Shown one piece after another: positions 1-64,000 of a DNA stretch of 64,000 bases (within the stretch, counting starts at the first letter, position 1; every line of letters begins with the position of its first letter). The DNA is from Agromyces albus (GTDB lineage Bacteria; Actinomycetota; Actinomycetes; Actinomycetales; Microbacteriaceae). The notes beneath the pieces are model-generated. The model was not told where the DNA came from, searched no databases, and saw only the letters and a list, made by a program, of their open reading frames with translations. The DNA lies in contig NZ_JAUSWX010000001.1 in NCBI RefSeq assembly GCF_030815405.1, positions 3,968,001-4,032,000 of the forward strand. The letters are read 5' to 3'. The translations under genes and the position numbers were made by a program.

Positions 1-207
1 GTGCACGACTACGCCGGAGTGCTGCGCCAGGAGTCCTGGCGCTACTCCCCATTCTTCCACGCGATGCTCGAGGCGGGGGTCTCCCTGCCGCCGAGCGTGT
101 TCGAGGCGTGGTTCGTCACGGCAGCGCACGACGAGGCCGCGATCGGCCGCGTGCTCGACGCGCTGCCGGGGGCGGCTCGCGCCGCGGCATCCGCTCGCTC
201 TGCCTGA
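1..207 (+). CDS. hemL: glutamate-1-semialdehyde 2,1-aminomutase, C-terminal fragment
   Basis: This is the last 68 residues of a protein that enters from the left edge; the GTG at base 1 is just an internal valine. The segment [13 protein letters not shown], followed by an [19 protein letters not shown] helix, matches what I remember of the C-terminus of actinobacterial glutamate-1-semialdehyde aminomutase. That PLP enzyme makes 5-aminolevulinate for tetrapyrrole synthesis. The PLP lysine lies outside the window, so the assignment rests on the tail alone. The tail ends in an Ala/Arg/Ser-rich stretch with low constraint. A related class-III aminotransferase is the alternative. Confidence 0.7.
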
Positions 208-338
208 TCGGGCCTGCGGCATCCGCTCATTGGAAGTAACCAGTTGAGATGGTGCCGCGAGGAATCGTGCATGAATCGTTTGCGGGTTTGTCGGGCATCG
301 ACACCACGGCGGGCCGTCGACTCGGGCAGGATGGAACC

Positions 339-734
339 ATGGCCCACCTCCGCGTGCACACCGACCGGATCGAGGTTCACCTCACTCCGGCCGAGAAGTC
401 GCTCGCGCTGCGCGCCGATGACATCGTGGTGCAGCGTGACGACATCAAGTCGGCCACGATCACCGACGACCCGTGGATCTGGATCCGCGGCATCCGCGTG
501 CGCGGCTCGGCGATTCCGCTCGTCGTCGCGGTGGGTGTCTGGAAATACCACGGCGGCAGCGATTTCGTGATCGCCAAGGGCAAGCGGCCCGCCGTCGTCA
601 TCGAGCTCGCCGCAGGCGAGTTCACGCGGCTCATCGTGAGCACCAATCACGCCGGTGCGCTCATCGACCGGCTGAAGCTCAACTCGCCGCCGTCGGCAGC
701 ACCCGCCGCCGAATCCGACGCCGAATCCGACTGA
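339..734 (+). CDS. hypothetical protein, small beta-rich (PH-like) domain
   Basis: A 131-residue soluble protein that I cannot assign to a named family. It starts at the ATG at 339; an upstream in-frame start at 249 lacks a ribosome site. The body alternates short charged turns with beta-strand-like segments (IKSATITDDPWIWI, IPLVVAVGVWKYHGG, RPAVVIELAAGEF) and ends with a helix, the pattern of small PH-like domains in actinobacterial hypothetical proteins. The last 20 residues are Ser/Ala/Glu/Asp-rich and probably disordered. There is no signal peptide or membrane segment. It stands alone between hemL and a convergent membrane gene. Confidence 0.6.
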   Translation: MAHLRVHTDRIEVHLTPAEKSLALRADDIVVQRDDIKSATITDDPWIWIRGIRVRGSAIPLVVAVGVWKYHGGSDFVIAKGKRPAVVIELAAGEFTRLIVSTNHAGALIDRLKLNSPPSAAPAAESDAESD

Positions 735-770
735 GCCGGCGCGTCGGCGCCCGCACGGCGGCCATCCGGC

Positions 771-1151
771 TCAGGCGAAGAGGAACAGCACGAAGCCGAT
801 GAGCGGCAGCGTGCCCTGGATGAGCGCGGGCTTCAGGTAGCCGCGCCCGGTCGTGATGAGCACCGCAGCGGCGAGCACCATGCACCCTGTCGTGAAGAGC
901 ACGAGCGCTTTCCCGACCGAGTCGGCTCCCGTCCAGAACAGGATGAGGCCGAGGGCCGCGCCGAGTCCGAGGAACAGGTTGTAGAAGCCCTGGTTGTAGG
1001 CCATGGGCTTCGTCACATCGGCGCTCGCCTGGTCGGCGACGCCGAACCGCTTCCACGTGGCGGGCTTCGCCCACAGCACGCTCTCGAGCAGGAAGATGTA
1101 GCCGTGCAGGAGCGCGGCGAGGGCGACGATGATGCTCGCGATGACGGCCAT
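771..1151 (-). CDS. DUF1304-type small membrane protein
   Basis: A 126-residue integral membrane protein with about four hydrophobic segments (near residues 1-25, 47-68, 75-97 and 105-126). The motifs GYIFLLESVLW near the N-terminus and AYNQGFYNLFLGLGA in the second helix are typical of the DUF1304 family, whose function is unknown. Start at 1151: a TACGAT hexamer sits exactly 6 nt upstream of the ATG, suggesting a leaderless transcript. A longer frame to 1346 is rejected because its extra N-terminus is Arg-rich shadow sequence. It is convergent with the gene ending at 734 and monocistronic. Confidence 0.8.
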   Translation of the reverse strand: MAVIASIIVALAALLHGYIFLLESVLWAKPATWKRFGVADQASADVTKPMAYNQGFYNLFLGLGAALGLILFWTGADSVGKALVLFTTGCMVLAAAVLITTGRGYLKPALIQGTLPLIGFVLFLFA

Positions 1152-1272
1152 GCCGCGATCGTACGAGCGGCCCGATGCACTACTCCGGAGATACCGTGTG
1201 ACACGCCGCGCGACTCGGTCGGCTCGCCGGCGCATCGGTGCGCGTCTCCGGAGTTGTGACGTCATCCGACGA

Positions 1273-1905
1273 TCACGCCGCGAATCGCCGCGCGGCCGCC
1301 ACGGTCGCGTCGATCGCCGTGCGGCGCGTGCCCTCGACATCGGCATTGACGACGGTCGGCCCGTACCGCACCTCGTGCACGTCGGCGATGCCGATGAACT
1401 CCAGCCAATCGCGGAAGAAGGTGGTCGTGAAGTCGGCGCCGAACGACGGAGGCCGCCCGTCGGCGTACACGCCGCTCGTGTAGACCACGAACGCCCGCTT
1501 TCCCTGCAGGAGGCCGCGGTAGCCGCGGTCGGGATCGAAGGCGAAGGTCCAGCCGGGCTGGGTGATCACGTCGACGAGCTGCTTCAGGGCGTACGGTACG
1601 CCGGCGTTCCAGAAGGGCACGTTGAAGACGTAGACGTCGGCCGCGGCGAACCGATCGAACACGGCGCGTGCATCCTCCCACGCACGGCGTTCCGCGACCG
1701 TCTGGTCCTGCCTGGCGAAGACCGCCATCTTCGCACCTGCAGCTACGGTGCCGAACTCTGGAAGCGATCCGTCGAAGACATCGAGCCGGTCGACGGTCAG
1801 GCCGTCGTCGGCCTCCTCGAGCTCGGTGATGAAGCGGGTGGCCAGCTCGAGCGAGCGGCTCGCGTCGCCACGGGCGGATGCGTTGACGTGCAGCAGGTGG
1901 GTCAT
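1273..1905 (-). CDS. azoR: FMN-dependent NADH-azoreductase (AzoR-like)
   Basis: A 210-residue flavodoxin-fold quinone/azo reductase. It carries the N-terminal flavin-phosphate loop (LLHVNASARGDASRS) and the family motif FNVPFWNAGVPYALKQLVD near residues 95-113, which shapes the FMN pocket. AzoR proteins use NADH for two-electron reduction of quinones and azo dyes and protect cells from electrophilic quinones. The start at 1905 follows an AAGGAA ribosome site. It is divergent from an HxlR regulator at 2074, with a perfect palindrome between them. The pairing resembles YodB control of azoR1 in Bacillus subtilis, so quinone-inducible expression is the natural inference. Confidence 0.88.
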   Translation of the reverse strand: MTHLLHVNASARGDASRSLELATRFITELEEADDGLTVDRLDVFDGSLPEFGTVAAGAKMAVFARQDQTVAERRAWEDARAVFDRFAAADVYVFNVPFWNAGVPYALKQLVDVITQPGWTFAFDPDRGYRGLLQGKRAFVVYTSGVYADGRPPSFGADFTTTFFRDWLEFIGIADVHEVRYGPTVVNADVEGTRRTAIDATVAAARRFAA

Positions 1906-2011
1906 GGGTTCCTTCGGCTGAGGGATGTCGGGCAGTCGGGCCGCGAGGCCGGAATGGATGTGGCTGCGCGGCGGTTTCGATACTCACAGCGCTGCGGCAT
2001 CCGGAACAGCA

Positions 2012-2027
2012 GGCACTTCGAAGTGCC
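2012..2027. promoter_or_regulatory. candidate HxlR operator, 16-bp perfect palindrome
   Basis: GGCACTTCGAAGTGCC is a perfect inverted repeat in the 168-bp divergent gap between azoR and the HxlR gene. A partial copy of one half, GAAGGTGCC, follows about 10 bp later. The position, between both start codons, suits a site controlling both genes. The assignment is inferred from symmetry and location only. Confidence 0.5.
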
Positions 2028-2073
2028 GTGGGGTGGTGAAGGTGCCGACCCCGACCGAGATCATGGAGGACGA

Positions 2074-2463
2074 GTGACCCTCACCGCCGACCAGAGGCGC
2101 GCCGTCGCGAAAGACGCCTACGCCGACTACCTGGCCGAGTGTCCCTCGCGCCAGGTGCTCGAGATCCTCGCCACGAAGTGGACGACGCTCGTGCTGCTCC
2201 AACTGTCGGAACAGCCGCTGCGCCACTCCGAGCTGCGCGCACGGATACCCGGTGCCAGCCAGAAGATGCTCACCGAGACGCTGCGGCTGCTCGAGCGCGA
2301 CGGCATCGTCGGTCGCGAGGTGAAGCAGGTGTTCCCGGCGCACGTCGAGTACTCGCTCAGCGCGCTGGGCGAGAGCCTGATGCCGATCGTGTGGCACATG
2401 AAGGACTGGGCCGACGCGAACATGGCCGAGGTGAAGCACCGCCGGATGATCAGCGCCTCATGA
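2074..2463 (+). CDS. HxlR-family winged-helix transcriptional regulator
   Basis: A 129-residue HxlR/DUF24 regulator. The winged helix runs from about residue 25 to 110, with the recognisable CPSRQVLEILATKWTTLVL start, the LRHSELRARIPGASQKMLTETLRLLERDGI helix-turn-helix, and YSLSALGESLMPIV after the wing. Cys23 occupies the position of the redox-sensing N-terminal cysteine of YodB/HypR-type members. The GTG start at 2074 is preceded by GGAGGA 4 nt upstream. The gene ends in a TCATGA shared with the convergent gene, so the two coding regions overlap by 6 bp. Probable repressor of the divergent azoR. Confidence 0.88.
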   Translation: MTLTADQRRAVAKDAYADYLAECPSRQVLEILATKWTTLVLLQLSEQPLRHSELRARIPGASQKMLTETLRLLERDGIVGREVKQVFPAHVEYSLSALGESLMPIVWHMKDWADANMAEVKHRRMISAS

Positions 2464-3579
2464 GCTCCGCTCGACCGTGACGGGCAGGCCGAGGAATCGT
2501 TCGAGCTCGGCGACGGATGCCGCGAGCGAGCGCTCCTCGGCAGGCGAGAACGTGCGCCATGGCACGATGCGCACCACCGCACGCTTCGCGTTCACGACCG
2601 GCGCCCACCGGCCGCACATGACCCCGCCGATCATGAGCGCGTGCAGCGGGAACTCCGCGCCCACGGGGGCCGGGCGCTCCGGCGACTGGAGGTACGCGCG
2701 TGGCGCCGCGTAACCCATGATGTATTCGTCGTAGGCCTGCAGCAGGTCGACGCGGTCGGTGTCGCTCTCGGTCGCCGAGGCTGCCGCCGCGGCATCCGGC
2801 ACCGCCGAGGCATCCAGCCAGTGGGTCTCACCGTCGACCTCGACCGTCGTGATGCGACCGTCGCTCCGGTCGGCGGCGTCGGCGAACGCCTGTCGTGCGT
2901 CGCCGAGCGTGAAGCCCGACCAGGCCGCGAAGTCGCGCTCGTTCGCCGGTCCGCGTGAGCCGATGAAGCGCTCGGCGAGCTCGGCGAGCGCCTCGTCGCG
3001 CGGCTTCGGCGCCGAGGCCGGCACTCGCTCGTCGAACGCCGCGTAGGTGCGCTGCCTGCCGACGTTCGCGCCGCTGATCGCCACGCGTTCGAGCTCGGCG
3101 AGCATGAGCAGGTAGCCGAAGGCGAGGCCCGCCATGGGCGACCCGGCCTCGTCGAGCGCCGCCGTCAGTTGCGCCCGGGTGCGGTGTCCGCCTTCGAGGG
3201 CGCGCGCCACGACGTCGAGGCCGCGAGCGGCCGCTTCACCCTCGAGACCGACACGGCGGTAGTACGTCGCGTTCAGCCGATGCACGCGCTCTGCCGAGAG
3301 CTCGAGCAACCACCTGGCATCCGAGGGGCTCACGAAATGCCACGTCGGGCGCAGCACGTGCGTGCGCAGGATCTCGCCGCGGTCGATCGAGGCGGCGACG
3401 GATGCCGCGTCGGGGCGGTGCTCGGAGCGCACGCGCGCTGCGAGGCCCCACTGGGCCGGCACGAACTCCTGCGACTGCACGGCGACGAAACGCTCGACGA
3501 CCTCGGGCGCCGAGGCGGCAACCGGCTCGCGCACTCCTTGCACGCGGAGCCGCAGCTGCCGGAGCGTTGCCAGATCCAC
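2458..3579 (-). CDS. AlkZ-like winged-helix DNA glycosylase (HTH_42/COG3214)
   Basis: A 373-residue winged-helix protein of the AlkZ/YcaQ superfamily (PF06224), whose known members excise bulky alkylated bases or unhook interstrand crosslinks. The N-terminal segment FVAVQSQEF places Gln35-Ser-Gln37 where AlkZ has its catalytic Q-x-Q; RPTWHFVSPSDARWLLEL follows, and the C-terminal half carries DRVDLLQAYDEYIMGY and a GRWAP strand as in the family. The GTG start at 3579 is the only good start and lies 2 bp after the permease stop, so the gene is the third in an operon with an ABC exporter. Many homologues are annotated only as DNA-binding proteins, so glycosylase activity is inferred. Confidence 0.8.
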   Translation of the reverse strand: MDLATLRQLRLRVQGVREPVAASAPEVVERFVAVQSQEFVPAQWGLAARVRSEHRPDAASVAASIDRGEILRTHVLRPTWHFVSPSDARWLLELSAERVHRLNATYYRRVGLEGEAAARGLDVVARALEGGHRTRAQLTAALDEAGSPMAGLAFGYLLMLAELERVAISGANVGRQRTYAAFDERVPASAPKPRDEALAELAERFIGSRGPANERDFAAWSGFTLGDARQAFADAADRSDGRITTVEVDGETHWLDASAVPDAAAAASATESDTDRVDLLQAYDEYIMGYAAPRAYLQSPERPAPVGAEFPLHALMIGGVMCGRWAPVVNAKRAVVRIVPWRTFSPAEERSLAASVAELERFLGLPVTVERSS

Positions 3580-3581
3580 GC

Positions 3582-4412
3582 CTACGACACGTCCCCTCGC
3601 CAGGTGGTCGCCGCCCCGATGAACGTCGCGACGACGGCGATGCCGAGCAGTACGAGACCGCCCTGCCACCACTCGAGCGTCGCCGCGGTGCCGAGCGAGG
3701 CGATGTTGTAGAACGACGCCCCGACGAGGGCGTCGCTGGCGGCACCCGGCAGGAACTTGCCGATGTTCGCGGTGACGTCGTTGAGCGAGGCCGTGAACCG
3801 CAGGATCGGCTCGACGAACTGGGTGAACGCGATGACGATGACGATCGCGGCGACCTGGTTGGGCACGAGCGCGCCGAGCCCGACGCCGATCGCACCCCAG
3901 AGCGCCATCGCGAGTACGCCGCGTCCGATGAGCGCCCACGTGTCGGCGTCGTCGAGACCCGTGTCGAGGCCGAAGCCAGCGAGGGCCGCGGCCCCGGTGC
4001 CGACCGAGACGGCGAACGCGATCACGCCGAGCCCTGCACCCATCGCGAGCTGCGAGAGGAACTTCGCGGTGAGCACGGTGGTGCGGTGCGGCTCGGCGAG
4101 GAACGTGGGCGTGAGGGTCTTGTGCCGGAACTCGCCCGTGACGGCGAGGGCGCCGAGGAGCACCGGGAAGACGTAGCCGATCGACGTTGCGAAGCTGTAG
4201 ACGAGCGGGGCGATGTCGAGTCCCGACGGGATGGTGGTGCCGCCGCCGGCGGAGGCCGCGGCATCCGGATTCTCACTCGCCCAGCCGAGGAAGGCGCCGA
4301 ACCCGCCCGACATGAGGGCCACATAGCCGGCGAGCAGGAGGGCGAGCAGCCACCACATGCGAGTGGTGAAGACCTTCTGGAACTCTGAGGCGATCGCGCG
4401 GAGGAACGGCAT
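3582..4412 (-). CDS. ABC-2 type transporter permease
   Basis: A 276-residue membrane protein with about six hydrophobic spans. The opening MPFLRAIASEFQKVFTTRMWW is a typical ABC-2 permease N-terminus, and the segment LAVTGEFRHKTLTPTFL carries the conserved GEFRHKTLTPT motif of the actinobacterial multidrug-export family. The ATG directly abuts the stop of the upstream ATPase gene (no intervening base), so they are translationally coupled. The downstream AlkZ-like gene begins 2 bp after this stop. The likely role is the membrane subunit of a drug or lipid exporter; the substrate is unknown. Confidence 0.85.
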   Translation of the reverse strand: MPFLRAIASEFQKVFTTRMWWLLALLLAGYVALMSGGFGAFLGWASENPDAAASAGGGTTIPSGLDIAPLVYSFATSIGYVFPVLLGALAVTGEFRHKTLTPTFLAEPHRTTVLTAKFLSQLAMGAGLGVIAFAVSVGTGAAALAGFGLDTGLDDADTWALIGRGVLAMALWGAIGVGLGALVPNQVAAIVIVIAFTQFVEPILRFTASLNDVTANIGKFLPGAASDALVGASFYNIASLGTAATLEWWQGGLVLLGIAVVATFIGAATTWRGDVS

Positions 4413-5309
4413 CTACTGTTCACCCCCGCCGACGAGCGAGAGGAACGACTCTTCGAGCCCCGATTTCAACCGGTGCAGGGTGTTCAGCTCGACGCCGCCG
4501 AGGAACGCCGCGTGGCCGACGCGGCCTGGGTCGGGCTCGTTGACGATGAAGCCGTTGCGACCCTCGGTGTACTCGAGGCCGGCTTCGTCGAGCGCGGCGG
4601 AGAGCGCCTCCCGGTCGGGCGAGTCGGCGATCGTGCGCGGTGCCGCGGCGAGTTCGAGGCTCACGAGCGTGCCACTCTTCACGAGGCGGCCCTTCGAGAT
4701 GATGATGACCTCGTCGACGCTCTGCTGCACCTCGCTCAGGAGGTGCGAGCTCACGAGCACCGTGCGGCCCTCGTGGGCGAGGTTCTGCAGGAAGCCGCGG
4801 ATCCACTTGATGCCCTCGGGGTCGAGGCCGTTGATCGGCTCGTCGAGCACGAACACGCCAGGGTCGCCGAGCAGCGTGTACGCGAGCGCGAGTCGCTGGC
4901 GCATGCCGAGCGAGTAGCCACCGACCCGCCGGTCGGCGAACTCGGTCATGCCCACTTGCTCGAGCACCACCGGAACTCTCGCATTGGAGAGGCCCGTTGC
5001 AGTCGCGTAGACCTTGAGGTGATCGCGAGCCGTGCGCCCCGGATGGAAGTTCGCGTCGAGCGCGGCGCCGACCGTCTCGAGCGGCCGCGGCAGTGCCGAA
5101 TAGGGCGTGCCGCCGAACGTCGCGGTGCCGGCGCTCGGATGCACGAGCCCGAGCAGCACGCGCAGCGTCGTGGTCTTGCCGGCGCCGTTCGGGCCGAGGA
5201 AACCGGTGACCCGGCCGGGTTGCACCGTGAACGTCAGGTCGTCGACCGCGACGACGTGCCCGAAGTGCTTGCTGAGACCGGTGATCTCGATGGGGATGCC
5301 GCTCTGCAT
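4413..5309 (-). CDS. ABC transporter ATP-binding protein (drug-exporter type)
   Basis: A 298-residue cytoplasmic ATPase with Walker A GPNGAGKTT (residues 39-47), signature GYSLGMRQRLALA, Walker B VFVLDEPINGLDP and the H-loop SSHLL. The C-terminal extension of about 80 residues is usual in the ABC-2 exporter (CcmA/DrrA) class. The start at 5309 is fixed by an AGGAGGAG ribosome site 6 bp upstream; a longer frame has no such site. It is the first gene of the operon ATPase, permease, AlkZ-like glycosylase. Confidence 0.9.
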   Translation of the reverse strand: MQSGIPIEITGLSKHFGHVVAVDDLTFTVQPGRVTGFLGPNGAGKTTTLRVLLGLVHPSAGTATFGGTPYSALPRPLETVGAALDANFHPGRTARDHLKVYATATGLSNARVPVVLEQVGMTEFADRRVGGYSLGMRQRLALAYTLLGDPGVFVLDEPINGLDPEGIKWIRGFLQNLAHEGRTVLVSSHLLSEVQQSVDEVIIISKGRLVKSGTLVSLELAAAPRTIADSPDREALSAALDEAGLEYTEGRNGFIVNEPDPGRVGHAAFLGGVELNTLHRLKSGLEESFLSLVGGGEQ

Positions 5310-5503
5310 GCGCTCTCCTCCTGTTGGGGGCGAGCATGGCCGCGCTGGTCGCACCCCCGCACGACCCGACGGCCGGAACCGCCATACGGCTCACCCTAGC
5401 GACCGCGGCCGGTTCGGGGCATCCCTCGCGCGGGGGATTCGCGCATGGGCCCAGATGGGTGGGCCCGTTGGGCGGCCAGGGCGTGCTCCTTTGCAGAACG
5501 CAC

Positions 5504-5535
5504 TTGACCCTCGGGCCGCCCGAGGTCCCAAGATT
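5504..5535 (+). promoter_or_regulatory. MerR-type promoter with dyad in a 20-bp spacer
   Basis: TTGACC (5504-5509) and AAGATT (5530-5535) are separated by exactly 20 bp. The spacer contains the perfect dyad CTCGGG-CCG-CCCGAG (5510-5524). Over-long spacers with an internal dyad are characteristic of promoters untwisted by MerR-family activators. The GTG start of the MerR-VOC gene lies 6 nt after the -10, so the transcript should be leaderless and autoregulated. Confidence 0.6.
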
Positions 5536-5541
5536 GCCTTT

Positions 5542-6258
5542 GTGAGCGAATTGGACGCAATCGGGAAGTTCGGCAGACTTGCGGGACTCTCCATCCACAC
5601 CTTGAGGCACTACGACGACATCGGTCTACTGGTGCCCGCGGATGTGAGCGACGGCGGGCAGCGGAGGTATGACCGCAGCCAACTCGAACGAGCGCGACGA
5701 ATCCGCGCCCTTCGCTGGACCGGGCTTCCCCTCGACGAGATCGCGGTGGTGCTCGACGGCGGAGGCTCCGCCAGGGACGCCCTCGATCGACACCGAGATG
5801 CTCTCCGCCGTCGACAGAGCCGCGACGGCGATGCGATTCAACAAATCACCCGAATGATGGAGGGAAAACCCATGAACAGCACGCTCAACACCGCTCGACC
5901 TGTCCAGATCAAGCTGCTCGTCCGGGACGTGGACGAGGCTGCCGCCTTCTACGCCGACGCGTTCGGCTTCGATTGGCGGACCACGCAGAGAACTGACGAC
6001 GAGGACTTCAACGGCTTCGTCTTCGGTTCCTGGGACCACCCCGACTTCTTCCTGATCCACCTCCAGACGGCGGACCAGCTCGGTGCCGTGGGACCCGCGA
6101 CGTTCGGCATCACCGTCGACGATCTCGACGCTGCGCACGCGCGGGCGATCTCGGCGGGCGCCGAGGAGGTCCGCCCGCCACACGATCTTCAGGGCATGCC
6201 GCGATCGTCCGTGGTCAAGGACCCGGATGGGAACGTCGCGTGGCTCTATCAGGCGTAG
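5542..6258 (+). CDS. MerR-family regulator fused to a VOC (glyoxalase-fold) domain
   Basis: A 238-residue two-domain protein. Residues 1-75 form a MerR DNA-binding head (FGRLAGLSIHTLRHYDDIGLL, then RRYDRSQLERARRIRALRWTG); a short coiled linker follows. Residues from about 115 form a VOC fold (VQIKLLVRDVDEAAAFYADAFGF ... SSVVKDPDGNVAWLYQ). VOC domains bind small hydrophobic drugs or aldehydes, so this is probably a ligand-responsive regulator. The GTG at 5542 is chosen because a MerR-like promoter ends 6 nt upstream. An internal MNSTLNTARPV could start a free VOC product, but no ribosome site supports that better than read-through of the fusion. Confidence 0.8.
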   Translation: MSELDAIGKFGRLAGLSIHTLRHYDDIGLLVPADVSDGGQRRYDRSQLERARRIRALRWTGLPLDEIAVVLDGGGSARDALDRHRDALRRRQSRDGDAIQQITRMMEGKPMNSTLNTARPVQIKLLVRDVDEAAAFYADAFGFDWRTTQRTDDEDFNGFVFGSWDHPDFFLIHLQTADQLGAVGPATFGITVDDLDAAHARAISAGAEEVRPPHDLQGMPRSSVVKDPDGNVAWLYQA

Positions 6259-6403
6259 GGCGAGTCTCGTGAACATTTGCTCCGGGTTCGCATCATGACG
6301 GCGTTAAGGTAGGTGCGATCGGGGCGCCGATGGGAAATGGCGCCGGCAATCGTCTGAGTACGGTCCGGTGAACGCGGGGCGCGCATCAAGGGAGAGCAAC
6401 GAG

Positions 6404-6985
6404 ATGAGACCACTTCGATACTCGATCAACGTCACGCTCGACGGCTGCTGCCATCACGAGGCAGGGCTCCCCCCGGACGAGGAGTCGATGCGCTACTGGA
6501 CCGCTGAGATGGAGCGAGCCGATGCCCTGCTATTCGGCCGGGTGACCTACGAGATGATGGAGTCGGCGTGGCGGAAGCCGGCCACGGGCACGTGGCCTGA
6601 CTGGATGGATGAGTGGGAGATCCCGTTCGCCGAGACCATCGACCGGGCGAAGAAGTACGTCGTGTCGAGCACGCTGAGCGGGGTCGATTGGAATGCCGAG
6701 CTGGTGCGAGGTGACTTGGGACCAGCGGTTCAACGGCTCAAGCAGGAGTCAGGCGAGGGCCTGTGGGTGGGTGGCGTGACGCTCCCCCTGGCGTTGGCAG
6801 ATCTGGGACTGATCGACGAGTACGAGTTCGTTGTGCAGCCGGTCCTTGCCGGACACGGGCCGACGTTGCTCGCCGGCCTGCGCGAGCGCATCCAGCTCGA
6901 GCTCGTGGACCGCAATGAGTTCCGGTCGGGCGCGGTCGCCGTGCGATACCGGCCCACGCGAGTTACGGCTGCTGTGCTGCCCTAG
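6404..6985 (+). CDS. dihydrofolate reductase-family (RibD C-terminal-like) protein
   Basis: A 193-residue RibD_C/DHFR-fold protein, a large actinobacterial family with mostly unknown substrates. It opens with a beta strand and loop, LRYSINVTLDGC, where related proteins have the motif S-x-DG. ADALLFGRVTYEMMES and LWVGGVTLPLALADLGLIDEY are diagnostic NADPH-site and dimer-region segments. The ATG at 6404 follows GGAGAG at a good distance. The last codon TAG lies in CTAG, which is also the stop of the convergent gene. Confidence 0.82.
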   Translation: MRPLRYSINVTLDGCCHHEAGLPPDEESMRYWTAEMERADALLFGRVTYEMMESAWRKPATGTWPDWMDEWEIPFAETIDRAKKYVVSSTLSGVDWNAELVRGDLGPAVQRLKQESGEGLWVGGVTLPLALADLGLIDEYEFVVQPVLAGHGPTLLAGLRERIQLELVDRNEFRSGAVAVRYRPTRVTAAVLP

Positions 6986-7755
6986 TTGAGCGCGCGGATG
7001 CCGCTGGGCAGCACGCCCCCGGCATAGAGTTCGGCCGCGAGGTCCTGCAGGGCACCGAGCGCGACACGCTGCGTGGTGGGGCCGTACGACAACCGGGCGA
7101 TGCCGAGCTCGGCGAGCCTCGCGGGAGTCGGGACGCCGGGCAGGCCGATGAGGCTCACTCGGTACGCACCGATGCCGTCGACGAGTTCGACCACCTCGTC
7201 TTCGCCGAAGATGCCGGGAACGAACACGCACGTCGCGCCCGCGTCGAGATAGGCGCGGCCGCGCTCGATCGCGTCGGCGATCCACACGTCTCGGGGGCGG
7301 TCACTGCCGCGGAGGAACGCGTCGGTGCGAGCGTTCAGTGCGAAGGGCACGCCCTCGGCGTCGGCGGCGGCGACCGCTCCCTCGACGGCGGCGACCGACT
7401 CGGCGAGCGGCTTGAGCTCGTCTTCGAGGTTCGCTCCCGCGATGCCCTCGCCGATCGCGCGGCGCACAGTCTCGGCGGGGTCGCCGTAGCCGGCTTCGAG
7501 GTCGGCGCTCACGGGCACGTCGACGGCCCGGGCGATGCGGCCCGCCATGTCGAGCATGATTTCGACCGGGATCTGTTCGCCGTCGGGGTAGCCGAACGTC
7601 GACGCGATCGAGTGGCTCGCCGTGGCGAGAGCGCGGGTCTCGGGGAGGCTGGCGACGGCTTTCGCGCTCACGACGTCCCACACGTTCACCACCTGGAGGA
7701 GCTCGGGGGCGGTGTGCAGGCGGCGAAGTTCGGCGGCGGTATCGGCGAGAGTCAT
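6982..7755 (-). CDS. isocitrate lyase/phosphoenolpyruvate mutase-family protein
   Basis: A 257-residue TIM-barrel protein of the ICL/PEPM superfamily. Recognisable parts are VVNVWDVVSAKAV, the metal-site strand VPVSADLEAGYGDPAETV, the NLEDEL strand and NARTDAFLRG. It lacks the KRCGH loop of PrpB, so it is not a methylisocitrate lyase. The family includes oxaloacetate hydrolases and carboxyPEP-type enzymes; the substrate here is unknown. The start at 7755 has a TAGGCT hexamer 6 nt upstream, consistent with a leaderless mRNA. It overlaps the convergent DHFR-like gene by 4 bp. Confidence 0.82.
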   Translation of the reverse strand: MTLADTAAELRRLHTAPELLQVVNVWDVVSAKAVASLPETRALATASHSIASTFGYPDGEQIPVEIMLDMAGRIARAVDVPVSADLEAGYGDPAETVRRAIGEGIAGANLEDELKPLAESVAAVEGAVAAADAEGVPFALNARTDAFLRGSDRPRDVWIADAIERGRAYLDAGATCVFVPGIFGEDEVVELVDGIGAYRVSLIGLPGVPTPARLAELGIARLSYGPTTQRVALGALQDLAAELYAGGVLPSGIRALN

Positions 7756-7818
7756 CCGTTCAGCCTATGGGCGCTCAGCCGATGATTCACTCGACCTCTG
7801 GGCTTTCAGCCTTGACTC

Positions 7819-9030
7819 TCAGCCGAGCACGTCAGCGAGGCCGGCCAGGAGCCGCTCGACGTCGTCGTCGTCGCTGTAGGGCGCGAGTCCCATGCGCAGG
7901 CCGCCGCCATCGCCGAGCCCGAGGTGCCGCGAAGCCTCGAGCGCGTAGAAGTTGCCGCTCGGTGCGAGCACCTGCCGCGAGGCGAGCGCCGTCGTGAGAG
8001 CGGATGCCGCGTGGCCGTCGAACGTCGCGAGCAGCGTGGGCGTGCGGCGCGCCGCCCGCGACCAGGTCGTCGCGCCGGGCAGCGCCGAGATGCCCGCCTC
8101 GAGCCGTTCGAGCAGCGCGGACTCGTGCTCGCGCAGCGCCCCGTATGACGCGGCGAGGCGGTCGCGGCGGGAGCTCGCGGCATCCGTCGTCTCGGGGTCG
8201 AGGGAAGCGAGCACGTCGACGGCCGCCGTGACGCCCGCGAGCTGTTCGTAGGGGAGGGTGCCGAACTCGAATCGCTCGGGCACGACGTTCGTGGCCGGCA
8301 GCAGCTTGTCGGGTGAGATCGTGTCGAGCAGCTCGGGCCGGGCGGCGAGCACACCGCAATGCGGGCCGAGGAACTTGTAAGGCGAGCACGTGAAGAAGTC
8401 GGCGCCGAGCGCGGTGACGTCGGGCAGCTCATGTGCCGCATAGTGCACGCCGTCGACGAAGAGCAACGCCTCGGCGTCGTGCACCGCGGCCGCGATCGCG
8501 GGGATGTCGGGCATCGTGCCGATGAGGTTCGAGGCCGCCGTCACCGCGACCAAGCGAGTGCGATCGGAGAGTGCCGCCGTCACGGCATCCGTCGACAGCT
8601 CGCCCGTCGCCGGGTCGAAGTCGACCCAGCGCACCCTCGCCCCGGCCCGCTCGGCCGCGTGCACCCACGGCCGGATGTTCGCGTCGTGGTCGAGCCGCGT
8701 GACGACGACCTCGTCGCCCGGCCCCCACTCCCGCGAGAGGTGCCTGGAGAAGTCGTAGGTGAGCTGCGTGGCGCTGCGCCCGTGCACGATTCCGCGCGGG
8801 TGGCCGTTCACGAGGTCGGCCATCGCGAGCCGGAACCCGTGCACCGCCGCCTCGGCCCGCTCCTCGGACTCGCCGATCGTGCCTCGGTTCGAGAGCGGAC
8901 CGGTGAGCACGGATGCCACGGCGTCGCCCACCAGCCGCGGAGTCTGCGTGCCGCCCGGTCCGTCGAAGTGCGCCCACCCGCTCTCGAGCGAGGGGAACTC
9001 CGAACGGATGCGCGACACGTCGTAGGCCAT
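7819..9030 (-). CDS. cysteine desulfurase-like class-V aminotransferase
   Basis: A 403-residue fold-type I PLP enzyme. FDGPGGTQTPRLV at the N-terminus, LDHDANIRPW, FVDGVHYAAHELPD (Asp for the pyridine nitrogen) and SPYKFLGPHCGVL (Schiff-base lysine) mark the cysteine-desulfurase-like (TIGR01976-type) subfamily. The region that carries the catalytic cysteine in IscS/SufS reads VLAPSGNFYALE and has no Cys, so true desulfurase activity is doubtful. The start at 9030 is supported by TAGGCT 7 nt upstream (leaderless); a longer frame to 9144 would overlap the divergent gene at 9105. Nothing nearby suggests Fe-S assembly. Confidence 0.82.
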   Translation of the reverse strand: MAYDVSRIRSEFPSLESGWAHFDGPGGTQTPRLVGDAVASVLTGPLSNRGTIGESEERAEAAVHGFRLAMADLVNGHPRGIVHGRSATQLTYDFSRHLSREWGPGDEVVVTRLDHDANIRPWVHAAERAGARVRWVDFDPATGELSTDAVTAALSDRTRLVAVTAASNLIGTMPDIPAIAAAVHDAEALLFVDGVHYAAHELPDVTALGADFFTCSPYKFLGPHCGVLAARPELLDTISPDKLLPATNVVPERFEFGTLPYEQLAGVTAAVDVLASLDPETTDAASSRRDRLAASYGALREHESALLERLEAGISALPGATTWSRAARRTPTLLATFDGHAASALTTALASRQVLAPSGNFYALEASRHLGLGDGGGLRMGLAPYSDDDDVERLLAGLADVLG

Positions 9031-9104
9031 GCGGACGAGCCTAGAACAGGCGCCGGTTGCGTCGGAGGCCTCGGGTGCGAATGGGTGAGCGATAGCATGC
9101 AGAC

Positions 9105-10046
9105 ATGGGCGAGCCGGGCGCCGACACATCCGAGCCGCCGCCACCGCGGCGACTCTCGATCAACGCCGCCCTCGACGGATTCTTCTTCGTCTATGCCGGG
9201 CTCGCGGCGGTCTGGCTCGCTTGGCTCGTGCTCAGCGAGACGTTCGCGTTCGGCTGGTTCGGCATCGCGTTCTTCGTCGTGTTCTGGCTCGTGCTCGCCT
9301 ACCTCGTGCTGCCGCGCCTGCACCGCATCCTCACGGCGATCTACGTGCCCGACTACTTCATCGGCCGGGCACGAACGAGCGACGGCCTGCTCGGCGATCC
9401 GGTGAACCTCGCGCTCGACGGCGACGAGGCATCCGTGCACGCCGCGATGCGGGCCGCCGCCTGGACTCGCGCCGACGACGTGACCCTCGCCTCGAGCTGG
9501 CGCATCGTAACCTCGACGATCACGCGCCGCAGCTACGACGAGGCGCCCGTGAGCCCGCTCTTCCTCTTCGGCCGACAGCAGGACTTCGCGTACCAGCAGG
9601 AGGTGCTGGGCAATCCCGCCAAGCGCCATCACGTGCGCTTCTGGCGCACCCCCGACGGCTGGCTCCTGCCGGGCGGGCGCAGGGTGGACTGGCTCGCGGC
9701 AGGCACGTTCGACCGCGCCGTCGGGTTCTCGCTCTTCACGCTGCAGGTCACGCACAAGATCGACGCCGACATCGACGTCGAGCGCGACCACATCGTGAGC
9801 ACCGTGCTCGGCGCGAACCCCGACGCGCGCGTCGTCATCCTGCGTGACTTCTCGACCGGCTATCACTCGCGCAACGGCGGCGGCGACTCCGTGCGCACCG
9901 ACGGCGACCTGCCGGTGCTCGACGTGAGTGACGTGCGTGAGTCGGGCGCCGTGGGCGCCGCTGCGATCGAGGCGTCGGATGAGTCGGATGCATCGGATGC
10001 CGCTCCTGAGCGCGTTCGCGTGGTGCCGGGGGTGAAGACGTCATGA
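9105..10046 (+). CDS. membrane protein with LssY C-terminal domain
   Basis: A 313-residue protein with two membrane spans (about residues 24-46 and 50-72), followed by a cytosolic LssY-type domain (IYVPDYFIGRARTSDGLLGDPVNLAL ... VRFWRTPDGWLLPGG ... HKIDADIDVERDHIV). LssY was named from a Legionella secretion-associated locus; the domain's function is not established. The ATG at 9105 lies 6 nt after TAGCAT, consistent with a leaderless mRNA. Its stop overlaps the next gene by ATGA, so the two membrane proteins form an operon. The C-terminal 50 residues are Asp/Ser-rich and low complexity. Confidence 0.8.
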   Translation: MGEPGADTSEPPPPRRLSINAALDGFFFVYAGLAAVWLAWLVLSETFAFGWFGIAFFVVFWLVLAYLVLPRLHRILTAIYVPDYFIGRARTSDGLLGDPVNLALDGDEASVHAAMRAAAWTRADDVTLASSWRIVTSTITRRSYDEAPVSPLFLFGRQQDFAYQQEVLGNPAKRHHVRFWRTPDGWLLPGGRRVDWLAAGTFDRAVGFSLFTLQVTHKIDADIDVERDHIVSTVLGANPDARVVILRDFSTGYHSRNGGGDSVRTDGDLPVLDVSDVRESGAVGAAAIEASDESDASDAAPERVRVVPGVKTS

Positions 10047-10567
10047 GCGTCGAGAAGCGTCCGGCCTTCGAGCCCCCTGCCGTGCTCTTGGAGCGCGAGA
10101 CCCCGCCGCCGCAGATGCGCCGACCGATCGCCACGTCGTTCGGCGCGGTGCTCGTGGTGCTTCGCGCGCTCGCGGGCGTGGTGTGGCTCATCGCGCTCGC
10201 CCTGGAGTGGGACCGCGTGGTCACCGAGGACCTCGACATCGAGCTCGAGCCGGGTACCGATGAGACCGCGGCATCCGCTGTCATCCTCACCGTGGTGCTC
10301 ATCATCGGCGCGGTCATCCTGCTGGCCGTGCTCGCCATGGCCCTGCTCGTCTATCGCGGGAGCAACTGGGCCCGCATCACCGTCATGGTGTTCGCGACGA
10401 TCAGCATCACGGTCGCGGCGATCGACTACTTCAGCGACGACGCCGAGATCACGCTGCGAACGACGCTGATCACCCTCTCGCTCGACATCCTCGTGCTGCT
10501 CGCACTCTCGAGCCACAACGCTCGCGTCTACGCCCGCCGTCCCCGGCCCCGCCGCGGTGGTGAGTAG
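10043..10567 (+). CDS. hypothetical four-helix membrane protein
   Basis: A 174-residue membrane protein of no family I recognise. After a Pro-rich cytosolic N-terminus (about 28 residues) come four hydrophobic segments near residues 33-52, 78-105, 110-128 and 140-155, and an Arg-rich tail. The ATG overlaps the LssY-protein stop (ATGA), so expression is coupled. Its last codons and stop (GGTGGTGAGTAG) lie inside the left arm of a hairpin shared with the convergent TrhO gene. Confidence 0.7.
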   Translation: MSVEKRPAFEPPAVLLERETPPPQMRRPIATSFGAVLVVLRALAGVVWLIALALEWDRVVTEDLDIELEPGTDETAASAVILTVVLIIGAVILLAVLAMALLVYRGSNWARITVMVFATISITVAAIDYFSDDAEITLRTTLITLSLDILVLLALSSHNARVYARRPRPRRGGE

Positions 10568-10600
10568 CCAGCGAGCTTCGCGGGCTACTCAACCACCGCG
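10553..10600. terminator. bidirectional hairpin spanning two convergent stop codons
   Basis: Left arm 10553-10569 and right arm 10583-10600 pair over 17 bp with a single bulged A at 10592; the loop is 13 nt. The core is GAGTAGCC/GGCTACTC. Both stop codons (TAG 10565-10567 on plus, TAG 10587-10585 on minus) lie within the stem. There is no clear T-run, as is usual in high-GC actinomycetes. Confidence 0.6.
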
Positions 10601-11487
10601 AGGGAGTGCTCGGAGCACGGCGCGGGGGCGCACGCCTTGCACGCGACGAGTTGGACGCGGCACGCGGCATCCGTGCAATCGAACGTTCGACCCGCAGGCG
10701 AACCGCAGATCTCGCAGCGGCCGATGATCGCGGCGTGATCGCTGAAGTCGACCGCGCCGCGCGCGTCGAAGACGTAGAGCGAGCCGTCCCAGAGGCCGTC
10801 GTCGCCGTAGCGCTCGCCGTAGCGCGCGATGCCGCCGTCGAGCTGGTACACCTCGCCGAAGCCGCGACTCGTCATGAGGCTCGAGAGCACTTCGCAGCGC
10901 ACGCCGCCGGTGCAGTACGTGACGACGGGCTTGCCCTTCAGCTCGTCGTACTTGCCCGAATCGAGCTCGGCCACGAAGTCGCGAGTCGTCGCGACGTCGG
11001 GCACGACTGCCCCGCGGAATCGCCCGATCGCCGCCTCGAGCGCGTTGCGCCCGTCGAAGAAGACCACCTCGTCGCCGCGTGCGGCCACGAGCTCGTGCAG
11101 CGCCTCGGGCGAGAGCTTCGTGCCGCCGCCCACGACGCCGCCGTCGTCGACCTCGAGCTCGCCGGGTGCGCCGAAGCTCACGATCTCGTCGCGAACCTTC
11201 ACGCTGAGCTTCGGGAAGTCGAGGCTGCCGCTCTCGCCATCGAGGCCGGTGCCGCCGCTCCACTTGAAGTCGATGTCCTTGAATGCGGGGTAGTCGCGCG
11301 TGCTGCGCACGTAGCGCTTGAGCGCGTCGAGCTCGCCGCCGAGGGTGCCGTTCAGGCCGTCCTTCGAGATGAGGATGCGGCCGCGCAGGCCGAGCGAGTC
11401 GGCGAGGTCACGCTGCCACAACCGGATGGCGTCGGGGTCGGCGAGCGGTGTGAAGACGTAGTAGAGGAGGATTTTGGCGACGGCCAC
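10585..11487 (-). CDS. trhO: tRNA uridine(34) hydroxylase, rhodanese-domain protein (TrhO/YceA)
   Basis: A 300-residue UPF0176/TrhO protein, which in Escherichia coli and Bacillus subtilis makes 5-hydroxyuridine at tRNA position 34. An N-terminal acylphosphatase-like domain (residues 1-110; [17 protein letters not shown]) precedes a rhodanese domain with active loop CTGGVRC at 192-198. The C-terminal 60 residues hold a cysteine cluster ([21 protein letters not shown]) that may bind metal. The start is the GTG at 11487, with TAAAAT exactly 6 nt upstream (leaderless). The final residues AVVE plus stop are encoded by the arm of the hairpin shared with the convergent gene. Confidence 0.9.
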
Positions 11488-11661
11488 CCGCAGATTTTAC
11501 GGGCGCTCGCTGGGTGGTTGCTGTTGTGCGTGGAGCACGTCACCGTTCGCCGGGCAACGCCTGTCGCCCGGAAAAATGGGCGGCGTACGCTGGTCGCGAG
11601 AGATCTGCGCCTCTGCGGCGAGGTGCACCGTCGTGATGGCGTCCGACTCGAGGAGATCGAG

Positions 11662-12198
11662 ATGTTCGACTACAACCCGTACGAGGCCCTGCAGGGGTTG
11701 AAGCCCCTTCCGACCTTCAGTCTCGTGAGCAGCGATGTGCGCGGCGACGGCGCCCTCGACCGAGCGCAACTCGGCTCGAGCCACGGCGGCCTCGATCGGT
11801 CACCGCAGCTCAGCTGGACGGGCTTCCCGGCGCAGACCAGAAGCTTCGCCGTCACGTGCTTCGACCCCGACGCCCCGAGCGCCTCGGGCTGGTGGCACTG
11901 GGCGGTCGTGAACCTCGCGGCGACCCAGACGAGCCTGCCGACGGATGCCGGCGCCGCGGGCGGCGAGAACCTCCCCGAGGGCGCCCTCATGCTGCCGAAC
12001 GACGATCGCGAGCGCCGCTACTCGGGACCCACGCCGCCGCCCGGAACGGGAGTGCACCGCTACTTCTTCGTCGTGCACGCGCTCGACGTGCCGCACGTCG
12101 ACGTGTCGACGGATGCCGCGCTCGCCGGCCTCGGTATGCAGCTCTTCTTCCACGGGCTCGGTCGAGGCATCCTCGTGGGCACCGCCTCCGGCGACTGA
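11662..12198 (+). CDS. YbhB/YbcL family (PEBP-like) protein
   Basis: A 178-residue cytosolic phosphatidylethanolamine-binding-protein homologue. The ligand-site motifs are present: SPQLSWTGFP, CFDPDAPSASGWWHWAVVNL and the GVHRYFFVVHALD segment. Bacterial members are structurally Raf-kinase-inhibitor-like, but their role is unclear. The ATG at 11662 follows GAGGAGA by a short spacer. The gene stands alone; the 174-bp gap upstream, toward trhO, holds no other gene. Confidence 0.88.
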   Translation: MFDYNPYEALQGLKPLPTFSLVSSDVRGDGALDRAQLGSSHGGLDRSPQLSWTGFPAQTRSFAVTCFDPDAPSASGWWHWAVVNLAATQTSLPTDAGAAGGENLPEGALMLPNDDRERRYSGPTPPPGTGVHRYFFVVHALDVPHVDVSTDAALAGLGMQLFFHGLGRGILVGTASGD

Positions 12199-12282
12199 AC
12201 CGCGCCGCCGGCAGGCGCCCGCACGCGCATCCCGGGTTCTCGGAGCCGGCACGCTGATCGAGCGCTCGGGTTGGCGAGACAT

Positions 12283-12651
12283 CTATGCGACGACGAGTTG
12301 CTGAAGTAGACGGATCGTACCCTGCTGCTCGTCGAGTGCCTCCATGCGCGCCTGGACGGTCTCCAGGTGAGCGCGAAGGTAGTCGCTGACGCAAGCGTGC
12401 AGTCGTGCGCCGTCGTCCAGGAAGCAGGGGATGACCTGGGAGACGACGGCGAGGGGCAGTCCCGCGTTGAGGAGCAGTCGGATTCGACGCACGCTCTCGA
12501 CATCGGCGGGTCGGAACCTGCGGTGCCCGGCGCTGGTGCGTACCGCGTTGAGGAGGTCATTCTGCTCGTAGTAGCGCAGCGCGCGGACGCTGACACCGGT
12601 GCGGTCGGAAAGCTCGCCGATGGGGATTGTGTCGTCGTACAGACCGGGCAT
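12283..12651 (-). CDS. MerR-family transcriptional regulator
   Basis: A 122-residue MerR protein: IPIGELSDRTGVSVRALRYYEQNDLL head, RRFRPADVESVRRIRLLLNAGLPLAVV second helix pair, and a dimerising coil to the end. The only cysteines (in CFLDDGARLHAC) do not form an obvious metal site. The ATG at 12651 has AAGGAG 6 bp upstream; an alternative start at 12678 is possible. It is divergent from an aldo/keto reductase, with a perfect 14-bp dyad between them. MerR/AKR pairs of this type often respond to reactive aldehydes or redox stress; that is inference here. Confidence 0.87.
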   Translation of the reverse strand: MPGLYDDTIPIGELSDRTGVSVRALRYYEQNDLLNAVRTSAGHRRFRPADVESVRRIRLLLNAGLPLAVVSQVIPCFLDDGARLHACVSDYLRAHLETVQARMEALDEQQGTIRLLQQLVVA

Positions 12652-12672
12652 CGTTGACTCCTTCGAGGCGAT

Positions 12673-12704
12673 TTGCATGTGACGCTAGCGTCAGTTCCTA
12701 CCGT
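12673..12704 (+). promoter_or_regulatory. MerR-type promoter with TGACGCTAGCGTCA dyad
   Basis: TTGCAT (12673-12678) and TACCGT (12699-12704) are 20 bp apart. The spacer contains the perfect palindrome TGACGCTAGCGTCA (12680-12693), displaced slightly toward the -35, as in the MerR-VOC promoter at 5504. It drives the aldo/keto reductase as a leaderless message with its ATG 7 nt after the -10. Confidence 0.6.
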
Positions 12705-12711
12705 GATGGTC

Positions 12712-13626
12712 ATGACGACCATGACCGATGCAACATCCCTCGCTGACGACTTCTTCCTGCTTGGCGGCGACCTCCCCGTCCGCAGAATCGGCCTCGGCAC
12801 CATGCGTCTCACCGACGCGACCGGTGACGGCACCCAGGCCGGTGCGCAGATCTGGCGTGCACCTGCGGACCCCTCCGAAGCGATCGCCCTGCTCCGTCGT
12901 GCCGTCGAGCTGGGTGTGCAGTTGATCGACACCGCGGACGCGTACGCGTTTGGCGAGAGCGAGGAGCTCGTTGCCGCGGCGCTGCACCCCTACCCGGAGG
13001 ATCTGGTGATCGCGACCAAGGTAGGGAATGTGCGGCCCTCGCCGACGGAGTGGGTGCCGCTCGGGAACCCGGCATACCTCAAGCAGCAGGTCGAGCTGAG
13101 CCTGCGCCGGCTGCGCGTAGAGACGATCGACCTGCTCCAGCTGCATCGCCTAGACCCGGCCTACACGATTGCGGATCAGGTCGGCGCTCTCGCGGAGCTT
13201 CGCGAGCAGGGGAAGGTCCGGCACATCGGGCTCTCCGAGGTCACCATCGACGAGCTGAGCAAAGCTCGCCTCGCTACGCCGATCGCCGCGGTGCAGAACC
13301 ACTACAACCTCTCGGCTCGGGACCACGACGCCGTGCTGGACTACTCGACCGGAGCGGGCATCGCCTTCATCCCGTTTTTCCCCCTCGCTATCGGCGACCT
13401 CGCCCGTCCTGGAGGCACGCTCGATGATGTCGCCGCCGAGCTCAAAGTCACCTCCTCCCAGGTCGCGTTGGCGTGGCTGCTTCAGCGCGCAACGAACGTC
13501 CTCCCGATCCCCGGCACGACTTCCATCGCCCACCTCGAACAGAACATCAGCGCGAGCCGCCTCAAGTTGACCGAGGAAAAGCTCCAGCGCATCAGCCCCA
13601 CCGAGACAACCAAGCGTGGTCAGTGA
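12712..13626 (+). CDS. aldo/keto reductase
   Basis: A 304-residue NADPH-dependent oxidoreductase of the AKR superfamily. The TIM-barrel markers are visible: IGLGTMRLT, LGVQLIDTADAYAFGESEELV (catalytic Asp and Tyr), VIATKVGN (catalytic Lys), LLQLHRLDP, HIGLSEV, and the C-terminal cofactor segment IPGTTSIAHLEQNISASRL. Start choice: ATGs at 12706, 12712 and 12721 are in frame; 12712 lies 7 nt after the -10 of a MerR-type promoter. Control by the divergent MerR regulator is likely. Confidence 0.9.
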   Translation: MTTMTDATSLADDFFLLGGDLPVRRIGLGTMRLTDATGDGTQAGAQIWRAPADPSEAIALLRRAVELGVQLIDTADAYAFGESEELVAAALHPYPEDLVIATKVGNVRPSPTEWVPLGNPAYLKQQVELSLRRLRVETIDLLQLHRLDPAYTIADQVGALAELREQGKVRHIGLSEVTIDELSKARLATPIAAVQNHYNLSARDHDAVLDYSTGAGIAFIPFFPLAIGDLARPGGTLDDVAAELKVTSSQVALAWLLQRATNVLPIPGTTSIAHLEQNISASRLKLTEEKLQRISPTETTKRGQ

Positions 13627-13677
13627 ACGCGCGCTCACCCGCTAGCGCCGACAGCACAACGTCCTGGCCTCGTACAC

Positions 13678-14316
13678 CTAGTGTTTGTTGCCGCTGAACG
13701 CGAGCACGCCGCCGAGTCCGATCATCATGACGCCGCCCGTCGCGGCGAGGTGCGAGGCGCGTCTTGGCGAGCGGGCGAACCACGTGCGGGCCCCACTCGC
13801 GGCGAGGGCCCAGACCGAGTCGAAAAGGAGGGCGAGCACCACGAACACCACGCCGAGTTCGAACATCTGCAGGGGGATCGATCCGCCCCTGAAGTCGACG
13901 AATTGCGGCAGCACGGCCACGAAGAACGCGATGGTCTTGGGGTTCGTGACGCCGACGACGAAGCCCTCGCCGAGCTGGCGCCAGTGCGAGCGCGACGGGA
14001 GCTCGCCGTTCACGCCGGAAGCGGCATCCGCTCGGTGCCGGATCGCCTGGATGCCCAGGTAGACGAGGTAGAGCGCGCCGACGAACTTGATGATCGTGAA
14101 GATTACGACGGACTGCGCGACGACCACGCCGACGCCGAGCGCCACGGCAGCGATGAGCGGCAGCATTCCGATCGCATTGCCGAGCACGCTGAGCAGGCCG
14201 CCCAGTCGGCCGAGGGCGAGGGAGCGACCGATCACGAACAGCACGCTCGGGCCGGGGATCAGGATGAGCACGACGGATGCCAGGGCGAACGCCCAGAGGT
14301 TCTCGACGGGGACCAT
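13678..14316 (-). CDS. LysE/RhtB family translocator
   Basis: A 212-residue exporter with six hydrophobic spans. The signature IPGPSVLFVIGRSLALGRLGGL sits after helix 1, and FVVGVTNPKTIAFFVAVLPQF before helix 4, both typical of amino-acid/homoserine-lactone exporters. The substrate is not deducible. The start at 14316 has TAGCAT exactly 6 nt upstream (leaderless). It is convergent with the aldo/keto reductase; the 51-bp gap shows nothing notable. Confidence 0.9.
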   Translation of the reverse strand: MVPVENLWAFALASVVLILIPGPSVLFVIGRSLALGRLGGLLSVLGNAIGMLPLIAAVALGVGVVVAQSVVIFTIIKFVGALYLVYLGIQAIRHRADAASGVNGELPSRSHWRQLGEGFVVGVTNPKTIAFFVAVLPQFVDFRGGSIPLQMFELGVVFVVLALLFDSVWALAASGARTWFARSPRRASHLAATGGVMMIGLGGVLAFSGNKH

Positions 14317-14355
14317 GGAGCGATGCTACCCCCGCGTCCGCCAGAGCCGGCCGGG

Positions 14356-14733
14356 TCACTCCTCGTCGGGCGGCGGAGAGATCGCGGCGCCGAGTCGCAC
14401 GCGCGTGCCGAACGGATCGGTGACGAGCGACGTGCGTTCGCCCCACTCCTGGTCGACGGGCTCCTCGATCACCTCGGCGCCGCGGGCGGCGAGCGCGGCC
14501 GTGACGGCATCGACGTCGTCGACGTAGAACCAGAGCAGGATGTTCGACGGCGGCGTCACCGTCTCGGCGAAGCCGATGCCGATCGAGGAGGAACCGGCCT
14601 GCAGCGAGATGTACGCCGGCGGACCCTCGGGTGGAAACCGGTAGACGACCATGGCACCGAGCCCGTCGCGGTAGAAGCCGAGCGCGGCCTCCAGGTCGGG
14701 CACCTCGAGAATCGGAAACGCGGATTCGATCAT
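14356..14733 (-). CDS. VOC-family (glyoxalase/bleomycin-resistance fold) protein
   Basis: A 125-residue single VOC domain: FPILEVPDLEAALGFYRDGLGA opens the first babbb unit; LWFYVDDVDAVTAALAARGAEVIEEPVDQEWGERTSLVTDPFGTRVRLG forms the second, with a Glu and the DPFG turn. It could be a metalloenzyme or a drug-binding protein. The start at 14733 has GAGGAGGGG upstream. It lies between the LysE exporter and the divergent acyl-CoA hydrolase, with no clear functional link. Confidence 0.85.
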   Translation of the reverse strand: MIESAFPILEVPDLEAALGFYRDGLGAMVVYRFPPEGPPAYISLQAGSSSIGIGFAETVTPPSNILLWFYVDDVDAVTAALAARGAEVIEEPVDQEWGERTSLVTDPFGTRVRLGAAISPPPDEE

Positions 14734-14791
14734 GACCCCTCCTCGAAGGGGAGGCTACGCCGCCGGGCGGGATGCCGCTACGGTGTGACTC

Positions 14792-15922
14792 GTGAGCGAC
14801 CATATCTCCACGAGCGTCGCCGACGGTGTCGGCCACGTCACGCTCGACCGGCCCCAGGCGCTCAACGCCCTGAGCTACGAGATGATCCGCACGCTCACCT
14901 CCGTATTCGAGGAATGGCGCAACGACTCCCAGGTAGAGCTCGTCGTGCTCGACGGCGCGGGCGAGCGCGGCTTCTCGGCCGGCGGCGACATCCGCGAGCT
15001 CTACGGCTACGCCACCGATGATCGGCACGAAGAGGCGCGCGCCTTCTTCCGGGCGGAGTACCGCCTCGACGCGATGATCGCCCGCTACCCGAAGCCGGTC
15101 GTCGCGATCATGGACGGCATCACGATGGGCGGCGGCATCGGCCTCGCCGGGCACGCGGCCATCCGCATCGTCACCGAGCGGTCGCGCGTGGCGATGCCCG
15201 AGACCCGCATCGGATTCACGCCCGACGTCGGCGGATCGTGGCTGCTCGGCAGGGCGCCCGGCGAGCTCGGCGTGCACGTCGGCCTCAACTCGCGCACGAT
15301 GGACGCCGCCGACGCCCTGCACGCGGGATTCGCCGACGCGTTCGTGACCTCCGAACTCATCCCGCACCTCCTGCAGGCCCTCACCGAGCGCGCCGACCCG
15401 GGCAGCCCCTACGAGATCGTCATGCTCTTCGACGAGACGCCGGGCCCGTCGACGCTCGCCCTTTCACGCGACTGGGTCGACGCCTGCTACTCCGCGCCCA
15501 CGGTCGCCGAGATCATCGAGCGCTTGCGCGCATTCTCCGAGGGCAGGGCGGATGCCGCGGGCCGCATCGGCAGCGCGCCCGCCGACGCCCTGCTGCGGCA
15601 TCCGCTCGACCCTGCCGCCTCCGCATACGCCGCCGCTGCCGCCGACGAGCTCGAGACGCTCTCGCCCACCGCGCTCACGCTGACGCTCGAGTCGGTGCGC
15701 CGCGCCCGCACCCTGCCGCGCCTCGAAGACGCGCTCGAGCAGGAGTTCCGGCTCGTGTCGTGGTTCATGGAACAGCACGATCTGCGCGAGGGCATTCGCG
15801 CGCAGGTGATCGACAAGGACCGCTCGCCGAAGTGGCGTCCGGCGACCCTCGGCGAGGTCGATCGCGGGCTCGCGGCACGCGTGCTCGAGGAGCAGGTGCA
15901 CGAGCCGGTCTGGCCGAGCTGA
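14792..15922 (+). CDS. enoyl-CoA hydratase/3-hydroxyisobutyryl-CoA hydrolase family protein
   Basis: A 376-residue crotonase-fold enzyme of the longer ECH_2/HIBCH class. The oxyanion-hole motifs are [11 protein letters not shown] and [37 protein letters not shown] carries the catalytic Glu and Asp expected of 3-hydroxyisobutyryl-CoA hydrolase, which acts in valine breakdown. The GTG at 14792 lies 7 nt after TACGGT, suggesting a leaderless mRNA. The downstream methylcitrate genes would consume the propionyl-CoA that valine yields, so the neighbourhood makes sense, although prpD appears to have its own promoter. Confidence 0.85.
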
Positions 15923-15990
15923 CCCGCGCAAGCGCTGGGAGAACGTGTTCCACCGCGGCATCCGGCAGCCCAACCGCTAGCGTTGGACGG

Positions 15991-17529
15991 GTGAAGACCC
16001 ACCATTTGCGCACACACCGGAGTGACGAGAACCTCGCTCGCGAGGGCCAGCTCGCCTGGCAGTTGGCCGGCGTCGCGGTCGATCCAGTCGAGCTCGACGA
16101 CGGCGTCGTCGACATGGTCGTCAACCGGGTCATCGACAATGCTGCGGTCGCGGCGGCCTCCCTCGGGCGCGGGCCGGTGGTGTCGGCGCGGAGCCAGGCA
16201 CTCGCCCACCCGGTTTCGATCGGGGGCGACGGCGCCACCGTCTTCGGCGCGGATGCCGCGCGCCGCACGTCTCCCGAGTGGGCGGCATGGGCGAACGGGG
16301 TCGCCGTGCGCGAGCTCGACTTCCACGACACGTTCCTCGCCGCCGAATACTCGCACCCCGGCGACAACATCCCGCCGATCGTCGCCGTCGCCCAGCACCT
16401 CGCCGCGAGCCGCGGGCTCAGCGGCCGTGACATCGTGCGGAGCATCGCCACCGGCTACGAGGTGCAGATCGACCTCGCGAAGGCGATCTCGCTGCACGAG
16501 CACAAGATCGACCACGTCGCGCACCTCGGTCCGTCGGCCGCCGCGGGCATCGGCACGCTCCTCGGCCTCGACCAGGAGACGATCTTCCAGGCGATCGGCC
16601 AGGCGCTGCACACCACCACGGCGACGCGCCAGTCCCGCAAGGGCGAGATCTCGACGTGGAAGGCGCACGCTCCAGCGTTCGCCGGAAAGATGGCCGTCGA
16701 AGCGGTCGATCGCGCGATGCGCGGGCAGACGAGCCCCGTGCCGATCTACGAGGGTGAAGACGGCGTGATCGCCTGGCTGCTCGGTGGCCCGGATGCCACG
16801 TACGAGGTGCCGCTGCCCGACGAGGGCGAGTCGAAGCGCGCCATCCTCGACTCGTACACGAAGGAGCACTCGGCGGAGTACCAGGCGCAAGCGTGGATCG
16901 ACCTCGCGCGCAAGCTCCACGAGGAGTACCCGCTCATCCTCGACGACCCCGAACGCATCGAGTCGATCGTGCTGCACACCTCGCACCACACGCACTTCGT
17001 GATCGGCTCGGGAGCGAACGACCCGCAGAAGTACGACCCCGACGCCTCGCGCGAGACGCTCGACCACTCGATCCCCTACATCTTCGCGGTCGCCCTGCAG
17101 GACGGCGCATGGAACCACGCCGACTCCTACTCGCCCGAGCGGGCCCACCGCGCCGACACGGTCGAGCTGTGGAAGAAGGTCACGAGCGTCGAAGACGCCG
17201 AGTGGACGCGCCGCTACCACTCGCTCGACATGGCCGAGAAGGCGTTCGGCGGCCGGGTCGTCATCAAGCTCGCCGACGGCGGCGAGATCGTCGACGAGAT
17301 CGCCGTCGCCGACGCGCACCCGCTGGGTGCCCGTCCGTTCGGTCGCGAGCAGTACGTGCAGAAGTTCCGCTCGCTCGCCGAGTGGGTGCTCGAGGAGGCA
17401 GAGATCGAGCGGTTCCTCGAGCTCGCGCAGCGCCTGCCCGAACTCGGCCCCGACGAACTCGGCGGCCTCACGATCACGGCGGCGCCCGGTGCGCTCGTCG
17501 GCATCGACATCCCGCAGGGCCTCTTCTAG
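15991..17529 (+). CDS. prpD: 2-methylcitrate dehydratase (MmgE/PrpD family)
   Basis: A 512-residue PrpD. Family segments include [43 protein letters not shown]-like [38 protein letters not shown] and the C-terminal [19 protein letters not shown]. It dehydrates 2-methylcitrate to 2-methyl-cis-aconitate in the methylcitrate cycle. The start is the GTG at 15991, 7 nt after TAGCGT (probable leaderless start). The next genes, prpB and prpC, complete the pathway, so the assignment is supported by both sequence and context. Confidence 0.93.
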
Positions 17530-17582
17530 CCCCGGCGGCCCCTTCGCCCGGCGCGGCTAGGGTGGATCGGAGGAGGCCCACC

Positions 17583-18482
17583 ATGCTCTACGCCCAGACC
17601 CCGCCTGCCGAGAAGCGCCGGCTCTTCCGCGAACGGCTCGCGAGCGGCGAGGTCCTCCGGTTCCCGGGTGCGTTCAACCCGCTCTCCGCGCGGCTCATCG
17701 AGCAGAAGGGCTTCGAGGGCGTCTACATCTCGGGCGCCGTGCTCTCGGCCGACCTGGGGCTGCCCGACATCGGCCTCACGACGCTCACCGAGGTCGCGGG
17801 CCGGGGCAAGCAGATCGCCCGGATGACCGAACTGCCCGCGATCATCGACGCCGACACCGGGTTCGGCGAGCCGATGAACGTCGCTCGCACCGTGCAGGAG
17901 ATGGAGGACGCGGGCCTCGCGGGCCTCCACATCGAAGACCAGGTCAACCCGAAGCGGTGCGGTCACCTCGACGGCAAGCAGGTCGTCGACGAGTCCACGG
18001 CCCTGCAGCGCATCCGTGCCGCCGTCGACGCCCGCCGCGACCCGAACTTCCTCATCATGGCGCGCACCGACATCCGTGCCGTCGATGGCCTTCCCGCCGC
18101 GGTCGACCGCGCGAAGAAGCTCGTCGATGCGGGCGCCGACGCGATCTTCCCCGAGGCGATGGCCTCGCTCGAGGAGTTCGCCGCGATCCGCGCCGCCGTC
18201 GACGTGCCGCTGCTCGCGAACATGACCGAGTTCGGCAAGAGCGACCTCTTCACGGTGCAGCAGCTGGCGGATGTCGGCATGAATCTCGTGATCTGGCCCG
18301 TGTCGCTGCTGCGGCTCGCGATGGGCGCCGCCGGGCGCGGACTCGACGAGCTCGAGGCATCCGGATCGCTGGGCGGCATGCTCGGCACCATGCAGCACCG
18401 CGCCGACCTCTACGAGCTCATCGACTACGAGGGCTACAACCGCTTCGACACCTCGATCTTCAACTTCCGCGTCGCTCGCTGA
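17583..18482 (+). CDS. prpB: methylisocitrate lyase
   Basis: A 299-residue TIM-barrel lyase splitting 2-methylisocitrate to pyruvate and succinate. The active-site loop reads NPKRCGHLDGK: KRCGH is the methylisocitrate lyase signature (KKCGH marks isocitrate lyase). IIDADTGFGEPMNVARTV supplies metal ligands, and ARTDIRAVDG and LANMTEFGKS are also typical. The ATG at 17583 follows GGAGGAGG 6 bp upstream, with a TAGGGT -10 about 20 bp before that, so the gene may have its own promoter as well as read-through from prpD. Confidence 0.95.
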   Translation: MLYAQTPPAEKRRLFRERLASGEVLRFPGAFNPLSARLIEQKGFEGVYISGAVLSADLGLPDIGLTTLTEVAGRGKQIARMTELPAIIDADTGFGEPMNVARTVQEMEDAGLAGLHIEDQVNPKRCGHLDGKQVVDESTALQRIRAAVDARRDPNFLIMARTDIRAVDGLPAAVDRAKKLVDAGADAIFPEAMASLEEFAAIRAAVDVPLLANMTEFGKSDLFTVQQLADVGMNLVIWPVSLLRLAMGAAGRGLDELEASGSLGGMLGTMQHRADLYELIDYEGYNRFDTSIFNFRVAR

Positions 18483-18570
18483 CCGAGCAGGCGCGCGGCG
18501 GAGCGCGCCGTGGTCGTAGGCTGGGGGAGCGGTCGCGCCGCAGCGGCCGCATCGTCACGCGAGGAGCACG

Positions 18571-19707
18571 ATGAGCGATCAGCAGGGGGCAGAGCCCGTC
18601 ATCTACAAGGGCCTGGCTGGAGTGCCGGTCGACTACACGGCCGTGTCGATGGTCAACTCCGACACGAACTCGCTGCTCTACCGCGGGTACCCGGTGCAGG
18701 AGCTCGCGGCATCCGTCACCTTCGAAGAGGTCGCCTACCTGCTCTGGTACGGCGAGCTTCCCGATGACGAGCAGCTTGCCGCGTTCGAGGAGCTCGAGCG
18801 CTCGTACCGCGGCCTCGACCACGAGGTGAAGCGCATCATCGACGAGATCCCGCTCACGGCGCACCCGATGGACGTGGTGCGCACCGCCGTGAGCGTCATC
18901 GGCGCGAGCGACCCGAACACGCCCGACGAATCGCGCGAGGCCAGCCTCGACAAGTCGATCCGCCTGTTCGCGAAGCTCCCCTCGATCATCAGCTACGACC
19001 AGCGCCGCCGCCACGACCTCGAGTTCGTGGAACCCCGCGCCGACCTCGGCTATTCGGCGAACTTCCTCTGGCAGGCATTCGGCGAAGCTCCCGAGCTCGC
19101 GGTCGTCAACGCGTTCGACGTGTCGATGATCCTCTACGCCGAGCACTCCTTCAACGCCTCGACCTTCACGGCACGCGTCATCACGTCGACGCTCGCCGAC
19201 CTGTACTCCGCGGTCACCGGTGCGATCGGCGCACTCAAGGGGGCGCTGCACGGCGGGGCGAACGAGGCGGTCATGCACGCATTCGGCGAGATCGGCACCG
19301 CCGACCGCACCGAGGCGTGGCTCGACGCCGCGCTCGCCGAGAAGCGCAAGATCATGGGCTTCGGGCACCGCGTCTACAAGAACGGCGACTCACGGGTGCC
19401 CACCATGCGCGACGCGATGGAGCGGATGCTCGAGCACTACGATCGCCGCGACCTGCTCGAGCTCTACGAGGCGCTCGAGAACGGCATGGCCGAGCGCAAG
19501 AACATCAAGCCGAACCTCGACTACCCCACCGGCCCGACCTACCACGTCATGGGCTTCGACACCGAGACGTTCACGCCGCTCTTCGTGGCGAGCCGCATCA
19601 CGGGGTGGACGGCGCACATCATGGAGCAGGCGGCGTCGAACGCCCTCATCCGGCCGCTCTCCGTCTACAACGGCCCCGACGAACGGCACGTCCCGGCGAA
19701 GGGCTGA
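18571..19707 (+). CDS. prpC: 2-methylcitrate synthase (citrate synthase family)
   Basis: A 378-residue citrate-synthase-fold enzyme condensing propionyl-CoA with oxaloacetate. Catalytic segments are present: EHSFNASTFTARV (first His), GALHGGANEAVM (second His), GFGHRVYKNGDSR, and FVASRITGWTAHIMEQ. The N-terminus lacks a long regulatory domain, consistent with the short Gram-positive/PrpC type. Position downstream of prpD and prpB favours methylcitrate over citrate synthase. The ATG at 18571 follows GAGGAG. A TAGGCT hexamer near 18516 may be an additional promoter. Confidence 0.92.
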   Translation: MSDQQGAEPVIYKGLAGVPVDYTAVSMVNSDTNSLLYRGYPVQELAASVTFEEVAYLLWYGELPDDEQLAAFEELERSYRGLDHEVKRIIDEIPLTAHPMDVVRTAVSVIGASDPNTPDESREASLDKSIRLFAKLPSIISYDQRRRHDLEFVEPRADLGYSANFLWQAFGEAPELAVVNAFDVSMILYAEHSFNASTFTARVITSTLADLYSAVTGAIGALKGALHGGANEAVMHAFGEIGTADRTEAWLDAALAEKRKIMGFGHRVYKNGDSRVPTMRDAMERMLEHYDRRDLLELYEALENGMAERKNIKPNLDYPTGPTYHVMGFDTETFTPLFVASRITGWTAHIMEQAASNALIRPLSVYNGPDERHVPAKG

Positions 19708-19710
19708 GCG

Positions 19711-20355
19711 GTGTCGCACATCTTCCTCGAGATGACGATGACGCTCGACGGCTTCACGGCCGCACCCGCGGTGAGCCTCGAGGATCCGCTCGGCGTGGGC
19801 GGCGAGCGCGTGCAGGAGTGGCTCGGTGGCAACTTCGTGGGCGCCTTCAGCGGCGGCGGCACCGAGGGGGCACCGGATGCCTCACCCGACGAGATCGACC
19901 GCAGCGTTGCCGCTCGCATGTTCGAATCGACCGGCGCGTTCGTGATCGGACGCCGCACGTTCGACGTCGGCGAGGGACCGTGGGGCGACGACCCGGTGTT
20001 CGAGGGTCGCCCGGTCTTCGTCGTGACGACCCGTGACCGCGAGCCGCTCGAGCGGGGCGGATCGCGCTACGAGTTCGTGACCGGCGGGGTCGCCGAGGCG
20101 GTGGCTCGGGCCGACGACGTGGCCAGCGCGGCATCCGTCTGCATCATGGGCGGAGCGGATGTCGCACGCCAGGCGCTCGCGCTCGGACTCGTCCACGAGG
20201 TGCGCCTCCACCTTGCGCCCGTGCTGCTGGGCGGCGGCTCGAGGCTGTTCCCCGATTCCTCTCCATACCGCATCGAGCTCGATCCGCTCGGGGTCCAGCA
20301 GGGTGCGCTCGCCACGCACTTGCGGTATCGGGTGCGTGCCGAGGTCGAACGGTAA
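19711..20355 (+). CDS. dihydrofolate reductase-family protein
   Basis: A 214-residue RibD_C/DHFR-like protein. Landmarks: FLEMTMTLDGFTAAP, GAFVIGRRTFDVGEGPWGDDPVF, VFVVTTRDREPL, SVCIMGGADVARQALALGLVHEVRLHLAPVLLGGGSRLF. The segment IMGGADVARQAL aligns with the NADPH-binding part of the fold. The GTG start lies only 3 bp after the prpC stop, so it is probably translated from the prp message, with no obvious link to propionate. It is the second DHFR-like paralogue in the window (the other begins at 6404). Confidence 0.85.
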   Translation: MSHIFLEMTMTLDGFTAAPAVSLEDPLGVGGERVQEWLGGNFVGAFSGGGTEGAPDASPDEIDRSVAARMFESTGAFVIGRRTFDVGEGPWGDDPVFEGRPVFVVTTRDREPLERGGSRYEFVTGGVAEAVARADDVASAASVCIMGGADVARQALALGLVHEVRLHLAPVLLGGGSRLFPDSSPYRIELDPLGVQQGALATHLRYRVRAEVER

Positions 20356-20368
20356 CTGCCAGCGGCGG

Positions 20369-21139
20369 TTACGACGGCTCTCGCGCGCCTGCGACGCCGG
20401 CGTTGAAGTCCTCGAGCACCCGGAGCGACGCCTTGACGGTCGCGGCGAGTATTGCTTCGCCCTTGGCGGCGGTTGCCGTGCTCGGGTCGCCGAACACGCC
20501 ACTCTGCGAGAACGGGTGCAGTTGCATTGGGAGCGTACCGAAGTCGCTCGGGAACTCCGGGTACTCCGCGACATACCGCTCAGGCAGCACCTGTTCGGGC
20601 GCGATCGCGAGCATGATCGAGGTCTCGATCTCCTCGGCGTGGTTGAGGCCGGGCGCGGCGGGCGCGCTCTCGCGCAGCTCGTCGATGGCGGCATCCATGC
20701 CCGGGTAGTCGAGGGAAATGGCGGCGATCACGCCATCGGCGTTGAGGGCGCGCATCGCGGCGTGCAGCGGCATCCGGTTGCCCCAGTCGCCGTTGACGAT
20801 GACGAAGCCGCGAGCACCGGATGCCGCGAGCGCACGTCCGAGGTCGACCGCGATCGCCGTCACCGTGGCCGGCGAGAGCGAGAGCGTGCCCGGGTAGCCC
20901 GCGTTGTTCCAGGTCTCCCCGTAGTGCACCGGCGGCAGGAGTACGGCGTCGAGGCGCTCGGCGAGGCGACGCGCCACCTCGGCGGCGGTGACCGTGTCGG
21001 TGCCGAGCGGCAGGTGCGGGCCGTGCTGCTCGAGCGCGCCGAACGGCAGGATCGCGAGGCCGGAGCCACCGGCACCGCCAGCGCCGCCGGCGAGGTGCGC
21101 CGCGACATCCGTCCACGACGCGTTCACGGCCTCGATCAC
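20369..21139 (-). CDS. creatininase-family amidohydrolase
   Basis: A 256-residue creatininase-fold protein. LPFGALEQHGPHLPLGTDT places metal ligands Glu37, His39 and Asp48; YGETWNNAGYPGTLSLSP and FVIVNGDWGNRMPL follow, and NHAEEIETSIMLAI provides the later His and Glu. The family includes creatinine amidohydrolase, formamidopyrimidine deformylase ArfB and other cyclic-amide hydrolases, so the substrate is open. The GTG start overlaps the upstream amidohydrolase stop (GTGA). An Ala/Gly-rich insertion at residues 18-27 is unusual. It is the last gene of a four-gene minus-strand operon with LacI, a GATase-like protein and a deaminase-type amidohydrolase. Confidence 0.85.
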   Translation of the reverse strand: MIEAVNASWTDVAAHLAGGAGGAGGSGLAILPFGALEQHGPHLPLGTDTVTAAEVARRLAERLDAVLLPPVHYGETWNNAGYPGTLSLSPATVTAIAVDLGRALAASGARGFVIVNGDWGNRMPLHAAMRALNADGVIAAISLDYPGMDAAIDELRESAPAAPGLNHAEEIETSIMLAIAPEQVLPERYVAEYPEFPSDFGTLPMQLHPFSQSGVFGDPSTATAAKGEAILAATVKASLRVLEDFNAGVAGAREPS

Positions 21140-22560
21140 GGCGCGTAGTCCTGGATCGCGCTGCCGTGGGACGTGTCGGTGAGCTCGGGGATGCGCCGGT
21201 TCAGCTCCTCGATGGCCGCGCTCACGTCGATCGTCGTGAGCCGCCCGTTCTCGACGACGACCCGGCCGTCGACGAGCACCGTGCGCACATCGCTCGACTT
21301 GACACTCAGGACGAGCGCTGCCGCGAGGTCGTGCATCGGCTGCATGTGGGGGCCCATGGTGTCCATGAGCACGATGTCGGCGCGGTATCCGGGGCGCAGC
21401 TGTCCGAGCCGGTCGCCCAGGCCGAACGCGTCGGCGCTCTGCCGCGTGGCGAGGTCGAGGGCATGTTGCGAGGTGAGCCACGTCGCGTCGCTGTGCACGT
21501 CCTTCTGCACGAGCGAGAGGAACCGCATGCTTTCGAGCACGTCGAGGGTGTTGTGCGAGGCGGGTCCGTCGGTGCCGACGCCCACGGTGATGCCGGCGTC
21601 GTGCAGCATCCGCACCGGGGTTCCGCCCGATTGGGCGTGCTTCAGGTAGACCTTGCTGCAGGATGCCACGGCCACTCGATCGGCGAATGGCACGAGCCAC
21701 TGGAGGTCGTCTTCGATGATGCCGGCGCCGTGGGCGATGATCGCCCCGGTCTCGAGGATGCCCGTGTCGTGCAGCACCTGGATCGGTGTGACGCCGCGAC
21801 GGCCGAGGCTCGACTCCGTCTGGGCGGGCGCCTCGGAGGCGTGGATGTGGGTGCGCACGCCGAGGCGGCGGGCGTGCTCGGCAGTCTGCTCGAGGTCGCC
21901 GTCGTCGACCGTGTAGGTGGCGTGCGGGCCCATCGCGGTCGTGATGCGACCGTCGGCGGTTCCGTTCCAGCGCTCGGCGAACTCGGCCGACCTGCGGATG
22001 CCCTTCTCGCCCTCCGAGGAGAAGAACGTCGAGGCGAGGAGGGCGCGTGCCCCGCTCGCCTCGACGGCTTCGGCGATGCGGTCGGTCGCGAAGTAGTGGT
22101 CGGCGAAGCTCGTCACGCCGGCGAGGAGCATCTCGCCGATCGCGAGCTGCGCGCCGAGGGCGACGTCACGATCGGTGAGGTTCACCTCCATCGGCCAGAT
22201 GTGTTTGTTGAACCACTCGTTCGTCGGCACGTCTTCGGCCGAGCCGCGGAACATCGTCATCGGCGAGTGTGTGTGCGAGTTCATGAGGCCGGGGATCGCC
22301 ACGTGTCCGCGCCCGTCGATCACGGTCGCGCCCGCGAGCGACGCCGGGTCGACCTCGCTCGTCGGCACGACCCAGGCGATCGCGCCGTCGGCGATGCCGA
22401 TCGCGTGGTCGGGCAGGAAGACGGCGGTACCCCGCGCCTCGAGATCGTCTCGCGGCAGCGAGGGGTAGTCGGATGCAGGGCGGGTGGTGTGTGAGAGCAC
22501 GGTCGCTCCCGTGATCACGGTGTCGATGCGGGTGGCGTCGATGGTGGCGGCGTCGGTCAC
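21136..22560 (-). CDS. amidohydrolase, SAH/guanine deaminase or TrzN-like
   Basis: A 474-residue metal-dependent hydrolase of the cytosine-deaminase-like superfamily. Metal and catalytic residues are visible: NSHTHSPMTMFRG (His96, His98), HIHASE (His240, Glu243), AHGAGI (His277) and GTDGPASHN (Asp331). The first motif and overall length match the S-adenosylhomocysteine/guanine/isoxanthopterin deaminase and triazine hydrolase branch. It probably removes an amino or similar group from an N-heterocycle; the exact substrate is unknown. Both ends use GTGA overlaps with neighbours, so translation is tightly coupled. Confidence 0.87.
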   Translation of the reverse strand: MTDAATIDATRIDTVITGATVLSHTTRPASDYPSLPRDDLEARGTAVFLPDHAIGIADGAIAWVVPTSEVDPASLAGATVIDGRGHVAIPGLMNSHTHSPMTMFRGSAEDVPTNEWFNKHIWPMEVNLTDRDVALGAQLAIGEMLLAGVTSFADHYFATDRIAEAVEASGARALLASTFFSSEGEKGIRRSAEFAERWNGTADGRITTAMGPHATYTVDDGDLEQTAEHARRLGVRTHIHASEAPAQTESSLGRRGVTPIQVLHDTGILETGAIIAHGAGIIEDDLQWLVPFADRVAVASCSKVYLKHAQSGGTPVRMLHDAGITVGVGTDGPASHNTLDVLESMRFLSLVQKDVHSDATWLTSQHALDLATRQSADAFGLGDRLGQLRPGYRADIVLMDTMGPHMQPMHDLAAALVLSVKSSDVRTVLVDGRVVVENGRLTTIDVSAAIEELNRRIPELTDTSHGSAIQDYAP

Positions 22561-23312
22561 GGCAGTTCCTCTCGGGCGAGCCAGCGGATGGTGCGGTCGA
22601 AGAGCATGCCGTAGCCGCTCCAGGTCAGGAAGGCGGGAGGCGCCCAGTGCGGCGCGAGGTCTGAGGTGAACGCGGCGGCGCGGCCCGCACGGTACTGGCC
22701 GACAGCGAGCAGCGGATGCCCCGCGCACGTCGCGAGGCCGAGGGCCGTCTCCTTCAGCTTCACCTCGTTGAGCCCGAGCAGGGCGGGCCACTCCGCGTCG
22801 AGGCCGTGCGTGATCGGATGCGCCGTGGCGACGCGGGGGACCATCCCCGACGGAAGCTCGACCCGGTCGTCGCGGTCGAGGACCGTGACCGGCAGTGCCT
22901 CTGCGAGCGGCGTGCGGCCCCAGCGGGCCTTGGCGTCGATGCCCGAGAACGTCATGTAGCCGCCGACCATGAAGAGTCCTCCGCCGCGCTCGGTGAAGGC
23001 GCGCAGCACCTCCGTGCGGTCGACGTCGGCGACCGACGCGGAAAAGGTCTGCGGCGGCAGTTGGAACGTGTTCGCACCGACATCCGAGATCACGACGACG
23101 TCGGCGAGCGATCGCAGCAGTTCGACCGTGGTGGGAATGCGCGTCGGCACCTCGTGTGCCGGCACGTGGGTGACCTCGTGCCCGTGCGCCTCGAGGGCCG
23201 TTACGAACTCCGAACCGCCGAGCGTGTACTCGGACGTCGTGAACGAGTCGAAGCCCTTCTGGTGGATGGAGTGGACGAACCAGGATTCGCCGATGAGCAG
23301 GACACGGGCCAC
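22557..23312 (-). CDS. putative glutamine amidotransferase-like protein (PF07090 type)
   Basis: A 251-residue flavodoxin-like/class-I glutamine-amidotransferase-fold protein. The segments VLLIGESWFVHSIHQKG, DVVVISDVGANTFQLPPQTF, GGGLFMVGGYMTFSG and AAFTSDLAPHWAPP are typical of the PF07090 group. I see no clear nucleophilic cysteine at the elbow, so amidotransferase chemistry is not established; it may bind ligand or act as a scaffold. It lies 9 bp downstream of the LacI gene, and its stop overlaps the amidohydrolase start. Confidence 0.75.
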   Translation of the reverse strand: MARVLLIGESWFVHSIHQKGFDSFTTSEYTLGGSEFVTALEAHGHEVTHVPAHEVPTRIPTTVELLRSLADVVVISDVGANTFQLPPQTFSASVADVDRTEVLRAFTERGGGLFMVGGYMTFSGIDAKARWGRTPLAEALPVTVLDRDDRVELPSGMVPRVATAHPITHGLDAEWPALLGLNEVKLKETALGLATCAGHPLLAVGQYRAGRAAAFTSDLAPHWAPPAFLTWSGYGMLFDRTIRWLAREELP

Positions 23313-23321
23313 AGGGCTCCT

Positions 23322-24341
23322 TCAGTTGGTGTGGGCTGGTGGGGCGGTGCTCTCGCGCACGACGAGCTCGACGGGGCAGCGCTCGAGCTCGCCGGGATCG
23401 CGGCCGGCGATCACCTCGAACAGCGTCGCGGTTGCGAGCCGGCCGATCTCGTCGATCGGCTGGCGCACGGTGGTGAGCGGCGGCGAGACCCGCTGCGCGA
23501 GCGGCACGTCGTCGAATCCGACGACCGAGAGGTCGCGCGGCACGACGAGGCCGTGATCGCGTGCGGCGTCGAGCACGCCGAACGCCGCGAGGTCGTTCGA
23601 CGCGAAGATCGCGGTCGGGGCGCCGGCGCCCCCGCGCGCGAGCAGCTTCGCGGTGCGGTGGTAGGCGACCTCCTCGGAGAAGTCGGCGTCGACAACGAGG
23701 GCATCAGGGTAGATCGAGTGGAATCCTGCGACCCGCTCCTCGGCCGAACGCAGCCCGCGCCGGCCGGTGAGTACGGCGACGTCGCGGTGCCCGAGCGAGG
23801 CGAGGTGTTCGCCGGCGAGGCGTCCGCCCTGCTCGTGGTCGGCCGCCGCGAGGGGAATGCCATCGAGCCCCTCGACCCACTCGTCGGCGAGCACGATCGG
23901 ATGGCTCTGCGCGAGCTTGCTGAGGCGATCGTCGTGGCGGAGTGCGCCGGCGACGTAGATCAGGCCGTCGATCGACCTGGAGCGGAGGAGGTTGAAGTAG
24001 CGCGCCTCGCGGGATGAGGCACCGCTCGAGCCGCCGAGCACGACTCCGTAGTCGGCCTCGTCGGCCGCGCGTTCGACGCTCGCGGCGAGGCGTCCGAAGA
24101 AGGGATCGGAGACATCGGGCACGACGAGTCCGAGCATGAGGGACTTGCCAGCATGCAGGGCTCTCGCCCCCGAGTGCGGCACGTAGCCGAGGTGTTCGAT
24201 CGCCGCCTGGATCCGTTCCGCAGTCTCGGGGCTCACCGGGCGCTTCGCCGACAATGCGTGCGACACCGTCGTCATGCTGACCTGCGCGACCCGCGCCACA
24301 TCGCGGATCGTGGCCGCGGGCTTGCGGGTGTCGTCGCTCAT
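23322..24341 (-). CDS. LacI-family transcriptional regulator
   Basis: A 339-residue LacI/PurR-type regulator. The helix-turn-helix is TIRDVARVAQVSMTTVSHALS with the hinge helix after RPVSPETAERIQAAIEHLGYVP. The periplasmic-binding-protein core follows, with LGLVVPDVSDPFFGRL and SVVGFDDVPLAQRVSPPLTTVRQP. The start at 24341 has TAGCAT 6 nt upstream (leaderless). First gene of its operon and divergent from the BMP ABC transporter, so it likely controls both units from the 197-bp gap. The core resembles sugar/purine-sensing members. Confidence 0.9.
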   Translation of the reverse strand: MSDDTRKPAATIRDVARVAQVSMTTVSHALSAKRPVSPETAERIQAAIEHLGYVPHSGARALHAGKSLMLGLVVPDVSDPFFGRLAASVERAADEADYGVVLGGSSGASSREARYFNLLRSRSIDGLIYVAGALRHDDRLSKLAQSHPIVLADEWVEGLDGIPLAAADHEQGGRLAGEHLASLGHRDVAVLTGRRGLRSAEERVAGFHSIYPDALVVDADFSEEVAYHRTAKLLARGGAGAPTAIFASNDLAAFGVLDAARDHGLVVPRDLSVVGFDDVPLAQRVSPPLTTVRQPIDEIGRLATATLFEVIAGRDPGELERCPVELVVRESTAPPAHTN

Positions 24342-24452
24342 GCCTGCATGCTAGCCGTCCACTGAACGTTTTGTGCACTCGGCAACAATCTGAGGGCGAT
24401 TCGGCACCTCCCTGACGTGACTTTCCCGTAACACTGGGGCAGTTGCCCGAAT

Positions 24453-24470
24453 TGTTTCGTGAATGAAACA
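24453..24470. promoter_or_regulatory. candidate operator dyad in the LacI/BMP divergent gap
   Basis: TGTTTC-GTGAAT-GAAACA is a 6+6 dyad with a 6-bp centre, midway between the LacI gene and the substrate-binding-protein gene. A second AT-richer site, TGAACGTTTTG, lies near 24363, close to the LacI promoter. Both are plausible regulator sites; neither matches a textbook LacI operator with a central CG exactly. Confidence 0.4.
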
Positions 24471-24538
24471 TCAGCGAAATCACGCAAAGCCTTTTGCGGC
24501 GTAACTTCTCGAAGACCCCCACAGCAGAAGGAGTCAGT

Positions 24539-25585
24539 GTGTCCAGTTCAGCAACCTCCCGAGTGATCTCGGTCGGCGGCGCAGTGCTCGCCGCCACCCT
24601 CGTGCTCTCCTCGTGCTCCGGCCAGACGGCCGCCAGCCAGCCGAGCGGCGACCCCGATGCGCCGAAGATCGCCATGATCTACGGCACCACCGGCGACTTC
24701 TCGTTCATGGACAGCGCCTACAAGGGCTTCACCGACGCGCAGGACGAGTACGACTTCACCCCGATCGACCTCTCGAGCCCGAACTCCGACGACTTCCAGG
24801 ACCGTATCGATCTCGCCATCTCAGAGGGCGCGGGCCTCGCGATCGGCATCGGGTTCCAGTACGCCACGCCCATGGCCGAGACCACCGACCACCCCGACAC
24901 CGCCTTCGTCGCGGTCGACATCGACAAGGGCACCACGATCCCCGACGTCACGACCATCTCGTTCGCGGCCGAGCAGTCGTCGTACCTCGTCGGCGTCGCC
25001 GCGGCACTCGCCTCGACGACGGGGCACGTCGGGTTCATCGGCGGCGTCGACCAGCCCAGCATCCAGAACTTCTTCGTCGGCTACGAGGCCGGAGCGAAGT
25101 CGGTCAATCCCGACATCGTCGTCGACAGCACCTACCTGTCGCCGCTCGGCGACTTCACGGGCTTCTCCGACCCCACCAAGGGCAAGGAGGCGGCCGCCTC
25201 GATGTACGCGGGCGGAGCCGACGTCATCTACGCGGCGGCCGGCGGATCGGGCCTCGGCGTGTACGAGCAGGCTCTCGCGTCGAGCACGCCGGATGCGCAG
25301 GTGTGGGCGATCGGCGTCGACGGCGACGTGTACCAGCAGGTCGACGAGTCGATCAAGCCGTACATCCTCACCTCGGCGATCAAGAACGTCAACGTCGCCG
25401 TGGAGGACAGCATCGCCGCCTTCCTCGACGGAACCCTCGAGCCGGGCGAGCAGACCTTCGACCTCTCGAACGACGGCGTCGGGTACTCGACGAGCGGCGG
25501 ATTCCTCGACGAGTTCGAGGCGCAGATCGAAGAAGCCAAGCAGGCCATCATCGAGGGCGCCATCACGGTGCCGAGCGCCCTGTAG
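24539..25585 (+). CDS. BMP-family ABC transporter substrate-binding lipoprotein
   Basis: A 348-residue extracytoplasmic lipoprotein of the BmpA/PnrA (PF02608) family, which generally bind purine nucleosides. The signal peptide ends in LVLSSC with the lipidated Cys26. Family motifs are KIAMIYGTTGDFSFMDSAYKGF, ISFAAEQSSYLVGVAAALAS, VGFIGGVDQPSIQNFFVGYEAG and VIYAAAGGSGLGVYEQ. The GTG start at 24539 is set by AAGGAG 6 bp upstream. It heads the plus-strand operon SBP, ATPase, permease, permease, amidohydrolase, the same transporter order as nupNOPQ (guanosine uptake) of Bacillus subtilis. Confidence 0.92.
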   Translation: MSSSATSRVISVGGAVLAATLVLSSCSGQTAASQPSGDPDAPKIAMIYGTTGDFSFMDSAYKGFTDAQDEYDFTPIDLSSPNSDDFQDRIDLAISEGAGLAIGIGFQYATPMAETTDHPDTAFVAVDIDKGTTIPDVTTISFAAEQSSYLVGVAAALASTTGHVGFIGGVDQPSIQNFFVGYEAGAKSVNPDIVVDSTYLSPLGDFTGFSDPTKGKEAAASMYAGGADVIYAAAGGSGLGVYEQALASSTPDAQVWAIGVDGDVYQQVDESIKPYILTSAIKNVNVAVEDSIAAFLDGTLEPGEQTFDLSNDGVGYSTSGGFLDEFEAQIEEAKQAIIEGAITVPSAL

Positions 25586-25604
25586 AGCGCGGTCGGGCGC
25601 GCAC

Positions 25605-27158
25605 ATGGTGGAGCGGGAAGAGCTGGTGCGACTCACCGGCATCGTCAAGAGGTTCGGCACCTTCGTCGCCAACGATCGCATCGACCTGTCGGTGAAGGCC
25701 GGCACGGTGCACGCGATCGTCGGGGAGAACGGCGCGGGCAAGTCGACCCTCATGAAGATCCTGGCCGGTGAGGAGAACCCCGACGAGGGCACGATCGAGA
25801 TCGCGGGCGTCGGGCGCGCGTTCCGGTCCCCTCGGGACGCGCAACGTGCCGGTGTCGGCATCGTGCACCAGCATTTCCTGCTCGCCGACGCGCTTCGCGT
25901 GTGGGAGAACGTCGTGCTCGCCGACGAGCCGGGGTCCGCGCTCCGGCTCGACACCGTCGCCGCGCGTCGCCGCGTGGCCGACCTCGCCGCGGCCAACGGC
26001 TTCTCGGTCGATGTCGACGCCGTCGTGCGCGACCTCGGCGTCGGGGCGAGGCAGCGGGTCGAGATCCTCAAGGTGCTCTACCGCGACGCGCGCATCATCA
26101 TCCTCGACGAGCCGACCGCGGTGCTCGTGCCGAGCGAGGCGCAGTCGCTCTTCGCGGCGATGCGCACGTTCACCGAGGCCGGGGCATCCGTCATCTTCAT
26201 CTCGCACAAGCTCGACGAGGTGCTCGACTTCGCCGACGAGATCACCGTCATCCGCGCCGGCGAGGTCGTCGGGCACACGACGCCGGCCGCGACGAGCGCA
26301 CGCGAACTCGCCTCGCTCATGGTGAAGGTCGCGATGCCCTCGGTGGCACCTCGCGTGGAACCGCCCGGTGAAGAGATCGTGCTCGAGGGCCGACGGCTCA
26401 CGGTCAGCGACGACGGCGAGGTGCCCGCGCTCGACGACGTGTCGTTCTCGGTTCGATCCGGCGAGATCCTCGGCGTCGCCGGAGTCGAGGGCAACGGCCA
26501 GTCCGAGCTCATGCTCGCCGTGCTCGGACGCGTTGCGGCACGCGGCACGGTGTCGGTCGGGGGAGCGGATGTCTCGGGGCTGTCGACCGAGCAACGGCGC
26601 GGCGTCGGCATGGCGTACATCCCCGAAGATCGCCACCACGACGGGCTCGTGCTCTCGATGCCGCTCCGCGAGAACGCCGCACTCGGCCATCACTCCCGGC
26701 CCCCGGTCAAGCGCGGGCCATGGTTCAGCCGGTCGGGCGCGGCGGCGGTCGCCGAGCGGGTCATCGCACGATTCGACGTTCGCGGCGGCGGGCCGATGAC
26801 CCTCGCGTCGGCCTTGTCGGGCGGCAACCAGCAGAAGTTCATCGTCGGACGCGAGCTCGGCTCCGATCCGCGCGTGCTCATTGCGGCGCATCCGACCCGT
26901 GGTGTCGACATCGGCGCGCAATCGGCGGTGTGGGCCGAACTCATCGAGGCGCGTGACCGCGGGCTCGGCACGCTGCTCATCTCGGCCGACCTCGACGAGT
27001 TGCTCGCCCTCTCCGACCGATTGCTCGTGTTCTATCGCGGCACGATCGTGGGTGAACTCGACCCTCGCGCGACCGACGCGGAGACCCTCGGCGAATACAT
27101 GACCGGCGTGCGCAGCGACCGCATCGCGGCGCCGATCGACGGGAAGGCGGCCGAATGA
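25605..27158 (+). CDS. nucleoside-type ABC transporter ATP-binding protein, duplicated
   Basis: A 517-residue ATPase with two ABC domains in tandem. Domain 1 has Walker A VGENGAGKSTLMKILAGEENPDEG, then IVHQHFLL and Walker B IIILDEPTAVL. Its signature region reads LGVGARQRVEI. Domain 2 has GVEGNGQSELM in place of a canonical Walker A and the signature LSGGNQQKFIVGREL, as in RbsA/NupO-type importers where the second site is degenerate. IPEDRHHDGLVLSMPL is also typical. The ATG at 25605 lies 19 bp after the lipoprotein stop, and its stop overlaps the first permease (ATGA). Confidence 0.92.
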   Translation: MVEREELVRLTGIVKRFGTFVANDRIDLSVKAGTVHAIVGENGAGKSTLMKILAGEENPDEGTIEIAGVGRAFRSPRDAQRAGVGIVHQHFLLADALRVWENVVLADEPGSALRLDTVAARRRVADLAAANGFSVDVDAVVRDLGVGARQRVEILKVLYRDARIIILDEPTAVLVPSEAQSLFAAMRTFTEAGASVIFISHKLDEVLDFADEITVIRAGEVVGHTTPAATSARELASLMVKVAMPSVAPRVEPPGEEIVLEGRRLTVSDDGEVPALDDVSFSVRSGEILGVAGVEGNGQSELMLAVLGRVAARGTVSVGGADVSGLSTEQRRGVGMAYIPEDRHHDGLVLSMPLRENAALGHHSRPPVKRGPWFSRSGAAAVAERVIARFDVRGGGPMTLASALSGGNQQKFIVGRELGSDPRVLIAAHPTRGVDIGAQSAVWAELIEARDRGLGTLLISADLDELLALSDRLLVFYRGTIVGELDPRATDAETLGEYMTGVRSDRIAAPIDGKAAE

Positions 27159-28258
27159 TCCGGCGCATCGTGCTCACCCTCGGCGGCCCGGTCGTGTCGG
27201 TGCTGCTCGCCCTGCTCGTGACGACGCTCTTCCTCAGCCTCAGCGGCTACTCCGCGGCATCCGCCTACGAGGTCATGTGGAACTACGGCATCGAGCCGGC
27301 CTCGCTCGTGTCGGCACTGAACAACGCGGTGCCGCTCTACATCGCGGGGGTCGCCGCCGCGTTCGCCCTGCGGATGGGGCTCTTCAACATCGGCATCGAT
27401 GGCCAGTACCGCGTCGCCGCGCTCGCGGGTGCCGTCGCGGCCGCGCAGCTCCCGTTCGATCTCGCCGTGCGGCTGCCGCTCTCGCTGCTGGTCGGCTGCG
27501 TGACCGGCGCACTCTGGGCGCTCGTGCCCGCGCTGCTCAAGGTGTACCGCGGCGTGAACGAGGTCATCACCTCGATCCTCATGAACGCGATCGCGACGAC
27601 CGTGGTGGCCATCCTGCTGGCGGACGTCTTCCGTGCAGGCGGCGGTCAGGACACGGGCACCGCGATCATCGACGAGAACGGCGCGATGCCGGTGCTCGTC
27701 GACCTCGGCATCGGCAATCGCACCGCGATCTCGGGTTTCCTCGTCGTCGCGATCGTGCTCGGCGTGCTGTTCTACCTGGTGCAGTACCGCACGGTGTTCG
27801 GTTTCACGCTGCAGGTCGCCGCACGTTCTCCCGAGGCTGCGGAGTCCGCCGGCATCAGGGTGAAGCGCCGCATCATCTGGGCGATGGTCGGCTCGGGCGC
27901 GATCGCGGGCCTCATCGGCCTGCCGCACGTGCTCGGCACGGCGCACCGCTTCGACGGCACCCTGCCGATCGACCTCATGGTCACGGGACTCGCGGCCGCG
28001 CTCCTCGGCAGGATGCACCCGATCGGCATGGCCTTCGGCGCGTTCCTGCTCGCCTTCGTCGAGCGCAGCTCACAAGTGCTCGGCCTGGTGCAGCTGCCGA
28101 CCGAGGTCGGGTCGGTGTTCATGGCGGTGATCCTCCTGAGCTCGGCGATCGGCTACTGGTTCACCGAGAAGGCCGACCAGCGCATCGCGCTCTGGCGGGC
28201 GATCAAGGCGAGACGACGGATCCCGCTCGCCGCCGATGATGCGGGGGCCGCACGATGA
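27155..28258 (+). CDS. ABC transporter permease (BPD_transp_2, nucleoside type)
   Basis: A 367-residue inner-membrane permease with about nine hydrophobic spans. The motif AAFALRMGLFNIGIDGQYRVAALAGAV after helix 2 and VNEVITSILMNAIATTVV are hallmarks of the BmpA-linked permeases (NupP-like). FTLQVAARSPEAAESAGIRVKRRIIWAMVGSGAIAGLIGL corresponds to the coupling-helix EAA-like loop. The ATG overlaps the ATPase stop, and its own stop overlaps the next permease. It forms the heterodimeric channel with the product of the following gene. Confidence 0.9.
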   Translation: MIRRIVLTLGGPVVSVLLALLVTTLFLSLSGYSAASAYEVMWNYGIEPASLVSALNNAVPLYIAGVAAAFALRMGLFNIGIDGQYRVAALAGAVAAAQLPFDLAVRLPLSLLVGCVTGALWALVPALLKVYRGVNEVITSILMNAIATTVVAILLADVFRAGGGQDTGTAIIDENGAMPVLVDLGIGNRTAISGFLVVAIVLGVLFYLVQYRTVFGFTLQVAARSPEAAESAGIRVKRRIIWAMVGSGAIAGLIGLPHVLGTAHRFDGTLPIDLMVTGLAAALLGRMHPIGMAFGAFLLAFVERSSQVLGLVQLPTEVGSVFMAVILLSSAIGYWFTEKADQRIALWRAIKARRRIPLAADDAGAAR

Positions 28259-29535
28259 CCGACACCATCACGCAGGCTGCAGCGCGCCCGTCGCCGACGA
28301 GACTCGCCCCCGGACGGGCGGCGCTTCGCACCGGGCTCCGCTGGACGCTGCTCGGATTCGGGCTCATCGTCATCGCCCAGTACGTCGCCGATGCCCCGGG
28401 AATCGCGGCCTCCTCCACCTGGGGATCCGCGCTGCGCCTCACGGTGCCGATCGCCGTCGTGGCGATGGGCGGCCTCTACTCCGAGCGCGCGGGCATCATC
28501 AACGTCGGCCTCGAGGGCATGATGATCGGCGGCACCTGGATGGCGGGCCTGTTCGGCTGGTTCTGGGGGCCCTGGGCCGCGCTCGGCGGCGGCATCGTCG
28601 GCGGGCTGATCTTCGGACTGCTCATGGCGCTGCTCTGCATCGAGATGGGGCTCAACCAGCTCATCGTCGGCGTCTCGATCAACGTCATCGCGGCGGCGCT
28701 CGCCCGCTTCATGGCCGACATCGTCTTCAACGGGGTCGACGGCGGCACCATCGCGCACTCGCCGAGAATCGGCGGGTCCCTTCCGACGATCGGCATTCCG
28801 TTCCTCTCGGGCGGATACGGCACGTTCGACCTCACTCGTGTCATGGAGGCGTCGGGCCTGCCGGTCGTCGCGCAGCTCGGCGGTATCGTCGGCGGCCTCA
28901 CTCGCGACGTGTCGATCACCGCCGTCATCGGGCTGCTGCTGATTCCGGCCACCGCGTACGTGCTGTGGCGCACCCCTTTCGGGCTCCGGTGGCGCGCGGC
29001 GGGCGAACGGCCGGCGGCGCTCCAGGCGCTCGGCGGCGACGTGCACCGCACACGCTGGCTCGCCGTGCTCATCGGCAGCGGCATGGCAGGCTTCGCCGGC
29101 GGATACCTCGTGCTGATCTCGCAGGGCTATGTCGAGCACCAGACGGCCGGCCGCGGCTTCATCGGACTCGCGACGCTCATCTTCGGCAACTGGATGCCAT
29201 CGGGCGTGTTCCTCGGGTCATCGCTGTTCGGCTTCAGCGACGCGGTCGGGCTCGGCCGGCCCGCGACGTTCCGGGCGCTCCTGTTCATCCTCGCGATCGT
29301 CTTCGTGGTGGTCGGCATGACCCGCATCATGAAGGGCGAGCGGCGCGGCGGCATCGCCCCGCTCGTGCTGGGCGTCGTGCTCGTGCTCGTCTTCCTGTTC
29401 GTGCCGCTGCCGAGCGGCCTCGCCACGGCCGCGCCGTACCTCGTGACGCTCGCGGTGCTCGTCGTCGCCGGTGTCACCATGCGTCCGCCCGCTGCGCTCG
29501 GCCACGTGTTCCCACGAAAGAACGCGCGGTCGTGA
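28255..29535 (+). CDS. ABC transporter permease (BPD_transp_2, nucleoside type)
   Basis: A 426-residue partner permease with about ten membrane spans. PIAVVAMGGLYSERAGIINVGLEGMMIGGTWMAG is the typical second-permease (NupQ-like) motif, and GLRWRAAGERPAALQALGGDVHRTRWLAVLIGSGMAGFAGGYL is its cytosolic coupling region. It starts with ATGA overlap on the previous gene and ends in GTGA overlap with the amidohydrolase. The C-terminus is extended by about 60 residues with two extra hydrophobic stretches compared with short family members. Confidence 0.9.
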   Translation: MTDTITQAAARPSPTRLAPGRAALRTGLRWTLLGFGLIVIAQYVADAPGIAASSTWGSALRLTVPIAVVAMGGLYSERAGIINVGLEGMMIGGTWMAGLFGWFWGPWAALGGGIVGGLIFGLLMALLCIEMGLNQLIVGVSINVIAAALARFMADIVFNGVDGGTIAHSPRIGGSLPTIGIPFLSGGYGTFDLTRVMEASGLPVVAQLGGIVGGLTRDVSITAVIGLLLIPATAYVLWRTPFGLRWRAAGERPAALQALGGDVHRTRWLAVLIGSGMAGFAGGYLVLISQGYVEHQTAGRGFIGLATLIFGNWMPSGVFLGSSLFGFSDAVGLGRPATFRALLFILAIVFVVVGMTRIMKGERRGGIAPLVLGVVLVLVFLFVPLPSGLATAAPYLVTLAVLVVAGVTMRPPAALGHVFPRKNARS

Positions 29536-30743
29536 GGTCTCGGGTGCTCGCGAACGTCGAGCTGTGGGATGGCGAGTCCGCCCAGGGGCCGCGCACGATC
29601 GAGTGGAGTGGCGGCGGCGGCCGCGACGATTCGATCGTCGCCGTGCGGCCGAGCGACGCCGCCGAGGCACCCGCCTTCGCCGTCATCCCCGGTCTCATCG
29701 ACACGCACGTGCACCTCATCGGCCACGCCGGCGAGGGGCGCGTCGACTTCCTCACGTGGCCGCTCACCACGCGACCCGAGGAACAGGTGCTGCACGGGCT
29801 CGCGCACGCGCGGCAAGCGGCCCGAGGCGGCGTTACGACCCTGCGTGACCTCTCCGCCGATGACATCCAGTTCTCGCTCGCCGGGGCGCTCGACGCCGGC
29901 ATCGTCGAGGGACCGCGCGTGCTCGCGCACGGCATGGTGAGCATGACCGCGGGCCACGGTGACCTGTTCGTGCCGCCTGCCGTCGCGGCGCGCAAGCCCG
30001 TCGCCGACGGCGTCGACGAGTGCCGCAAGCTCGTGCGCCAGTGGGCACGGGCGGGCGCCGACGGCGTGAAGATCGCCACGAGCGGCGGCGTGCTGTCGGT
30101 CGGCGACAAGAGCTCGTGGCGCAACCACACGCGGGCCGAGATCGCGGCGATCGTCGACGAGGCGCACGCGCTCGGCATGCTCGTGGCCGCGCACGCCCAC
30201 ACCGAGGAGGGCATCGGCATCGCCCTCGACGAGGGCGTCGACTCGATCGAGCACGGCACGCTCGTTTCGCGCGCCCAAGCCGAGCGCATCGCCGCTCGAG
30301 GCGTGAGCATCGCGCCCACCCTGCTCATCAACGACCGGATCGCCGCGGGCGAGTTCGGCGTGACACCCGAACAGGCGGCGAAGGCGAGTGAGCTCGTCGC
30401 CGAGCGCGATGCGCTCATGCGCTCGGCGGCCGATGCCGGCGTCGACTTCGTGCTCGGCACCGATGCCAATGGCCATCACGTCGGCTTCGGCGACCAGATG
30501 GCGGAGGTGCGCGCGATGGCCTCGACGCTGGGATGGACCGCCGAGCGTGCCCTGCAGGCGGCGACCACGCGGGCCGCCCGAGCGATCGGCCGAGCCGATT
30601 CCCTCGGCCGGGTGCGTGAGGGGTTCGCTGCGGACTTCGTCGTCGTGCGGGGCCGGCCGTGGCGCGACATCCGTGACCTCGACACTTCCGGCATCGTCGC
30701 GGTCGTCTCGCGAGGGCGCGTGGTCGCGGGCACGCTGCCCTGA
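29532..30743 (+). CDS. amidohydrolase, imidazolonepropionase/prolidase-like (COG1228)
   Basis: A 403-residue metal-dependent hydrolase. IPGLIDTHVHLIGH gives the HxH pair, GVKIATSGGV a candidate carboxylated lysine, VAAHAHTEEG and DSIEHGT two more ligands, and FVLGTDANGHH the catalytic Asp. The architecture is that of the Xaa-Pro dipeptidase/imidazolonepropionase-related branch, distinct from the deaminase-like enzyme encoded divergently. It is the last gene of the BMP transporter operon (GTGA overlap with the permease), so it probably acts on the imported compound or its product. No signal peptide, hence cytosolic. Confidence 0.85.
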   Translation: MRSRVLANVELWDGESAQGPRTIEWSGGGGRDDSIVAVRPSDAAEAPAFAVIPGLIDTHVHLIGHAGEGRVDFLTWPLTTRPEEQVLHGLAHARQAARGGVTTLRDLSADDIQFSLAGALDAGIVEGPRVLAHGMVSMTAGHGDLFVPPAVAARKPVADGVDECRKLVRQWARAGADGVKIATSGGVLSVGDKSSWRNHTRAEIAAIVDEAHALGMLVAAHAHTEEGIGIALDEGVDSIEHGTLVSRAQAERIAARGVSIAPTLLINDRIAAGEFGVTPEQAAKASELVAERDALMRSAADAGVDFVLGTDANGHHVGFGDQMAEVRAMASTLGWTAERALQAATTRAARAIGRADSLGRVREGFAADFVVVRGRPWRDIRDLDTSGIVAVVSRGRVVAGTLP

Positions 30744-30870
30744 CCGTTCGACGTCGCCCGCGCGCCTGCTTTCAGTTCCGCACAACGCGAGCCGCGGCAT
30801 CCGCTCGCCGACTGTGGCGACCTGCCAATGATGGAACATCGACCACGAATCGGACATACAGTCGTGGACT

Positions 30871-31434
30871 ATGCATATGTTCTTCCGCACGCTGCTCCAC
30901 GTGCTGTTCCTCTCGCGCCGCAAGCACGATCTCGGGCACTACGAGATCGCGCGCACGAACTTCATCACCCTGCCGACCGACCTCGACATCAACCGCCACA
31001 TGAACAACGGCGTGTACTTCTCGATCATGGATGTCGCGCGCTTCGACATGCTCGTGCGCAACGGGGTCTGGCGCATCATGCGCGAGAAGGGCTGGTACCC
31101 CGTCGTCGCGAGCGAGACGATCACGTTCCGCAAGTCGCTGAACCTCTGGCAGCGGTTCACGATCGAGTCGCGCATCCTCGGCTTCGACGAGAAGGCCGTC
31201 TATGTCGAGCAGCGCTTCGTGCGGCCGGGCGCCGACGGCGTGCCCGAGGTCTTCGCCCAGGGCTTCATCCGCGGGCGGTTCCTGCGCAAATCGGGCGGCA
31301 TCGTGCCGGTGCCCGAGCTCATCGAGGCGTTCGGCACCGTCGAGGGCGAGGGCCTGCCCGAGTGGATCGAGCGATGGGGAGCGGATGTCGCGCTGCCCGC
31401 GACGCGCGCCGAGGCGCCGTCGGTCTGGCACTGA
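30871..31434 (+). CDS. acyl-CoA thioesterase, hot-dog fold (THEM6/4HBT_2-like)
   Basis: A 187-residue hot-dog protein. ISLPTDLDINRHMNNGVYFSIMDVARFDML-like sequence (here NFITLPTDLDINRHMNN) is the signature, with the catalytic Asp and Asn, followed by ASETITFRKSLNLWQRFTIESRILGFDEKAVYVEQRF. Such proteins hydrolyse acyl-CoAs or serve as uncharacterised THEM6 homologues. The N-terminal 17 residues are hydrophobic/basic. The ATG at 30871 has TACAGT 8 nt upstream, a slightly long distance for a leaderless start; the in-frame ATG at 30877 is an alternative. Confidence 0.82.
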   Translation: MHMFFRTLLHVLFLSRRKHDLGHYEIARTNFITLPTDLDINRHMNNGVYFSIMDVARFDMLVRNGVWRIMREKGWYPVVASETITFRKSLNLWQRFTIESRILGFDEKAVYVEQRFVRPGADGVPEVFAQGFIRGRFLRKSGGIVPVPELIEAFGTVEGEGLPEWIERWGADVALPATRAEAPSVWH

Positions 31435-31473
31435 GCGGCCGAGGCGTGGCTACGCGAGCCGACTGCATCGCGC

Positions 31474-31983
31474 TCAGCGCCGAGCAGCGTCGGGCACGTT
31501 GAGATCGCGGTAGTGCTCCGAGAACGCCGGGTAGTAGTGATCCCATTCGGGCAGGGCCGCGCCCGAGCGGGCGGCGCTGAGGCGGTCGAGGTAGTAGTCC
31601 CAGCCGGGGCCGATGCTCGGGGCATCCGCTGCACTGTTCAATCGCTGGCCGAGCGTGAGCGTCGTCATGCCGCCGCCCTCGAGGAGGTGGCAGAAGACGC
31701 GCCACGCGTTGTCGCCCGAACCGGCATCGGCGGTGAAGCGATACGGCGGCGTGCACTCGAGGATGCTCACGTTCTCCCACTCGGCGTCGGGCTCGGCCGA
31801 CATGATGAAGCGCACGCCACCCGTGGCGGGGCTGCCGGTGTAGGTGCCGATCCACGACTGCATCGCGGTGGGATTCGTGAGGCTGTACCAGACGTCGACG
31901 ATCGGCGCATGGAACAAGCGGTCGAACTGCAGGTACAGGCCGTTAGGCTTCAACGCATAGTGTCCGGTCGGCTTCGCGATCAT
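31474..31983 (-). CDS. SRPBCC (START/AHSA1-like) family protein
   Basis: A 169-residue helix-grip-fold protein. YLQFDRLFHAPIVDVWYSLTNPTAMQSWIGTYTG is the typical AHSA1-like first half, followed by alternating strands and the long C-terminal helix region GWDYYLDRLSAARSG. These proteins bind small hydrophobic ligands; no enzymatic residues can be assigned. It is convergent with the thioesterase gene. The start at 31983 has no strong ribosome site: GGGGGTCGAAG lies upstream, and a TAGCCT hexamer about 30 bp before it gives a short leader. Confidence 0.82.
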   Translation of the reverse strand: MIAKPTGHYALKPNGLYLQFDRLFHAPIVDVWYSLTNPTAMQSWIGTYTGSPATGGVRFIMSAEPDAEWENVSILECTPPYRFTADAGSGDNAWRVFCHLLEGGGMTTLTLGQRLNSAADAPSIGPGWDYYLDRLSAARSGAALPEWDHYYPAFSEHYRDLNVPDAARR

Positions 31984-32136
31984 CTTCGACCCCCGCTCGT
32001 CGTGCTCTTCAGGCTAATGCGGTCGGCCTGCTTTCACTAGAGCTTCACGCGAGCGATCGGGCTCATTAGAGTGGCGCCATGGGTTGCGGGAGGGCGTGTC
32101 GCCGCTCCTGATCAGACCCGAGCGAGGCGGGGGAGA

Positions 32137-32496
32137 ATGCAGATACCGAAGCCATCGGATGCCGCCAAGGAGCGGTTCACGTCGTCGATGCCCGATGACC
32201 CGCGCGTCGTCGTGAAGCCCATGTTCGGCAACCTCGGCGCGTTCGTGAACGGCAACATGTTCGCGGGTCTCTTCGGCGATCGCATCGGCGTGCGAGTGCT
32301 CGACGAGGGGGTTCGCACCGAGCTGGAGTCGACCGAGGGCGCCGGACCGTTCGGGCCCGAGGAGCGGCCCATGGGCGGCTACGTCTCCGTGCCCGAAGCA
32401 TGGGATCGCGAGCCCGAACGCCTCACGGAGTGGGTGGAGCGAGCGTTCGACGAGGTCGCGCAGCTGCCGCCGAAGGCGCCGAAGTCCAAGCGCTGA
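32137..32496 (+). CDS. TfoX/Sxy N-terminal domain protein
   Basis: A 119-residue single-domain protein of the TfoX_N (PF04993) family. KPMFGNLGAFVNGNMFAGLFGDRIGVRVL and GPFGPEERPMGGYVSVPEAW are its core; the C-terminal helix ends in Lys/Pro. In Gammaproteobacteria, TfoX controls competence, but actinobacterial single-domain members have unknown roles. The ATG at 32137 follows GGGGGAG. Confidence 0.85.
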   Translation: MQIPKPSDAAKERFTSSMPDDPRVVVKPMFGNLGAFVNGNMFAGLFGDRIGVRVLDEGVRTELESTEGAGPFGPEERPMGGYVSVPEAWDREPERLTEWVERAFDEVAQLPPKAPKSKR

Positions 32497-32584
32497 CGGG
32501 CGCCGGCGGGCCAGCCCGCGTTGATCCGCGCTGAGTGCGGGCGGCCCGTCGTGCCCCGTTCCTGGGAGCCCGGTGATCTGCTTC

Positions 32585-33295
32585 TCATCCCGGAGGCGTC
32601 GAGCGACTGCCCAAGAACACTTCGGTCACCCGCTTGGCCAAGTCATCTTCGGTCATCGTGGTGTCAGCCTCGATGGCATGCAGTTCGAGACGCTTCGTTT
32701 CCTCGTAGAGACGTTTCACGAAGGCTTGGTCGCGTTCAGCGATGTTGCGGCCGGCTCGCTCCGGATCACTGGTCTTCCAGATGAACCCTTCGCCGGGCGT
32801 GGCCCGACTCTGGATTGCGGTCCGGCGGAACTCGGGTGTGGGGAGGAGCCAAACCGCGTGACTGGACACGGAAAGTAGCGGCTTCACGAGGTGTGGCAAC
32901 AGTCGGAAGCCCTCGACGATGACACAGGGTTCCGGTGGCAGGCGAAGGAGGTCTTCGATGATCAGCCCGAAGCCCTCACCGCGAAACCAGTGGAAGGTCT
33001 CGAGCATGGTTTCCGGAGGCCGGTTCACCCATCGCTCGTCCATATCCATGGCCATGAACTGCTGCAGGAACGGGGTTTCTTCGGGTGTGGTCCGGCGGGC
33101 GTGCTCCGACATCATGTCGTCGGTCGCGTAGAGACGCCACCCGTACTGATTCGCCAAACGGCGAGCAATCGTCGACTTGCCGGCACCACTTCCGCCACCG
33201 ATCCAGTAGACACGCCGCAGCTGTTCACGCAACGCTGCGGCGTCGGCAGCCGCTTCATATCGTTCGGATCGCATCCTTCTCCTGTCTGGCTTCAC
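32585..33295 (-). CDS. P-loop NTPase, kinase-like
   Basis: A 236-residue ATPase with Walker A WIGGGSGAGKSTIARRLA near residue 32, a DDMMSEH segment, and IIEDLLRLPPEPCVIVEGFRLLPHLV that looks like an adenylate/cytidylate-kinase-like core with a lid (WKTSDPERAGRNIAERDQAFV). The substrate is unknown; it could be a small-molecule or antibiotic kinase. GTG at 33295 is chosen because TAACGT lies 6 nt upstream (leaderless); the internal ATG at 33274 with AGGAG 4 bp away is a real alternative. GC looks slightly lower than in neighbouring genes. Confidence 0.72.
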   Translation of the reverse strand: MKPDRRRMRSERYEAAADAAALREQLRRVYWIGGGSGAGKSTIARRLANQYGWRLYATDDMMSEHARRTTPEETPFLQQFMAMDMDERWVNRPPETMLETFHWFRGEGFGLIIEDLLRLPPEPCVIVEGFRLLPHLVKPLLSVSSHAVWLLPTPEFRRTAIQSRATPGEGFIWKTSDPERAGRNIAERDQAFVKRLYEETKRLELHAIEADTTMTEDDLAKRVTEVFLGSRSTPPG

Positions 33296-33417
33296 CACAC
33301 GACGTTAGTGCCGTCGATCTGTCCCGATTCGGCCGCTGGCTGACCGCGGCGGCGTAGGTGGCCCAGTCGCCTGCGGAACTCGCTGACGCTCTCGCGCACA
33401 GGCTCGAGCTCGCGATA

Positions 33418-33475
33418 TGCAGGGGATTCCGCATCAGAGGCGCCGATGCGGGGCTATGACCGCGAATCCCCTGCA
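33418..33475. repeat. nested inverted repeat in intergenic region
   Basis: Outer arms TGCAGGGGATTC (33418-33429) and GAATCCCCTGCA (33464-33475) are perfect; inner arms CGCATC (33430-33435) and GATGCG (33445-33450) also pair, leaving an asymmetric 13-nt bulge. It lies in a roughly 200-bp gap holding no gene, downstream of the frameshifted oxidoreductase. It may terminate that minus-strand gene or be a small mobile palindrome remnant. Confidence 0.5.
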
Positions 33476-33497
33476 GTTCAGTTCCTGCCGCGGTGCG

Positions 33498-35196
33498 TCA
33501 GCCGAGGTCGCCCTCGAGCACGGCCATCGCCGCGTTGTGGCCGCCGATGCCGCTCACGCCGCCGCCGCGTACGGCGCCCGCGCCGCAGACGAGGATCCGC
33601 GGATGCCGCGTCGCCACGCCCCATCGCTCGGCGGGCGTGTCGAGCGGCGCGCCGTCTTCGGCCCACGGCCAGGAGAGCGGGCCGTGGAAGATGTTGCCGC
33701 CCGGCATGCGCAATGCCTCCTCGAGGTCGAGGGTGGTCTTCGTCTCGATGCAGGGGCGGCCGGCGGCATCCGTCGCGATCACGTCTTCGATGGGTTCGGC
33801 GAGCACGGAGTTGAGCGAAGCGAGCACCGCCGCCTGCAACTGCGACCGCAGCTCGTCGTTGGTGAAGCGCTCGAGCAGTCGATGGGGCGCGTGCAGCCCG
33901 AACACGGTGAGGGTATGCGCGCCCGAGGCCGCGAGCTCGGGCGAGAGGATCGACGGGTCGCTCAACGTGTGGCAGTAGATCTCGCACGGCAGCGGCGAAG
34001 GGATCGAACCGCGCGCAGCAGCCGTGTAGGCGGCGTCGAGCTGCGACTCGAGCTCGTTGATGTGAAACGTGCCGGCGAACGCGACCTCGGGAGCAATCCT
34101 CGGGTCGCGTAAGCGCGGCAGTCGCGTGAGCAGCAGGTTGACCTTCACCTGTGCGCCTTCGGGCTCGGCGGCGAGCCGAAGCCGCTCGCGGACGACGGGC
34201 GGGACGTCGATCTTCGTGTCGGGCGTGAACGGCGGCTGGTCACGAGGTGCGATCGAGCCGGATGCCTCGCGAGCCTCGCGTGCTGCGTGCGCCGCGGCAT
34301 CCGCTGCTCCGGCGCCGAGCAGCCGGTCGAGCACGGCCGGTGCGACGTTCGAGAGCAGGGTGCCCGCGGTCGCCTCGAGTTCGGCGCCTTGGAGGCGATA
34401 CCGCACTCGGCCGCCCGGATCGACGGCGAGCACCTCGGCGCCCGTCGCGAGTTCGGCGCCGGCCTCTCGGGCGGCCCGGGCGAGCTCGCCGCTGACGGCG
34501 CCCCATGCCGCCGACGGGCACGTCCCAATCGCCGGTGCCGCCGCCGACCACGTGATACAGGAAGCACCGGTTGGCGTCGAGCGCCGGATCGTCGAGGCTC
34601 GTGAACGTGCCGATGAGGCCGTCGGTCGCGACGACGCCGCGCACGAGGTCGCTCTCGAATCGCGCCTCGATCGCTTCGCCGAGCGGGCGCTCGACGAACT
34701 CGCGCCACACCCGATCGTCGCCGATGAGGGCGCGCGCCTCGGCGCGAGTGGGCAACGGCTCGGTGAGGGTCGGAAAGAGGCGCTCGGCGACGTGGGCGGT
34801 GTCGGCGTAGAACCCGTTCCACGCGTGTGCGTCGGTCTCGGCCCCGATGTCGGCGAACGCGGCGGCGGAGGCCTCGGCGCCGGCCTCGCGGTCGATCAGC
34901 AGCCCGCACGACGGATCGGCCGGGTCGGGTGTGTAGGAGGAGTAGCGGCGGCGTACGAGCTGCACGTCGAGGGCGAGATCGTCGATGATGCGCTGCGGCA
35001 GCAGGCTCACGAGGTACGAGTAGCGCGAGAGGCGTGCGTCGACGCCGTCGAACGCCTCGGCCGAGACGGCCGCGCCACCGAGGTGGTCGTCGCGCTCGAG
35101 CAGGAGCACGCGCTTGCCGGCGCTGGCGAGGTAGGCGGCGGCGGTGAGGCCGTTGTGGCCGCCGCCGATGATCACGACGTCGTGGGGCTGGCGCAT
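33498..35196 (-). pseudogene. FAD-dependent oxidoreductase (PYROXD2/phytoene-desaturase-like), frameshifted
   Basis: Two frames together encode one flavoprotein of about 560 residues. The N-terminal part (start 35196, TACGCT 6 nt upstream) has VVIIGGGHNGLTAAAYLASAGKRVLLLERDDHLGGA, the dinucleotide fold. The C-terminal part has GGNIFHGPLSWPW and ILVCGAGAVRGGGVSGIGGHNAA. After WDVPVGGMG the frame is lost: removing one base in the GGCGCCCC run near 34498-34504 restores AVSGELARAAREAG and an open frame to 33498. Without correction the first frame ends at 34240. It is either a recent inactivation or a sequencing error in a G/C run. Family function: putative carotenoid/amine oxidoreductase, substrate unknown. 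Confidence 0.75.
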
Positions 35197-35243
35197 CCAA
35201 CGAGCGTAACGAGCGGATGCGGCATCCGCCTGGCTCTGTTTCG

Positions 35244-35320
35244 CAATTCAAGAGCGCGTTCGGCGTGGCGCGCCCGGGCCCCGGCGTGTCGCGGTCGACA
35301 CGCCGGGGCCTCCTGAATTG
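35244..35320. terminator. strong hairpin downstream of the Drr-type operon
   Basis: GGCCCCGGCGTGTCG (35277-35291) pairs perfectly with 35296-35310 across a CGGT loop: a 15-bp GC-rich stem. Outer sequences CAATTCA (35244-35250) and TGAATTG (35314-35320) are also inverted. It lies just past the stop of the minus-strand permease gene, so it probably terminates that operon. Confidence 0.65.
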
Positions 35321-35337
35321 TGAGAAGGGGTTGACCG

Positions 35338-36129
35338 TCAGCTGGCGCGGCGCATGGACCGCACGCCCACGAACACGCCGAGCGCACACGTCGCCACCGC
35401 AGCGAGGATGCCGCCGAGCACGGCAGGGGCGCCGAAGTCACCCGCGAGCAGTGCGCGCTCGGCGCCGACGAGGTAGCTGAGCGGGTTCACGGCCGCCGCG
35501 ACCTGCATCCAGTCGGGACCGTCTTCGAGCGGAAGCAGCATGCCCGAGAGGATCATCAGCGGGAACAGCAGCGTCTGGTGCACCATCCAGAACATCCAGT
35601 CGCGGTTGCGGCACGCGAGGGCGAGCGAGTAGCTCAGCGCGCCGAAGCCGATGCCGAACACCGCGAGCACCGCGAGGCCGGAGACGAGCCCGAACGGGTC
35701 GACGCTGAATCCGAACGGCACCGCGACGAGCACGACGATCGTGCCCTGGATCACGAGCGGCACGACCTCCTTCAGGGCGCGGCCGACGAGGAGCGCGCTG
35801 CGGGAGAGCGGCGCCACGAGCGTGCGCTCGTGCGAACCGGTCTGCATCTCGAAGAGGAGGTTCGCGCCGGTCGAGGCCGTGCCGAAGAGCGCGACCATCA
35901 CGAGGATGCCGGGCACGAACCACTGCAGCGTGCCCGCGACGTCGCCGCCCGCGGCACCGACGAGCAACGGCCCGAAGAGCCCGAGGAAGACGAGCGGCTG
36001 CACAAGGCTGAACATGACGCTGAACGGGTCGCGCACGAGCGGACGGGACTCGCGCACGAAGACGCTCGCGGTGTCGCGCACGAATCCGGTCGGGCGAGCG
36101 AATGTCTCAGGGGAAGTGGTGGTGGACAT
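35338..36129 (-). CDS. ABC-2 permease, daunorubicin-resistance (DrrB) type
   Basis: A 263-residue integral membrane protein with six spans. VFVRESRPLVRDPFSVMFSLVQPLVFLGLFGPLL is the DrrB-like N-terminal motif, and MILSGMLLPLEDGPDWMQVAAAVNPLSYLVGAERALL the conserved C-terminal segment of this exporter group. The ATG at 36129 follows AAGGAG. It pairs with the upstream ATPase gene (52-bp gap). Probable efflux of a hydrophobic compound, substrate unknown. Confidence 0.9.
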   Translation of the reverse strand: MSTTTSPETFARPTGFVRDTASVFVRESRPLVRDPFSVMFSLVQPLVFLGLFGPLLVGAAGGDVAGTLQWFVPGILVMVALFGTASTGANLLFEMQTGSHERTLVAPLSRSALLVGRALKEVVPLVIQGTIVVLVAVPFGFSVDPFGLVSGLAVLAVFGIGFGALSYSLALACRNRDWMFWMVHQTLLFPLMILSGMLLPLEDGPDWMQVAAAVNPLSYLVGAERALLAGDFGAPAVLGGILAAVATCALGVFVGVRSMRRAS

Positions 36130-36181
36130 TGGGTGCTCCTTCGTTGTGGTCGAGCGTGTCGGTGGTCGAGTGGCGCCGGCG

Positions 36182-37183
36182 TCAGGCGGCGACGTGTTCG
36201 GCTGCAGCGTCCGTCGAGTCCGCCGCGTGCGCGCCCTCGTCGCGGAGGCTGCGCCCCGTGAGCGCGAGGAACACGTCGTCGAGCGTGGGCTGCCGGTGCG
36301 TTGCGGCCACCACGTCGAGGCCCGCGTCGCCGAGGTCGCGGATGAAGCGGGGCAACGCGCGGTCCCCGCCTCGAGCCGTGAGGGTCACGACCCGGCCCGA
36401 GATCTCGCCGCCGATGCGGGCCGCAGCGGCTGTGGCATCCGTCGCCCCTTCGAACTCGAGGGTGATGCGGTCGCCCGCGAGCGACTCCTTGAGCGCCCAC
36501 GCCGTGTCGTCGGCGATGACCGCGCCGTGGTCCATCACCATGACGCGCTCGGCGAGCTGGTCGGCCTCGTCGAGGTAGTGCGTCGTGAGGAAGATCGTCG
36601 TGCCGGTCTGCCGGCGCAGCTCCACGATGTGCTCCCAGAGGTTGGCGCGGCTGTGCGGGTCGAGGCCCGTCGAGGGCTCGTCGAGGAAGAGCAACTCGGG
36701 CCGGTGGATCAGGCCGAGCGCGATGTCGAGCCGACGCTTCTGGCCGCCCGACAGCGACTGCACGGTGCGGTACGCGGACTGCCCGAGTTCGAGCGACTCG
36801 ATGAGCTCGTCGGCGCGCGCGCGGGTCTCGCGGCGGCCCATTCCGTAGAACGAGCCCTGCGCGTACAGCTCGTCGCGCACGCGCTGGGTGTGCCCGCCCG
36901 AGTTGCCCTGGCCGACATAGCCGATGCGACGGCGAACACCGGCAGGATCGCGGCGGATGTCGTAGCCCGCGACCGTCGCTTCGCCCTCGGTGGGCGGCAG
37001 CAGCGTGGTGAGCATGCGGAGCGTCGTCGACTTGCCGGCGCCGTTCGGGCCGAGGAAGGCGACGAGTTCGCCGTCGGCCACATCGAGGTCGACGGAGCGG
37101 ACGGCCTCGACGGTCTGCCCTTTTGAGCGGAACGTCTTTGTGAGGCCTCGAGCGGTGATCATCTGATTCGTGTGGTTCGTCAT
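36182..37183 (-). CDS. ABC transporter ATP-binding protein, DrrA type
   Basis: A 333-residue ATPase with Walker A GPNGAGKSTTLRMLTTLLPPTEG, the DrrA-family segment DIRRDPAGVRRRIGYVGQ, signature LSGGQKRRLDIALGLIHRP, Walker B LLFLDEPSTGLDPHSR and a DrrA-type C-terminal domain ending in HRQPTLDDVFLALTGRSLRDE. The start at 37183 is preceded at 6 nt by AAGACT, a weak -10 compatible with a leaderless mRNA. It is divergent from a WYL-domain regulator, which probably controls the exporter. Confidence 0.9.
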   Translation of the reverse strand: MTNHTNQMITARGLTKTFRSKGQTVEAVRSVDLDVADGELVAFLGPNGAGKSTTLRMLTTLLPPTEGEATVAGYDIRRDPAGVRRRIGYVGQGNSGGHTQRVRDELYAQGSFYGMGRRETRARADELIESLELGQSAYRTVQSLSGGQKRRLDIALGLIHRPELLFLDEPSTGLDPHSRANLWEHIVELRRQTGTTIFLTTHYLDEADQLAERVMVMDHGAVIADDTAWALKESLAGDRITLEFEGATDATAAAARIGGEISGRVVTLTARGGDRALPRFIRDLGDAGLDVVAATHRQPTLDDVFLALTGRSLRDEGAHAADSTDAAAEHVAA

Positions 37184-37206
37184 GTCCACAGTCTTTCGAA
37201 GCATCC

Positions 37207-37221
37207 GGACACATTCTGTCC
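37207..37221. promoter_or_regulatory. dyad in the DrrA/WYL divergent gap
   Basis: GGACA-CATTC-TGTCC is a perfect 5+5 dyad with a 5-bp centre in the 60-bp divergent gap. It lies 23 bp upstream of the WYL regulator start and 24 bp from the DrrA start, so a bound regulator could affect both. Assignment to the WYL protein is inference. Confidence 0.4.
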
Positions 37222-37243
37222 TTATTGCGGAGAGAATGAAGAC

Positions 37244-38260
37244 ATGGCCGCAACCACCTCGAGAGCCCTCGAGCTCCTCTCCCTGCTCCAGAGCCACCGG
37301 CACTGGTCGGCGCGCGAGCTCGTCGACCGGCTCGGCGTCTCGGACCGCACCCTGCGCCGCGACGTCGAGCGGTTGCGCGAGCTCGGCTACGGCATCGAGT
37401 CGGCTCGCGGCAGCGCCGGGGGATACCGGCTCGAGGCCGGCACGGGCATGCCGCCGCTGCTGCTGACCGACGACGAGGGCGTGGCGATCGCGGTGGGCCT
37501 GCGCTCCCAGGCGACGGCGGGGCTGCGCGGCGCCGAGCACACCACGCTCAGCGCGCTCGCCAAGATCGAGCAGGTGCTCCCGCCTGCGTTGCGCCGCCGC
37601 ATCGATGCCCTGCAATCGCATGCGACGGTCGGGGCCGGCGGGCGGGGAGCATCCGGACGCCCCGTTCCCGAGATCGACGCCGAGCTGCTCGGGCTGCTCG
37701 CGCTCGGCTGCCGCGACTCCGAACGGCTGCGCTTCAGGTACACGGATGCCGCGGGCGAGGAGTCGTCGCGCGTCGTCGAGCCGTACCGGCTCGTACCCTT
37801 GGCGCGCCGCTGGTACCTCCTCGCATGGGACCGCGAGCGCGACGACTGGCGCACGTTCCGGCTCGACCGGGTGAGCGAGGTGTTCCCGACGCGCGTGCAC
37901 TTCGAGCCGCGCCGGCTGACCGACGAAGCGGCGCGGGATCGCGTCGAGGCTGCGCTCCGCTGGCGCGAGCGGAGCTTCAAGGCCACGGTCATCGTCGACC
38001 TGCCGCACCCTGAATTCGCCGACTACCTCGGATGGTACGGGCGCGACGTGACGGCGCACGGCGCGACCCAGAGCGCCTGGCCGCTGGAGGCCGACTCGCT
38101 CGAGAACCTGATGATGGGGCTCATGTGGATGCCCCGCGACGTGCCCTACCGCGTGGAGGGGCCGCCCGAGGTGCTCGAGTTCCTCGCGGTGCAGGCCGAA
38201 CGGTTCGCGGCGGCTACCCGCTCCGCGTCTGCGGCGACCATCGCTCGCGGCGACGAGTAG
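37244..38260 (+). CDS. WYL-domain helix-turn-helix transcriptional regulator
   Basis: A 338-residue DeoR-like HTH plus WYL regulator. Residues 1-60 hold the helix-turn-helix (HWSARELVDRLGVSDRTLRRDVERLRELGY). The WYL domain spans about 140-300 with RLRFRYTDAAGEESSRVVEPYRLVPLARRWYLLAWDRERDDWRTFRLDRV (RRWYLLAW replaces strict WYL). The WCX-like C-terminal domain follows. WYL domains bind nucleic acids or small molecules. The ATG at 37244 has GGAGAG upstream. Divergent from the DrrAB-like exporter; a natural candidate for its repressor. Confidence 0.88.
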   Translation: MAATTSRALELLSLLQSHRHWSARELVDRLGVSDRTLRRDVERLRELGYGIESARGSAGGYRLEAGTGMPPLLLTDDEGVAIAVGLRSQATAGLRGAEHTTLSALAKIEQVLPPALRRRIDALQSHATVGAGGRGASGRPVPEIDAELLGLLALGCRDSERLRFRYTDAAGEESSRVVEPYRLVPLARRWYLLAWDRERDDWRTFRLDRVSEVFPTRVHFEPRRLTDEAARDRVEAALRWRERSFKATVIVDLPHPEFADYLGWYGRDVTAHGATQSAWPLEADSLENLMMGLMWMPRDVPYRVEGPPEVLEFLAVQAERFAAATRSASAATIARGDE

Positions 38261-38280
38261 TGCTCGGGTAGGATCGGAGT

Positions 38281-38502
38281 ATGACCAAGTTGAGCGTCAG
38301 TCTCCCGCCCGCCGACGTGGCCTTCATCGACTCGATCGCCGTGCGGTTCGACGGCAATCGTTCTGCTGCCATTCACGACCTCGTGCGGCTCGGGCGCGAG
38401 CTCGCCGCCGCCGATGACTACGCCGCAGCCTTCGACGAATGGGAGTCATCCGGCGACGCTGCTGCCTGGGAGTCCGCGACGGCCGACGGGCTCTCGGAGT
38501 GA
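38281..38502 (+). CDS. antitoxin, ribbon-helix-helix (MazE/CopG-like)
   Basis: A 73-residue protein: MTKLSVSLPPADVAFIDSIA is the DNA-binding ribbon-helix-helix start, and the acidic C-terminus (DDYAAAFDEWESSGDAAAWESATADGLSE) is the toxin-binding tail typical of MazE antitoxins in actinobacteria. The ATG at 38281 is 6 nt after TAGGAT (leaderless). Its stop overlaps the toxin start (GTGA), and the toxin follows it, the usual type II order. The pair lies 20 bp downstream of the WYL gene. Confidence 0.85.
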   Translation: MTKLSVSLPPADVAFIDSIAVRFDGNRSAAIHDLVRLGRELAAADDYAAAFDEWESSGDAAAWESATADGLSE

Positions 38503-38861
38503 GACGCGGCGACGTCGTCATCGTCTCACTCGATCCCGCACTGCCTGCCGAGGCATCGAGGGCCCGCCCGTGCGTGCTCGTGAGCAATGACGGCGCGAAC
38601 ACGATGGCGAGTCGTCTCGGTCGCGGGGTGGTGACCATTGTTCCGCTCACCTCGAACGTCGCGCGTGTTTTCAACGGCTTCGAAGCCCTGGTCTCCGAGC
38701 GCGACGAACTCGCCACCATGGGTCTTGGTGCGCCGTCCAAGGCGCAGGCCGCGCAGGTTCGCGCCGTCTCGGTCGAACGTGTTCGCGGCACGATCGGGCG
38801 ATGCCCTGCCCGTGTCCTCGACGCGATCGACGACGCGATCAGGTTCCATCTGTCGCTGTAG
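38499..38861 (+). CDS. mazF: type II toxin, PemK/MazF-family endoribonuclease
   Basis: A 120-residue MazF/PemK toxin. The opening VRRGDVVIVSLDPALPAEASRARPCVLVSND is the usual active-site region (Arg of RPCVL), and VTIVPLTSNVARVFNGFEALV with ERVRGTIGRCPARVLDAIDDAIRFHLSL completes the SH3-like barrel and the C-terminal helix. MazF toxins cleave single-stranded RNA at short sequence motifs. The GTG start at 38499 overlaps the antitoxin stop. An additional in-frame upstream frame is rejected because it lies wholly within the antitoxin. Confidence 0.88.
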   Translation: MRRGDVVIVSLDPALPAEASRARPCVLVSNDGANTMASRLGRGVVTIVPLTSNVARVFNGFEALVSERDELATMGLGAPSKAQAAQVRAVSVERVRGTIGRCPARVLDAIDDAIRFHLSL

Positions 38862-38893
38862 CACAGTTGGGAACTCCAGCCGACGAGCGCCGC

Positions 38894-39283
38894 TCACTCG
38901 GTGCGGGGCAGCGTGCCGATCTCCGCACCGGATTCGTCGAGCACGGTCATCGTCTCGTCGGCGATCGTCGCCGCGGCGAGCTCCGAGAGCCAGGTGTCGA
39001 CGCCTTCGCAGAACATTCGGGTCGTCGCGACGTGCTCGAACGTGACCGTGGTGTCGTCCATGCTCCAGGCGCCGGTGAGGCGGTTGCAGCCGTCGGTGCC
39101 GGTGAGTGTGCCGTCGGCTGCGAGCACGATCGACGGCTCGGTGCTTTCCGACGGGTCGCCCCAGGTGCCGATCGGATCGGGCGCCGCGCCGGGGCCCGCG
39201 TTCGTCGCGCAGCCCGCGATCGCGAGCGTCGCCGCGACGAGCAACGCACCGGTCAGAGCCGAGAATCGCAGCATCCGTGCCAT
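38894..39283 (-). CDS. META-domain lipoprotein (HslJ-like)
   Basis: A 129-residue secreted lipoprotein. A hydrophobic signal peptide ends in AIAGC (Cys25); a short Pro/Gly linker leads to a META-type domain: GTWGDPSESTEPSIVLAADGTLTGTDGCNRLTGAWS and MFCEGVDTWLSELAAATI. The two cysteines in GCNR and FCEG are conserved in META domains. The start at 39283 has TACGCT exactly 6 nt upstream (leaderless). Role unknown; HslJ-type proteins are associated with stress or envelope functions. Confidence 0.82.
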   Translation of the reverse strand: MARMLRFSALTGALLVAATLAIAGCATNAGPGAAPDPIGTWGDPSESTEPSIVLAADGTLTGTDGCNRLTGAWSMDDTTVTFEHVATTRMFCEGVDTWLSELAAATIADETMTVLDESGAEIGTLPRTE

Positions 39284-39370
39284 GCCGTCAGCGTAACGCC
39301 GCCGGCTTGCTGCGCGGTCAGCGGCCGGTGCTCGCCGTCGCGAGCCCGCAGAGCCGCCTGTGGGCATCGT

Positions 39371-39547
39371 CTAGGTGCCCACCGCGCCGGTCGGGGCGTC
39401 CACGACGACGGACACGTCGGGGCCCAGTCCGTACCCGCCGCCGCCGGTGCCGCCGCCGTTCGACGGGCAGCCGGTGAGCGTCAGGACGGCGACCGCTGCA
39501 ACGACGATTGCGCCGATACGTGTCGTGGAACGAGGCATTCGTGCCAT
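39371..39547 (-). CDS. small putative lipoprotein
   Basis: A 58-residue protein with a Met-Arg-rich start, a hydrophobic segment and the lipobox LTLTGC (Cys27), followed by a Gly-rich linker and a short acidic/valine tail. Function unknown. The ATG at 39547 is 6 nt after TAGACT, supporting a leaderless start; a GTG at 39553 is in frame but overlaps the -10. It lies in tandem with the META lipoprotein but each seems to have its own promoter. Confidence 0.62.
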   Translation of the reverse strand: MARMPRSTTRIGAIVVAAVAVLTLTGCPSNGGGTGGGGYGLGPDVSVVVDAPTGAVGT

Positions 39548-39572
39548 GGCCACAGTCTATTCCGAGGATCGC

Positions 39573-40583
39573 TCAGCTGCGTCTGGGGGCCGCGTCTGCG
39601 CGGGCGGCGCGGGCGAGGGCGTCGCGACAGGCGACCACGGCCGGCCGCGTGGCCGCCGCAAGCCGGGTGGAGCTGAACACCTCGCGCTGCGGATGCCCCG
39701 GCAGGTCGATGAGGGTCACGTTGGGCACCTCGCCGGCCCAGACGAGATCGGGCAGGAGCCCCACTGCGTTGCCCGAGCGGATGAGGCGGATGTGGGCCAT
39801 GAGGTCGGCCGTCTCGAAGCGCACGTCGGGCTCGAAGCCGGCTTCGCGGCAGAGTTGCTCAGCCCACTCGCGAGAGGCTGTTCCGGCGGGCTCGAGCACC
39901 CAGGGGAGGCCGGATGCCGCGGCCAGTATGGATGCTGCGGGTTGAGGAGCCCGCGCAGCGGGCGTCTCGAAACCCGATGACCGCGTCGCTGGGTTTCGAG
40001 ACGCGTCCGGCTGCGCCGGGCGCTCCTCAACCCGCAGATGCTTCCCGGCGTCGGGCGGCAGCGCGAGCCGGATCACGTCGGCGGCGAGGTGCACGCGGTC
40101 GAGATCGTCGCGGTGGGCACGCGTGTGGCCGGGGTACTGCTCGGCGATCACGAGGTCGAAGTCGCGCGCCGCGACATCGAAGAGGGCGAGCTCGGGCTCG
40201 CGCTCGGTGACCTCGACCCGCAGGTCGGGATGCTCCGCGCGGAGCAGCGTGAGGGCCTGCGGCACGATCGCGTGGGCCGCCGACTGGAACACCGCGATGC
40301 GGACCGTGCCGCCGACGGTCGTGAGTGAGCGCGCGACATCCGACTCCGCCTCCTCGAGGCGGTCGAGCACGGCGCGGGCGTGCTCGACGAGGACTTCGGC
40401 CTGCGGGGTCAGCTGCACCCTGCGACCGACCTGCACGAGCAACGGCACCCCCGCCTCGCGCTCGAGCTGGCTGAGCTGCTGCGACACCGACGACGGGCTG
40501 TACGAGAGCGCCTCGGCGACCGCCGCGAGGGTACCGCGCTGGCTGAGCTCGACGAGCAGGCGCAAGCGGCGCACATCGAGCAT
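39573..40583 (-). CDS. LysR-family regulator with an internal palindromic insertion
   Basis: A 336-residue LysR regulator. The N-terminal helix-turn-helix is LRLLVELSQRGTLAAVAEALSYSPSSVSQQLSQLEREAGVPLL; the effector domain follows from about residue 90, ending in WAGEVPNVTLIDLPGH. Residues 183-216 (about VEERPAQP through ARAPQPA) are encoded by a 103-bp inverted repeat, breaking the expected link between IRLALPPD and LPWVLEPAGTASREW. The frame stays open through the insertion. Without it the protein would be about 300 residues, a normal LysR length. It is divergent from putA and is the likely proline-responsive regulator, if the insertion is tolerated. Confidence 0.8.
   Translation of the reverse strand: MLDVRRLRLLVELSQRGTLAAVAEALSYSPSSVSQQLSQLEREAGVPLLVQVGRRVQLTPQAEVLVEHARAVLDRLEEAESDVARSLTTVGGTVRIAVFQSAAHAIVPQALTLLRAEHPDLRVEVTEREPELALFDVAARDFDLVIAEQYPGHTRAHRDDLDRVHLAADVIRLALPPDAGKHLRVEERPAQPDASRNPATRSSGFETPAARAPQPAASILAAASGLPWVLEPAGTASREWAEQLCREAGFEPDVRFETADLMAHIRLIRSGNAVGLLPDLVWAGEVPNVTLIDLPGHPQREVFSSTRLAAATRPAVVACRDALARAARADAAPRRS
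39935..40037. repeat. 103-bp palindromic element inside the LysR coding region
   Basis: Outer arms CTGCGGGTTGAGGAGC (39935-39950) and GCTCCTCAACCCGCAG (40022-40037) are perfect inverted repeats of 16 bp. Inner arms GCGTCTCGAAACCC (39962-39975) and GGGTTTCGAGACGC (39991-40004) are also perfect (14 bp), around a 15-nt loop. The sequence type (GGTTGAGGAGC, GGTTTCGAGACGC) is one I recognise as a dispersed palindrome in Microbacteriaceae genomes. There is no open reading frame of its own, so it would be a non-autonomous or REP-like element. Confidence 0.8.
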
Positions 40584-40611
40584 CTTGGCCTCCCAGCGCG
40601 CTGGAGCTCAG

Positions 40612-40637
40612 AGCGAAGGTCATTTCTGACCTTCGCT
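40612..40637. promoter_or_regulatory. dyad operator candidate between the LysR gene and putA
   Basis: AGCGAAGGTCA-TTTC-TGACCTTCGCT is a perfect 11+11 inverted repeat with a 4-nt centre, 29 bp upstream of the LysR start. The rest of the 224-bp divergent gap is AT-richer (GTTGAAATCAATTAGTTCC) and holds the putA promoter. The dyad suits a LysR site or a transcribed hairpin; which is undecided. Confidence 0.5.
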
Positions 40638-40807
40638 GCGACGCCAGCGCCGACGGCCGTCTCGGCCGGCGGTTGAAATCAATTAGTTCCTCTGAACAGT
40701 ATCCTTCGGATTCATTCGCTGTACCGAACGGATGCATCGGCGCACACTTATCTCAAGCGGCGCGCGGCCCCGGCGCGCCAGAAGCAAAGGACACTAGCCT
40801 CGTGACC

Positions 40808-43800
40808 ATGTCGAACGCTGCCACGGACGCACGACCGAGCACCGATCACGTCGTCGCTCTCGTGCGACGCTGGCTCGCCGAGAGCGCCGAGTATCCCGCC
40901 GAGCCAGCCGCCGAGCGTCTCGCCGGCGTGCTGAAGGACCCGCGCGGCCTCGACTTCACCGTCGGCTTCGTCGACGGCGTCATGCGGCCCGAAGACCTCG
41001 GCGTCGCAGGCCGCAACCTCGAACAGGTCGCGAAGCTCACGCCGCGGTTCCTGCCCTGGTACCTGCGCGCCGCGATCCGGCTCGGCGGCTTCGTCGCGCT
41101 GGCGTTCCCGTGGATCGTCATCCCGATCGCGCGTCGGGTGCTGCGCAGCATGGTCGGTCACCTCGTGCTCGACGCGACGCCCGAGAAGCTCGGCCCCGCG
41201 ATCGCCTCGCTGCGCGAGAGCGGCAATCGCTTGAACCTCAACCTTCTCGGCGAGGCCGTGCTCGGCGAAGACGAGGCCGCCCGCCGCTTGCGCGGCACCT
41301 ACGAGTTCCTCGCTCGAGACGACGTGGACTACGTGTCGATCAAGGTCTCGAGCGTCGTGAGCCAGCTCTCGATGTGGTCGTTCGACGAGGCCGTCGAGAA
41401 GGTCGTCGAGAAGCTCACCCCGCTCTACGAGCTCGCCGCGAAGAGCCCGACACCCAAGTTCATCAACCTCGACATGGAGGAGTACCGCGACCTCGACCTC
41501 ACGATCGCGGTGTTCAAGACGTTGCTCGACAAGCCGCAGCTGCGCGGCCTCGAAGCCGGCATCGTGCTGCAGACCTACCTGCCCGACGCGCTCGGCGCGA
41601 TGCAGGACCTCACCGCATGGGCGACGGCCCGGCGCGCCGCTGGCGGCGCACCGATCAAGGTGCGGGTCGTGAAGGGCGCGAACCTCGCGATGGAGCACGT
41701 CGACGCCACGATCCACGGCTGGCCGGTCGCGACGTACGGCACCAAGCAGGACTCCGACACGAACTACAAGCGGGTGCTCCGCTGGTCGATGACGCCCGAG
41801 CGCACCCACGCGGTCAAGCTCGGCGTCGCCGGCCACAACCTCTTCGACGTCGCCGACGCATGGCTCACCGCGAAGGATCGCGGCGTCGATGATCGCGTCG
41901 AGTTCGAGATGCTCCTCGGCATGGCGACCGGCCAGGCGGAAGCGGTGCGCGCCACCGTCGGCAACCTGCTGCTCTACACGCCCGTCGTGAACCCGGCGGA
42001 GTTCGACGTGGCGATCGCCTACCTGATCCGCCGCCTCGAGGAGAACGCGAGCGACGACAACTTCATGTCGGCCGTGTTCGAGCTCGCCGGCGACGAGCGG
42101 CTCTTCGCGCGTGAGCAGGCGCGCTACCTCCGCTCGGTCGAAGCGCTCGAAGCGGATGCCGCGACCACGGCTGTACCCACCCCGAACCGCACGCAGAACC
42201 GGCGCACCGAGTGGAGCGAGGAGTCGCTCGCCGCGGCGATGGCGATTCCCGACGGCCCGGCTCCGGGCACCGAGCACGAAGACGAGTCGCTCACGAGCGT
42301 CGTGCTCGGTCTCGTGCGCGGCTCCGACGGCATCGATGGCATCGAACTCGCGGATGGCGCGGCATCCGCTGCTCACTCGACGCCAGCCGCGCCGGCCGTG
42401 CCCACCGGCCCGGGCGCCACTCCCGGATTCCGCAACGAACCCGACACCGACCCGGCGCTCGCCGCGAACCGCGACTGGGGACGCCGCATCCTCGCTCGCG
42501 TGCCGGGCTCGCGCGTCGGCATGGACACCGTCGCCGCCGCTCGCGTCGACGACGCCGAGACGCTCGACTCCATCATCGGCTCCGTGCACGCCCGCGGTGC
42601 GGCGTGGGGCAAGCTGCCGGGCGCCGAGCGTGCGGCCGTGCTGCATCGCGCGGGCATCGCGCTCGCCGCGAACCGCGACCGCCTCATCGAGGCGATGGCC
42701 GCCGAGACGGGCAAGACCATCGCCGAGGCCGACCCCGAGGTGAGCGAGGCGATCGACTTCGCGCACTACTACGCTGAGCGCGCCCGCGAGCTCGACCACG
42801 TGCAGGGGGCCTCGTTCGTGCCGCCGAAGCTCACCGTCGTGACGCCGCCGTGGAACTTCCCGGTCGCCATCCCGGCCGGCGGTGTGCTCGCCGCGCTCGC
42901 CGCCGGCTCAGGCGTCATCATCAAGCCCGCGAAGCTCGCCCAGCGCTCCGGCGCCGTCATGGTCGAGGCGCTCTGGGAGGCCGGCGTGCCGCGCCACCTG
43001 CTCGCCCTCGTCGACCTCGCGAACCACGACCTCGGCAAGCAGCTCGTCTCGGCGCCCGAGGTCGACCGCGTCATCCTCACGGGCGCGTACGAGACCGCAC
43101 AGCTGTTCCGCTCGTTCCGGAAAGACCTCCCGCTCCTCGCCGAGACGAGCGGCAAGAACGCGATCATCGTGACGCCCTCGGCCGACCTCGACCTCGCCGC
43201 GGCCGACGTCGTGAAGAGCGCCTTCGGGCACGCGGGGCAGAAGTGCTCGGCCGCCTCGCTCGTGATCCTCGTGGGATCGGTAGCGAAGTCCGAGCGGTTC
43301 CACCGGCAGCTCGTCGACGCGACCATGTCACTGCAGGTCGGCTGGCCCGAAGACCCGCGGAGTCAGATGGGCCCGATCATCGAGCCCGCGAACGGCAAGC
43401 TGCTGCACGCGCTCACGCAGCTCGGCATCGGCGAGGAATGGCTCGTCGAGCCGAAGCAACTCGACGAGACGGGGCAGCTCTGGTCTCCCGGCATCCGCTC
43501 GGGCGTCGCCGCCGGCTCCTACTTCCACCTCACCGAGTTCTTCGGCCCGGTGCTCGGCGTCATGCACGCGAGGAACCTCGACGAGGCGATCCGCATGCAG
43601 AACGCCGTCGACTACGGGCTCACCGCGGGCCTGCACTCGCTCGATCCCGCCGAGCTCGCCATCTGGCTCGACCGCGTCGAGGCCGGCAACCTCTACGTGA
43701 ACCGCGGCACCACCGGTGCGATCGTGCAGCGCCAGCCGTTCGGCGGCTGGAAGCGCTCGTCGGTCGGCGCCGGCGCGAAGGCGGGCGGCCCGAACTACCT

Positions 43801-44455
43801 GTTCGGTCTCGGCGAGTGGGTGCCCGAGCACGGCCCGGCGAGCTCCACGCTGCACCTGCGCGGGCTCGAGAAGCGCGTCACCGAGATCATCGAGGCCTCG
43901 CAGTCGGCGCTCGGCTACGAGGAGTTCGACCTGCTGCGCCGCTCGGCCCTCTCCGACGAGCTCGCATGGGCCGAGGAGTACGGCGTCGTGAAGGATGTCT
44001 CGGGCGTCGAGGTCGAGCGCAACCTGTTCCGCTACCGCCCCCTGCCCGTCACGATCCGCATCGGCGAGCAGGCGACCCTCGCCGAGGGGCTCCGCGTCAT
44101 CGCTGCGGGCGTGCTCGCCAAGGCGCCGCTCGCGGTGTCGACGGCGATCGACCTGCCGAAGGGCGTGCGCAATATGCTCGCCGCGCGTGACGTGCGCATC
44201 GTTCGCGAGAAGGACGCCGGATGGCTCGCCCGCGCCGCGAAGGGCGGCATCACCACCACGCGAGTGCGGCTCGTCGGCGGCGGCGCCTCGGCACTCACCG
44301 AAGCGCTCGGCGGAAGTCCGGATGTCGCGGTGTGGTCGCACCCCGTGACGCCCTCGGGCCGCGTGGAGCTGCTGCCGTTCCTGCGCGAGCAGGCCGTCTC
44401 GATCACGAACCACCGCTTCGGCAACCCGAGTTCGCTCTCCGACGGCGTCATCTAG
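40808..44455 (+). CDS. putA: bifunctional proline dehydrogenase/L-glutamate gamma-semialdehyde dehydrogenase
   Basis: A 1215-residue PutA oxidising proline to glutamate. The FAD-dependent PRODH barrel spans about residues 30-440 (YVSIKVSSVVSQLS, INLDMEEYRDLDLT, IVLQTYLPDALG, RVVKGANLAMEHV). An Ala/Pro-rich linker near 450-540 follows, then the ALDH domain with LLAETSGKNAIIV (general-base Glu) and FGHAGQKCSAASLVIL (nucleophilic Cys). About 170 residues extend beyond PFGGWKRSSVGAGAKAGG. There is no ribbon-helix-helix head, so it is not a self-repressing PutA, consistent with the divergent LysR. Start at 40808: TAGCCT lies 7 nt upstream (leaderless); a frame from 40673 is rejected. Confidence 0.93.
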   Translation: MSNAATDARPSTDHVVALVRRWLAESAEYPAEPAAERLAGVLKDPRGLDFTVGFVDGVMRPEDLGVAGRNLEQVAKLTPRFLPWYLRAAIRLGGFVALAFPWIVIPIARRVLRSMVGHLVLDATPEKLGPAIASLRESGNRLNLNLLGEAVLGEDEAARRLRGTYEFLARDDVDYVSIKVSSVVSQLSMWSFDEAVEKVVEKLTPLYELAAKSPTPKFINLDMEEYRDLDLTIAVFKTLLDKPQLRGLEAGIVLQTYLPDALGAMQDLTAWATARRAAGGAPIKVRVVKGANLAMEHVDATIHGWPVATYGTKQDSDTNYKRVLRWSMTPERTHAVKLGVAGHNLFDVADAWLTAKDRGVDDRVEFEMLLGMATGQAEAVRATVGNLLLYTPVVNPAEFDVAIAYLIRRLEENASDDNFMSAVFELAGDERLFAREQARYLRSVEALEADAATTAVPTPNRTQNRRTEWSEESLAAAMAIPDGPAPGTEHEDESLTSVVLGLVRGSDGIDGIELADGAASAAHSTPAAPAVPTGPGATPGFRNEPDTDPALAANRDWGRRILARVPGSRVGMDTVAAARVDDAETLDSIIGSVHARGAAWGKLPGAERAAVLHRAGIALAANRDRLIEAMAAETGKTIAEADPEVSEAIDFAHYYAERARELDHVQGASFVPPKLTVVTPPWNFPVAIPAGGVLAALAAGSGVIIKPAKLAQRSGAVMVEALWEAGVPRHLLALVDLANHDLGKQLVSAPEVDRVILTGAYETAQLFRSFRKDLPLLAETSGKNAIIVTPSADLDLAAADVVKSAFGHAGQKCSAASLVILVGSVAKSERFHRQLVDATMSLQVGWPEDPRSQMGPIIEPANGKLLHALTQLGIGEEWLVEPKQLDETGQLWSPGIRSGVAAGSYFHLTEFFGPVLGVMHARNLDEAIRMQNAVDYGLTAGLHSLDPAELAIWLDRVEAGNLYVNRGTTGAIVQRQPFGGWKRSSVGAGAKAGGPNYLFGLGEWVPEHGPASSTLHLRGLEKRVTEIIEASQSALGYEEFDLLRRSALSDELAWAEEYGVVKDVSGVEVERNLFRYRPLPVTIRIGEQATLAEGLRVIAAGVLAKAPLAVSTAIDLPKGVRNMLAARDVRIVREKDAGWLARAAKGGITTTRVRLVGGGASALTEALGGSPDVAVWSHPVTPSGRVELLPFLREQAVSITNHRFGNPSSLSDGVI

Positions 44456-44457
44456 CG

Positions 44458-44952
44458 CTACTCGACCACCGCGGCAGTCCGGCCGCGGTTGCGACGCCGG
44501 ATGCGTCGGGGCGCGCGTCCGCCGAGGAACGATCGCGCCGCGTCGACGATGAACCCCCGGCGCAGGGCCTCACGGCCGATGAGCATGCGGAAGCCCATCT
44601 CGTCGCGGTTCGTGAGCGTCACCTCGGCGGTGATGGCGCGTTCTCGAAGCACGATCTCCATCAGCACGACGATGCGCTCCTCGGTGTGGCCAGAAGAGCT
44701 GCGCACCTGTCGGCGATCGTGGATCGGCAGCTCGACGACGACGGCGTCCTCGCCGGTGTCCTGCCACGGGTGGATGCCGAATCGGACCATCGACGCGTCG
44801 CCATGCTGCGCCTCCTCCACGTCGAAGGCGTGCAGCGACGAGGTTCGCGCGCCGGTGTCGAGCTTGGCCTTGATCCACGGCACGCCGGCTCCGGGCAGAC
44901 GTACCCACTCGCGCCATCCGACGATGGTGTTTGAATGGGGAGTCTCGTTCAC
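44458..44952 (-). CDS. retropepsin-like RimK-associated protease (RimB/PF05618 type)
   Basis: A 164-residue protein of the family annotated as ATP-dependent zinc protease or RimK/LysX. The motif KAKLDTGARTSSLHAFDVEE (Asp32-Thr-Gly-Ala) is that of single-domain aspartic, retropepsin-like proteases; ERIVVLMEIVLRERAITAEVTLTNRDEMGFRMLIGREAL completes the fold. In Pseudomonas, RimB proteases counter RimK-catalysed glutamate tailing of ribosomal protein S6. The divergent gene is RimK-like, which supports the role. The GTG at 44952 overlaps the stop of a 3-codon ATG minigene. The C-terminus (GRTAAVVE) ends in a repeat arm. Confidence 0.8.
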   Translation of the reverse strand: MNETPHSNTIVGWREWVRLPGAGVPWIKAKLDTGARTSSLHAFDVEEAQHGDASMVRFGIHPWQDTGEDAVVVELPIHDRRQVRSSSGHTEERIVVLMEIVLRERAITAEVTLTNRDEMGFRMLIGREALRRGFIVDAARSFLGGRAPRRIRRRNRGRTAAVVE

Positions 44953-44979
44953 CCGACCATCTTCGCAGGGGTACAACTG

Positions 44980-46170
44980 ATGAAACTGGCGATCCTCTCG
45001 CGCGCCCCGCAGGCGTACTCGACGCAGCGACTCCGAGCGGCCGCGGAACAACGCGGACACCAGGTGAAGGTGCTCGACACCCTGCGCTTCGCGATCGATC
45101 TCTCGGGCCCCGAGCCCGACCTGCAGTACCGCGGGCGGCCGCTGTCCGACTACGACGCGGTGCTGCCGAGGATCGGCAACTCGGTCACCTACTACGGCAC
45201 GGCCGTGGTGCGGCAGTTCGAGCAGATGGACGTCTTCACGCCCAACACGGCGAACGGCATCACGAACTCACGTGACAAGCTGCGCGCCAACCAGATCCTC
45301 TCCCGGCACAACATCGGCATGCCGGCCACGGCCTTCGTGCGGAATCGCGCCGACGTGCGGCCCGCGATCGAGCGGGTGGGCGGAGCGCCGGTCGTCATCA
45401 AGCTGCTCGAGGGAACGCAGGGCATCGGCGTCATCCTCGCGCCAGAGGTCAAGGTCGCCGAGGCGATCATCGAGACCCTGCACTCGACGAAGCAGAACGT
45501 GCTGATCCAGCGGTTCATCAAGGAGAGCCGCGGACGCGACATCCGCGCCCTCGTCGTCGGCGATCGCGTGGTCGCGGCCATGCGCCGGAGCGCGAGCGGC
45601 GACGAGTTCCGGTCGAACGTCCATCGCGGTGGCACGGTGGAGGCCGTCGAGCTGACACCGGAGTTCGAGCAGGCGGCGGTGCGCTCGGCGCAGATCATGG
45701 GGCTCAGGGTCGCCGGGGTCGACATGCTCGAGGGCGACGAGGGTCCGCTCGTGATGGAGGTGAACTCCTCGCCCGGCCTCGAGGGCATCGAAACCGCGAC
45801 GAAGCTCGACGTCGCCGGCGCGATCGTCGACCACATCGCGAACCAGGTCGCGTTCCCCGAGATCGACGTGCGCCAGCGCCTCACCGTCTCGACGGGCTAC
45901 GGCGTCGCCGAGCTCGTCGTGCACGGCGGAGCCGACCTGGTCGGCACGACCCTCGGCGACTCGGGACTCTCCGAGCGCGACATCACCGTGCTCACGCTGC
46001 ACCGCGGCACGACCGTCATCCCGAACCCGCGGCGCAGCGTGGAGCTGCAGGCTGAAGACCGGCTGCTCTGCTTCGGCAAGCTCGAGGAGATGCGTTCGAT
46101 GATCCCCGAGCGGCGGCGGCGTCGCGCGAAGGTGCGGAAGCTGCCCAAGCAGCCGATCCCCGAGAGCTGA
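44980..46170 (+). CDS. rimK: RimK-type ATP-grasp ligase with C-terminal RCK_C-like domain
   Basis: A 396-residue ligase. The RimK pre-grasp domain (MKLAILSRAPQAYSTQRL, AVLPRIGNSVTYYGTAVVRQFE) precedes an ATP-grasp core with VVIKLLEGTQGIGVILA, GRDIRALVVGDRVVAAMRR and GPLVMEVNSSPGLEGIE (metal ligands). After about residue 300, a domain GYGVAELVVHGGADLVGTTLGDSGLSERDITVLTLHRGTTVIPNPRRSVELQAEDRLLCFG resembles TrkA-C/RCK_C ligand-binding domains. RimK adds glutamates to ribosomal protein S6 in enterics. The ATG at 44980 is chosen from CAGGGG upstream; a frame from 44935 would overlap the protease start. The extra domain suggests allosteric control by a small ligand. Confidence 0.85.
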   Translation: MKLAILSRAPQAYSTQRLRAAAEQRGHQVKVLDTLRFAIDLSGPEPDLQYRGRPLSDYDAVLPRIGNSVTYYGTAVVRQFEQMDVFTPNTANGITNSRDKLRANQILSRHNIGMPATAFVRNRADVRPAIERVGGAPVVIKLLEGTQGIGVILAPEVKVAEAIIETLHSTKQNVLIQRFIKESRGRDIRALVVGDRVVAAMRRSASGDEFRSNVHRGGTVEAVELTPEFEQAAVRSAQIMGLRVAGVDMLEGDEGPLVMEVNSSPGLEGIETATKLDVAGAIVDHIANQVAFPEIDVRQRLTVSTGYGVAELVVHGGADLVGTTLGDSGLSERDITVLTLHRGTTVIPNPRRSVELQAEDRLLCFGKLEEMRSMIPERRRRRAKVRKLPKQPIPES

Positions 46171-46207
46171 GAACCGGCAGCCGGGAACCGAGACCAGGTC
46201 GGCCTGA

Positions 46208-46576
46208 TCAGCCTCGCTGAGCGGGGAGCCCCAGTGCAGAGCGCACGATCACGAGTGCATCTTCGGCGTCGACTCCGAGCCGGGCGATGTGATCGGCATA
46301 GGCGGATGCCGCGAGCTGCGCCTGCTGGCGGACCGGGTCGCCGGTCGCCGACACGAACGAGCCGTTCCGTCCTCGCGTCTCGATGACGCCGTCGTGTTCG
46401 AGCTCGCGGTAGGCGCGGGCGACGGTGTTCGCGGCGAGGCCGAGCTCCTCGGCGAGCCGGCGCACCGTGGGCATCCGGCTGCCGGGCGCGAGGTCTCCGC
46501 TGCGCACGGCTTCGATCACCTGCACGCGAATCTGCTCGAACGGAGCTACCGCACTGCTCGGATCGACCTCGAACAT
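46208..46576 (-). CDS. GntR-family transcriptional regulator, YtrA-like
   Basis: A 122-residue short GntR regulator: PFEQIRVQVIEAVRSGDLAPGSRMPTVRRLAEELGLAANTVARAYRELEHDGVIETRGRNGSFV is the winged helix; only about 45 residues follow, as in the YtrA subfamily that usually controls ABC transporters. The ATG at 46576 has GGAG 5 bp upstream. It is the last gene of the Lrp, MORN-like, GntR minus-strand set (19-bp gap from the MORN gene). No ABC transporter is adjacent, so the target is unknown. Confidence 0.85.
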   Translation of the reverse strand: MFEVDPSSAVAPFEQIRVQVIEAVRSGDLAPGSRMPTVRRLAEELGLAANTVARAYRELEHDGVIETRGRNGSFVSATGDPVRQQAQLAASAYADHIARLGVDAEDALVIVRSALGLPAQRG

Positions 46577-46595
46577 CGGCACTCCTGCATCCCCG

Positions 46596-47024
46596 CTAGT
46601 GGAGCGGCTGATGCGATCTCTCCTGCTTGAGGCTGCCGTCGGGGTGGTAGCTGCGCCACATGCCGATCTTGCGGCCCTCGTCGTATTCGCCTTCGTCGAG
46701 CAGCTCGCCGCTCGAGTGCCACCGCCGCCACTCGCCGTGCTGCTCGTTGCGCACGAAGGCGCCCTCCTGCAGCGGGCCGCCGTCTTCGCGCCACCAGCGC
46801 CAGTGGCCGTCGAGCGTGTCGTCGAGCCGGTTGCCGGCCGCCTTCAGCTGGCCGTTCCGGTACCAGTACCGCCAGGGGCCCTGTTGCACGCCGTGCTCGT
46901 AGCGGCCTTCGGCCGAGACCCGGCCGTCGGCGAAATGCTCCTGCCAGTGGCCGTGCTTGCGGCCGTCTTCGTCGAGGGCGTTCGGCGCCGACTCGCTCGG
47001 CGTGCTGCTCGCGGCATCCGTCAT
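46596..47024 (-). CDS. MORN-repeat (YwqK-type) protein
   Basis: A 142-residue protein made almost wholly of short repeats of the pattern G-x-W-x-x-x-x-x-x-G: GRKHGHWQEHFADGRVSAEG, YEHGVQQGPWRYWYRNGQ, DDTLDGHWRWWREDGG, RNEQHGEWRRWHSSGELL, YDEGRKIGMWRSYHPDGS. This is the MORN-variant found in YwqK antitoxin-annotated proteins. No toxin gene is adjacent. It begins 2 bp after the Lrp stop, so it shares that transcript; role unknown. Confidence 0.75.
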   Translation of the reverse strand: MTDAASSTPSESAPNALDEDGRKHGHWQEHFADGRVSAEGRYEHGVQQGPWRYWYRNGQLKAAGNRLDDTLDGHWRWWREDGGPLQEGAFVRNEQHGEWRRWHSSGELLDEGEYDEGRKIGMWRSYHPDGSLKQERSHQPLH

Positions 47025-47026
47025 CT

Positions 47027-47464
47027 TCAGTCCCGGTTTCGATTCACGAGTCGCGAAAGCACGATCGCGCTGCGGGTGTGGTCGACGTTCGGGGCGATTC
47101 GCACGCGTTCGAGGGCGTCTTCGAGCGAGGTGATGTCGCGGGCGCGCATGTGCACGATCGCGTCGGCGCTGCCCGTGACCGTTCCCGCGTAGACCACTTC
47201 GGGTACGCCCTGGAGGATGCGCTGCAGTTCGTCGGGTGCGACGGTGCCCCGGCAGAACAGCTCGACGTAGGCCTCGGTGCTCATGCCGTCGACCGCGGGG
47301 TCGACCTGGATCGTGAACGAGCGGATGACGCCGTCGGCGACGAGCCGGTCGACGCGCCGCTTCACGGCCGACGCCGAGAGGCCCACGGACGACCCGATGT
47401 CGCCGTACCCAGCCCGGGAGTTCTGCCGCAACAGGTCGAGGATGGCACGGTCGAGGTTGTCCAT
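47027..47464 (-). CDS. Lrp/AsnC-family transcriptional regulator
   Basis: A 145-residue feast/famine regulator. LDRAILDLLRQNSRAGYGDIGSSVGLSASAVKRRVDRLVADGVIRSFTIQVD is the helix-turn-helix; the RAM domain follows with VVYAGTVTGSADAIVHMRARDITSLEDALERVR. The start at 47464 has TATACT exactly 6 nt upstream, a near-consensus -10 for a leaderless mRNA. It leads a three-gene set. Lrp proteins often regulate amino-acid catabolism; ddaH-rocD about 4 kb away is a candidate target but not adjacent. Confidence 0.9.
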   Translation of the reverse strand: MDNLDRAILDLLRQNSRAGYGDIGSSVGLSASAVKRRVDRLVADGVIRSFTIQVDPAVDGMSTEAYVELFCRGTVAPDELQRILQGVPEVVYAGTVTGSADAIVHMRARDITSLEDALERVRIAPNVDHTRSAIVLSRLVNRNRD

Positions 47465-47566
47465 CCCCGCAGTATATGCGGATTCATTGCGTTGGGACAG
47501 CGCTGAACGCGGGTTTCCTGCGCGAATCGTTCCAGATGGCCGAGCACGCCCTCCGACCGCAAACCG

Positions 47567-48700
47567 TCAGACCGTGCGCATGAACGGGTCGAAGTCGGCG
47601 GGCATCATGCCGACCACGTCGACGGTGCTCTCGACGGGCACGAACCCGCCGTGCTCGACCGACTCCTCGATCGCGAGCAGGGTGTCGAGCACGTGGTAGC
47701 CGATCTCGCCGCTCGCGAGGTGAGTGTGGCCGTTGCGCACCGCGCGAGCGAGATCGAGCGCGCCGAGGCCGCGCCCGACCATGACACCCTCCTGCTCGAT
47801 GTCGATCCACTCCTGGACGGGGCCGTTGTCGAGTGAGGCGAGCGGGCGCACGATGGCGATGCGGCCGCCGAACGTGTTGGGGTCGGGGATGACGATCGTG
47901 CCCTCCGTGCCCGAGATCTCGACGACGCCCTGCCGCAGGAGCGGGGAGTCGGTGCTGTAGAGGCTCTGGGCCTGGCCGCCCTGTTCGAAGCGGGTCAGCA
48001 CCTGCACGGTCGACGGCACCTCGACCGGGAAGGACTGCCCGGCGAGCGGGCCGACCTGCACCGAGCGGATGTCGGTGCCGCGCTGTCCGAGCGCGGCGAC
48101 CTCGGCGACGGGGCCGAAGACGTGCACGAGCGCCGACACGTAGTACGGGCCCATGTCGAGGAGGGGCCCGCCGCCACGCGCGTAGAGGAAGCCGGGGTTG
48201 GGGTGGAACAGCTCGGGGCCCTGCCACTGGAACGTCGTCTGGGCGAACAGGGGGCGGCCGATGTCGCCGCGGGCGATCGCGCGCCGGGCGGACTGCAGCC
48301 CGGGGCCTAGCACGGTGTCGGGCGCCACCCCGATGCGCACGCCCGCCGCTGCGGCCTGGTCGAGCAGCGCCGCGGCGCTCGCCCGGTCGATGCCGATGGG
48401 CTTCTCGCTCCACACGTGCTTGCCCGCCGACACCGCGGCCGACGAGACCTCGGCGTGCACGGCGGGGATCGTGAGGTTCACGACGAGCTCGACGTCGGGA
48501 TGCGAGAGCACGGCGTCGGCGCCCCCGGATGCGCGTACCCCGTGCTTCTCGGCCTGGGCTCGCGCGCGGTCGAGGTCGAGGTCGCCGACGACGTGCACCT
48601 CGAGGTCGGGGAAGCTCGTGAGGTGCTCGAGGTAGGTGTCGCTGATGTTGCCGGCGCCGATGACGCCGACGCCGACGGCGTTGCCGGTGCGCGCGCCCAT
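47567..48700 (-). CDS. Gfo/Idh/MocA-family NAD(P)-dependent oxidoreductase
   Basis: A 377-residue sugar-type dehydrogenase. The Rossmann motif VGVGVIGAGNISDTYLEHL opens the protein; the catalytic segment is KHVWSEKPIGIDRASAAALLDQA with the EKP motif, and the alpha/beta C-terminal domain contains GGGPLLDMGPYYVSALVHVFG (DMG/PYY). Substrates in this group include sugars and inositols. The ATG overlaps the upstream isomerase stop by one base. Expression with the isomerase and TetR suggests a carbohydrate catabolic pair under TetR control. Confidence 0.9.
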   Translation of the reverse strand: MGARTGNAVGVGVIGAGNISDTYLEHLTSFPDLEVHVVGDLDLDRARAQAEKHGVRASGGADAVLSHPDVELVVNLTIPAVHAEVSSAAVSAGKHVWSEKPIGIDRASAAALLDQAAAAGVRIGVAPDTVLGPGLQSARRAIARGDIGRPLFAQTTFQWQGPELFHPNPGFLYARGGGPLLDMGPYYVSALVHVFGPVAEVAALGQRGTDIRSVQVGPLAGQSFPVEVPSTVQVLTRFEQGGQAQSLYSTDSPLLRQGVVEISGTEGTIVIPDPNTFGGRIAIVRPLASLDNGPVQEWIDIEQEGVMVGRGLGALDLARAVRNGHTHLASGEIGYHVLDTLLAIEESVEHGGFVPVESTVDVVGMMPADFDPFMRTV

Positions 48701-49533
48701 CAGCGGACACTCCGCGCGGCGAGGAACTCGCGGCTCTGCGCGAGTCCGTCGTAGAGGTCGCCGTCGTAGGCGTCGTACTCGACGACCGCGAACTCGAGGG
48801 CGGATGCCGCGTCGATGGCGGCGCCGAGCGGCACCGCTCCACGGCCGGCGGGCACCTGGTCGGCCGGTGGGTAGGCCGTGACGAGCTCGGGGTCGAGGCT
48901 GCCGTCCTTCACGTGCACGGCGCGCACGCGCTCGCCGAGCCGTCCGATGAGGGCCACGACGTCGACGCCCGCGCGGGCCGCCCAGTAGAGGTCGACTTCG
49001 AGCGCGACCTCGGGGTCGAGTGCGTCGGCGAGGATCTCGAGGCCACGCCGGCCGTCGATGTCGCGGTCGAGCTCGTGCGCGTGGTTGTGATAGCCGACGC
49101 GCAGGCCGTGCGTGGCCGCTGTGGCGGCGGCCGCGTTCAGGAGGTCGGCGGTCTCCTCGATCTGCTCTCGGGTCGACCAGCGCTCGGGGTCGGTGTACGG
49201 CTCGATCACGATCGACATGCCGAGTTCGCGCGCCGCGGCGAAGACCTCGTCGTGGCCGGGGGCCGGGATCGCGGTGCCGCTGCCGTCGGGCGCGATGAAC
49301 GACGGCGAGGCGAGGAACGCGTGGCCCGTGGGCGCGGTGAGCCCATGCCGGCTGAGCGCGGCGGCGAGCTCGCCTGCACGGCGCACGAAGTCGTAGGGCT
49401 CCACCGTCGTATAGCCGATGTCGGCGAGGCGACCGAGCGCCTCGTCGGGGTCGCGTTCCAGGTGCTCGCGAATGGTGAACAGCTGGATGGAGGTCGTCGG
49501 GGACGTCGTGGGTGAGGTCGTCGATGAGGTCAC
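48700..49533 (-). CDS. sugar phosphate isomerase/epimerase (TIM barrel, xylose-isomerase-like)
   Basis: A 277-residue AP_endonuc_2-type barrel: IQLFTIREHLERDPDEALGRLADIGYTTVEP, RVGYHNHAHELDRD (His metal ligand), VALEVDLYWAARAGVD, and RVRAVHVKDG with the later FAVVEYDAYDG. It may isomerise or epimerise a keto-sugar feeding the linked dehydrogenase. The start is the GTG at 49533, 7 nt after TATCGT (leaderless). A Thr/Ser-rich opening (about 16 residues) precedes the fold. Divergent from TetR (49599), with an operator in the 65-bp gap. Confidence 0.87.
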   Translation of the reverse strand: MTSSTTSPTTSPTTSIQLFTIREHLERDPDEALGRLADIGYTTVEPYDFVRRAGELAAALSRHGLTAPTGHAFLASPSFIAPDGSGTAIPAPGHDEVFAAARELGMSIVIEPYTDPERWSTREQIEETADLLNAAAATAATHGLRVGYHNHAHELDRDIDGRRGLEILADALDPEVALEVDLYWAARAGVDVVALIGRLGERVRAVHVKDGSLDPELVTAYPPADQVPAGRGAVPLGAAIDAASALEFAVVEYDAYDGDLYDGLAQSREFLAARSVR

Positions 49534-49552
49534 CCGAATGACGATAGCACCG

Positions 49553-49574
49553 AAAACCTCCGCGTGGAGGTTTT
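49553..49574. promoter_or_regulatory. TetR operator, 22-bp palindrome
   Basis: AAAACCTCC-GCGT-GGAGGTTTT is a perfect 9+9 inverted repeat in the divergent gap. It begins 7 bp past the isomerase -10 (rc of 49541-49546) and ends about 10 bp before the TetR -10 (TACGAT, 6 nt from ATG 49599). A protein here would block both leaderless promoters. Half-site AAACCT recurs at the second TetR locus. Confidence 0.7.
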
Positions 49575-49598
49575 TGTTGCACGGCTTACGATGGCCGC

Positions 49599-50210
49599 AT
49601 GGAGTCGCCCAGTGCCGACCCCGACGATCGCCGCCGGGGGTCATACGCCAAGGGCGTCGAACGACGGCAGGAGATCCTCGACCGAGCCATCGAGGTCTTC
49701 GCCGAGCGCGGCGCCGAGGGCACGTCGCTGCGCGCGATCGGTGAGGCGATCGGGATCTCGCACGCTGCGCTGCGCCACTACTTCGACTCACGAGAACAGC
49801 TCCTCGTCGCCGTGTACCGCGCCGCAGAGGAGCGCACGCACCGTGAAGACCCGAACCCCCCAGGAACGACCGCCGTCGGCTCGATGACGAATGCCGCGCG
49901 CCGCAATCACGCCGTTCCCGGTCTCGTGCAGCTCTACACGACCCTTGTCGCGTCGGCGCTCGAGCGCGGGCACGACGACGCCCGCGAGTTCGCGACAGCG
50001 CGCTTCGCCAGGGTCCGCGCCGGGCTCGTCGCGCAGATCGAGCGGGAGCAGGCCGCCGGCCGGATGCGCGACGACGTCGACGTGGCATCCGTCGCCTCGC
50101 TCGTGATCGCGGCATCCGATGGCCTGCAGGTGCAGTGGCTGCTCGACCCCGACGTCGATCCCGCCCCCTCGCTCGAACTGCTCGAACGACTCCTCGGCGT
50201 CGAACGCTAG
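49599..50210 (+). CDS. TetR-family transcriptional regulator
   Basis: A 203-residue TetR. RRGSYAKGVERRQEILDRAIEVFAERGAEGTSLRAIGEAIGISHAALRHYFDSREQLLVAVYR is the helix-turn-helix; the ligand domain ends in SDGLQVQWLLDPDVDPAPSL. It shares the GSYAKG..RQEI motif and the DGLQ..WLLD C-terminal motif with the TetR at 55111, so they are paralogues. The ATG at 49599 lies 6 nt after TACGAT (leaderless). Divergent from the isomerase/oxidoreductase pair, with a perfect palindrome between them. Confidence 0.9.
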   Translation: MESPSADPDDRRRGSYAKGVERRQEILDRAIEVFAERGAEGTSLRAIGEAIGISHAALRHYFDSREQLLVAVYRAAEERTHREDPNPPGTTAVGSMTNAARRNHAVPGLVQLYTTLVASALERGHDDAREFATARFARVRAGLVAQIEREQAAGRMRDDVDVASVASLVIAASDGLQVQWLLDPDVDPAPSLELLERLLGVER

Positions 50211-50262
50211 GAAATCGCGCGCTCGCCGCCGCCGCGGCATCCGATCGTCCTAGGCTGGCGGA

Positions 50263-51063
50263 ATGCGTCTTGATTCCCCCGTGCGTCTCGGTATCCAAGT
50301 ACAGCCGCAGCACGCCCAGTACACCGCCATCCGCGACACCGTGCTCCGCCTTGAAGAGCTCGGCACCGACATCGTCTTCAACTGGGACCACTTCTTCCCC
50401 CTCTCGGGCGATCGCGACGGCCTGCACTTCGAGGCGTGGACGATGCTCGGCGCGTGGGCCGAGCAGACCGAGCGCATCGAGTTCGGCACGCTCGTGAACT
50501 GCAACTCCTATCGGGGCGCCGACCTGCAGGCCGACATGGCCCGCACCATCGACCACATCAGCGCGAAGGGCGCCGGCGTGGGGCGCTTCATCTTCGGCAC
50601 CGGGTCGGGCTGGTTCCACCGCGACTACGACGAGTACGGCTACGAGTTCGGCACCGCCGGAACACGGCTCACCGCGCTCGCCCACGCGCTGCCCCGCATC
50701 GAGGAGCGCTGGGCGAAGCTGAACCCGCCGCCCACGCGCCGCATCCCGATCATGATCGGCGGCAAGGGCGAGCAGAAGACGCTCCGGATCGTCGCGCACC
50801 ACGCCGACATCTGGCACTCCTTCGTGGCGCCCGAGGAGATCGCGCACAAGCTCGACGTGATCGCCCGCTGGGGCGAGAAGGACGGCCGGGATGTCTCGGG
50901 CATCACGGTGTCGAACGAGCTCGGCCGCGGCTACGACGTCGAGCACGCCGACGCGCTCTACGATGCCGGTGTGCGACTGTTCACGCTCGGCATCTCGGGG
51001 CCTGACTACGACCTCGATCGGGTGCAGCACTGGCTCCGCTGGCGCGACGGCAAGAATGGCTGA
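50263..51063 (+). CDS. LLM-class F420-dependent oxidoreductase
   Basis: A 266-residue luciferase-like monooxygenase-fold protein. VRLGIQVQPQHAQY, FNWDHFFPLSGDRDGLHFEAWTMLGAWAEQTERIEFGTLV, FIFGTGSGWFHRDYDEYGYEFG and IPIMIGGKGEQKTLRIVAHHADIWHSF are usual. These enzymes use coenzyme F420 (or FMN); which one cannot be told from sequence. The ATG at 50263 is 6 nt after TAGGCT (leaderless). It is not obviously linked to the neighbouring TetR or to ddaH. Confidence 0.87.
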   Translation: MRLDSPVRLGIQVQPQHAQYTAIRDTVLRLEELGTDIVFNWDHFFPLSGDRDGLHFEAWTMLGAWAEQTERIEFGTLVNCNSYRGADLQADMARTIDHISAKGAGVGRFIFGTGSGWFHRDYDEYGYEFGTAGTRLTALAHALPRIEERWAKLNPPPTRRIPIMIGGKGEQKTLRIVAHHADIWHSFVAPEEIAHKLDVIARWGEKDGRDVSGITVSNELGRGYDVEHADALYDAGVRLFTLGISGPDYDLDRVQHWLRWRDGKNG

Positions 51064-51393
51064 GGGCGGCTGATCGGCTCTCATGCCACACCCGCCCCGC
51101 TGCGCGGAAAACCGGTGACGAGACGCGCGGGTCGCGGCATCCGACCGCAGATTCACGCACGGATGCCGCGAATCTGCCCTGAACGGGCACGAAAGTTGCG
51201 CCGCAATCCGGGAACCGCAGCTCGATTGCGTTCACACTGGAAGTGGCGTCTCGACGGCGGCAACTCGAACGTCGTCGTCGAGGCTCGCGAGAGTGACCTG
51301 GTCCGCCGTCTTTGCCCATACCGCGGACCGAGGCGACCCTGTTCCACCGGATACGGTGCGTCGCAGCCTCCGCAAGTTCACTCGAGGAGTGAG
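51064..51393. other. 330-bp intergenic region upstream of ddaH
   Basis: No gene is visible. It contains two GCGGCATCCG-type motifs near 51135 and 51162, an 8+8 inverted repeat GCAGATTC/GAATCTGC (about 51147-51177), and the small dyad TTGCGCCGCAA (51196-51206). A ribosome site GAGGAG precedes ddaH at 51384. The length and dyads suggest a regulated promoter for ddaH-rocD. Confidence 0.5.
51196..51206. promoter_or_regulatory. TTGCG-C-CGCAA dyad, possible Lrp-type site
   Basis: A perfect 5+5 dyad about 190 bp upstream of ddaH. TTGCG/CGCAA halves are the kind of motif associated with Lrp/AsnC regulators of arginine/ornithine catabolic genes in actinobacteria, as far as I recall. The nearest Lrp gene in this window starts at 47464; it also has a TTGCG in its upstream region. 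Weak inference. Confidence 0.35.
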
Positions 51394-52254
51394 ATGTCGA
51401 CCGTGATCCAGACCGAAGACCAGCCGGAGATCCGGCCCGAACGCCGACCCACCGGCCGCAGCGTCCTGATGTGCCGTCCTGAGCACTTCACTGTGGTGTA
51501 CCGCATCAACCCGTGGATGAACCCGGCCGAGCCCACCGACACGAGCCTCGCGCTCACGCAATGGCAGACGCTCTACGAGACCTATGTCGGACTCGGCTTC
51601 GAGGTGCAGCTCATCGACCCCATCGAGGGCCTGCCCGACATGGTCTACGCCGCGAACGGCGGATTCGTCATCGACGGCATCGCCTACGGCGCGAAGTTCA
51701 CCCACCCTGAGCGCCAGCCCGAGGGCCCCGCCTACATGGAGTGGTTCCGCGAGGCCGGTTTCGACGTGCGCGTCCCCGAGGAGATCAACGAGGGCGAAGG
51801 CGACTTCCTGCTCGTCGGCGACACGATCCTCGCCGGCACGGGCTTCCGCAGCGACTCGCTCTCGCACGAGGAGCTCGGCCGCATCTCCGGTCGAGAGATC
51901 GTGACCCTCCGTCTCGTGGATCCGAGCTTCTACCACCTCGACACCGCCATCGCGGTGCTCGACCCGACGCCCGGCCAGGAGCACATCGCCTACCTGCCGA
52001 GCGCGTTCGACGAGGCATCCGTCGCCGTGCTGCGTGAGCGGTACCCCGACGCGATCATCGTCAATGAGACGGATGCCGCGGTGCTCGGCCTGAATTCGTT
52101 CAGCGACGGCCACAACGTCGTCATCGCCTCGCGGGCGGCCGACTTCGAGCGGCAGTTGCGCGAGCACGGCTACAACCCGATCGGCGTCGACCTCTCCGAG
52201 CTGCTGCGCGGCGGCGGCGGAGTGAAATGCTGCACGCTGGAGCTGCGCCGATGA
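51394..52254 (+). CDS. ddaH: dimethylarginine dimethylaminohydrolase
   Basis: A 286-residue amidinotransferase-fold hydrolase. MCRPEHFTVVYRINPWM, DMVYAANGGFVIDGIAYGA, EGEGDFLLVGDTILAGTGFRS, FYHLDTAIAVLD (catalytic His region), LNSFSDGHNVVIASRA and the C-terminal GGGGVKCCTLEL with the nucleophilic Cys. It converts dimethylarginine (or a related guanidine) to citrulline. The ATG at 51394 follows GAGGAG 4 bp upstream. The ATGA overlap with ornithine aminotransferase makes an operon for arginine-derived catabolism. Confidence 0.92.
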   Translation: MSTVIQTEDQPEIRPERRPTGRSVLMCRPEHFTVVYRINPWMNPAEPTDTSLALTQWQTLYETYVGLGFEVQLIDPIEGLPDMVYAANGGFVIDGIAYGAKFTHPERQPEGPAYMEWFREAGFDVRVPEEINEGEGDFLLVGDTILAGTGFRSDSLSHEELGRISGREIVTLRLVDPSFYHLDTAIAVLDPTPGQEHIAYLPSAFDEASVAVLRERYPDAIIVNETDAAVLGLNSFSDGHNVVIASRAADFERQLREHGYNPIGVDLSELLRGGGGVKCCTLELRR

Positions 52255-53516
52255 GCCGCGACGTGACCCAGGCGACGGACGTGACCGAGGCGACGGGCGT
52301 GAGCGAACGCACGGCCGCGGCCATCCGCGCAGAAGACGAGCACGCGGCGCACAACTACCACCCGCTGCCCGTCGTCGTGGAGCGCGGCGACGGCGCCTGG
52401 GTGACGGATGTCGACGGCCGCCGCTACCTCGATTGCCTCGCCGCCTACTCGGCCGTGAACTTCGGCCACGGCAACGAGCGCCTCCTCGAGGTGGCGCGCG
52501 CACAGCTCGGCCGCATCACGCTCACGAGCCGCGCGTTCCACAACGACCAGCTCGGCCCGTTCGTGACCGAGCTCGCCGAGCTCGCCGGCAAGGACATGGT
52601 GCTGCCCATGAACACGGGCGCCGAAGCCGTGGAGTCGGGCATCAAGGTCGCTCGCGCGTGGGGCTACCGGGTGAAGGGCGTGGCCGCGGATGCCGCGAAC
52701 ATCATCGTGATGGCCGGCAACTTCCACGGCCGCACCACGACGATCATCTCGTTCAGCGACGACACTGTCGCGCACGACGACTTCGGGCCGTACACCCCCG
52801 GCTTCCGCACGGTGCCCTACGGCGATGCCGCGGCGGTCGAGGCGGCCATCGACGACGACACCGTCGCGGTGCTCGTCGAGCCGATCCAGGGCGAGTCGGG
52901 CATCCTCGTGCCGTCGGCGGACTTCCTGCCGGCGCTGCGCGAGATCACCCGTCGCCACAACGTGCTGCTCATCGCCGACGAGATCCAGTCGGGCCTCGGC
53001 CGCACGGGCTCGACGTTCGCGTGCGACCTCGTGGGCGTCGTGCCCGACCTCTACCTGCTCGGCAAGGCCCTCGGCGGCGGCATCGTGCCCGTCTCCGCGG
53101 TGGTCGGCAACCGCGACGTGCTGGGAGTGCTCCAGCCGGGCCAGCACGGCTCGACGTTCGGCGGCAACCCGCTCGCAGCAGCGGTCGGCCTCGAGGTCGT
53201 GCGCATGCTCGCGACGGGCGAGCCGCAGGAGCGTGCCCGAACCCTCGGCGCGCACTTGCACGATCGACTCGAGGCGCTCGTCGGGCGCGGCGTCGTCGCG
53301 GTGCGCGGCGCGGGACTCTGGGCCGGCATCGACATCGACCCCGAGCTCGCGACCGGTCGCGTGGTGTGCGAGGCGCTCATGCGCCGGGGCGTGCTCGTGA
53401 AGGACACGCACGGTTCGACGATCCGGCTCGCGCCGCCGATCGTCGTGGAGCAGGGCGATCTCGACTGGGCGGTCGACCAGCTCGAGGCCGTGCTCGAGGA
53501 GTTGCGCGGCGAGTGA
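52251..53516 (+). CDS. rocD: ornithine aminotransferase
   Basis: A 421-residue class-III PLP aminotransferase. YHPLPVVVERGDGAWVTDVDGRRYLDCLAAYSAVNFGH is the N-terminal signature of ornithine aminotransferase; NTGAEAVESGIKVAR, GNFHGRTTTIISFS, EPIQGESGIL, IADEIQSGLGRTG and the Schiff-base lysine segment LLGKALGGGIVPVSAVVG follow. It produces glutamate-5-semialdehyde, which PutA in the same window (or another dehydrogenase) could oxidise. The ATG overlaps the ddaH stop. Likely end product: glutamate. Confidence 0.93.
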   Translation: MSRDVTQATDVTEATGVSERTAAAIRAEDEHAAHNYHPLPVVVERGDGAWVTDVDGRRYLDCLAAYSAVNFGHGNERLLEVARAQLGRITLTSRAFHNDQLGPFVTELAELAGKDMVLPMNTGAEAVESGIKVARAWGYRVKGVAADAANIIVMAGNFHGRTTTIISFSDDTVAHDDFGPYTPGFRTVPYGDAAAVEAAIDDDTVAVLVEPIQGESGILVPSADFLPALREITRRHNVLLIADEIQSGLGRTGSTFACDLVGVVPDLYLLGKALGGGIVPVSAVVGNRDVLGVLQPGQHGSTFGGNPLAAAVGLEVVRMLATGEPQERARTLGAHLHDRLEALVGRGVVAVRGAGLWAGIDIDPELATGRVVCEALMRRGVLVKDTHGSTIRLAPPIVVEQGDLDWAVDQLEAVLEELRGE

Positions 53517-53521
53517 CATGA

Positions 53522-53556
53522 AGAGGGACGGATGCCGCTGCGGCATCCGTCCCTCT
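53522..53556. terminator. bidirectional hairpin terminator with perfect 16-bp stem
   Basis: Arms 53522-53537 and 53541-53556 (AGAGGGACGGATGCCG and its complement) pair perfectly around a CTG loop. It lies between convergent rocD and the alpha/beta hydrolase. The stem contains GATGCCG/CGGCATC, i.e. both orientations of the genome's over-represented decamer. Confidence 0.75.
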
Positions 53557-53579
53557 GCTGTGCGCTGCGGTGCAGGGGC

Positions 53580-54575
<996 letters not shown>

Positions 54576-54602
54576 ACATCATCGTCCGAATCGAGACCCC
54601 TC

Positions 54603-55106
54603 ATGTCTACCTCTCTGCTGCTCGATCTCGTGAACTCGCGCCTCGTGCTCGGCGACGAGGTCAGCGACGAGCTCGCCGACGACACCGCGTCATCCGCGTG
54701 GCTCAAGGCCCACGGCCACGCCGGCACCCGCGCTGAGATCGCCGATGCGCGGGCGGCGCGCGAGGTGCTCGTGCGGTTCCTTCGAGGCCAGGCGGATGCC
54801 ACTGCGCTCGCGCCGTGGGCCGGCGCCATGCGCAAGCGCGCCGAACTGCGCGACGGCGGCCTCGAGTGGGTCGACGAGGTCGACCCCGCGCTCGCGATCG
54901 GCGCGAAGGCCATCGAGGAGTGGAGCGCGCTGCAGGGGGAGCAGGGCTCCCGCATCCGGCCGTGCGCCGCCTCCGACTGCCAGCACTTCCTCATCGACGA
55001 GAGCCGCGCCAACGCGCGCAAGTGGCACTCGATGGAGACGTGCGGCAACCGCGAGAAGGCGCGCCGCCACTACGCCAGGGTCAAGCGCGGGGTGGCGGCG
55101 AGTTGA
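54603..55106 (+). CDS. CGNR zinc-finger (ABATE-domain) regulator
   Basis: A 167-residue stress-type regulator. An ABATE domain (SLLLDLVNSRLVLGDEVSDELADD onward) is followed by a C-terminal CGNR zinc finger: RIRPCAASDCQHFLIDESRANARKWHSMETCGNREKARRHYARVK. The Cys residues of the C-x4-C and C-x3 type ligate zinc. DNA binding is expected. The ATG at 54603 gives the ABATE start; an alternative at 54567 adds 12 residues in the motif region. Divergent from the alpha/beta hydrolase, which it may regulate. Confidence 0.83.
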   Translation: MSTSLLLDLVNSRLVLGDEVSDELADDTASSAWLKAHGHAGTRAEIADARAAREVLVRFLRGQADATALAPWAGAMRKRAELRDGGLEWVDEVDPALAIGAKAIEEWSALQGEQGSRIRPCAASDCQHFLIDESRANARKWHSMETCGNREKARRHYARVKRGVAAS

Positions 55107-55110
55107 GGTC

Positions 55111-55803
55111 TCAGGCGTCGCCGCGCGGTGCCAGCAGGTAGCCACGCACGAACTCGTCGAACGCCGCCGTCATGTCGACCGACTCGTCGAGCAGCCACTG
55201 CTGCTGCAGGCCGTCCATGACGGCGGCGATGAGTCGGGCGGCGTGCGCGGTGTCGATGTCGGCGCGGATGATGCCGTCGCGTTGGGCATCGACGAGCACG
55301 CCGCGCGTCGAGGTCGCGGTGTCGGCATACCGCCGTGCGAACTCCTCGTGCGCGGGGTGCTCGCTGTCGGTGGCCTCAGCTGAGATCACCGTGTAGAGCG
55401 AGGTAAGGCCGCGAGTGGTCTGGTTGTAGGCGACGACCTTGCGCATCTGCTCGAGCAGCGTGAACTCCGACACGTCGCCGGCGGCCTCCTGCACGCGCGC
55501 ATCGCGCTGGCGGAGCACCTCGGTGAAGAGCTCCTCCTTGCCGGCGAAGTGATGCATGAGTCCCGCGAGCGTGAGGTTGACCCGTTTCGCGATCTCGCGC
55601 AGCGATCCGCTGTGGTACCCGCTGCGGCCGAATACCACGAGCGCTGCGTCGACGATCTCCTGGCGCTTGGCCTGCCCCTTCGCGTAACTGCCGCGCGGCG
55701 CGCGCGATGAGGGGGCACCGGATGCCTCGTGCCCCGATGCCTCGGGCGTCGGCGTCGACGCGCTTGTGCCGCTCGCGGCATCCGTCGCCTCATTGCTGTT
55801 CAT
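55111..55803 (-). CDS. TetR-family transcriptional regulator
   Basis: A 230-residue TetR. A Thr/Ser/Pro-rich 35-residue N-terminus precedes GSYAKGQAKRQEIVDAALVVFGRSGYHSGSLREIAKRVNLTLAGLMHHFAGKEELFTEVLRQ (helix-turn-helix). The ligand domain ends in VMDGLQQQWLLDESVD. It is a paralogue of the TetR at 49599. The ATG at 55803 is preferred over a TTG at 55809. Divergent from the sugar ABC operon at 55934; the gap carries AAAACCT half-sites, so this protein is the likely repressor of sugar uptake. Confidence 0.88.
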   Translation of the reverse strand: MNSNEATDAASGTSASTPTPEASGHEASGAPSSRAPRGSYAKGQAKRQEIVDAALVVFGRSGYHSGSLREIAKRVNLTLAGLMHHFAGKEELFTEVLRQRDARVQEAAGDVSEFTLLEQMRKVVAYNQTTRGLTSLYTVISAEATDSEHPAHEEFARRYADTATSTRGVLVDAQRDGIIRADIDTAHAARLIAAVMDGLQQQWLLDESVDMTAAFDEFVRGYLLAPRGDA

Positions 55804-55807
55804 ACCC

Positions 55808-55854
55808 AAAACCTACCGGCCTTCCATATCTAAAACCTATCGCATGAAAGGTTT
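55808..55854. promoter_or_regulatory. AAAACCT/AGGTTT half-sites, candidate TetR operator
   Basis: AAAACCT occurs at 55808-55814 and 55832-55838, and AGGTTT at 55849-55854. AAACCT-N10-AGGTTT forms an inverted pair. The same half-site with an 8-bp centre forms the perfect palindrome at the paralogous TetR locus (49553). Located upstream of the sugar ABC operon and beside the TetR start. Confidence 0.55.
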
Positions 55855-55933
55855 CTGCGCTATGTTGGGACGCGTTGCGTCGGGTAGCCGTCGCACGAGC
55901 CCAAGCGGGCACCGACCAATGGAGGCCGAGACG

Positions 55934-57232
55934 ATGAATCGATGGAGATCACAGCGAGCAACCGGGCGCATGGTGGCAGCCGGCGCGATCGTGGCTGCCG
56001 GCGCGATCATGCTGACCGCGTGCGGACGAGGCGACGGAGCGGCCGGCGGCCCTGAGAGCAAGGGCGAGATCGACGACAAGCCCGCCACGGGCACGGTCGA
56101 GATCTGGGCGATGGGCAACGAGGGCGAAGTGCTCGGCGAGCTCGCCGCCAAGTTCGAGGAGGAGAACCCCGACGTCACGATCGACGTCACCGCCGTGCCG
56201 TGGGAGAGTGCGCACGACCGAATCGCCACCGCGATCGCCGGCGGCGAGACCCCCGACATCTCGATGCTCGGCACCACGTGGGTCGGCGAGTTCGCCGCCA
56301 CCGGTGCCTTCGAGCCGACGCCCGACGGGCTCGTCGACGAGGGCGACTTCTTCGAGGGCTCGTGGAACACCACCGTCGTCGACGACGTGGCCTACGGCGT
56401 TCCGTGGTACGTCGACACCCGCGTGCTCTACTACCGCACCGACCTGGCCGAGGCGGCCGGCGTCGAAGCCCCCACGACGTGGGAGGAGTACAAGACCTTC
56501 GCCGCGGCACTGAAGAGCCAGGGCGCGACCTCCGGTGTCTCACTCCCGCCCGGCGGATTCGACTCGTGGCAGTACGTCGCACCGCTTGCCTGGCAGCAGG
56601 GTGGAGACATCCTCGACTCCGACGGCGAGACGTTCGAGTTCGACAGCCCCGAGTGGCAGGAGGCGTTCGAGTTCTATGCGAGCTTCTTCGAGGAGGGCAT
56701 CTCCGAGCCCGTGCGCCTCGAGGGTGGCGAGATCGAGCAGAAGTTCATCTCGGGCGAGGTCGGATCGTTCTTCAGCGGGCCGTACCACGTGAGCCTGCTG
56801 CGCGAACAGGGCGGAGCCGAGTTCGCCGACAAGTTCGCCGTCGCGATGGTGCCGGGCGCCGACACTCGCACGAGCTTCACGGGCGGCGGCAACCTCGCCG
56901 TCTTCGATGACAGCGAGAACCGCGACGCCGCGTGGAAGTTCGTGCGCTGGCTGAGCCAGCCCGAGACGCAAGTGCAGTGGTACGACATCTCGACCGACCT
57001 GCCGAGCGTCGAGGCCGCATGGGACGACCCGGTGTTCGCCGACGACCCGTACCTCAGCGTCTTCGGCGAGCAGCTCGCCGATTCGAAGGCCCCGCCGGCG
57101 ATCCCCACGTGGGCGCAAGTCTCGGCGATCGTCGACCAGGAGCTCGAGAAGGTCACGCGTGGCGAGACCAACGTCGAAGATGCACTCGCTGCGGTGCAGC
57201 AGCAGGCCGAGTCGATCGGCACGGGCCAGTAG
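55934..57232 (+). CDS. sugar ABC transporter substrate-binding lipoprotein
   Basis: A 432-residue CUT1-family extracellular solute-binding protein. The signal peptide ends in LTAC with lipidated Cys30. The mature part begins GTVEIWAMGNEGEVLGELAAKFEEENPDVTIDVTAVPWESAHDRIATAIAGGETPDISMLGTTW, the typical N-lobe. Later GVPWYVDTRVLYYRTDL and FVRWLSQPETQVQWYDISTDLPS are also characteristic. The ATG at 55934 has GGAGG about 9 bp upstream. It starts the operon SBP, permease, permease, beta-glucosidase, so cello- or gluco-oligosaccharides are likely ligands. Confidence 0.92.
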   Translation: MNRWRSQRATGRMVAAGAIVAAGAIMLTACGRGDGAAGGPESKGEIDDKPATGTVEIWAMGNEGEVLGELAAKFEEENPDVTIDVTAVPWESAHDRIATAIAGGETPDISMLGTTWVGEFAATGAFEPTPDGLVDEGDFFEGSWNTTVVDDVAYGVPWYVDTRVLYYRTDLAEAAGVEAPTTWEEYKTFAAALKSQGATSGVSLPPGGFDSWQYVAPLAWQQGGDILDSDGETFEFDSPEWQEAFEFYASFFEEGISEPVRLEGGEIEQKFISGEVGSFFSGPYHVSLLREQGGAEFADKFAVAMVPGADTRTSFTGGGNLAVFDDSENRDAAWKFVRWLSQPETQVQWYDISTDLPSVEAAWDDPVFADDPYLSVFGEQLADSKAPPAIPTWAQVSAIVDQELEKVTRGETNVEDALAAVQQQAESIGTGQ

Positions 57233-57237
57233 GGATC

Positions 57238-58158
57238 ATGGCCACCCTCGCCCCGCAGGCTCCGGCGCGCGCTCGCGCGTCGCGTCGGAGCCGGCACGCC
57301 ACGCTCGTCGCGTGGGGTTTCGCTGCACCGTTCCTGATCCTGTTCCTCGTGTTCATGGCCGGACCGATCGTCGCGTCGCTCATGATGAGCTTCACCGATC
57401 TCACGACGCGAGACCTGCAGACGCCGTTCAACGTGAACTTCGTGGGCTTCGAGAACTACGCCGAACTCTTCGCCGACCCGCGGTTCGTGCGGTCGCTCCT
57501 GAACACCGCGGTCTTCGTGATCGTGGGTGTGCCGCTCACGATGGCCCTCGCGCTCGCCGTGGCGCTCGCGCTGAACACGGGCATCGCGAAGTTCCGCACG
57601 GTGTTCCGGGTGGGCTACTACGCACCGGTCGTCACGAGCATCGTGGCGATCGCGATCGTCTGGCGGTTCATCCTCCAGCCCGACGGCTTGCTCAACGGGT
57701 TCCTCGGCTGGTTCGGCATCGCCGGCCCCGGCTGGCTGCAGAGCACGACGTGGGCGCTGCCCTCGCTCATCCTCATGGCGGTCTGGCGCAACATCGGCAC
57801 CCTCATGGTGATCTTCCTCGCCGGACTGCAGGGGGTGCCGAAGGAGCACCACGAGGCGGCGATGGTCGACGGCGCGAACGCGTTCCAGCGCTTCGGCAAC
57901 ATCACGATCCCGGCGATGCGCCCCACGCTGCTCTTCGCGGCCGTCATCACCGGAATCGGCTTCCTGCAGTTCTTCGAGGAGCCGTTCGTGATGACGCGAG
58001 GCGGGCCGCTCGACGCCACCCTGTCGGCCGCGATGTACACGTTCAACCAGTTCGGATTCGGCAACTACTCGTACGCCTCCGCGGCGAGCTACGTGCTCTT
58101 TCTCGCGATCGTCGCGCTGTCGCTGATCCAGTTCCGGCTGCTCGGAAAGAAGGACTGA
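57238..58158 (+). CDS. sugar ABC transporter permease (MalF-like)
   Basis: A 306-residue CUT1 permease with six membrane spans. The coupling EAA loop is EHHEAAMVDGANAFQRFGNITIPAMRPTLLFAAV, near the C-terminus as expected; FENYAELFADPRFVRSLLNTAVFVIVGVPLTMALALAVALALN is the typical early helix pair. The ATG at 57238 lies 5 bp after the lipoprotein stop. No ATPase gene is in the operon, so it presumably uses a shared MsiK-type ATPase encoded elsewhere, as is common in actinobacteria. Confidence 0.92.
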   Translation: MATLAPQAPARARASRRSRHATLVAWGFAAPFLILFLVFMAGPIVASLMMSFTDLTTRDLQTPFNVNFVGFENYAELFADPRFVRSLLNTAVFVIVGVPLTMALALAVALALNTGIAKFRTVFRVGYYAPVVTSIVAIAIVWRFILQPDGLLNGFLGWFGIAGPGWLQSTTWALPSLILMAVWRNIGTLMVIFLAGLQGVPKEHHEAAMVDGANAFQRFGNITIPAMRPTLLFAAVITGIGFLQFFEEPFVMTRGGPLDATLSAAMYTFNQFGFGNYSYASAASYVLFLAIVALSLIQFRLLGKKD

Positions 58159-58159
58159 C

Positions 58160-59074
58160 ATGTCGGCGACCACGAAAGACACTGCGGTGTCGGATGCCGC
58201 CCGCGACGCGGCATCCGCTCGCTCGACCTCGACCGGTTCGCCCAGTCGTCGTCGACGCCGGCCGCGACCGCGCTGGTGGCTCTACGTCGTGCTCACGCTC
58301 GGTCTCGTCGCGATGGTCATGCCGTTCGTGTGGATGCTCCTCGGCTCGTTCAAGACCACCGCCGAGATCCGCCAGTACCCGACGAACTTCTGGCCGATCG
58401 AGCCGACCATCGACAACTACACGCAGCTGTTCGGCAGGCTCGACTTCGCGACGTTCTTCACGAACAGCATCATCGTGGCCGTGTTCGTGACGCTCGGCAA
58501 CATCGTGTTCTCGTCGATGGTCGGCTACGCCCTCGCGAAGCTCGAGTTCCGCGGCAAGAAGGTGCTCTTCGTGCTCGTGCTCGGCACGCTCATGGTGCCG
58601 GGCGTCGTGACCTTCGTTCCGCTCTTCGTGCTGACCGCGAATCTCGGGCTCGTGAACTCCTACCCGGGAATGATCCTGCCGTTCCTGATCACGCCGCTCG
58701 GGGTGTTCCTGATGCGCCAGTTCATGCTGAGCCTGCCCGACGACATCATCGAGGCGGCGCGCATCGACGGCGCGGGGGAGTGGCGCACGTTCCTCAGCGT
58801 GATCATGCCGTTGTGCGGACCGGCGGTCGCGACGCTCACGATCCTCACGTTCCTCGGGAGCTGGAACAACTTCCTCTGGCCGCTCGTCGTGGCCACGAGC
58901 GAAGACAAGTACACCCTGCCGGTGGCGCTCGCGCTGTACTCGGTGGGCCAGAACGCGGCGCAATACGGGCTCATGATGGCCGGCGCGGTCGTCGTGGTCG
59001 TGCCCGTGCTGCTCATCTTCGTGGTGCTGCAGCGCTACTTCGTGCAGGGCATCGCGCTCACGGGAATCAAGTGA
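58160..59074 (+). CDS. sugar ABC transporter permease (MalG-like)
   Basis: A 304-residue CUT1 permease partner with six spans. FVWMLLGSFKTTAEIRQYPTNFWPIEPTIDNYTQLFG and the EAA loop EAARIDGAGEWRTFLSVIMPLCGPAVATLTILTFLGSWNNFLWPLV are diagnostic of MalG-type subunits. A Ser/Arg-rich cytosolic N-terminus of about 35 residues precedes helix 1. The ATG is 1 bp after the previous stop. Confidence 0.92.
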   Translation: MSATTKDTAVSDAARDAASARSTSTGSPSRRRRRPRPRWWLYVVLTLGLVAMVMPFVWMLLGSFKTTAEIRQYPTNFWPIEPTIDNYTQLFGRLDFATFFTNSIIVAVFVTLGNIVFSSMVGYALAKLEFRGKKVLFVLVLGTLMVPGVVTFVPLFVLTANLGLVNSYPGMILPFLITPLGVFLMRQFMLSLPDDIIEAARIDGAGEWRTFLSVIMPLCGPAVATLTILTFLGSWNNFLWPLVVATSEDKYTLPVALALYSVGQNAAQYGLMMAGAVVVVVPVLLIFVVLQRYFVQGIALTGIK

Positions 59075-59117
59075 TTCCGATCCGATCCGAGTTTCGATCC
59101 AAGTGAAGGAGGGCTGG

Positions 59118-60287
59118 ATGGCAGACATCCGCTTCCCCGACGGCTTCCTCTGGGGCGCCTCGACCGCCGCCCACCAGGTGGAGGGCAACAACGTCAATTC
59201 CGACTGGTGGCATCGCGAGCACGGCCACTTGCCCGGCGCCCCGGTCGAGACGCCCTCGGGCGACGCCGCCGACAGCTTCCACCGCTATCCCGAGGACATG
59301 GCCCTACTCGCAGGGGCCGGGCTGAACGCCTACCGGTTCAGCATCGAGTGGGCGCGCATCGAGCCCGAGCAGGGGTTCGTCTCTCGGGCGATGATCGACC
59401 ACTACCGCCGCATGGTCGACACCGCCCGCGGGCTCGGACTCGAGCCGATCGTGACCCTGCATCACTTCACGAATCCGGTGTGGTTCGCGCGCGAGGGCGG
59501 CTGGCTGACGGATGCCGCGACCGACCGCTTCGCCCGGTTCGTCGAGGCCGCGCTGCCGGTGCTCGACGAGGTCGACCTCGTGTGCACGATCAACGAGCCG
59601 AACATGGTCTCGGTGCTCGCCGACCCGGCCGTGGGATTTCCGTCGATCGGGCTCCCGCCCGGCGTGCCGCACGTGACCGACCGGCTGATCGACGCGCATA
59701 AGCGCGCCGTCGAGCTCGTGCGCGGGGCCGGCAGCCGCGCCGGGTGGTCGATCGCGACGCAGGCCTACCAGGCCGAGCCCGGGGCCGAGCAGGTCGCGGC
59801 GGAGTACGGCCGGTCGCGCGAGGACGTGTTCCTCGACGCGGCATCCGGAGACGACTGGGTCGGCGTGCAGGCCTACACGCGCACGAAGATCGGGGCCGAC
59901 GGGCCGCTTCCGATTCCCGATGACGCGGAGCTCACGCTAACGGGCTGGGAGTACTACCCGCCAGCGATCGGCGACGGCATCCGCAACTCGTGGGCCCGCA
60001 ACGGGCTGCCGGTGTACGTGACCGAGAACGGCATCGCCACGGCAGACGACGGCCGCCGCATCGACTACACGCGGGGCGCGCTCGGCGCCGTGGCATCCGC
60101 GATCTCCGATGGCATCGACGTGCAGGGATACCTGCACTGGAGCGCACTCGACAATTACGAGTGGGGGAGCTTCAAGCCGACGTTCGGGCTCATCGGCTGG
60201 GACCCGCGCACGTTCGAGCGGCTGCCGAAGCCGAGCCTCGCCTGGCTCGGCGAGGTCGCGCAGACGGGCGTCATCGCCCAAGGCTGA
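59118..60287 (+). CDS. GH1 family beta-glucosidase
   Basis: A 389-residue glycoside hydrolase family 1 enzyme. FPDGFLWGASTAAHQVEGNN opens the barrel; the acid/base is Glu160 in TINEPN and the nucleophile Glu303 in YVTENGI; GYLHWSALDNYEWGSF and FGLIGWDPRTFERLPKPS form the aglycone side. The protein is shorter than the 440-480 residues usual for bacterial GH1. The ATG at 59118 has AAGGAGG 6 bp upstream. Last gene of the sugar operon; it has no signal peptide, so it cleaves imported disaccharides in the cytosol. Confidence 0.92.
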   Translation: MADIRFPDGFLWGASTAAHQVEGNNVNSDWWHREHGHLPGAPVETPSGDAADSFHRYPEDMALLAGAGLNAYRFSIEWARIEPEQGFVSRAMIDHYRRMVDTARGLGLEPIVTLHHFTNPVWFAREGGWLTDAATDRFARFVEAALPVLDEVDLVCTINEPNMVSVLADPAVGFPSIGLPPGVPHVTDRLIDAHKRAVELVRGAGSRAGWSIATQAYQAEPGAEQVAAEYGRSREDVFLDAASGDDWVGVQAYTRTKIGADGPLPIPDDAELTLTGWEYYPPAIGDGIRNSWARNGLPVYVTENGIATADDGRRIDYTRGALGAVASAISDGIDVQGYLHWSALDNYEWGSFKPTFGLIGWDPRTFERLPKPSLAWLGEVAQTGVIAQG

Positions 60288-60317
60288 CTGGGCACGGCGC
60301 GGGTGAGCGCAATTCGC

Positions 60318-60539
60318 TTACCTGTGCAAGATGCCGAACGACCAAGGCGGGATCTGGTCGGACCACTCCTCTTGCCTGGCGGCGCGCCGCTCGGGCCTGG
60401 TTGCGCGTCGCTTGGCACGCCACTCGGCGAACCGCAGCAGGCGGGATCTCGCGGGATTCGTCGCCCCGCGTTCGTTCACACGTGCGCTCGCTCTCTGGAA
60501 TGGAGCGTCGTATTCGCTGGCTTCGTCGTATCCCGACAT
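60318..60539 (-). CDS. small hypothetical Arg-rich protein
   Basis: A 73-residue protein starting MSGYDEASEYDAPFQRASARVNERG and ending DQIPPWSFGILHR, with an Arg/Ala-rich helix between (RSRLLRFAEWRAKRRATRPERRAARQEEW). Not a family I can name. The ATG at 60539 follows GGAGG 7 bp upstream, which supports it over the longer frame to 60620. It is convergent with the beta-glucosidase and divergent from the second CGNR gene. Confidence 0.5.
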   Translation of the reverse strand: MSGYDEASEYDAPFQRASARVNERGATNPARSRLLRFAEWRAKRRATRPERRAARQEEWSDQIPPWSFGILHR

Positions 60540-60552
60540 CTTCGAGCCTCCG

Positions 60553-60643
60553 TCTCGTAACACCACTGAACTGCTGTTATCGGTGTTATCCACCTTGCCT
60601 CTGGTCGTAACACCTGTCAAGGGGTTACGCTGGTGTTATGGGT
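60553..60643. promoter_or_regulatory. repeated GGTGTTAY motif upstream of second CGNR gene
   Basis: GTAACACC near 60556, GGTGTTATCC near 60580, GTAACACCTG near 60607 and GGTGTTATGG near 60630 form four copies in alternating orientation within about 85 bp. The -10 of the CGNR gene (TACGCT, 6 nt from its ATG) sits within the last pair. A candidate operator cluster for the CGNR protein itself. Confidence 0.5.
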
Positions 60644-61234
60644 GCACAAACGGATCTGGCGTTTCAGAAGGAAGACGACGTCATCCCGCCGGCCCTTCGG
60701 CTCGTGCGGGACTTCGTGAACACGGTCGAGTACCAACTCGACGACGAACGCCTGAAGGAGCCGAGCGATCTCAGTGACTGGCTGCGCGCTCGCGGACTCC
60801 TGACGTCGGCGGTCACGGCGACGCCGGAAGATCTCGCGTTCGCCAAGAAGCTGCGCGAGGGATTGCGCGGCGTGCTCGAGCTGCACGCCGGCCATGATGC
60901 CGACGCGTCATCGATCCAGCGCCTCAACGAAGCGCTCGAAGAACTGCCGGTGCGGGTGTCGTTCGGTGAATCGGAGAGCTTCGGGCTCGTCCCGGCAAGC
61001 ACCCGGCCGGTTCGAGGCGCGCTCGCCGGCATGCTCGATGCCGTGCGGCAGTCGACCGAAGACGGCACCTGGGCTCGGCTGAAGGCGTGCGCGCGCGACT
61101 CCTGCCGCTGGGCGTACTACGACCATTCGCGCAACCGATCGAGCCGATGGTGCACCATGGCCGGTTGCGGCAACATCGTCAAGATGCAGAAGGCATATGC
61201 CGCCCGCAAGGGGCGGCCGCAAGCGACGACGTGA
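60638..61234 (+). CDS. CGNR zinc-finger (ABATE-domain) regulator
   Basis: A 198-residue regulator. The ABATE-like domain begins PPALRLVRDFVNTVEYQLDDERLKEPSDLSDWLRARGLL; the C-terminal CGNR finger reads LKACARDSCRWAYYDHSRNRSSRWCTMAGCGNIVKMQKAYAARK, with CARDSC and CTMAGC zinc ligands. It belongs to the same family as the gene at 54603 but is longer. The ATG at 60638 has TACGCT 6 nt upstream (leaderless). Its stop overlaps the UDG-like gene's GTG (GTGA). Confidence 0.87.
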   Translation: MGAQTDLAFQKEDDVIPPALRLVRDFVNTVEYQLDDERLKEPSDLSDWLRARGLLTSAVTATPEDLAFAKKLREGLRGVLELHAGHDADASSIQRLNEALEELPVRVSFGESESFGLVPASTRPVRGALAGMLDAVRQSTEDGTWARLKACARDSCRWAYYDHSRNRSSRWCTMAGCGNIVKMQKAYAARKGRPQATT

Positions 61235-61887
61235 CCGTGCCCACCCTGACTATCGACGCGTTCGTCGAGCGGCTGGCGACGAGCTCCGCCGGCCCGAACA
61301 GCGTGAACCAGTTCGACTTCTCGCGCCCGAACAATGCGATCCGGCGCCGGAACCTCGCGTTGTACCTCAACCAGCTCGCGGAGCGTCGGCCGGCGGTGCT
61401 GCTCGTGGGGGAGGCGCCCGGGTATCGCGGGATGCGGATCACGGGCGTCCCGTTCACGAACACCGGAATCCTGCAGCAGGGAGTCGAGCATTTCGGTCTG
61501 CTCGGGTCTGCCAACGGGTACGAGGTGCCCGACGAGCTCCCGGTCGTCGCCGCCGAGCCGACGGCGACGGTGATGTGGCGCACGCTCGTGGAGCTCGACT
61601 TCCTCCCCGTGTTGTGGAGCGCCTACCCGCTGCATCCGCATCGACCAGGCATCCCACTCTCGAACCGAACGCCTTCGGCGACGGAAGCGGCGGAATGGTC
61701 GTGGTCGTGGCTGGCGTTGCAGGACCTCTTCTCGATCCGCACGGTGATCGCGGTCGGGACCGTGGCCCACAACAGCCTGGTGCGAAGCGGACTCACGGTG
61801 CCACGTGTGCGGCATCCGGCCCACGGCGGCCGCGAGAAGTTTGCTCGCGGCCTGCAGGAGCTGCTCGCCGAGGGGATCATCGCGTGA
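61231..61887 (+). CDS. uracil-DNA glycosylase-superfamily protein
   Basis: A 218-residue protein of the UDG-like fold. PAVLLVGEAPGYRGMRITGVPFTNTGIL is the first motif (GEAPG, as in family 4/5-like enzymes), LWSAYPLHPHRPGIPLSNRTPS the Asn/Pro-rich loop, and VRHPAHGGREKFARGL the C-terminal His motif. It could be a true base-excision enzyme or a diverged member without activity. The GTG start overlaps the CGNR stop, so the two are co-expressed, which hints at a stress-related role. Confidence 0.8.
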   Translation: MTVPTLTIDAFVERLATSSAGPNSVNQFDFSRPNNAIRRRNLALYLNQLAERRPAVLLVGEAPGYRGMRITGVPFTNTGILQQGVEHFGLLGSANGYEVPDELPVVAAEPTATVMWRTLVELDFLPVLWSAYPLHPHRPGIPLSNRTPSATEAAEWSWSWLALQDLFSIRTVIAVGTVAHNSLVRSGLTVPRVRHPAHGGREKFARGLQELLAEGIIA

Positions 61888-62026
61888 TTTGAACGCCGTC
61901 GATCGGGCGGGTGTCCTCGGCGTCATGCGATGAGCCGTCACCGATTTCGCGCCGAGCCACCGCAACATCCGGCCAAACAGCAGTGTTGACATCCGGATGA
62001 CCCTTCCGCTCGGTTAGCTTGGCGAC

Positions 62027-62719
62027 ATGCCCCGCGTACTCCTCGTCCACGGCCTGAGCTCGAGCCCGGAAGGCTTGTGGCGTGTGCGGCACTGGCTCGA
62101 GGATGCCGGATGGACGACCGAGGCGGTCGCGTTGCGCGGGCATGGCGGGCAACGCCCGGCAGTCGACTACGCGCTGCCGTCGTACGCGTCCGACCTGGCG
62201 GCGACCGGACCGTGGGATGCGGTGGTCGCGCACTCCCTCGGTGCCAGCGCCGCGACCCTCGTCGCCGCTGCGGATCCCAGCTGGGCGGCTCGGCTCGTGC
62301 TGCTCGAGCCCGTGTGGCGCATTCCGACCGAGGATGAGCCGGCGATCATCGCCGACCAGCAGGCGGAGCTCGCGCTCACCCGTACGCAACTCGAGGCGGA
62401 GAAGCCGCACTGGGATCCCCGCGACGTCGAAGCGAAACTGGAGTCGATTGCCCAGGTCGACCCAGAGGCCGTGACGCGCACGTTCACCGACACCGGTCGC
62501 TGGGACCTGATGGATGCGGCAGGCAGCTTGGACGTCCCGACGCTCGTGGTCAGCGGCGACCCGCAGGTCTACACGATGCTGCATCCGGCCGATGCCGAGG
62601 CGATCGCCGAGCGCGCCCCGCTCGTCGACTACCGCGTGGTGCAGGGTGCGGGACACTCACCGCACTACGACGACCCCGACGCGACTCGTGAGCTGGTGGG
62701 GTCGTGGCTGGCGACCTGA
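62027..62719 (+). CDS. alpha/beta hydrolase
   Basis: A 230-residue serine hydrolase. RVLLVHGLSSSPEGLWRVRHWLEDAGWTTEAVALRGHGG opens the fold; VVAHSLGASAATLVAAA is the nucleophile elbow (Ser in HSLGA), TLVVSGDPQV the Asp strand and VVQGAGHSPHYDDPDATRELVGSW the His loop. Substrate unknown. The ATG at 62027 lies 6 nt after TAGCTT (leaderless). A TTGACA upstream at 61986 is too far (23-bp spacer) to be its -35. Confidence 0.88.
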   Translation: MPRVLLVHGLSSSPEGLWRVRHWLEDAGWTTEAVALRGHGGQRPAVDYALPSYASDLAATGPWDAVVAHSLGASAATLVAAADPSWAARLVLLEPVWRIPTEDEPAIIADQQAELALTRTQLEAEKPHWDPRDVEAKLESIAQVDPEAVTRTFTDTGRWDLMDAAGSLDVPTLVVSGDPQVYTMLHPADAEAIAERAPLVDYRVVQGAGHSPHYDDPDATRELVGSWLAT

Positions 62720-62747
62720 CGAGAGGTCGGTGTGCTTCACTGATCGG

Positions 62748-63182
62748 ATGCCTCGCCTGAACGCTCCGCTGAGAAACGCCAGGGTGCTCGGCGCACTGGC
62801 CGCTGTGGTGTGCGTTGCTCTCGGACTCGGCCTGCAGCTGCTCGGCAGATCCCCGCTCCTCGATGGGATCGGCAGCGTGCTGTACGTCGTGCTCGTCGGT
62901 CTGCTGGTGCTGCTCGTTCGGCCCACGCTTCCAGCACTCGTGGTCGCTTCGGCCGCGCTCGCGATCGCGACGGCGATCGAGCTCTTTCAGCTCACCGGCA
63001 TCCCCGACGCGATCGGCACCGTGGTCCCACCGGCACGCTTGGTCTTCGGCAGCGCGTTCGATCCGTTCGACCTGCTCGCATATGTCGGCGGCGCGGTTTT
63101 GCTGTTCCTCCTCCTCCGCGTGATCGTGCGACTGACTCGGGTTGTGCCCCTCACTGGGGTAGGCATCGAGTCGGATCGATAG
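62748..63182 (+). CDS. DUF2809-type membrane protein
   Basis: A 144-residue integral membrane protein with four spans (about residues 13-32, 38-58, 62-82 and 108-128). The segment ALAIATAIELFQLTGIPDAI and SAFDPFDLLAYVGGAVL are typical of DUF2809/VanZ-like proteins. Function unknown. The ATG at 62748 lies 28 bp after the hydrolase stop. Confidence 0.75.
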   Translation: MPRLNAPLRNARVLGALAAVVCVALGLGLQLLGRSPLLDGIGSVLYVVLVGLLVLLVRPTLPALVVASAALAIATAIELFQLTGIPDAIGTVVPPARLVFGSAFDPFDLLAYVGGAVLLFLLLRVIVRLTRVVPLTGVGIESDR

Positions 63183-63320
63183 CGAGAACGGCTCGGAATT
63201 CGCCCGTTGCCCCGGCGCCCGAGAGTATGGTGGCCCACGAGCAGCGTCACCGACCCTGCTCCGGTGGGGAATTCGGGCCGCCCGAGTCGAGGGGAACCGG
63301 CGAGGGCGACCCGGCCCGCG

Positions 63321-63830
63321 TCAGCCCCTGCCGAAGGTCAGCCCGTGCTCCGCGGTCAGTCGCGGGATGCTCGGCAGATCGAGCTCGAGCCCGAAGCGAG
63401 CTGCGATCTCTCCGGCCTTCGCGGGGTCGGGCGGTGACCCCTCTGCGGCGAGCAGGTCGCTGAAGTGCTGGAAGTAGACCTCGAAACCCGCCGGCGAGAT
63501 GATCTCCAGAACCCGAGCCGGCTCGGAGCCCGCGTTCCAGAACGTGTGCCATTGCCCACGCGGCTTGAAGATCACATCACCGGGTGCGCCGAACACCACG
63601 TCGTCGCCCAGCAGCACGCCGATCTCGCCGGAGATAACGACCGTGTACTCGTCTTCGCGGTGATGCCGATGCAGCGGCGCCGCGAGTTTGCGCGGTGGTA
63701 TCGGATGCTCGACGAGCGAGAACGCTCCGCGCGAGTCGACCGAATCGACGATGAAGCGAACTCCGATCGAGCCGAGCTGGGCCAGTTTGCCCTCGTTGGC
63801 CCGAAGAACCCGCGCCTGTGTGGTCAGCAT
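63321..63830 (-). CDS. cupin-domain protein
   Basis: A 169-residue cupin. FSLVEHPIPPRKLAAPLHRHHREDEYTVVISGEIGVLLGDDVVFGAPGDVIFKPRGQWHTFWNAGSEPARVLEIIS carries the first cupin motif (HRHHREDEY) and the second (PRGQWHTFWN). It probably binds a metal; role unknown. The start at 63830 has AGAGGG upstream. It is divergent from the TetR at 63894, with AT-rich repeats between them, so it is the probable target of that regulator. Confidence 0.85.
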   Translation of the reverse strand: MLTTQARVLRANEGKLAQLGSIGVRFIVDSVDSRGAFSLVEHPIPPRKLAAPLHRHHREDEYTVVISGEIGVLLGDDVVFGAPGDVIFKPRGQWHTFWNAGSEPARVLEIISPAGFEVYFQHFSDLLAAEGSPPDPAKAGEIAARFGLELDLPSIPRLTAEHGLTFGRG

Positions 63831-63893
63831 GATGTGCCCTCTTTCAATGAACAGAGCGTTAATCGATTCTTGATGCTAACATCGTTGAACACC

Positions 63894-64000
63894 ATGTCAA
63901 TCGAAAAGCGGAAATACGAGCTCAAGTCTCGTGCCGCGAGCCAGCAGCAGACGCGCGAGCGCATCGTGGCCGCCACGGTGGAATTGCACACCGAGGTGGG
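63894..64000 (+). CDS. TetR-family regulator, N-terminal fragment
   Basis: The first about 35 residues of a regulator cut by the right edge: MSIEKRKYELKSRAASQQQTRERIVAATVELHTEV, the usual basic arm and first helix of a TetR helix-turn-helix. Divergent from the cupin. The 63-bp gap holds repeated GTTAATCGATT/TAACATCGTT-like sequence and the palindrome AATCGATT, likely regulatory. Confidence 0.75.
   Translation, partial: MSIEKRKYELKSRAASQQQTRERIVAATVELHTEV

Follow-up and report, generated by a model that had tools for sequence, protein, structure and literature searches.

A LacI-linked BMP-type importer and hydrolase locus in Agromyces albus, a candidate purine nucleoside module

Results

Gene content and operator-like sites

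The window analysed here is a stretch of 64,000 nucleotides from Agromyces albus (RefSeq assembly GCF_030815405.1, contig NZ_JAUSWX010000001.1, positions 3,968,001 to 4,032,000). Between positions 20369 and 30743 of this window, nine intact genes, among them one for a LacI regulator at the centre, make up a pair of divergent operons, as the original prediction had described. The operons are separated by a gap of 197 bp that holds two operator-like sites. The features, in window coordinates, are these:

20369..21139, minus strand: CRN, creatininase-family hydrolase, 256 aa (PF02633, 204.8 bits)
21136..22560, minus strand: AMH1, COG0402-type (TRZ/ATZ, MTA/SAH-deaminase-like) amidohydrolase, 474 aa (PF01979, 187.5 bits)
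22557..23312, minus strand: GAT, PF07090 GATase1_like protein, 251 aa (PF07090, 288.6 bits)
23322..24341, minus strand: LacI-family regulator, 339 aa (PF00356 and PF13377 profiles)
24364..24375, plus strand: operator-like site GAACGTTTTGTG, adjoining the LacI start, with counterparts in relatives
24484..24497, plus strand: operator-like palindrome GCAAAGCCTTTTGC, ahead of the importer genes
24539..25585, plus strand: BMP-family substrate-binding lipoprotein, 348 aa (PF02608, 166.3 bits)
25605..27158, plus strand: double ABC ATPase, 517 aa (PF00005, two stretches)
27155..28258, plus strand: PM1, BPD_transp_2 permease (PF02653, 127 bits)
28255..29535, plus strand: PM2, BPD_transp_2 permease (PF02653, 90.7 bits)
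29532..30743, plus strand: AMH2, COG1228 prolidase/carboxypeptidase-like amidohydrolase, 403 aa (PF01979, 150.2 bits)

The LacI regulator scored below the cut-off of every NCBIfam model among the matches listed. A match to the GAACGTTTTGTG site was also obtained in 12 of 100 shuffles. Every other site in the genome has more mismatches than GCAAAGCCTTTTGC, and these others are at control level. Searched genome-wide with up to two mismatches, the operator pattern gave 11 strand hits, of which two fall on the site in this window, and the reversed control gave 13, so further regulon targets cannot be claimed; with three mismatches the window itself gave 2 hits against a shuffle mean of 3.25, which is not above chance. 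Support for the two putative operators comes from position and conservation, not from pattern statistics. Six loci of relatives (L018, L019, L022, L030, L042 and L077) have other palindromes together with another LacI type (c19), L018 and L019 carrying both types, and in L023 and L024 operator-like sites are present with no LacI gene between the operons. Farther along the window, 4.6 kb past this locus and outside both operons, lies an ABC-2 type exporter pair (35338-37189).

The importer

A PF02608 lipoprotein, a double ATPase and two BPD_transp_2 permeases encoded in a single operon identify the transporter as BMP-type, like NupNOPQ among the BMP/PnrA-type nucleoside ABC importers. The nearest solved structure to the lipoprotein is 7x0r, and TmpC (2fqw) was also matched. 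The lipoprotein motif reads GDFSFMDSAY, compared with D-x-SFNQ in the other importer of this genome, in 7x0r and in 6yab, and it differs from that of L098.

The hydrolase-type proteins

AMH1 is a predicted purine nucleoside deaminase. Its best solved relatives are 4dyk and 4gbd, with 4f0r also matched, and it carries the motifs HxH, HIHAxE, AHG and GTDG. It scores below the NCBIfam equivalog cut-offs, the best of the top 25 of 38 matches reaching 325.4 against 609, and the 5'-deoxyadenosine deaminase model giving 260.1 against 522. Copies 76-96% identical to AMH1 occur at 10 distinct loci (L044 repeats the L042 locus and was left out of the locus table).

For AMH2, which the original prediction had called prolidase/imidazolonepropionase-like, ring opening of a base is not borne out; the nearest solved relatives are carboxypeptidases and dipeptidases, not ring-openers. 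The best of these are 3mtw and 3be7, and Cc2672, an L-Arg/Lys carboxypeptidase, was matched at E 6.9e-47. All six binuclear metal ligands of the COG1228 (M38) type are present (H59, H61, K180, H221, H241, D311), and these, with H142 and H223, are invariant in two alignments (6 of 6 rows in A3, 10 of 10 in A5). By motif and spacing, not structure, H142, H221 and H223 are the counterparts of ochratoxinase His191, His287 and His289, which hold the substrate carboxylate in docking according to excerpts of PMC11342369. Judged from family position and spacing, AMH2 appears to keep the histidines that hold the carboxylate of a leaving amino acid; in pyridine-type plasmid homologs (L055/L056), Leu replaces H223. 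Excerpts of the literature describe AMH2 relatives as freeing C-terminal amino acids from dipeptides and from N-acyl, N-formyl or Z-amino acids, and ochratoxinase as being without aminoacylase activity. AMH2 falls below the NCBIfam cut-off for Xaa-Pro dipeptidase (216.2 against 500). Its AlphaFold model is poor (pLDDT 62) and too weak for use.

CRN clears the PF02633 gathering cut-off of 31.3 bits by a wide margin, and falls below the cut-offs of the NCBIfam models for MftE, creatininase and IolN, scoring 124.2 against 235 for the creatininase (EC 3.5.2.10) equivalog. It retains E37, H39, D48 and H167. The creatininase metal-site motif NGHxEN is absent from CRN: where creatininase has NGHYEN, NGDWGN is found in 14 of 14 rows from 13 distinct loci, a change at what we take to be the metal-site residues His120 and Glu122, and the CRN of L097 reads NGDYGN. 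The CRN of L094 escaped gene calling; tblastn recovered it as two segments that lie in different frames, and it may therefore be broken or misread. In L018, where CRN is missing, a weak creatinase/M24-type protein stands in its place.

GAT had been called GATase-like, which is borne out by its class I glutamine amidotransferase fold (structural relatives 3soz and 2gk3) and fails for the glutaminase nucleophile: in an alignment of 19 sequences, the elbow position, placed by family and not by residue-level superposition, has Tyr in 18 and Phe in one, and Cys in none. STM1381 and STM3548 likewise have Tyr there. GAT is thus presumably not a glutaminase. Structures of the PF07090 family were released in 2006 and 2011, and the literature matches listed give no function for it, offering single mentions of STM1381 or GATase1-like. 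Elsewhere, GAT homologs adjoin ribokinase/PfkB, nucleoside hydrolase and PTE-like genes and ribose-type importers, and a role on the ribose side is the most likely one.

These neighbours favor a reading of the locus as a second, ordinary system for purine nucleoside utilization, in which AMH1 would deaminate adenosine or deoxyadenosine, the base would enter salvage, and GAT, CRN and AMH2 would work on the sugar half or on side products. So does a CRN homolog, 39-46% identical, whose operon also has an FGGY kinase, a PTE-like gene and a KDPG-aldolase-family gene (L078, L079 and L104; kinase and aldolase were profile-tested in L079 only, and the aldolase was not seen in L104). However, an importer, ADA and PNP are already encoded at another nucleoside locus of this genome, the nearest solved relatives of AMH2 work on amino-acid amides, and the lipoprotein motif is changed. 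We regard ordinary utilization as a serious contender, though an unlikely one.

Neighbourhoods in relatives

GAT served as search bait and is the widest marker of the set. The prediction of a single conserved import and hydrolysis system withstood a check for co-occurrence: both operon halves are present at 11 of the 13 Microbacteriaceae loci and at 0 of 14 other loci. Gene calls in relatives are approximate at their starts, and at L052, where the stretch has large gaps between gene calls, no GAT was called.

Across 27 loci of relatives, we found ADA-family genes in 11, DeoD-type PNP genes in 17 and nucleoside hydrolase genes in four; at least one of the three occurs in 23, as a raw count. None was found in the fetched stretches of L016, L020, L030 and L042, or in the window. 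Several matches lie above model cut-offs, namely the PNPs of L033 (262.5), L019 (253) and L024 (261.3) against 230 for PRK05819, and the ADAs of L029 (249) and L097 (251.1) against 216.55 for aden_deam. An ADA or COG0402 gene occurs in 26 of 27 loci, a count that includes AMH1 itself, and AMH1 was not counted as independent purine evidence. These neighbourhoods support a purine nucleoside as substrate, and the locus is probably a purine-nucleoside module. Of the substrate classes first proposed, nucleosides and purines thus gained ground, and pterins, triazines and creatinine gained no support. The same counts argue against a creatinine, hydantoin or small-peptide pathway with no tie to nucleosides. 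Membership of CRN in the creatininase family, dipeptidases among AMH2 relatives, the oligopeptide-type importer at L096 and the M24-type protein of L018 speak for such a pathway; the low creatininase score of CRN also speaks against it, as does the absence of creatinase and hydantoinase families from the nine genes in a profile search, and we consider it highly improbable.

At 17 of 19 distinct AMH2 loci (again a raw count) a deaminase is present, whether AMH1, AMH1b, ADA, or ADA with an adenine-deaminase-like protein. CRN lies within the fetched stretch at 16 of the 19. A minimal version, L077, has the order ADA-AMH2-permeases-ATPase-BMP opposite LacI-CRN, with GAT and AMH1 absent within 20 kb, and at L096 the AMH2 (57% identical) stands beside the oligopeptide-type importer without a deaminase. 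Because different deaminases adjoin AMH2 and CRN, we infer that these two may unmask an adenosine-like nucleoside. The exchange would count for more if the enzymes were unrelated, but ADA and the COG0402 enzymes are different families within one superfamily. In Streptomyces, the loci combine GAT with PNP, a COG0402 enzyme and, for the most part, a BMP importer, and AMH2 and CRN are absent from the fetched stretch; AMH2 and CRN are therefore not always needed.

Distribution and purine genes elsewhere in the genome

The gene set is sporadic among relatives. With the own genome counted throughout, GAT was found in 13 of 150 relatives (E<=1e-20) and AMH2 in 8 of 150 (E<=1e-60). A single-sequence search with CRN at E<=1e-25 matched 13 of 297 genomes of the order, of which only G263 (71%) belongs to the same subfamily. 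The CRN profile at E<=1e-60 matched 3 of 394 genomes of the class (own, G290 and G514, the last two being sugar-operon homologs), and the AMH2 profile at E<=1e-100 matched 1 of 396 genomes of the phylum, its own. Such a distribution would suit uptake and destruction of a neighbour's nucleoside antibiotic, as resistance or as food, as would the related set in Streptomyces and the exporter pair nearby; nucleoside antibiotics often contain amide bonds. The complete importer and LacI control look catabolic, however, and the exporter pair lies outside both operons, so that we think this very unlikely.

The original prediction listed nucleosidase and allantoinase as missing. This is correct for the locus, and a profile search found no XDH, uricase or allantoinase among its nine genes, but it does not extend to the PNP and nucleoside hydrolase genes of relatives' neighbourhoods, nor to the rest of the genome, which has a PNP-family gene, two ADAs, and an XDH/uricase/allantoinase cluster at 2.563-2.571 Mb. 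Uricase and XDH occur together in eight of nine carrier genomes (G000, G031, G049, G007, G085, G070, G263 and G104; not G062) and in one of three non-carriers (G010; not G004 or G008).

This pattern weakens hydrolytic xanthine degradation, which we set aside as a main reading. The creatininase-family reaction is the ring opening of an imidazolone-type lactam, and on that ground the locus might serve to open the ring of an N-heterocycle such as a purine or pterin, for example by the clostridial-type xanthine route. Deaminases near AMH2 and CRN would supply hypoxanthine or xanthine, and L095 has a PucR-type regulator. Excerpts of a 2012 report (PMC3519856) state that C. acidurici yielded no genes for either xanthine amidohydrolase or the formation of formiminoglycine, leaving enzymes of that route without genes at the time. 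Against ring opening stand the carriers' existing uricase and XDH, the carboxypeptidase-like character of AMH2, and the absence of decarboxylase and formiminotransferase families from the nine genes in a profile search; we judge it improbable.

Discussion

The original interpretation is partly supported, and, as it had stated, the set matches no named pathway. Our preferred reading, held tentatively, is a module under LacI control that takes up and breaks down a purine nucleoside carrying a masking group of the amide, urea or hydantoin type. The BMP importer would take the nucleoside in. CRN might open a five-membered lactam or hydantoin by a creatininase type of reaction, and AMH2 might cleave an amide or urea to release an amine that bears a carboxylate, for instance an amino acid; that both act on the conjugate prior to deamination is plausible, though we would not assume it. 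AMH1, joined or replaced in relatives by ADA or AMH1b, would deaminate the released adenosine-like nucleoside. PNP, encoded next to the module in relatives but at another place in this genome, would then yield hypoxanthine, degradable by the separate XDH-uricase-allantoinase cluster.

N6-threonylcarbamoyladenosine (t6A) is a universal tRNA nucleoside, and ct6A is its cyclic hydantoin form. As a candidate substrate, and a distinctly speculative one, ct6A could have its hydantoin opened to t6A by CRN; AMH2 could split the urea of t6A, giving adenosine, threonine and CO2, after which AMH1 or ADA could form inosine for phosphorolysis. The literature matches listed contain nothing on point about t6A catabolism, the gene set or the enzymes it encodes, and the word threonylcarbamoyladenosine is absent from the best 12 of 78. 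If true, the t6A/ct6A reading would mean that bacteria have a route to feed on modified tRNA nucleosides; more generally, unmasking of conjugated nucleosides by AMH2 and CRN would show modified-nucleoside recovery from RNA turnover by soil bacteria. The link of three hydrolase-type proteins (GAT without Cys, CRN with its altered metal site, and AMH2) to purine nucleosides is testable.

Relation to known systems

With BMP/PnrA-type importers, among them PnrA/TmpC of Treponema, the importer has in common the lipoprotein, double ATPase and paired permeases, along with the PF02608 and TmpC matches; it departs from them in its lipoprotein motif and its link to hydrolases. AMH1 resembles the COG0402 MTA/SAH/5'-deoxyadenosine deaminases in solved relatives and motifs, but lies far below their equivalog cut-offs. 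GAT is 43% and 39% identical to the PF07090 proteins STM1381 and STM3548 (TM 0.83 and 0.85). CRN has the family match in common with creatininase, MftE and IolN, as well as half of the metal site, and differs from them in the altered remainder and in scoring below all three cut-offs. AMH2 shares its metal ligands and the putative carboxylate-holding histidines with the Xaa-Pro dipeptidases, Cc2672 and ochratoxinase of COG1228 (M38), but unlike those carboxypeptidases and dipeptidases it is a member of a nucleoside-type operon. The Cellulomonas- and Streptomyces-type nucleoside islands combine GAT with ADA or a COG0402 enzyme in 13 of 14 cases, and in many a BMP importer is present along with PNP or nucleoside hydrolase; they are without AMH2 or CRN, and their importer lipoprotein is about 30% identical to that of the Agromyces locus.

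Gene content and conservation

The original prediction described two divergent operons with a LacI regulator at 20369-30743, and its positions proved right, with all nine genes intact:

Minus strand: LacI, GAT (PF07090), AMH1 (COG0402-type amidohydrolase), CRN (creatininase family, PF02633)
Plus strand: BMP lipoprotein, ABC ATPase, permeases PM1 and PM2, AMH2 (COG1228-type amidohydrolase)

Pfam scores of these genes are well above cut-off. Among the NCBIfam matches listed (25 of 38 for AMH1, 25 of 189 for the ATPase), those of AMH1, AMH2, CRN, LacI and the importer proteins all fall short of cut-off; GAT matches no NCBIfam model.

With GAT as bait we collected 27 loci (designated L0xx, as are loci elsewhere in the Agromyces albus genome), which were searched with the nine proteins by tblastn and subjected to gene clustering. 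The expected co-occurrence of both operons in other genomes was found in 11 loci (L016, L018-L020, L022-L025, L030, L040, L042), all from Microbacteriaceae: Agromyces, Herbiconiux, Subtercola, Agreia and one further member. For Herbiconiux, Subtercola, Agreia and Galbitalea, family membership was confirmed by look-up. AMH2 is absent from the fetched stretch in the remaining two Microbacteriaceae loci, L017, where CRN is present, and L021; AMH2 and CRN are found in 0/14 stretches from the other loci (Cellulomonas, Actinotalea, Modestobacter, Streptomyces), several of which end at contig ends. All eight non-regulator genes occur in 7/27 loci. In 150 relatives, own genome counted, GAT is present in 13 at E<=1e-20 and AMH2 in 8 at E<=1e-60. 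The locus is a real, conserved module, and the distribution of its gene set is sporadic.

GAT also appears in a conserved operon on two rhizobial plasmids (L057 2078-11445, L058 2037-10311), with LacI, a ribose-type importer, a PTE-like gene, BtpA/SgcQ, TenA and ribokinase.

Control region and importer motif

Two operator-like sites lie in the LacI-BMP gap of 197 bp, GCAAAGCCTTTTGC (24484-24497) and GAACGTTTTGTG (24364-24375). The equivalent gaps of seven loci (L016, L020, L023, L024, L025, L040, L043) have sites of this type, and those of six (L018, L019, L022, L030, L042, L077) different palindromes. The operator-like site in the window has the fewest mismatches genome-wide, the remaining matches being at the level of a reversed-pattern control. 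These putative operators fit one local regulator, most likely a repressor, for both operons, which are probably co-regulated.

The BMP lipoproteins carry a motif that presumably contacts the ligand. It reads GDFSFMDSAY in 11 members of the locus cluster (the window and 10 others; L044 repeats L042), GDHSIQDSAY in L077, and GDRSFFDSAY in the 7 Streptomyces members of the other BMP cluster (n=11). The own genome's other importer (L098) has DDKSFNQ, and the solved 7x0r and 6yab have D-x-SFNQ. Importers sharing the Gln-to-Asp change are only ~30% identical, which hints at a shared, non-standard ligand as a prediction from the motif.

CRN and AMH2

CRN retains E37, H39, D48 and H167 of the creatininase alignment. 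Its NGHYEN segment becomes NGDWGN in 14/14 CRN rows, from 13 distinct loci, and NGDYGN in L097. Judged by sequence, CRN is a distinct creatininase subfamily, probably still metal-binding.

Other creatininase-family genes were seen. A CRN homolog (39-46%) without the NG[HD] motif lies in a ribose-type-importer operon in L078, L079 and L104. Each of these operons also contains GntR-like, FGGY-kinase-like and PTE-like genes, and those of L078 and L079 a KDPG-aldolase-like gene as well (profiles were run on L079 alone). The own genome's second creatininase-family gene, with motif NGHGGN, is in L080 (8356-14821; ~3.906 Mb); close to it are an ABC importer resembling the nATP/nPM type and, by eye, an amidohydrolase-like gene.

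Among solved proteins, those closest to AMH2 include Cc2672 (3mtw) and the Arg carboxypeptidase 3be7, a chain that bears the name trum-mut (9kov), the Xaa-Pro dipeptidase 2qs8 and other amidohydrolases; the match to ochratoxinase 4c5y is at 8e-34. Passages of one paper report that such relatives cleave dipeptides and N-acyl or N-formyl amino acids, that ochratoxinase hydrolyses Z-amino acids, yet its abstract denies aminoacylase activity, and that docking puts the substrate carboxylate close to His191, His287 and His289 (PMC11342369). Excerpts elsewhere describe cleavage of Xaa-Pro and N-acyl-prolines by related M38 enzymes (PMC11511702) and, in a preprint, release of taurine, not glycine, from bile salts by an amidohydrolase-superfamily enzyme (PMC13081902). 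Lys-His-His-Asp spacing is 41, 20, 70 in AMH2 and 41, 20, 71 in ochratoxinase. The six metal ligands of AMH2, H142 and H223 are kept in 6/6 and 10/10 aligned rows, and H223 becomes Leu in homologs adjoining pyridine-type genes on plasmids.

Two plasmid regions, L055 1466-16735 (Arthrobacter) and L056 13-14591 (Rhodococcus), encode GAT-LacI-ribokinase-PRPP synthetase, an LLM monooxygenase, nicotinate phosphoribosyltransferase, a HAD phosphatase and an AMH2-like amidohydrolase; they resemble a pyridine-degradation cluster with an unassigned ribosyl gene set.

Enzymes that accompany CRN and AMH2

CRN and AMH2 occur without GAT in four loci, the last being a second locus in a genome that also carries the main one (ADA, adenosine-deaminase family; AMH1b, another deaminase-type amidohydrolase):

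L077: ADA-AMH2-PM2-PM1-ATPase-BMP, facing LacI-CRN
L093, L094: LacI-AMH1b-CRN-AMH2, adjoining a different BMP importer
L097: BMP importer, adenine-deaminase-like protein (344.4/472.5), ADA, cytidine-deaminase-fold protein, AMH2 (58%), PCC-domain protein, CRN (55%)

AMH2 was seen at 19 distinct loci (the window, L016, L018-L020, L022-L025, L030, L040, L042, L043, L077, L093-L097). Of these, CRN is present in 16, the exceptions being L018, L095 and L096, and an adenosine- or adenine-deaminase-type gene in 17, the exceptions being L095, a contig of 6 kb, and L096, a counter-example in which AMH2 accompanies an oligopeptide-type importer. The deaminase itself varies (AMH1, AMH1b, ADA, or ADA plus adenine deaminase). 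Where enzymes from different families swap, they probably act on a common, simple substrate such as adenosine, which would then be produced most economically by the constant pair, CRN and AMH2.

A PCC-domain (PF03479) protein adjoins AMH2 in two different genomes (L097 10486-10944; L095 4282-4761), in L095 with a PucR-type regulator. In L018, a 466-aa protein (12292-13692) stands in place of the missing CRN; it matches Creatinase_N weakly, above cut-off (25.7/22 bits), and M24 just under it (22.1/23 bits).

Purine-nucleoside genes

An extra operon adjoins ten loci (L017-L019, L021-L025, L040, L043), encoding PNP (purine nucleoside phosphorylase), a BPD_transp_1/NMT1-type importer, LacI, and ADA and/or AMH1b. 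An ADA-family gene is found in 11/27 loci, the PNP cluster in 17/27 and nucleoside hydrolases in 4/27 (L026, L029, L032, L036). At least one of the three is present in 23/27, as a raw count, and all are absent from the stretch in L016, L020, L030 and L042. Counting COG0402 enzymes, AMH1 itself included, 26/27 have a deaminase-type gene. Cluster labels are based on one or a few profile-tested representatives per cluster: PNPs of L033, L019 and L024 exceed the PRK05819 cut-off and ADAs of L029 and L097 that of aden_deam, and the ADAa proteins of L021 (410.6/412) and L077 (368.6/412) fall below that of their best model. The locus is probably a purine-nucleoside module.

Its own genome encodes two ADA-family proteins and a single PNP-family protein elsewhere, the genes for one ADA and the PNP lying together with another BMP importer (L098). 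Uricase, xanthine dehydrogenase and allantoinase are grouped at ~2.56-2.57 Mb. These genes provide an outlet for what the locus produces.

In L045, L036 and L026, islands of nucleoside-hydrolase-family genes (5 to 8 reading frames, of which one is a fragment) adjoin SDR, GAT and PTE-like genes, and the latter two loci have an additional PsuG/PsuK-looking pair by eye. Near the locus, the window also contains:

15991-19707: three consecutive genes of methylcitrate-cycle-like type (MmgE/PrpD, isocitrate-lyase superfamily, citrate synthase), adjoining the locus; among clustered loci common only to the window and L016
35338-37189: ABC-2 type exporter pair (ABC2_membrane, ABC_tran, weak DrrA C-terminal match), 4.6 kb past the locus

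Comparison with known systems

The module includes three hydrolase-type proteins with no assigned step, GAT, CRN and AMH2. A candidate substrate, N6-threonylcarbamoyladenosine and its cyclic hydantoin form (t6A/ct6A), would account for CRN, AMH2 and the deaminase in order and leaves GAT unaccounted for; we regard this reading as rather unlikely. The locus, read as a purine-nucleoside module, matches no textbook pathway, nor is it a new kind of system.
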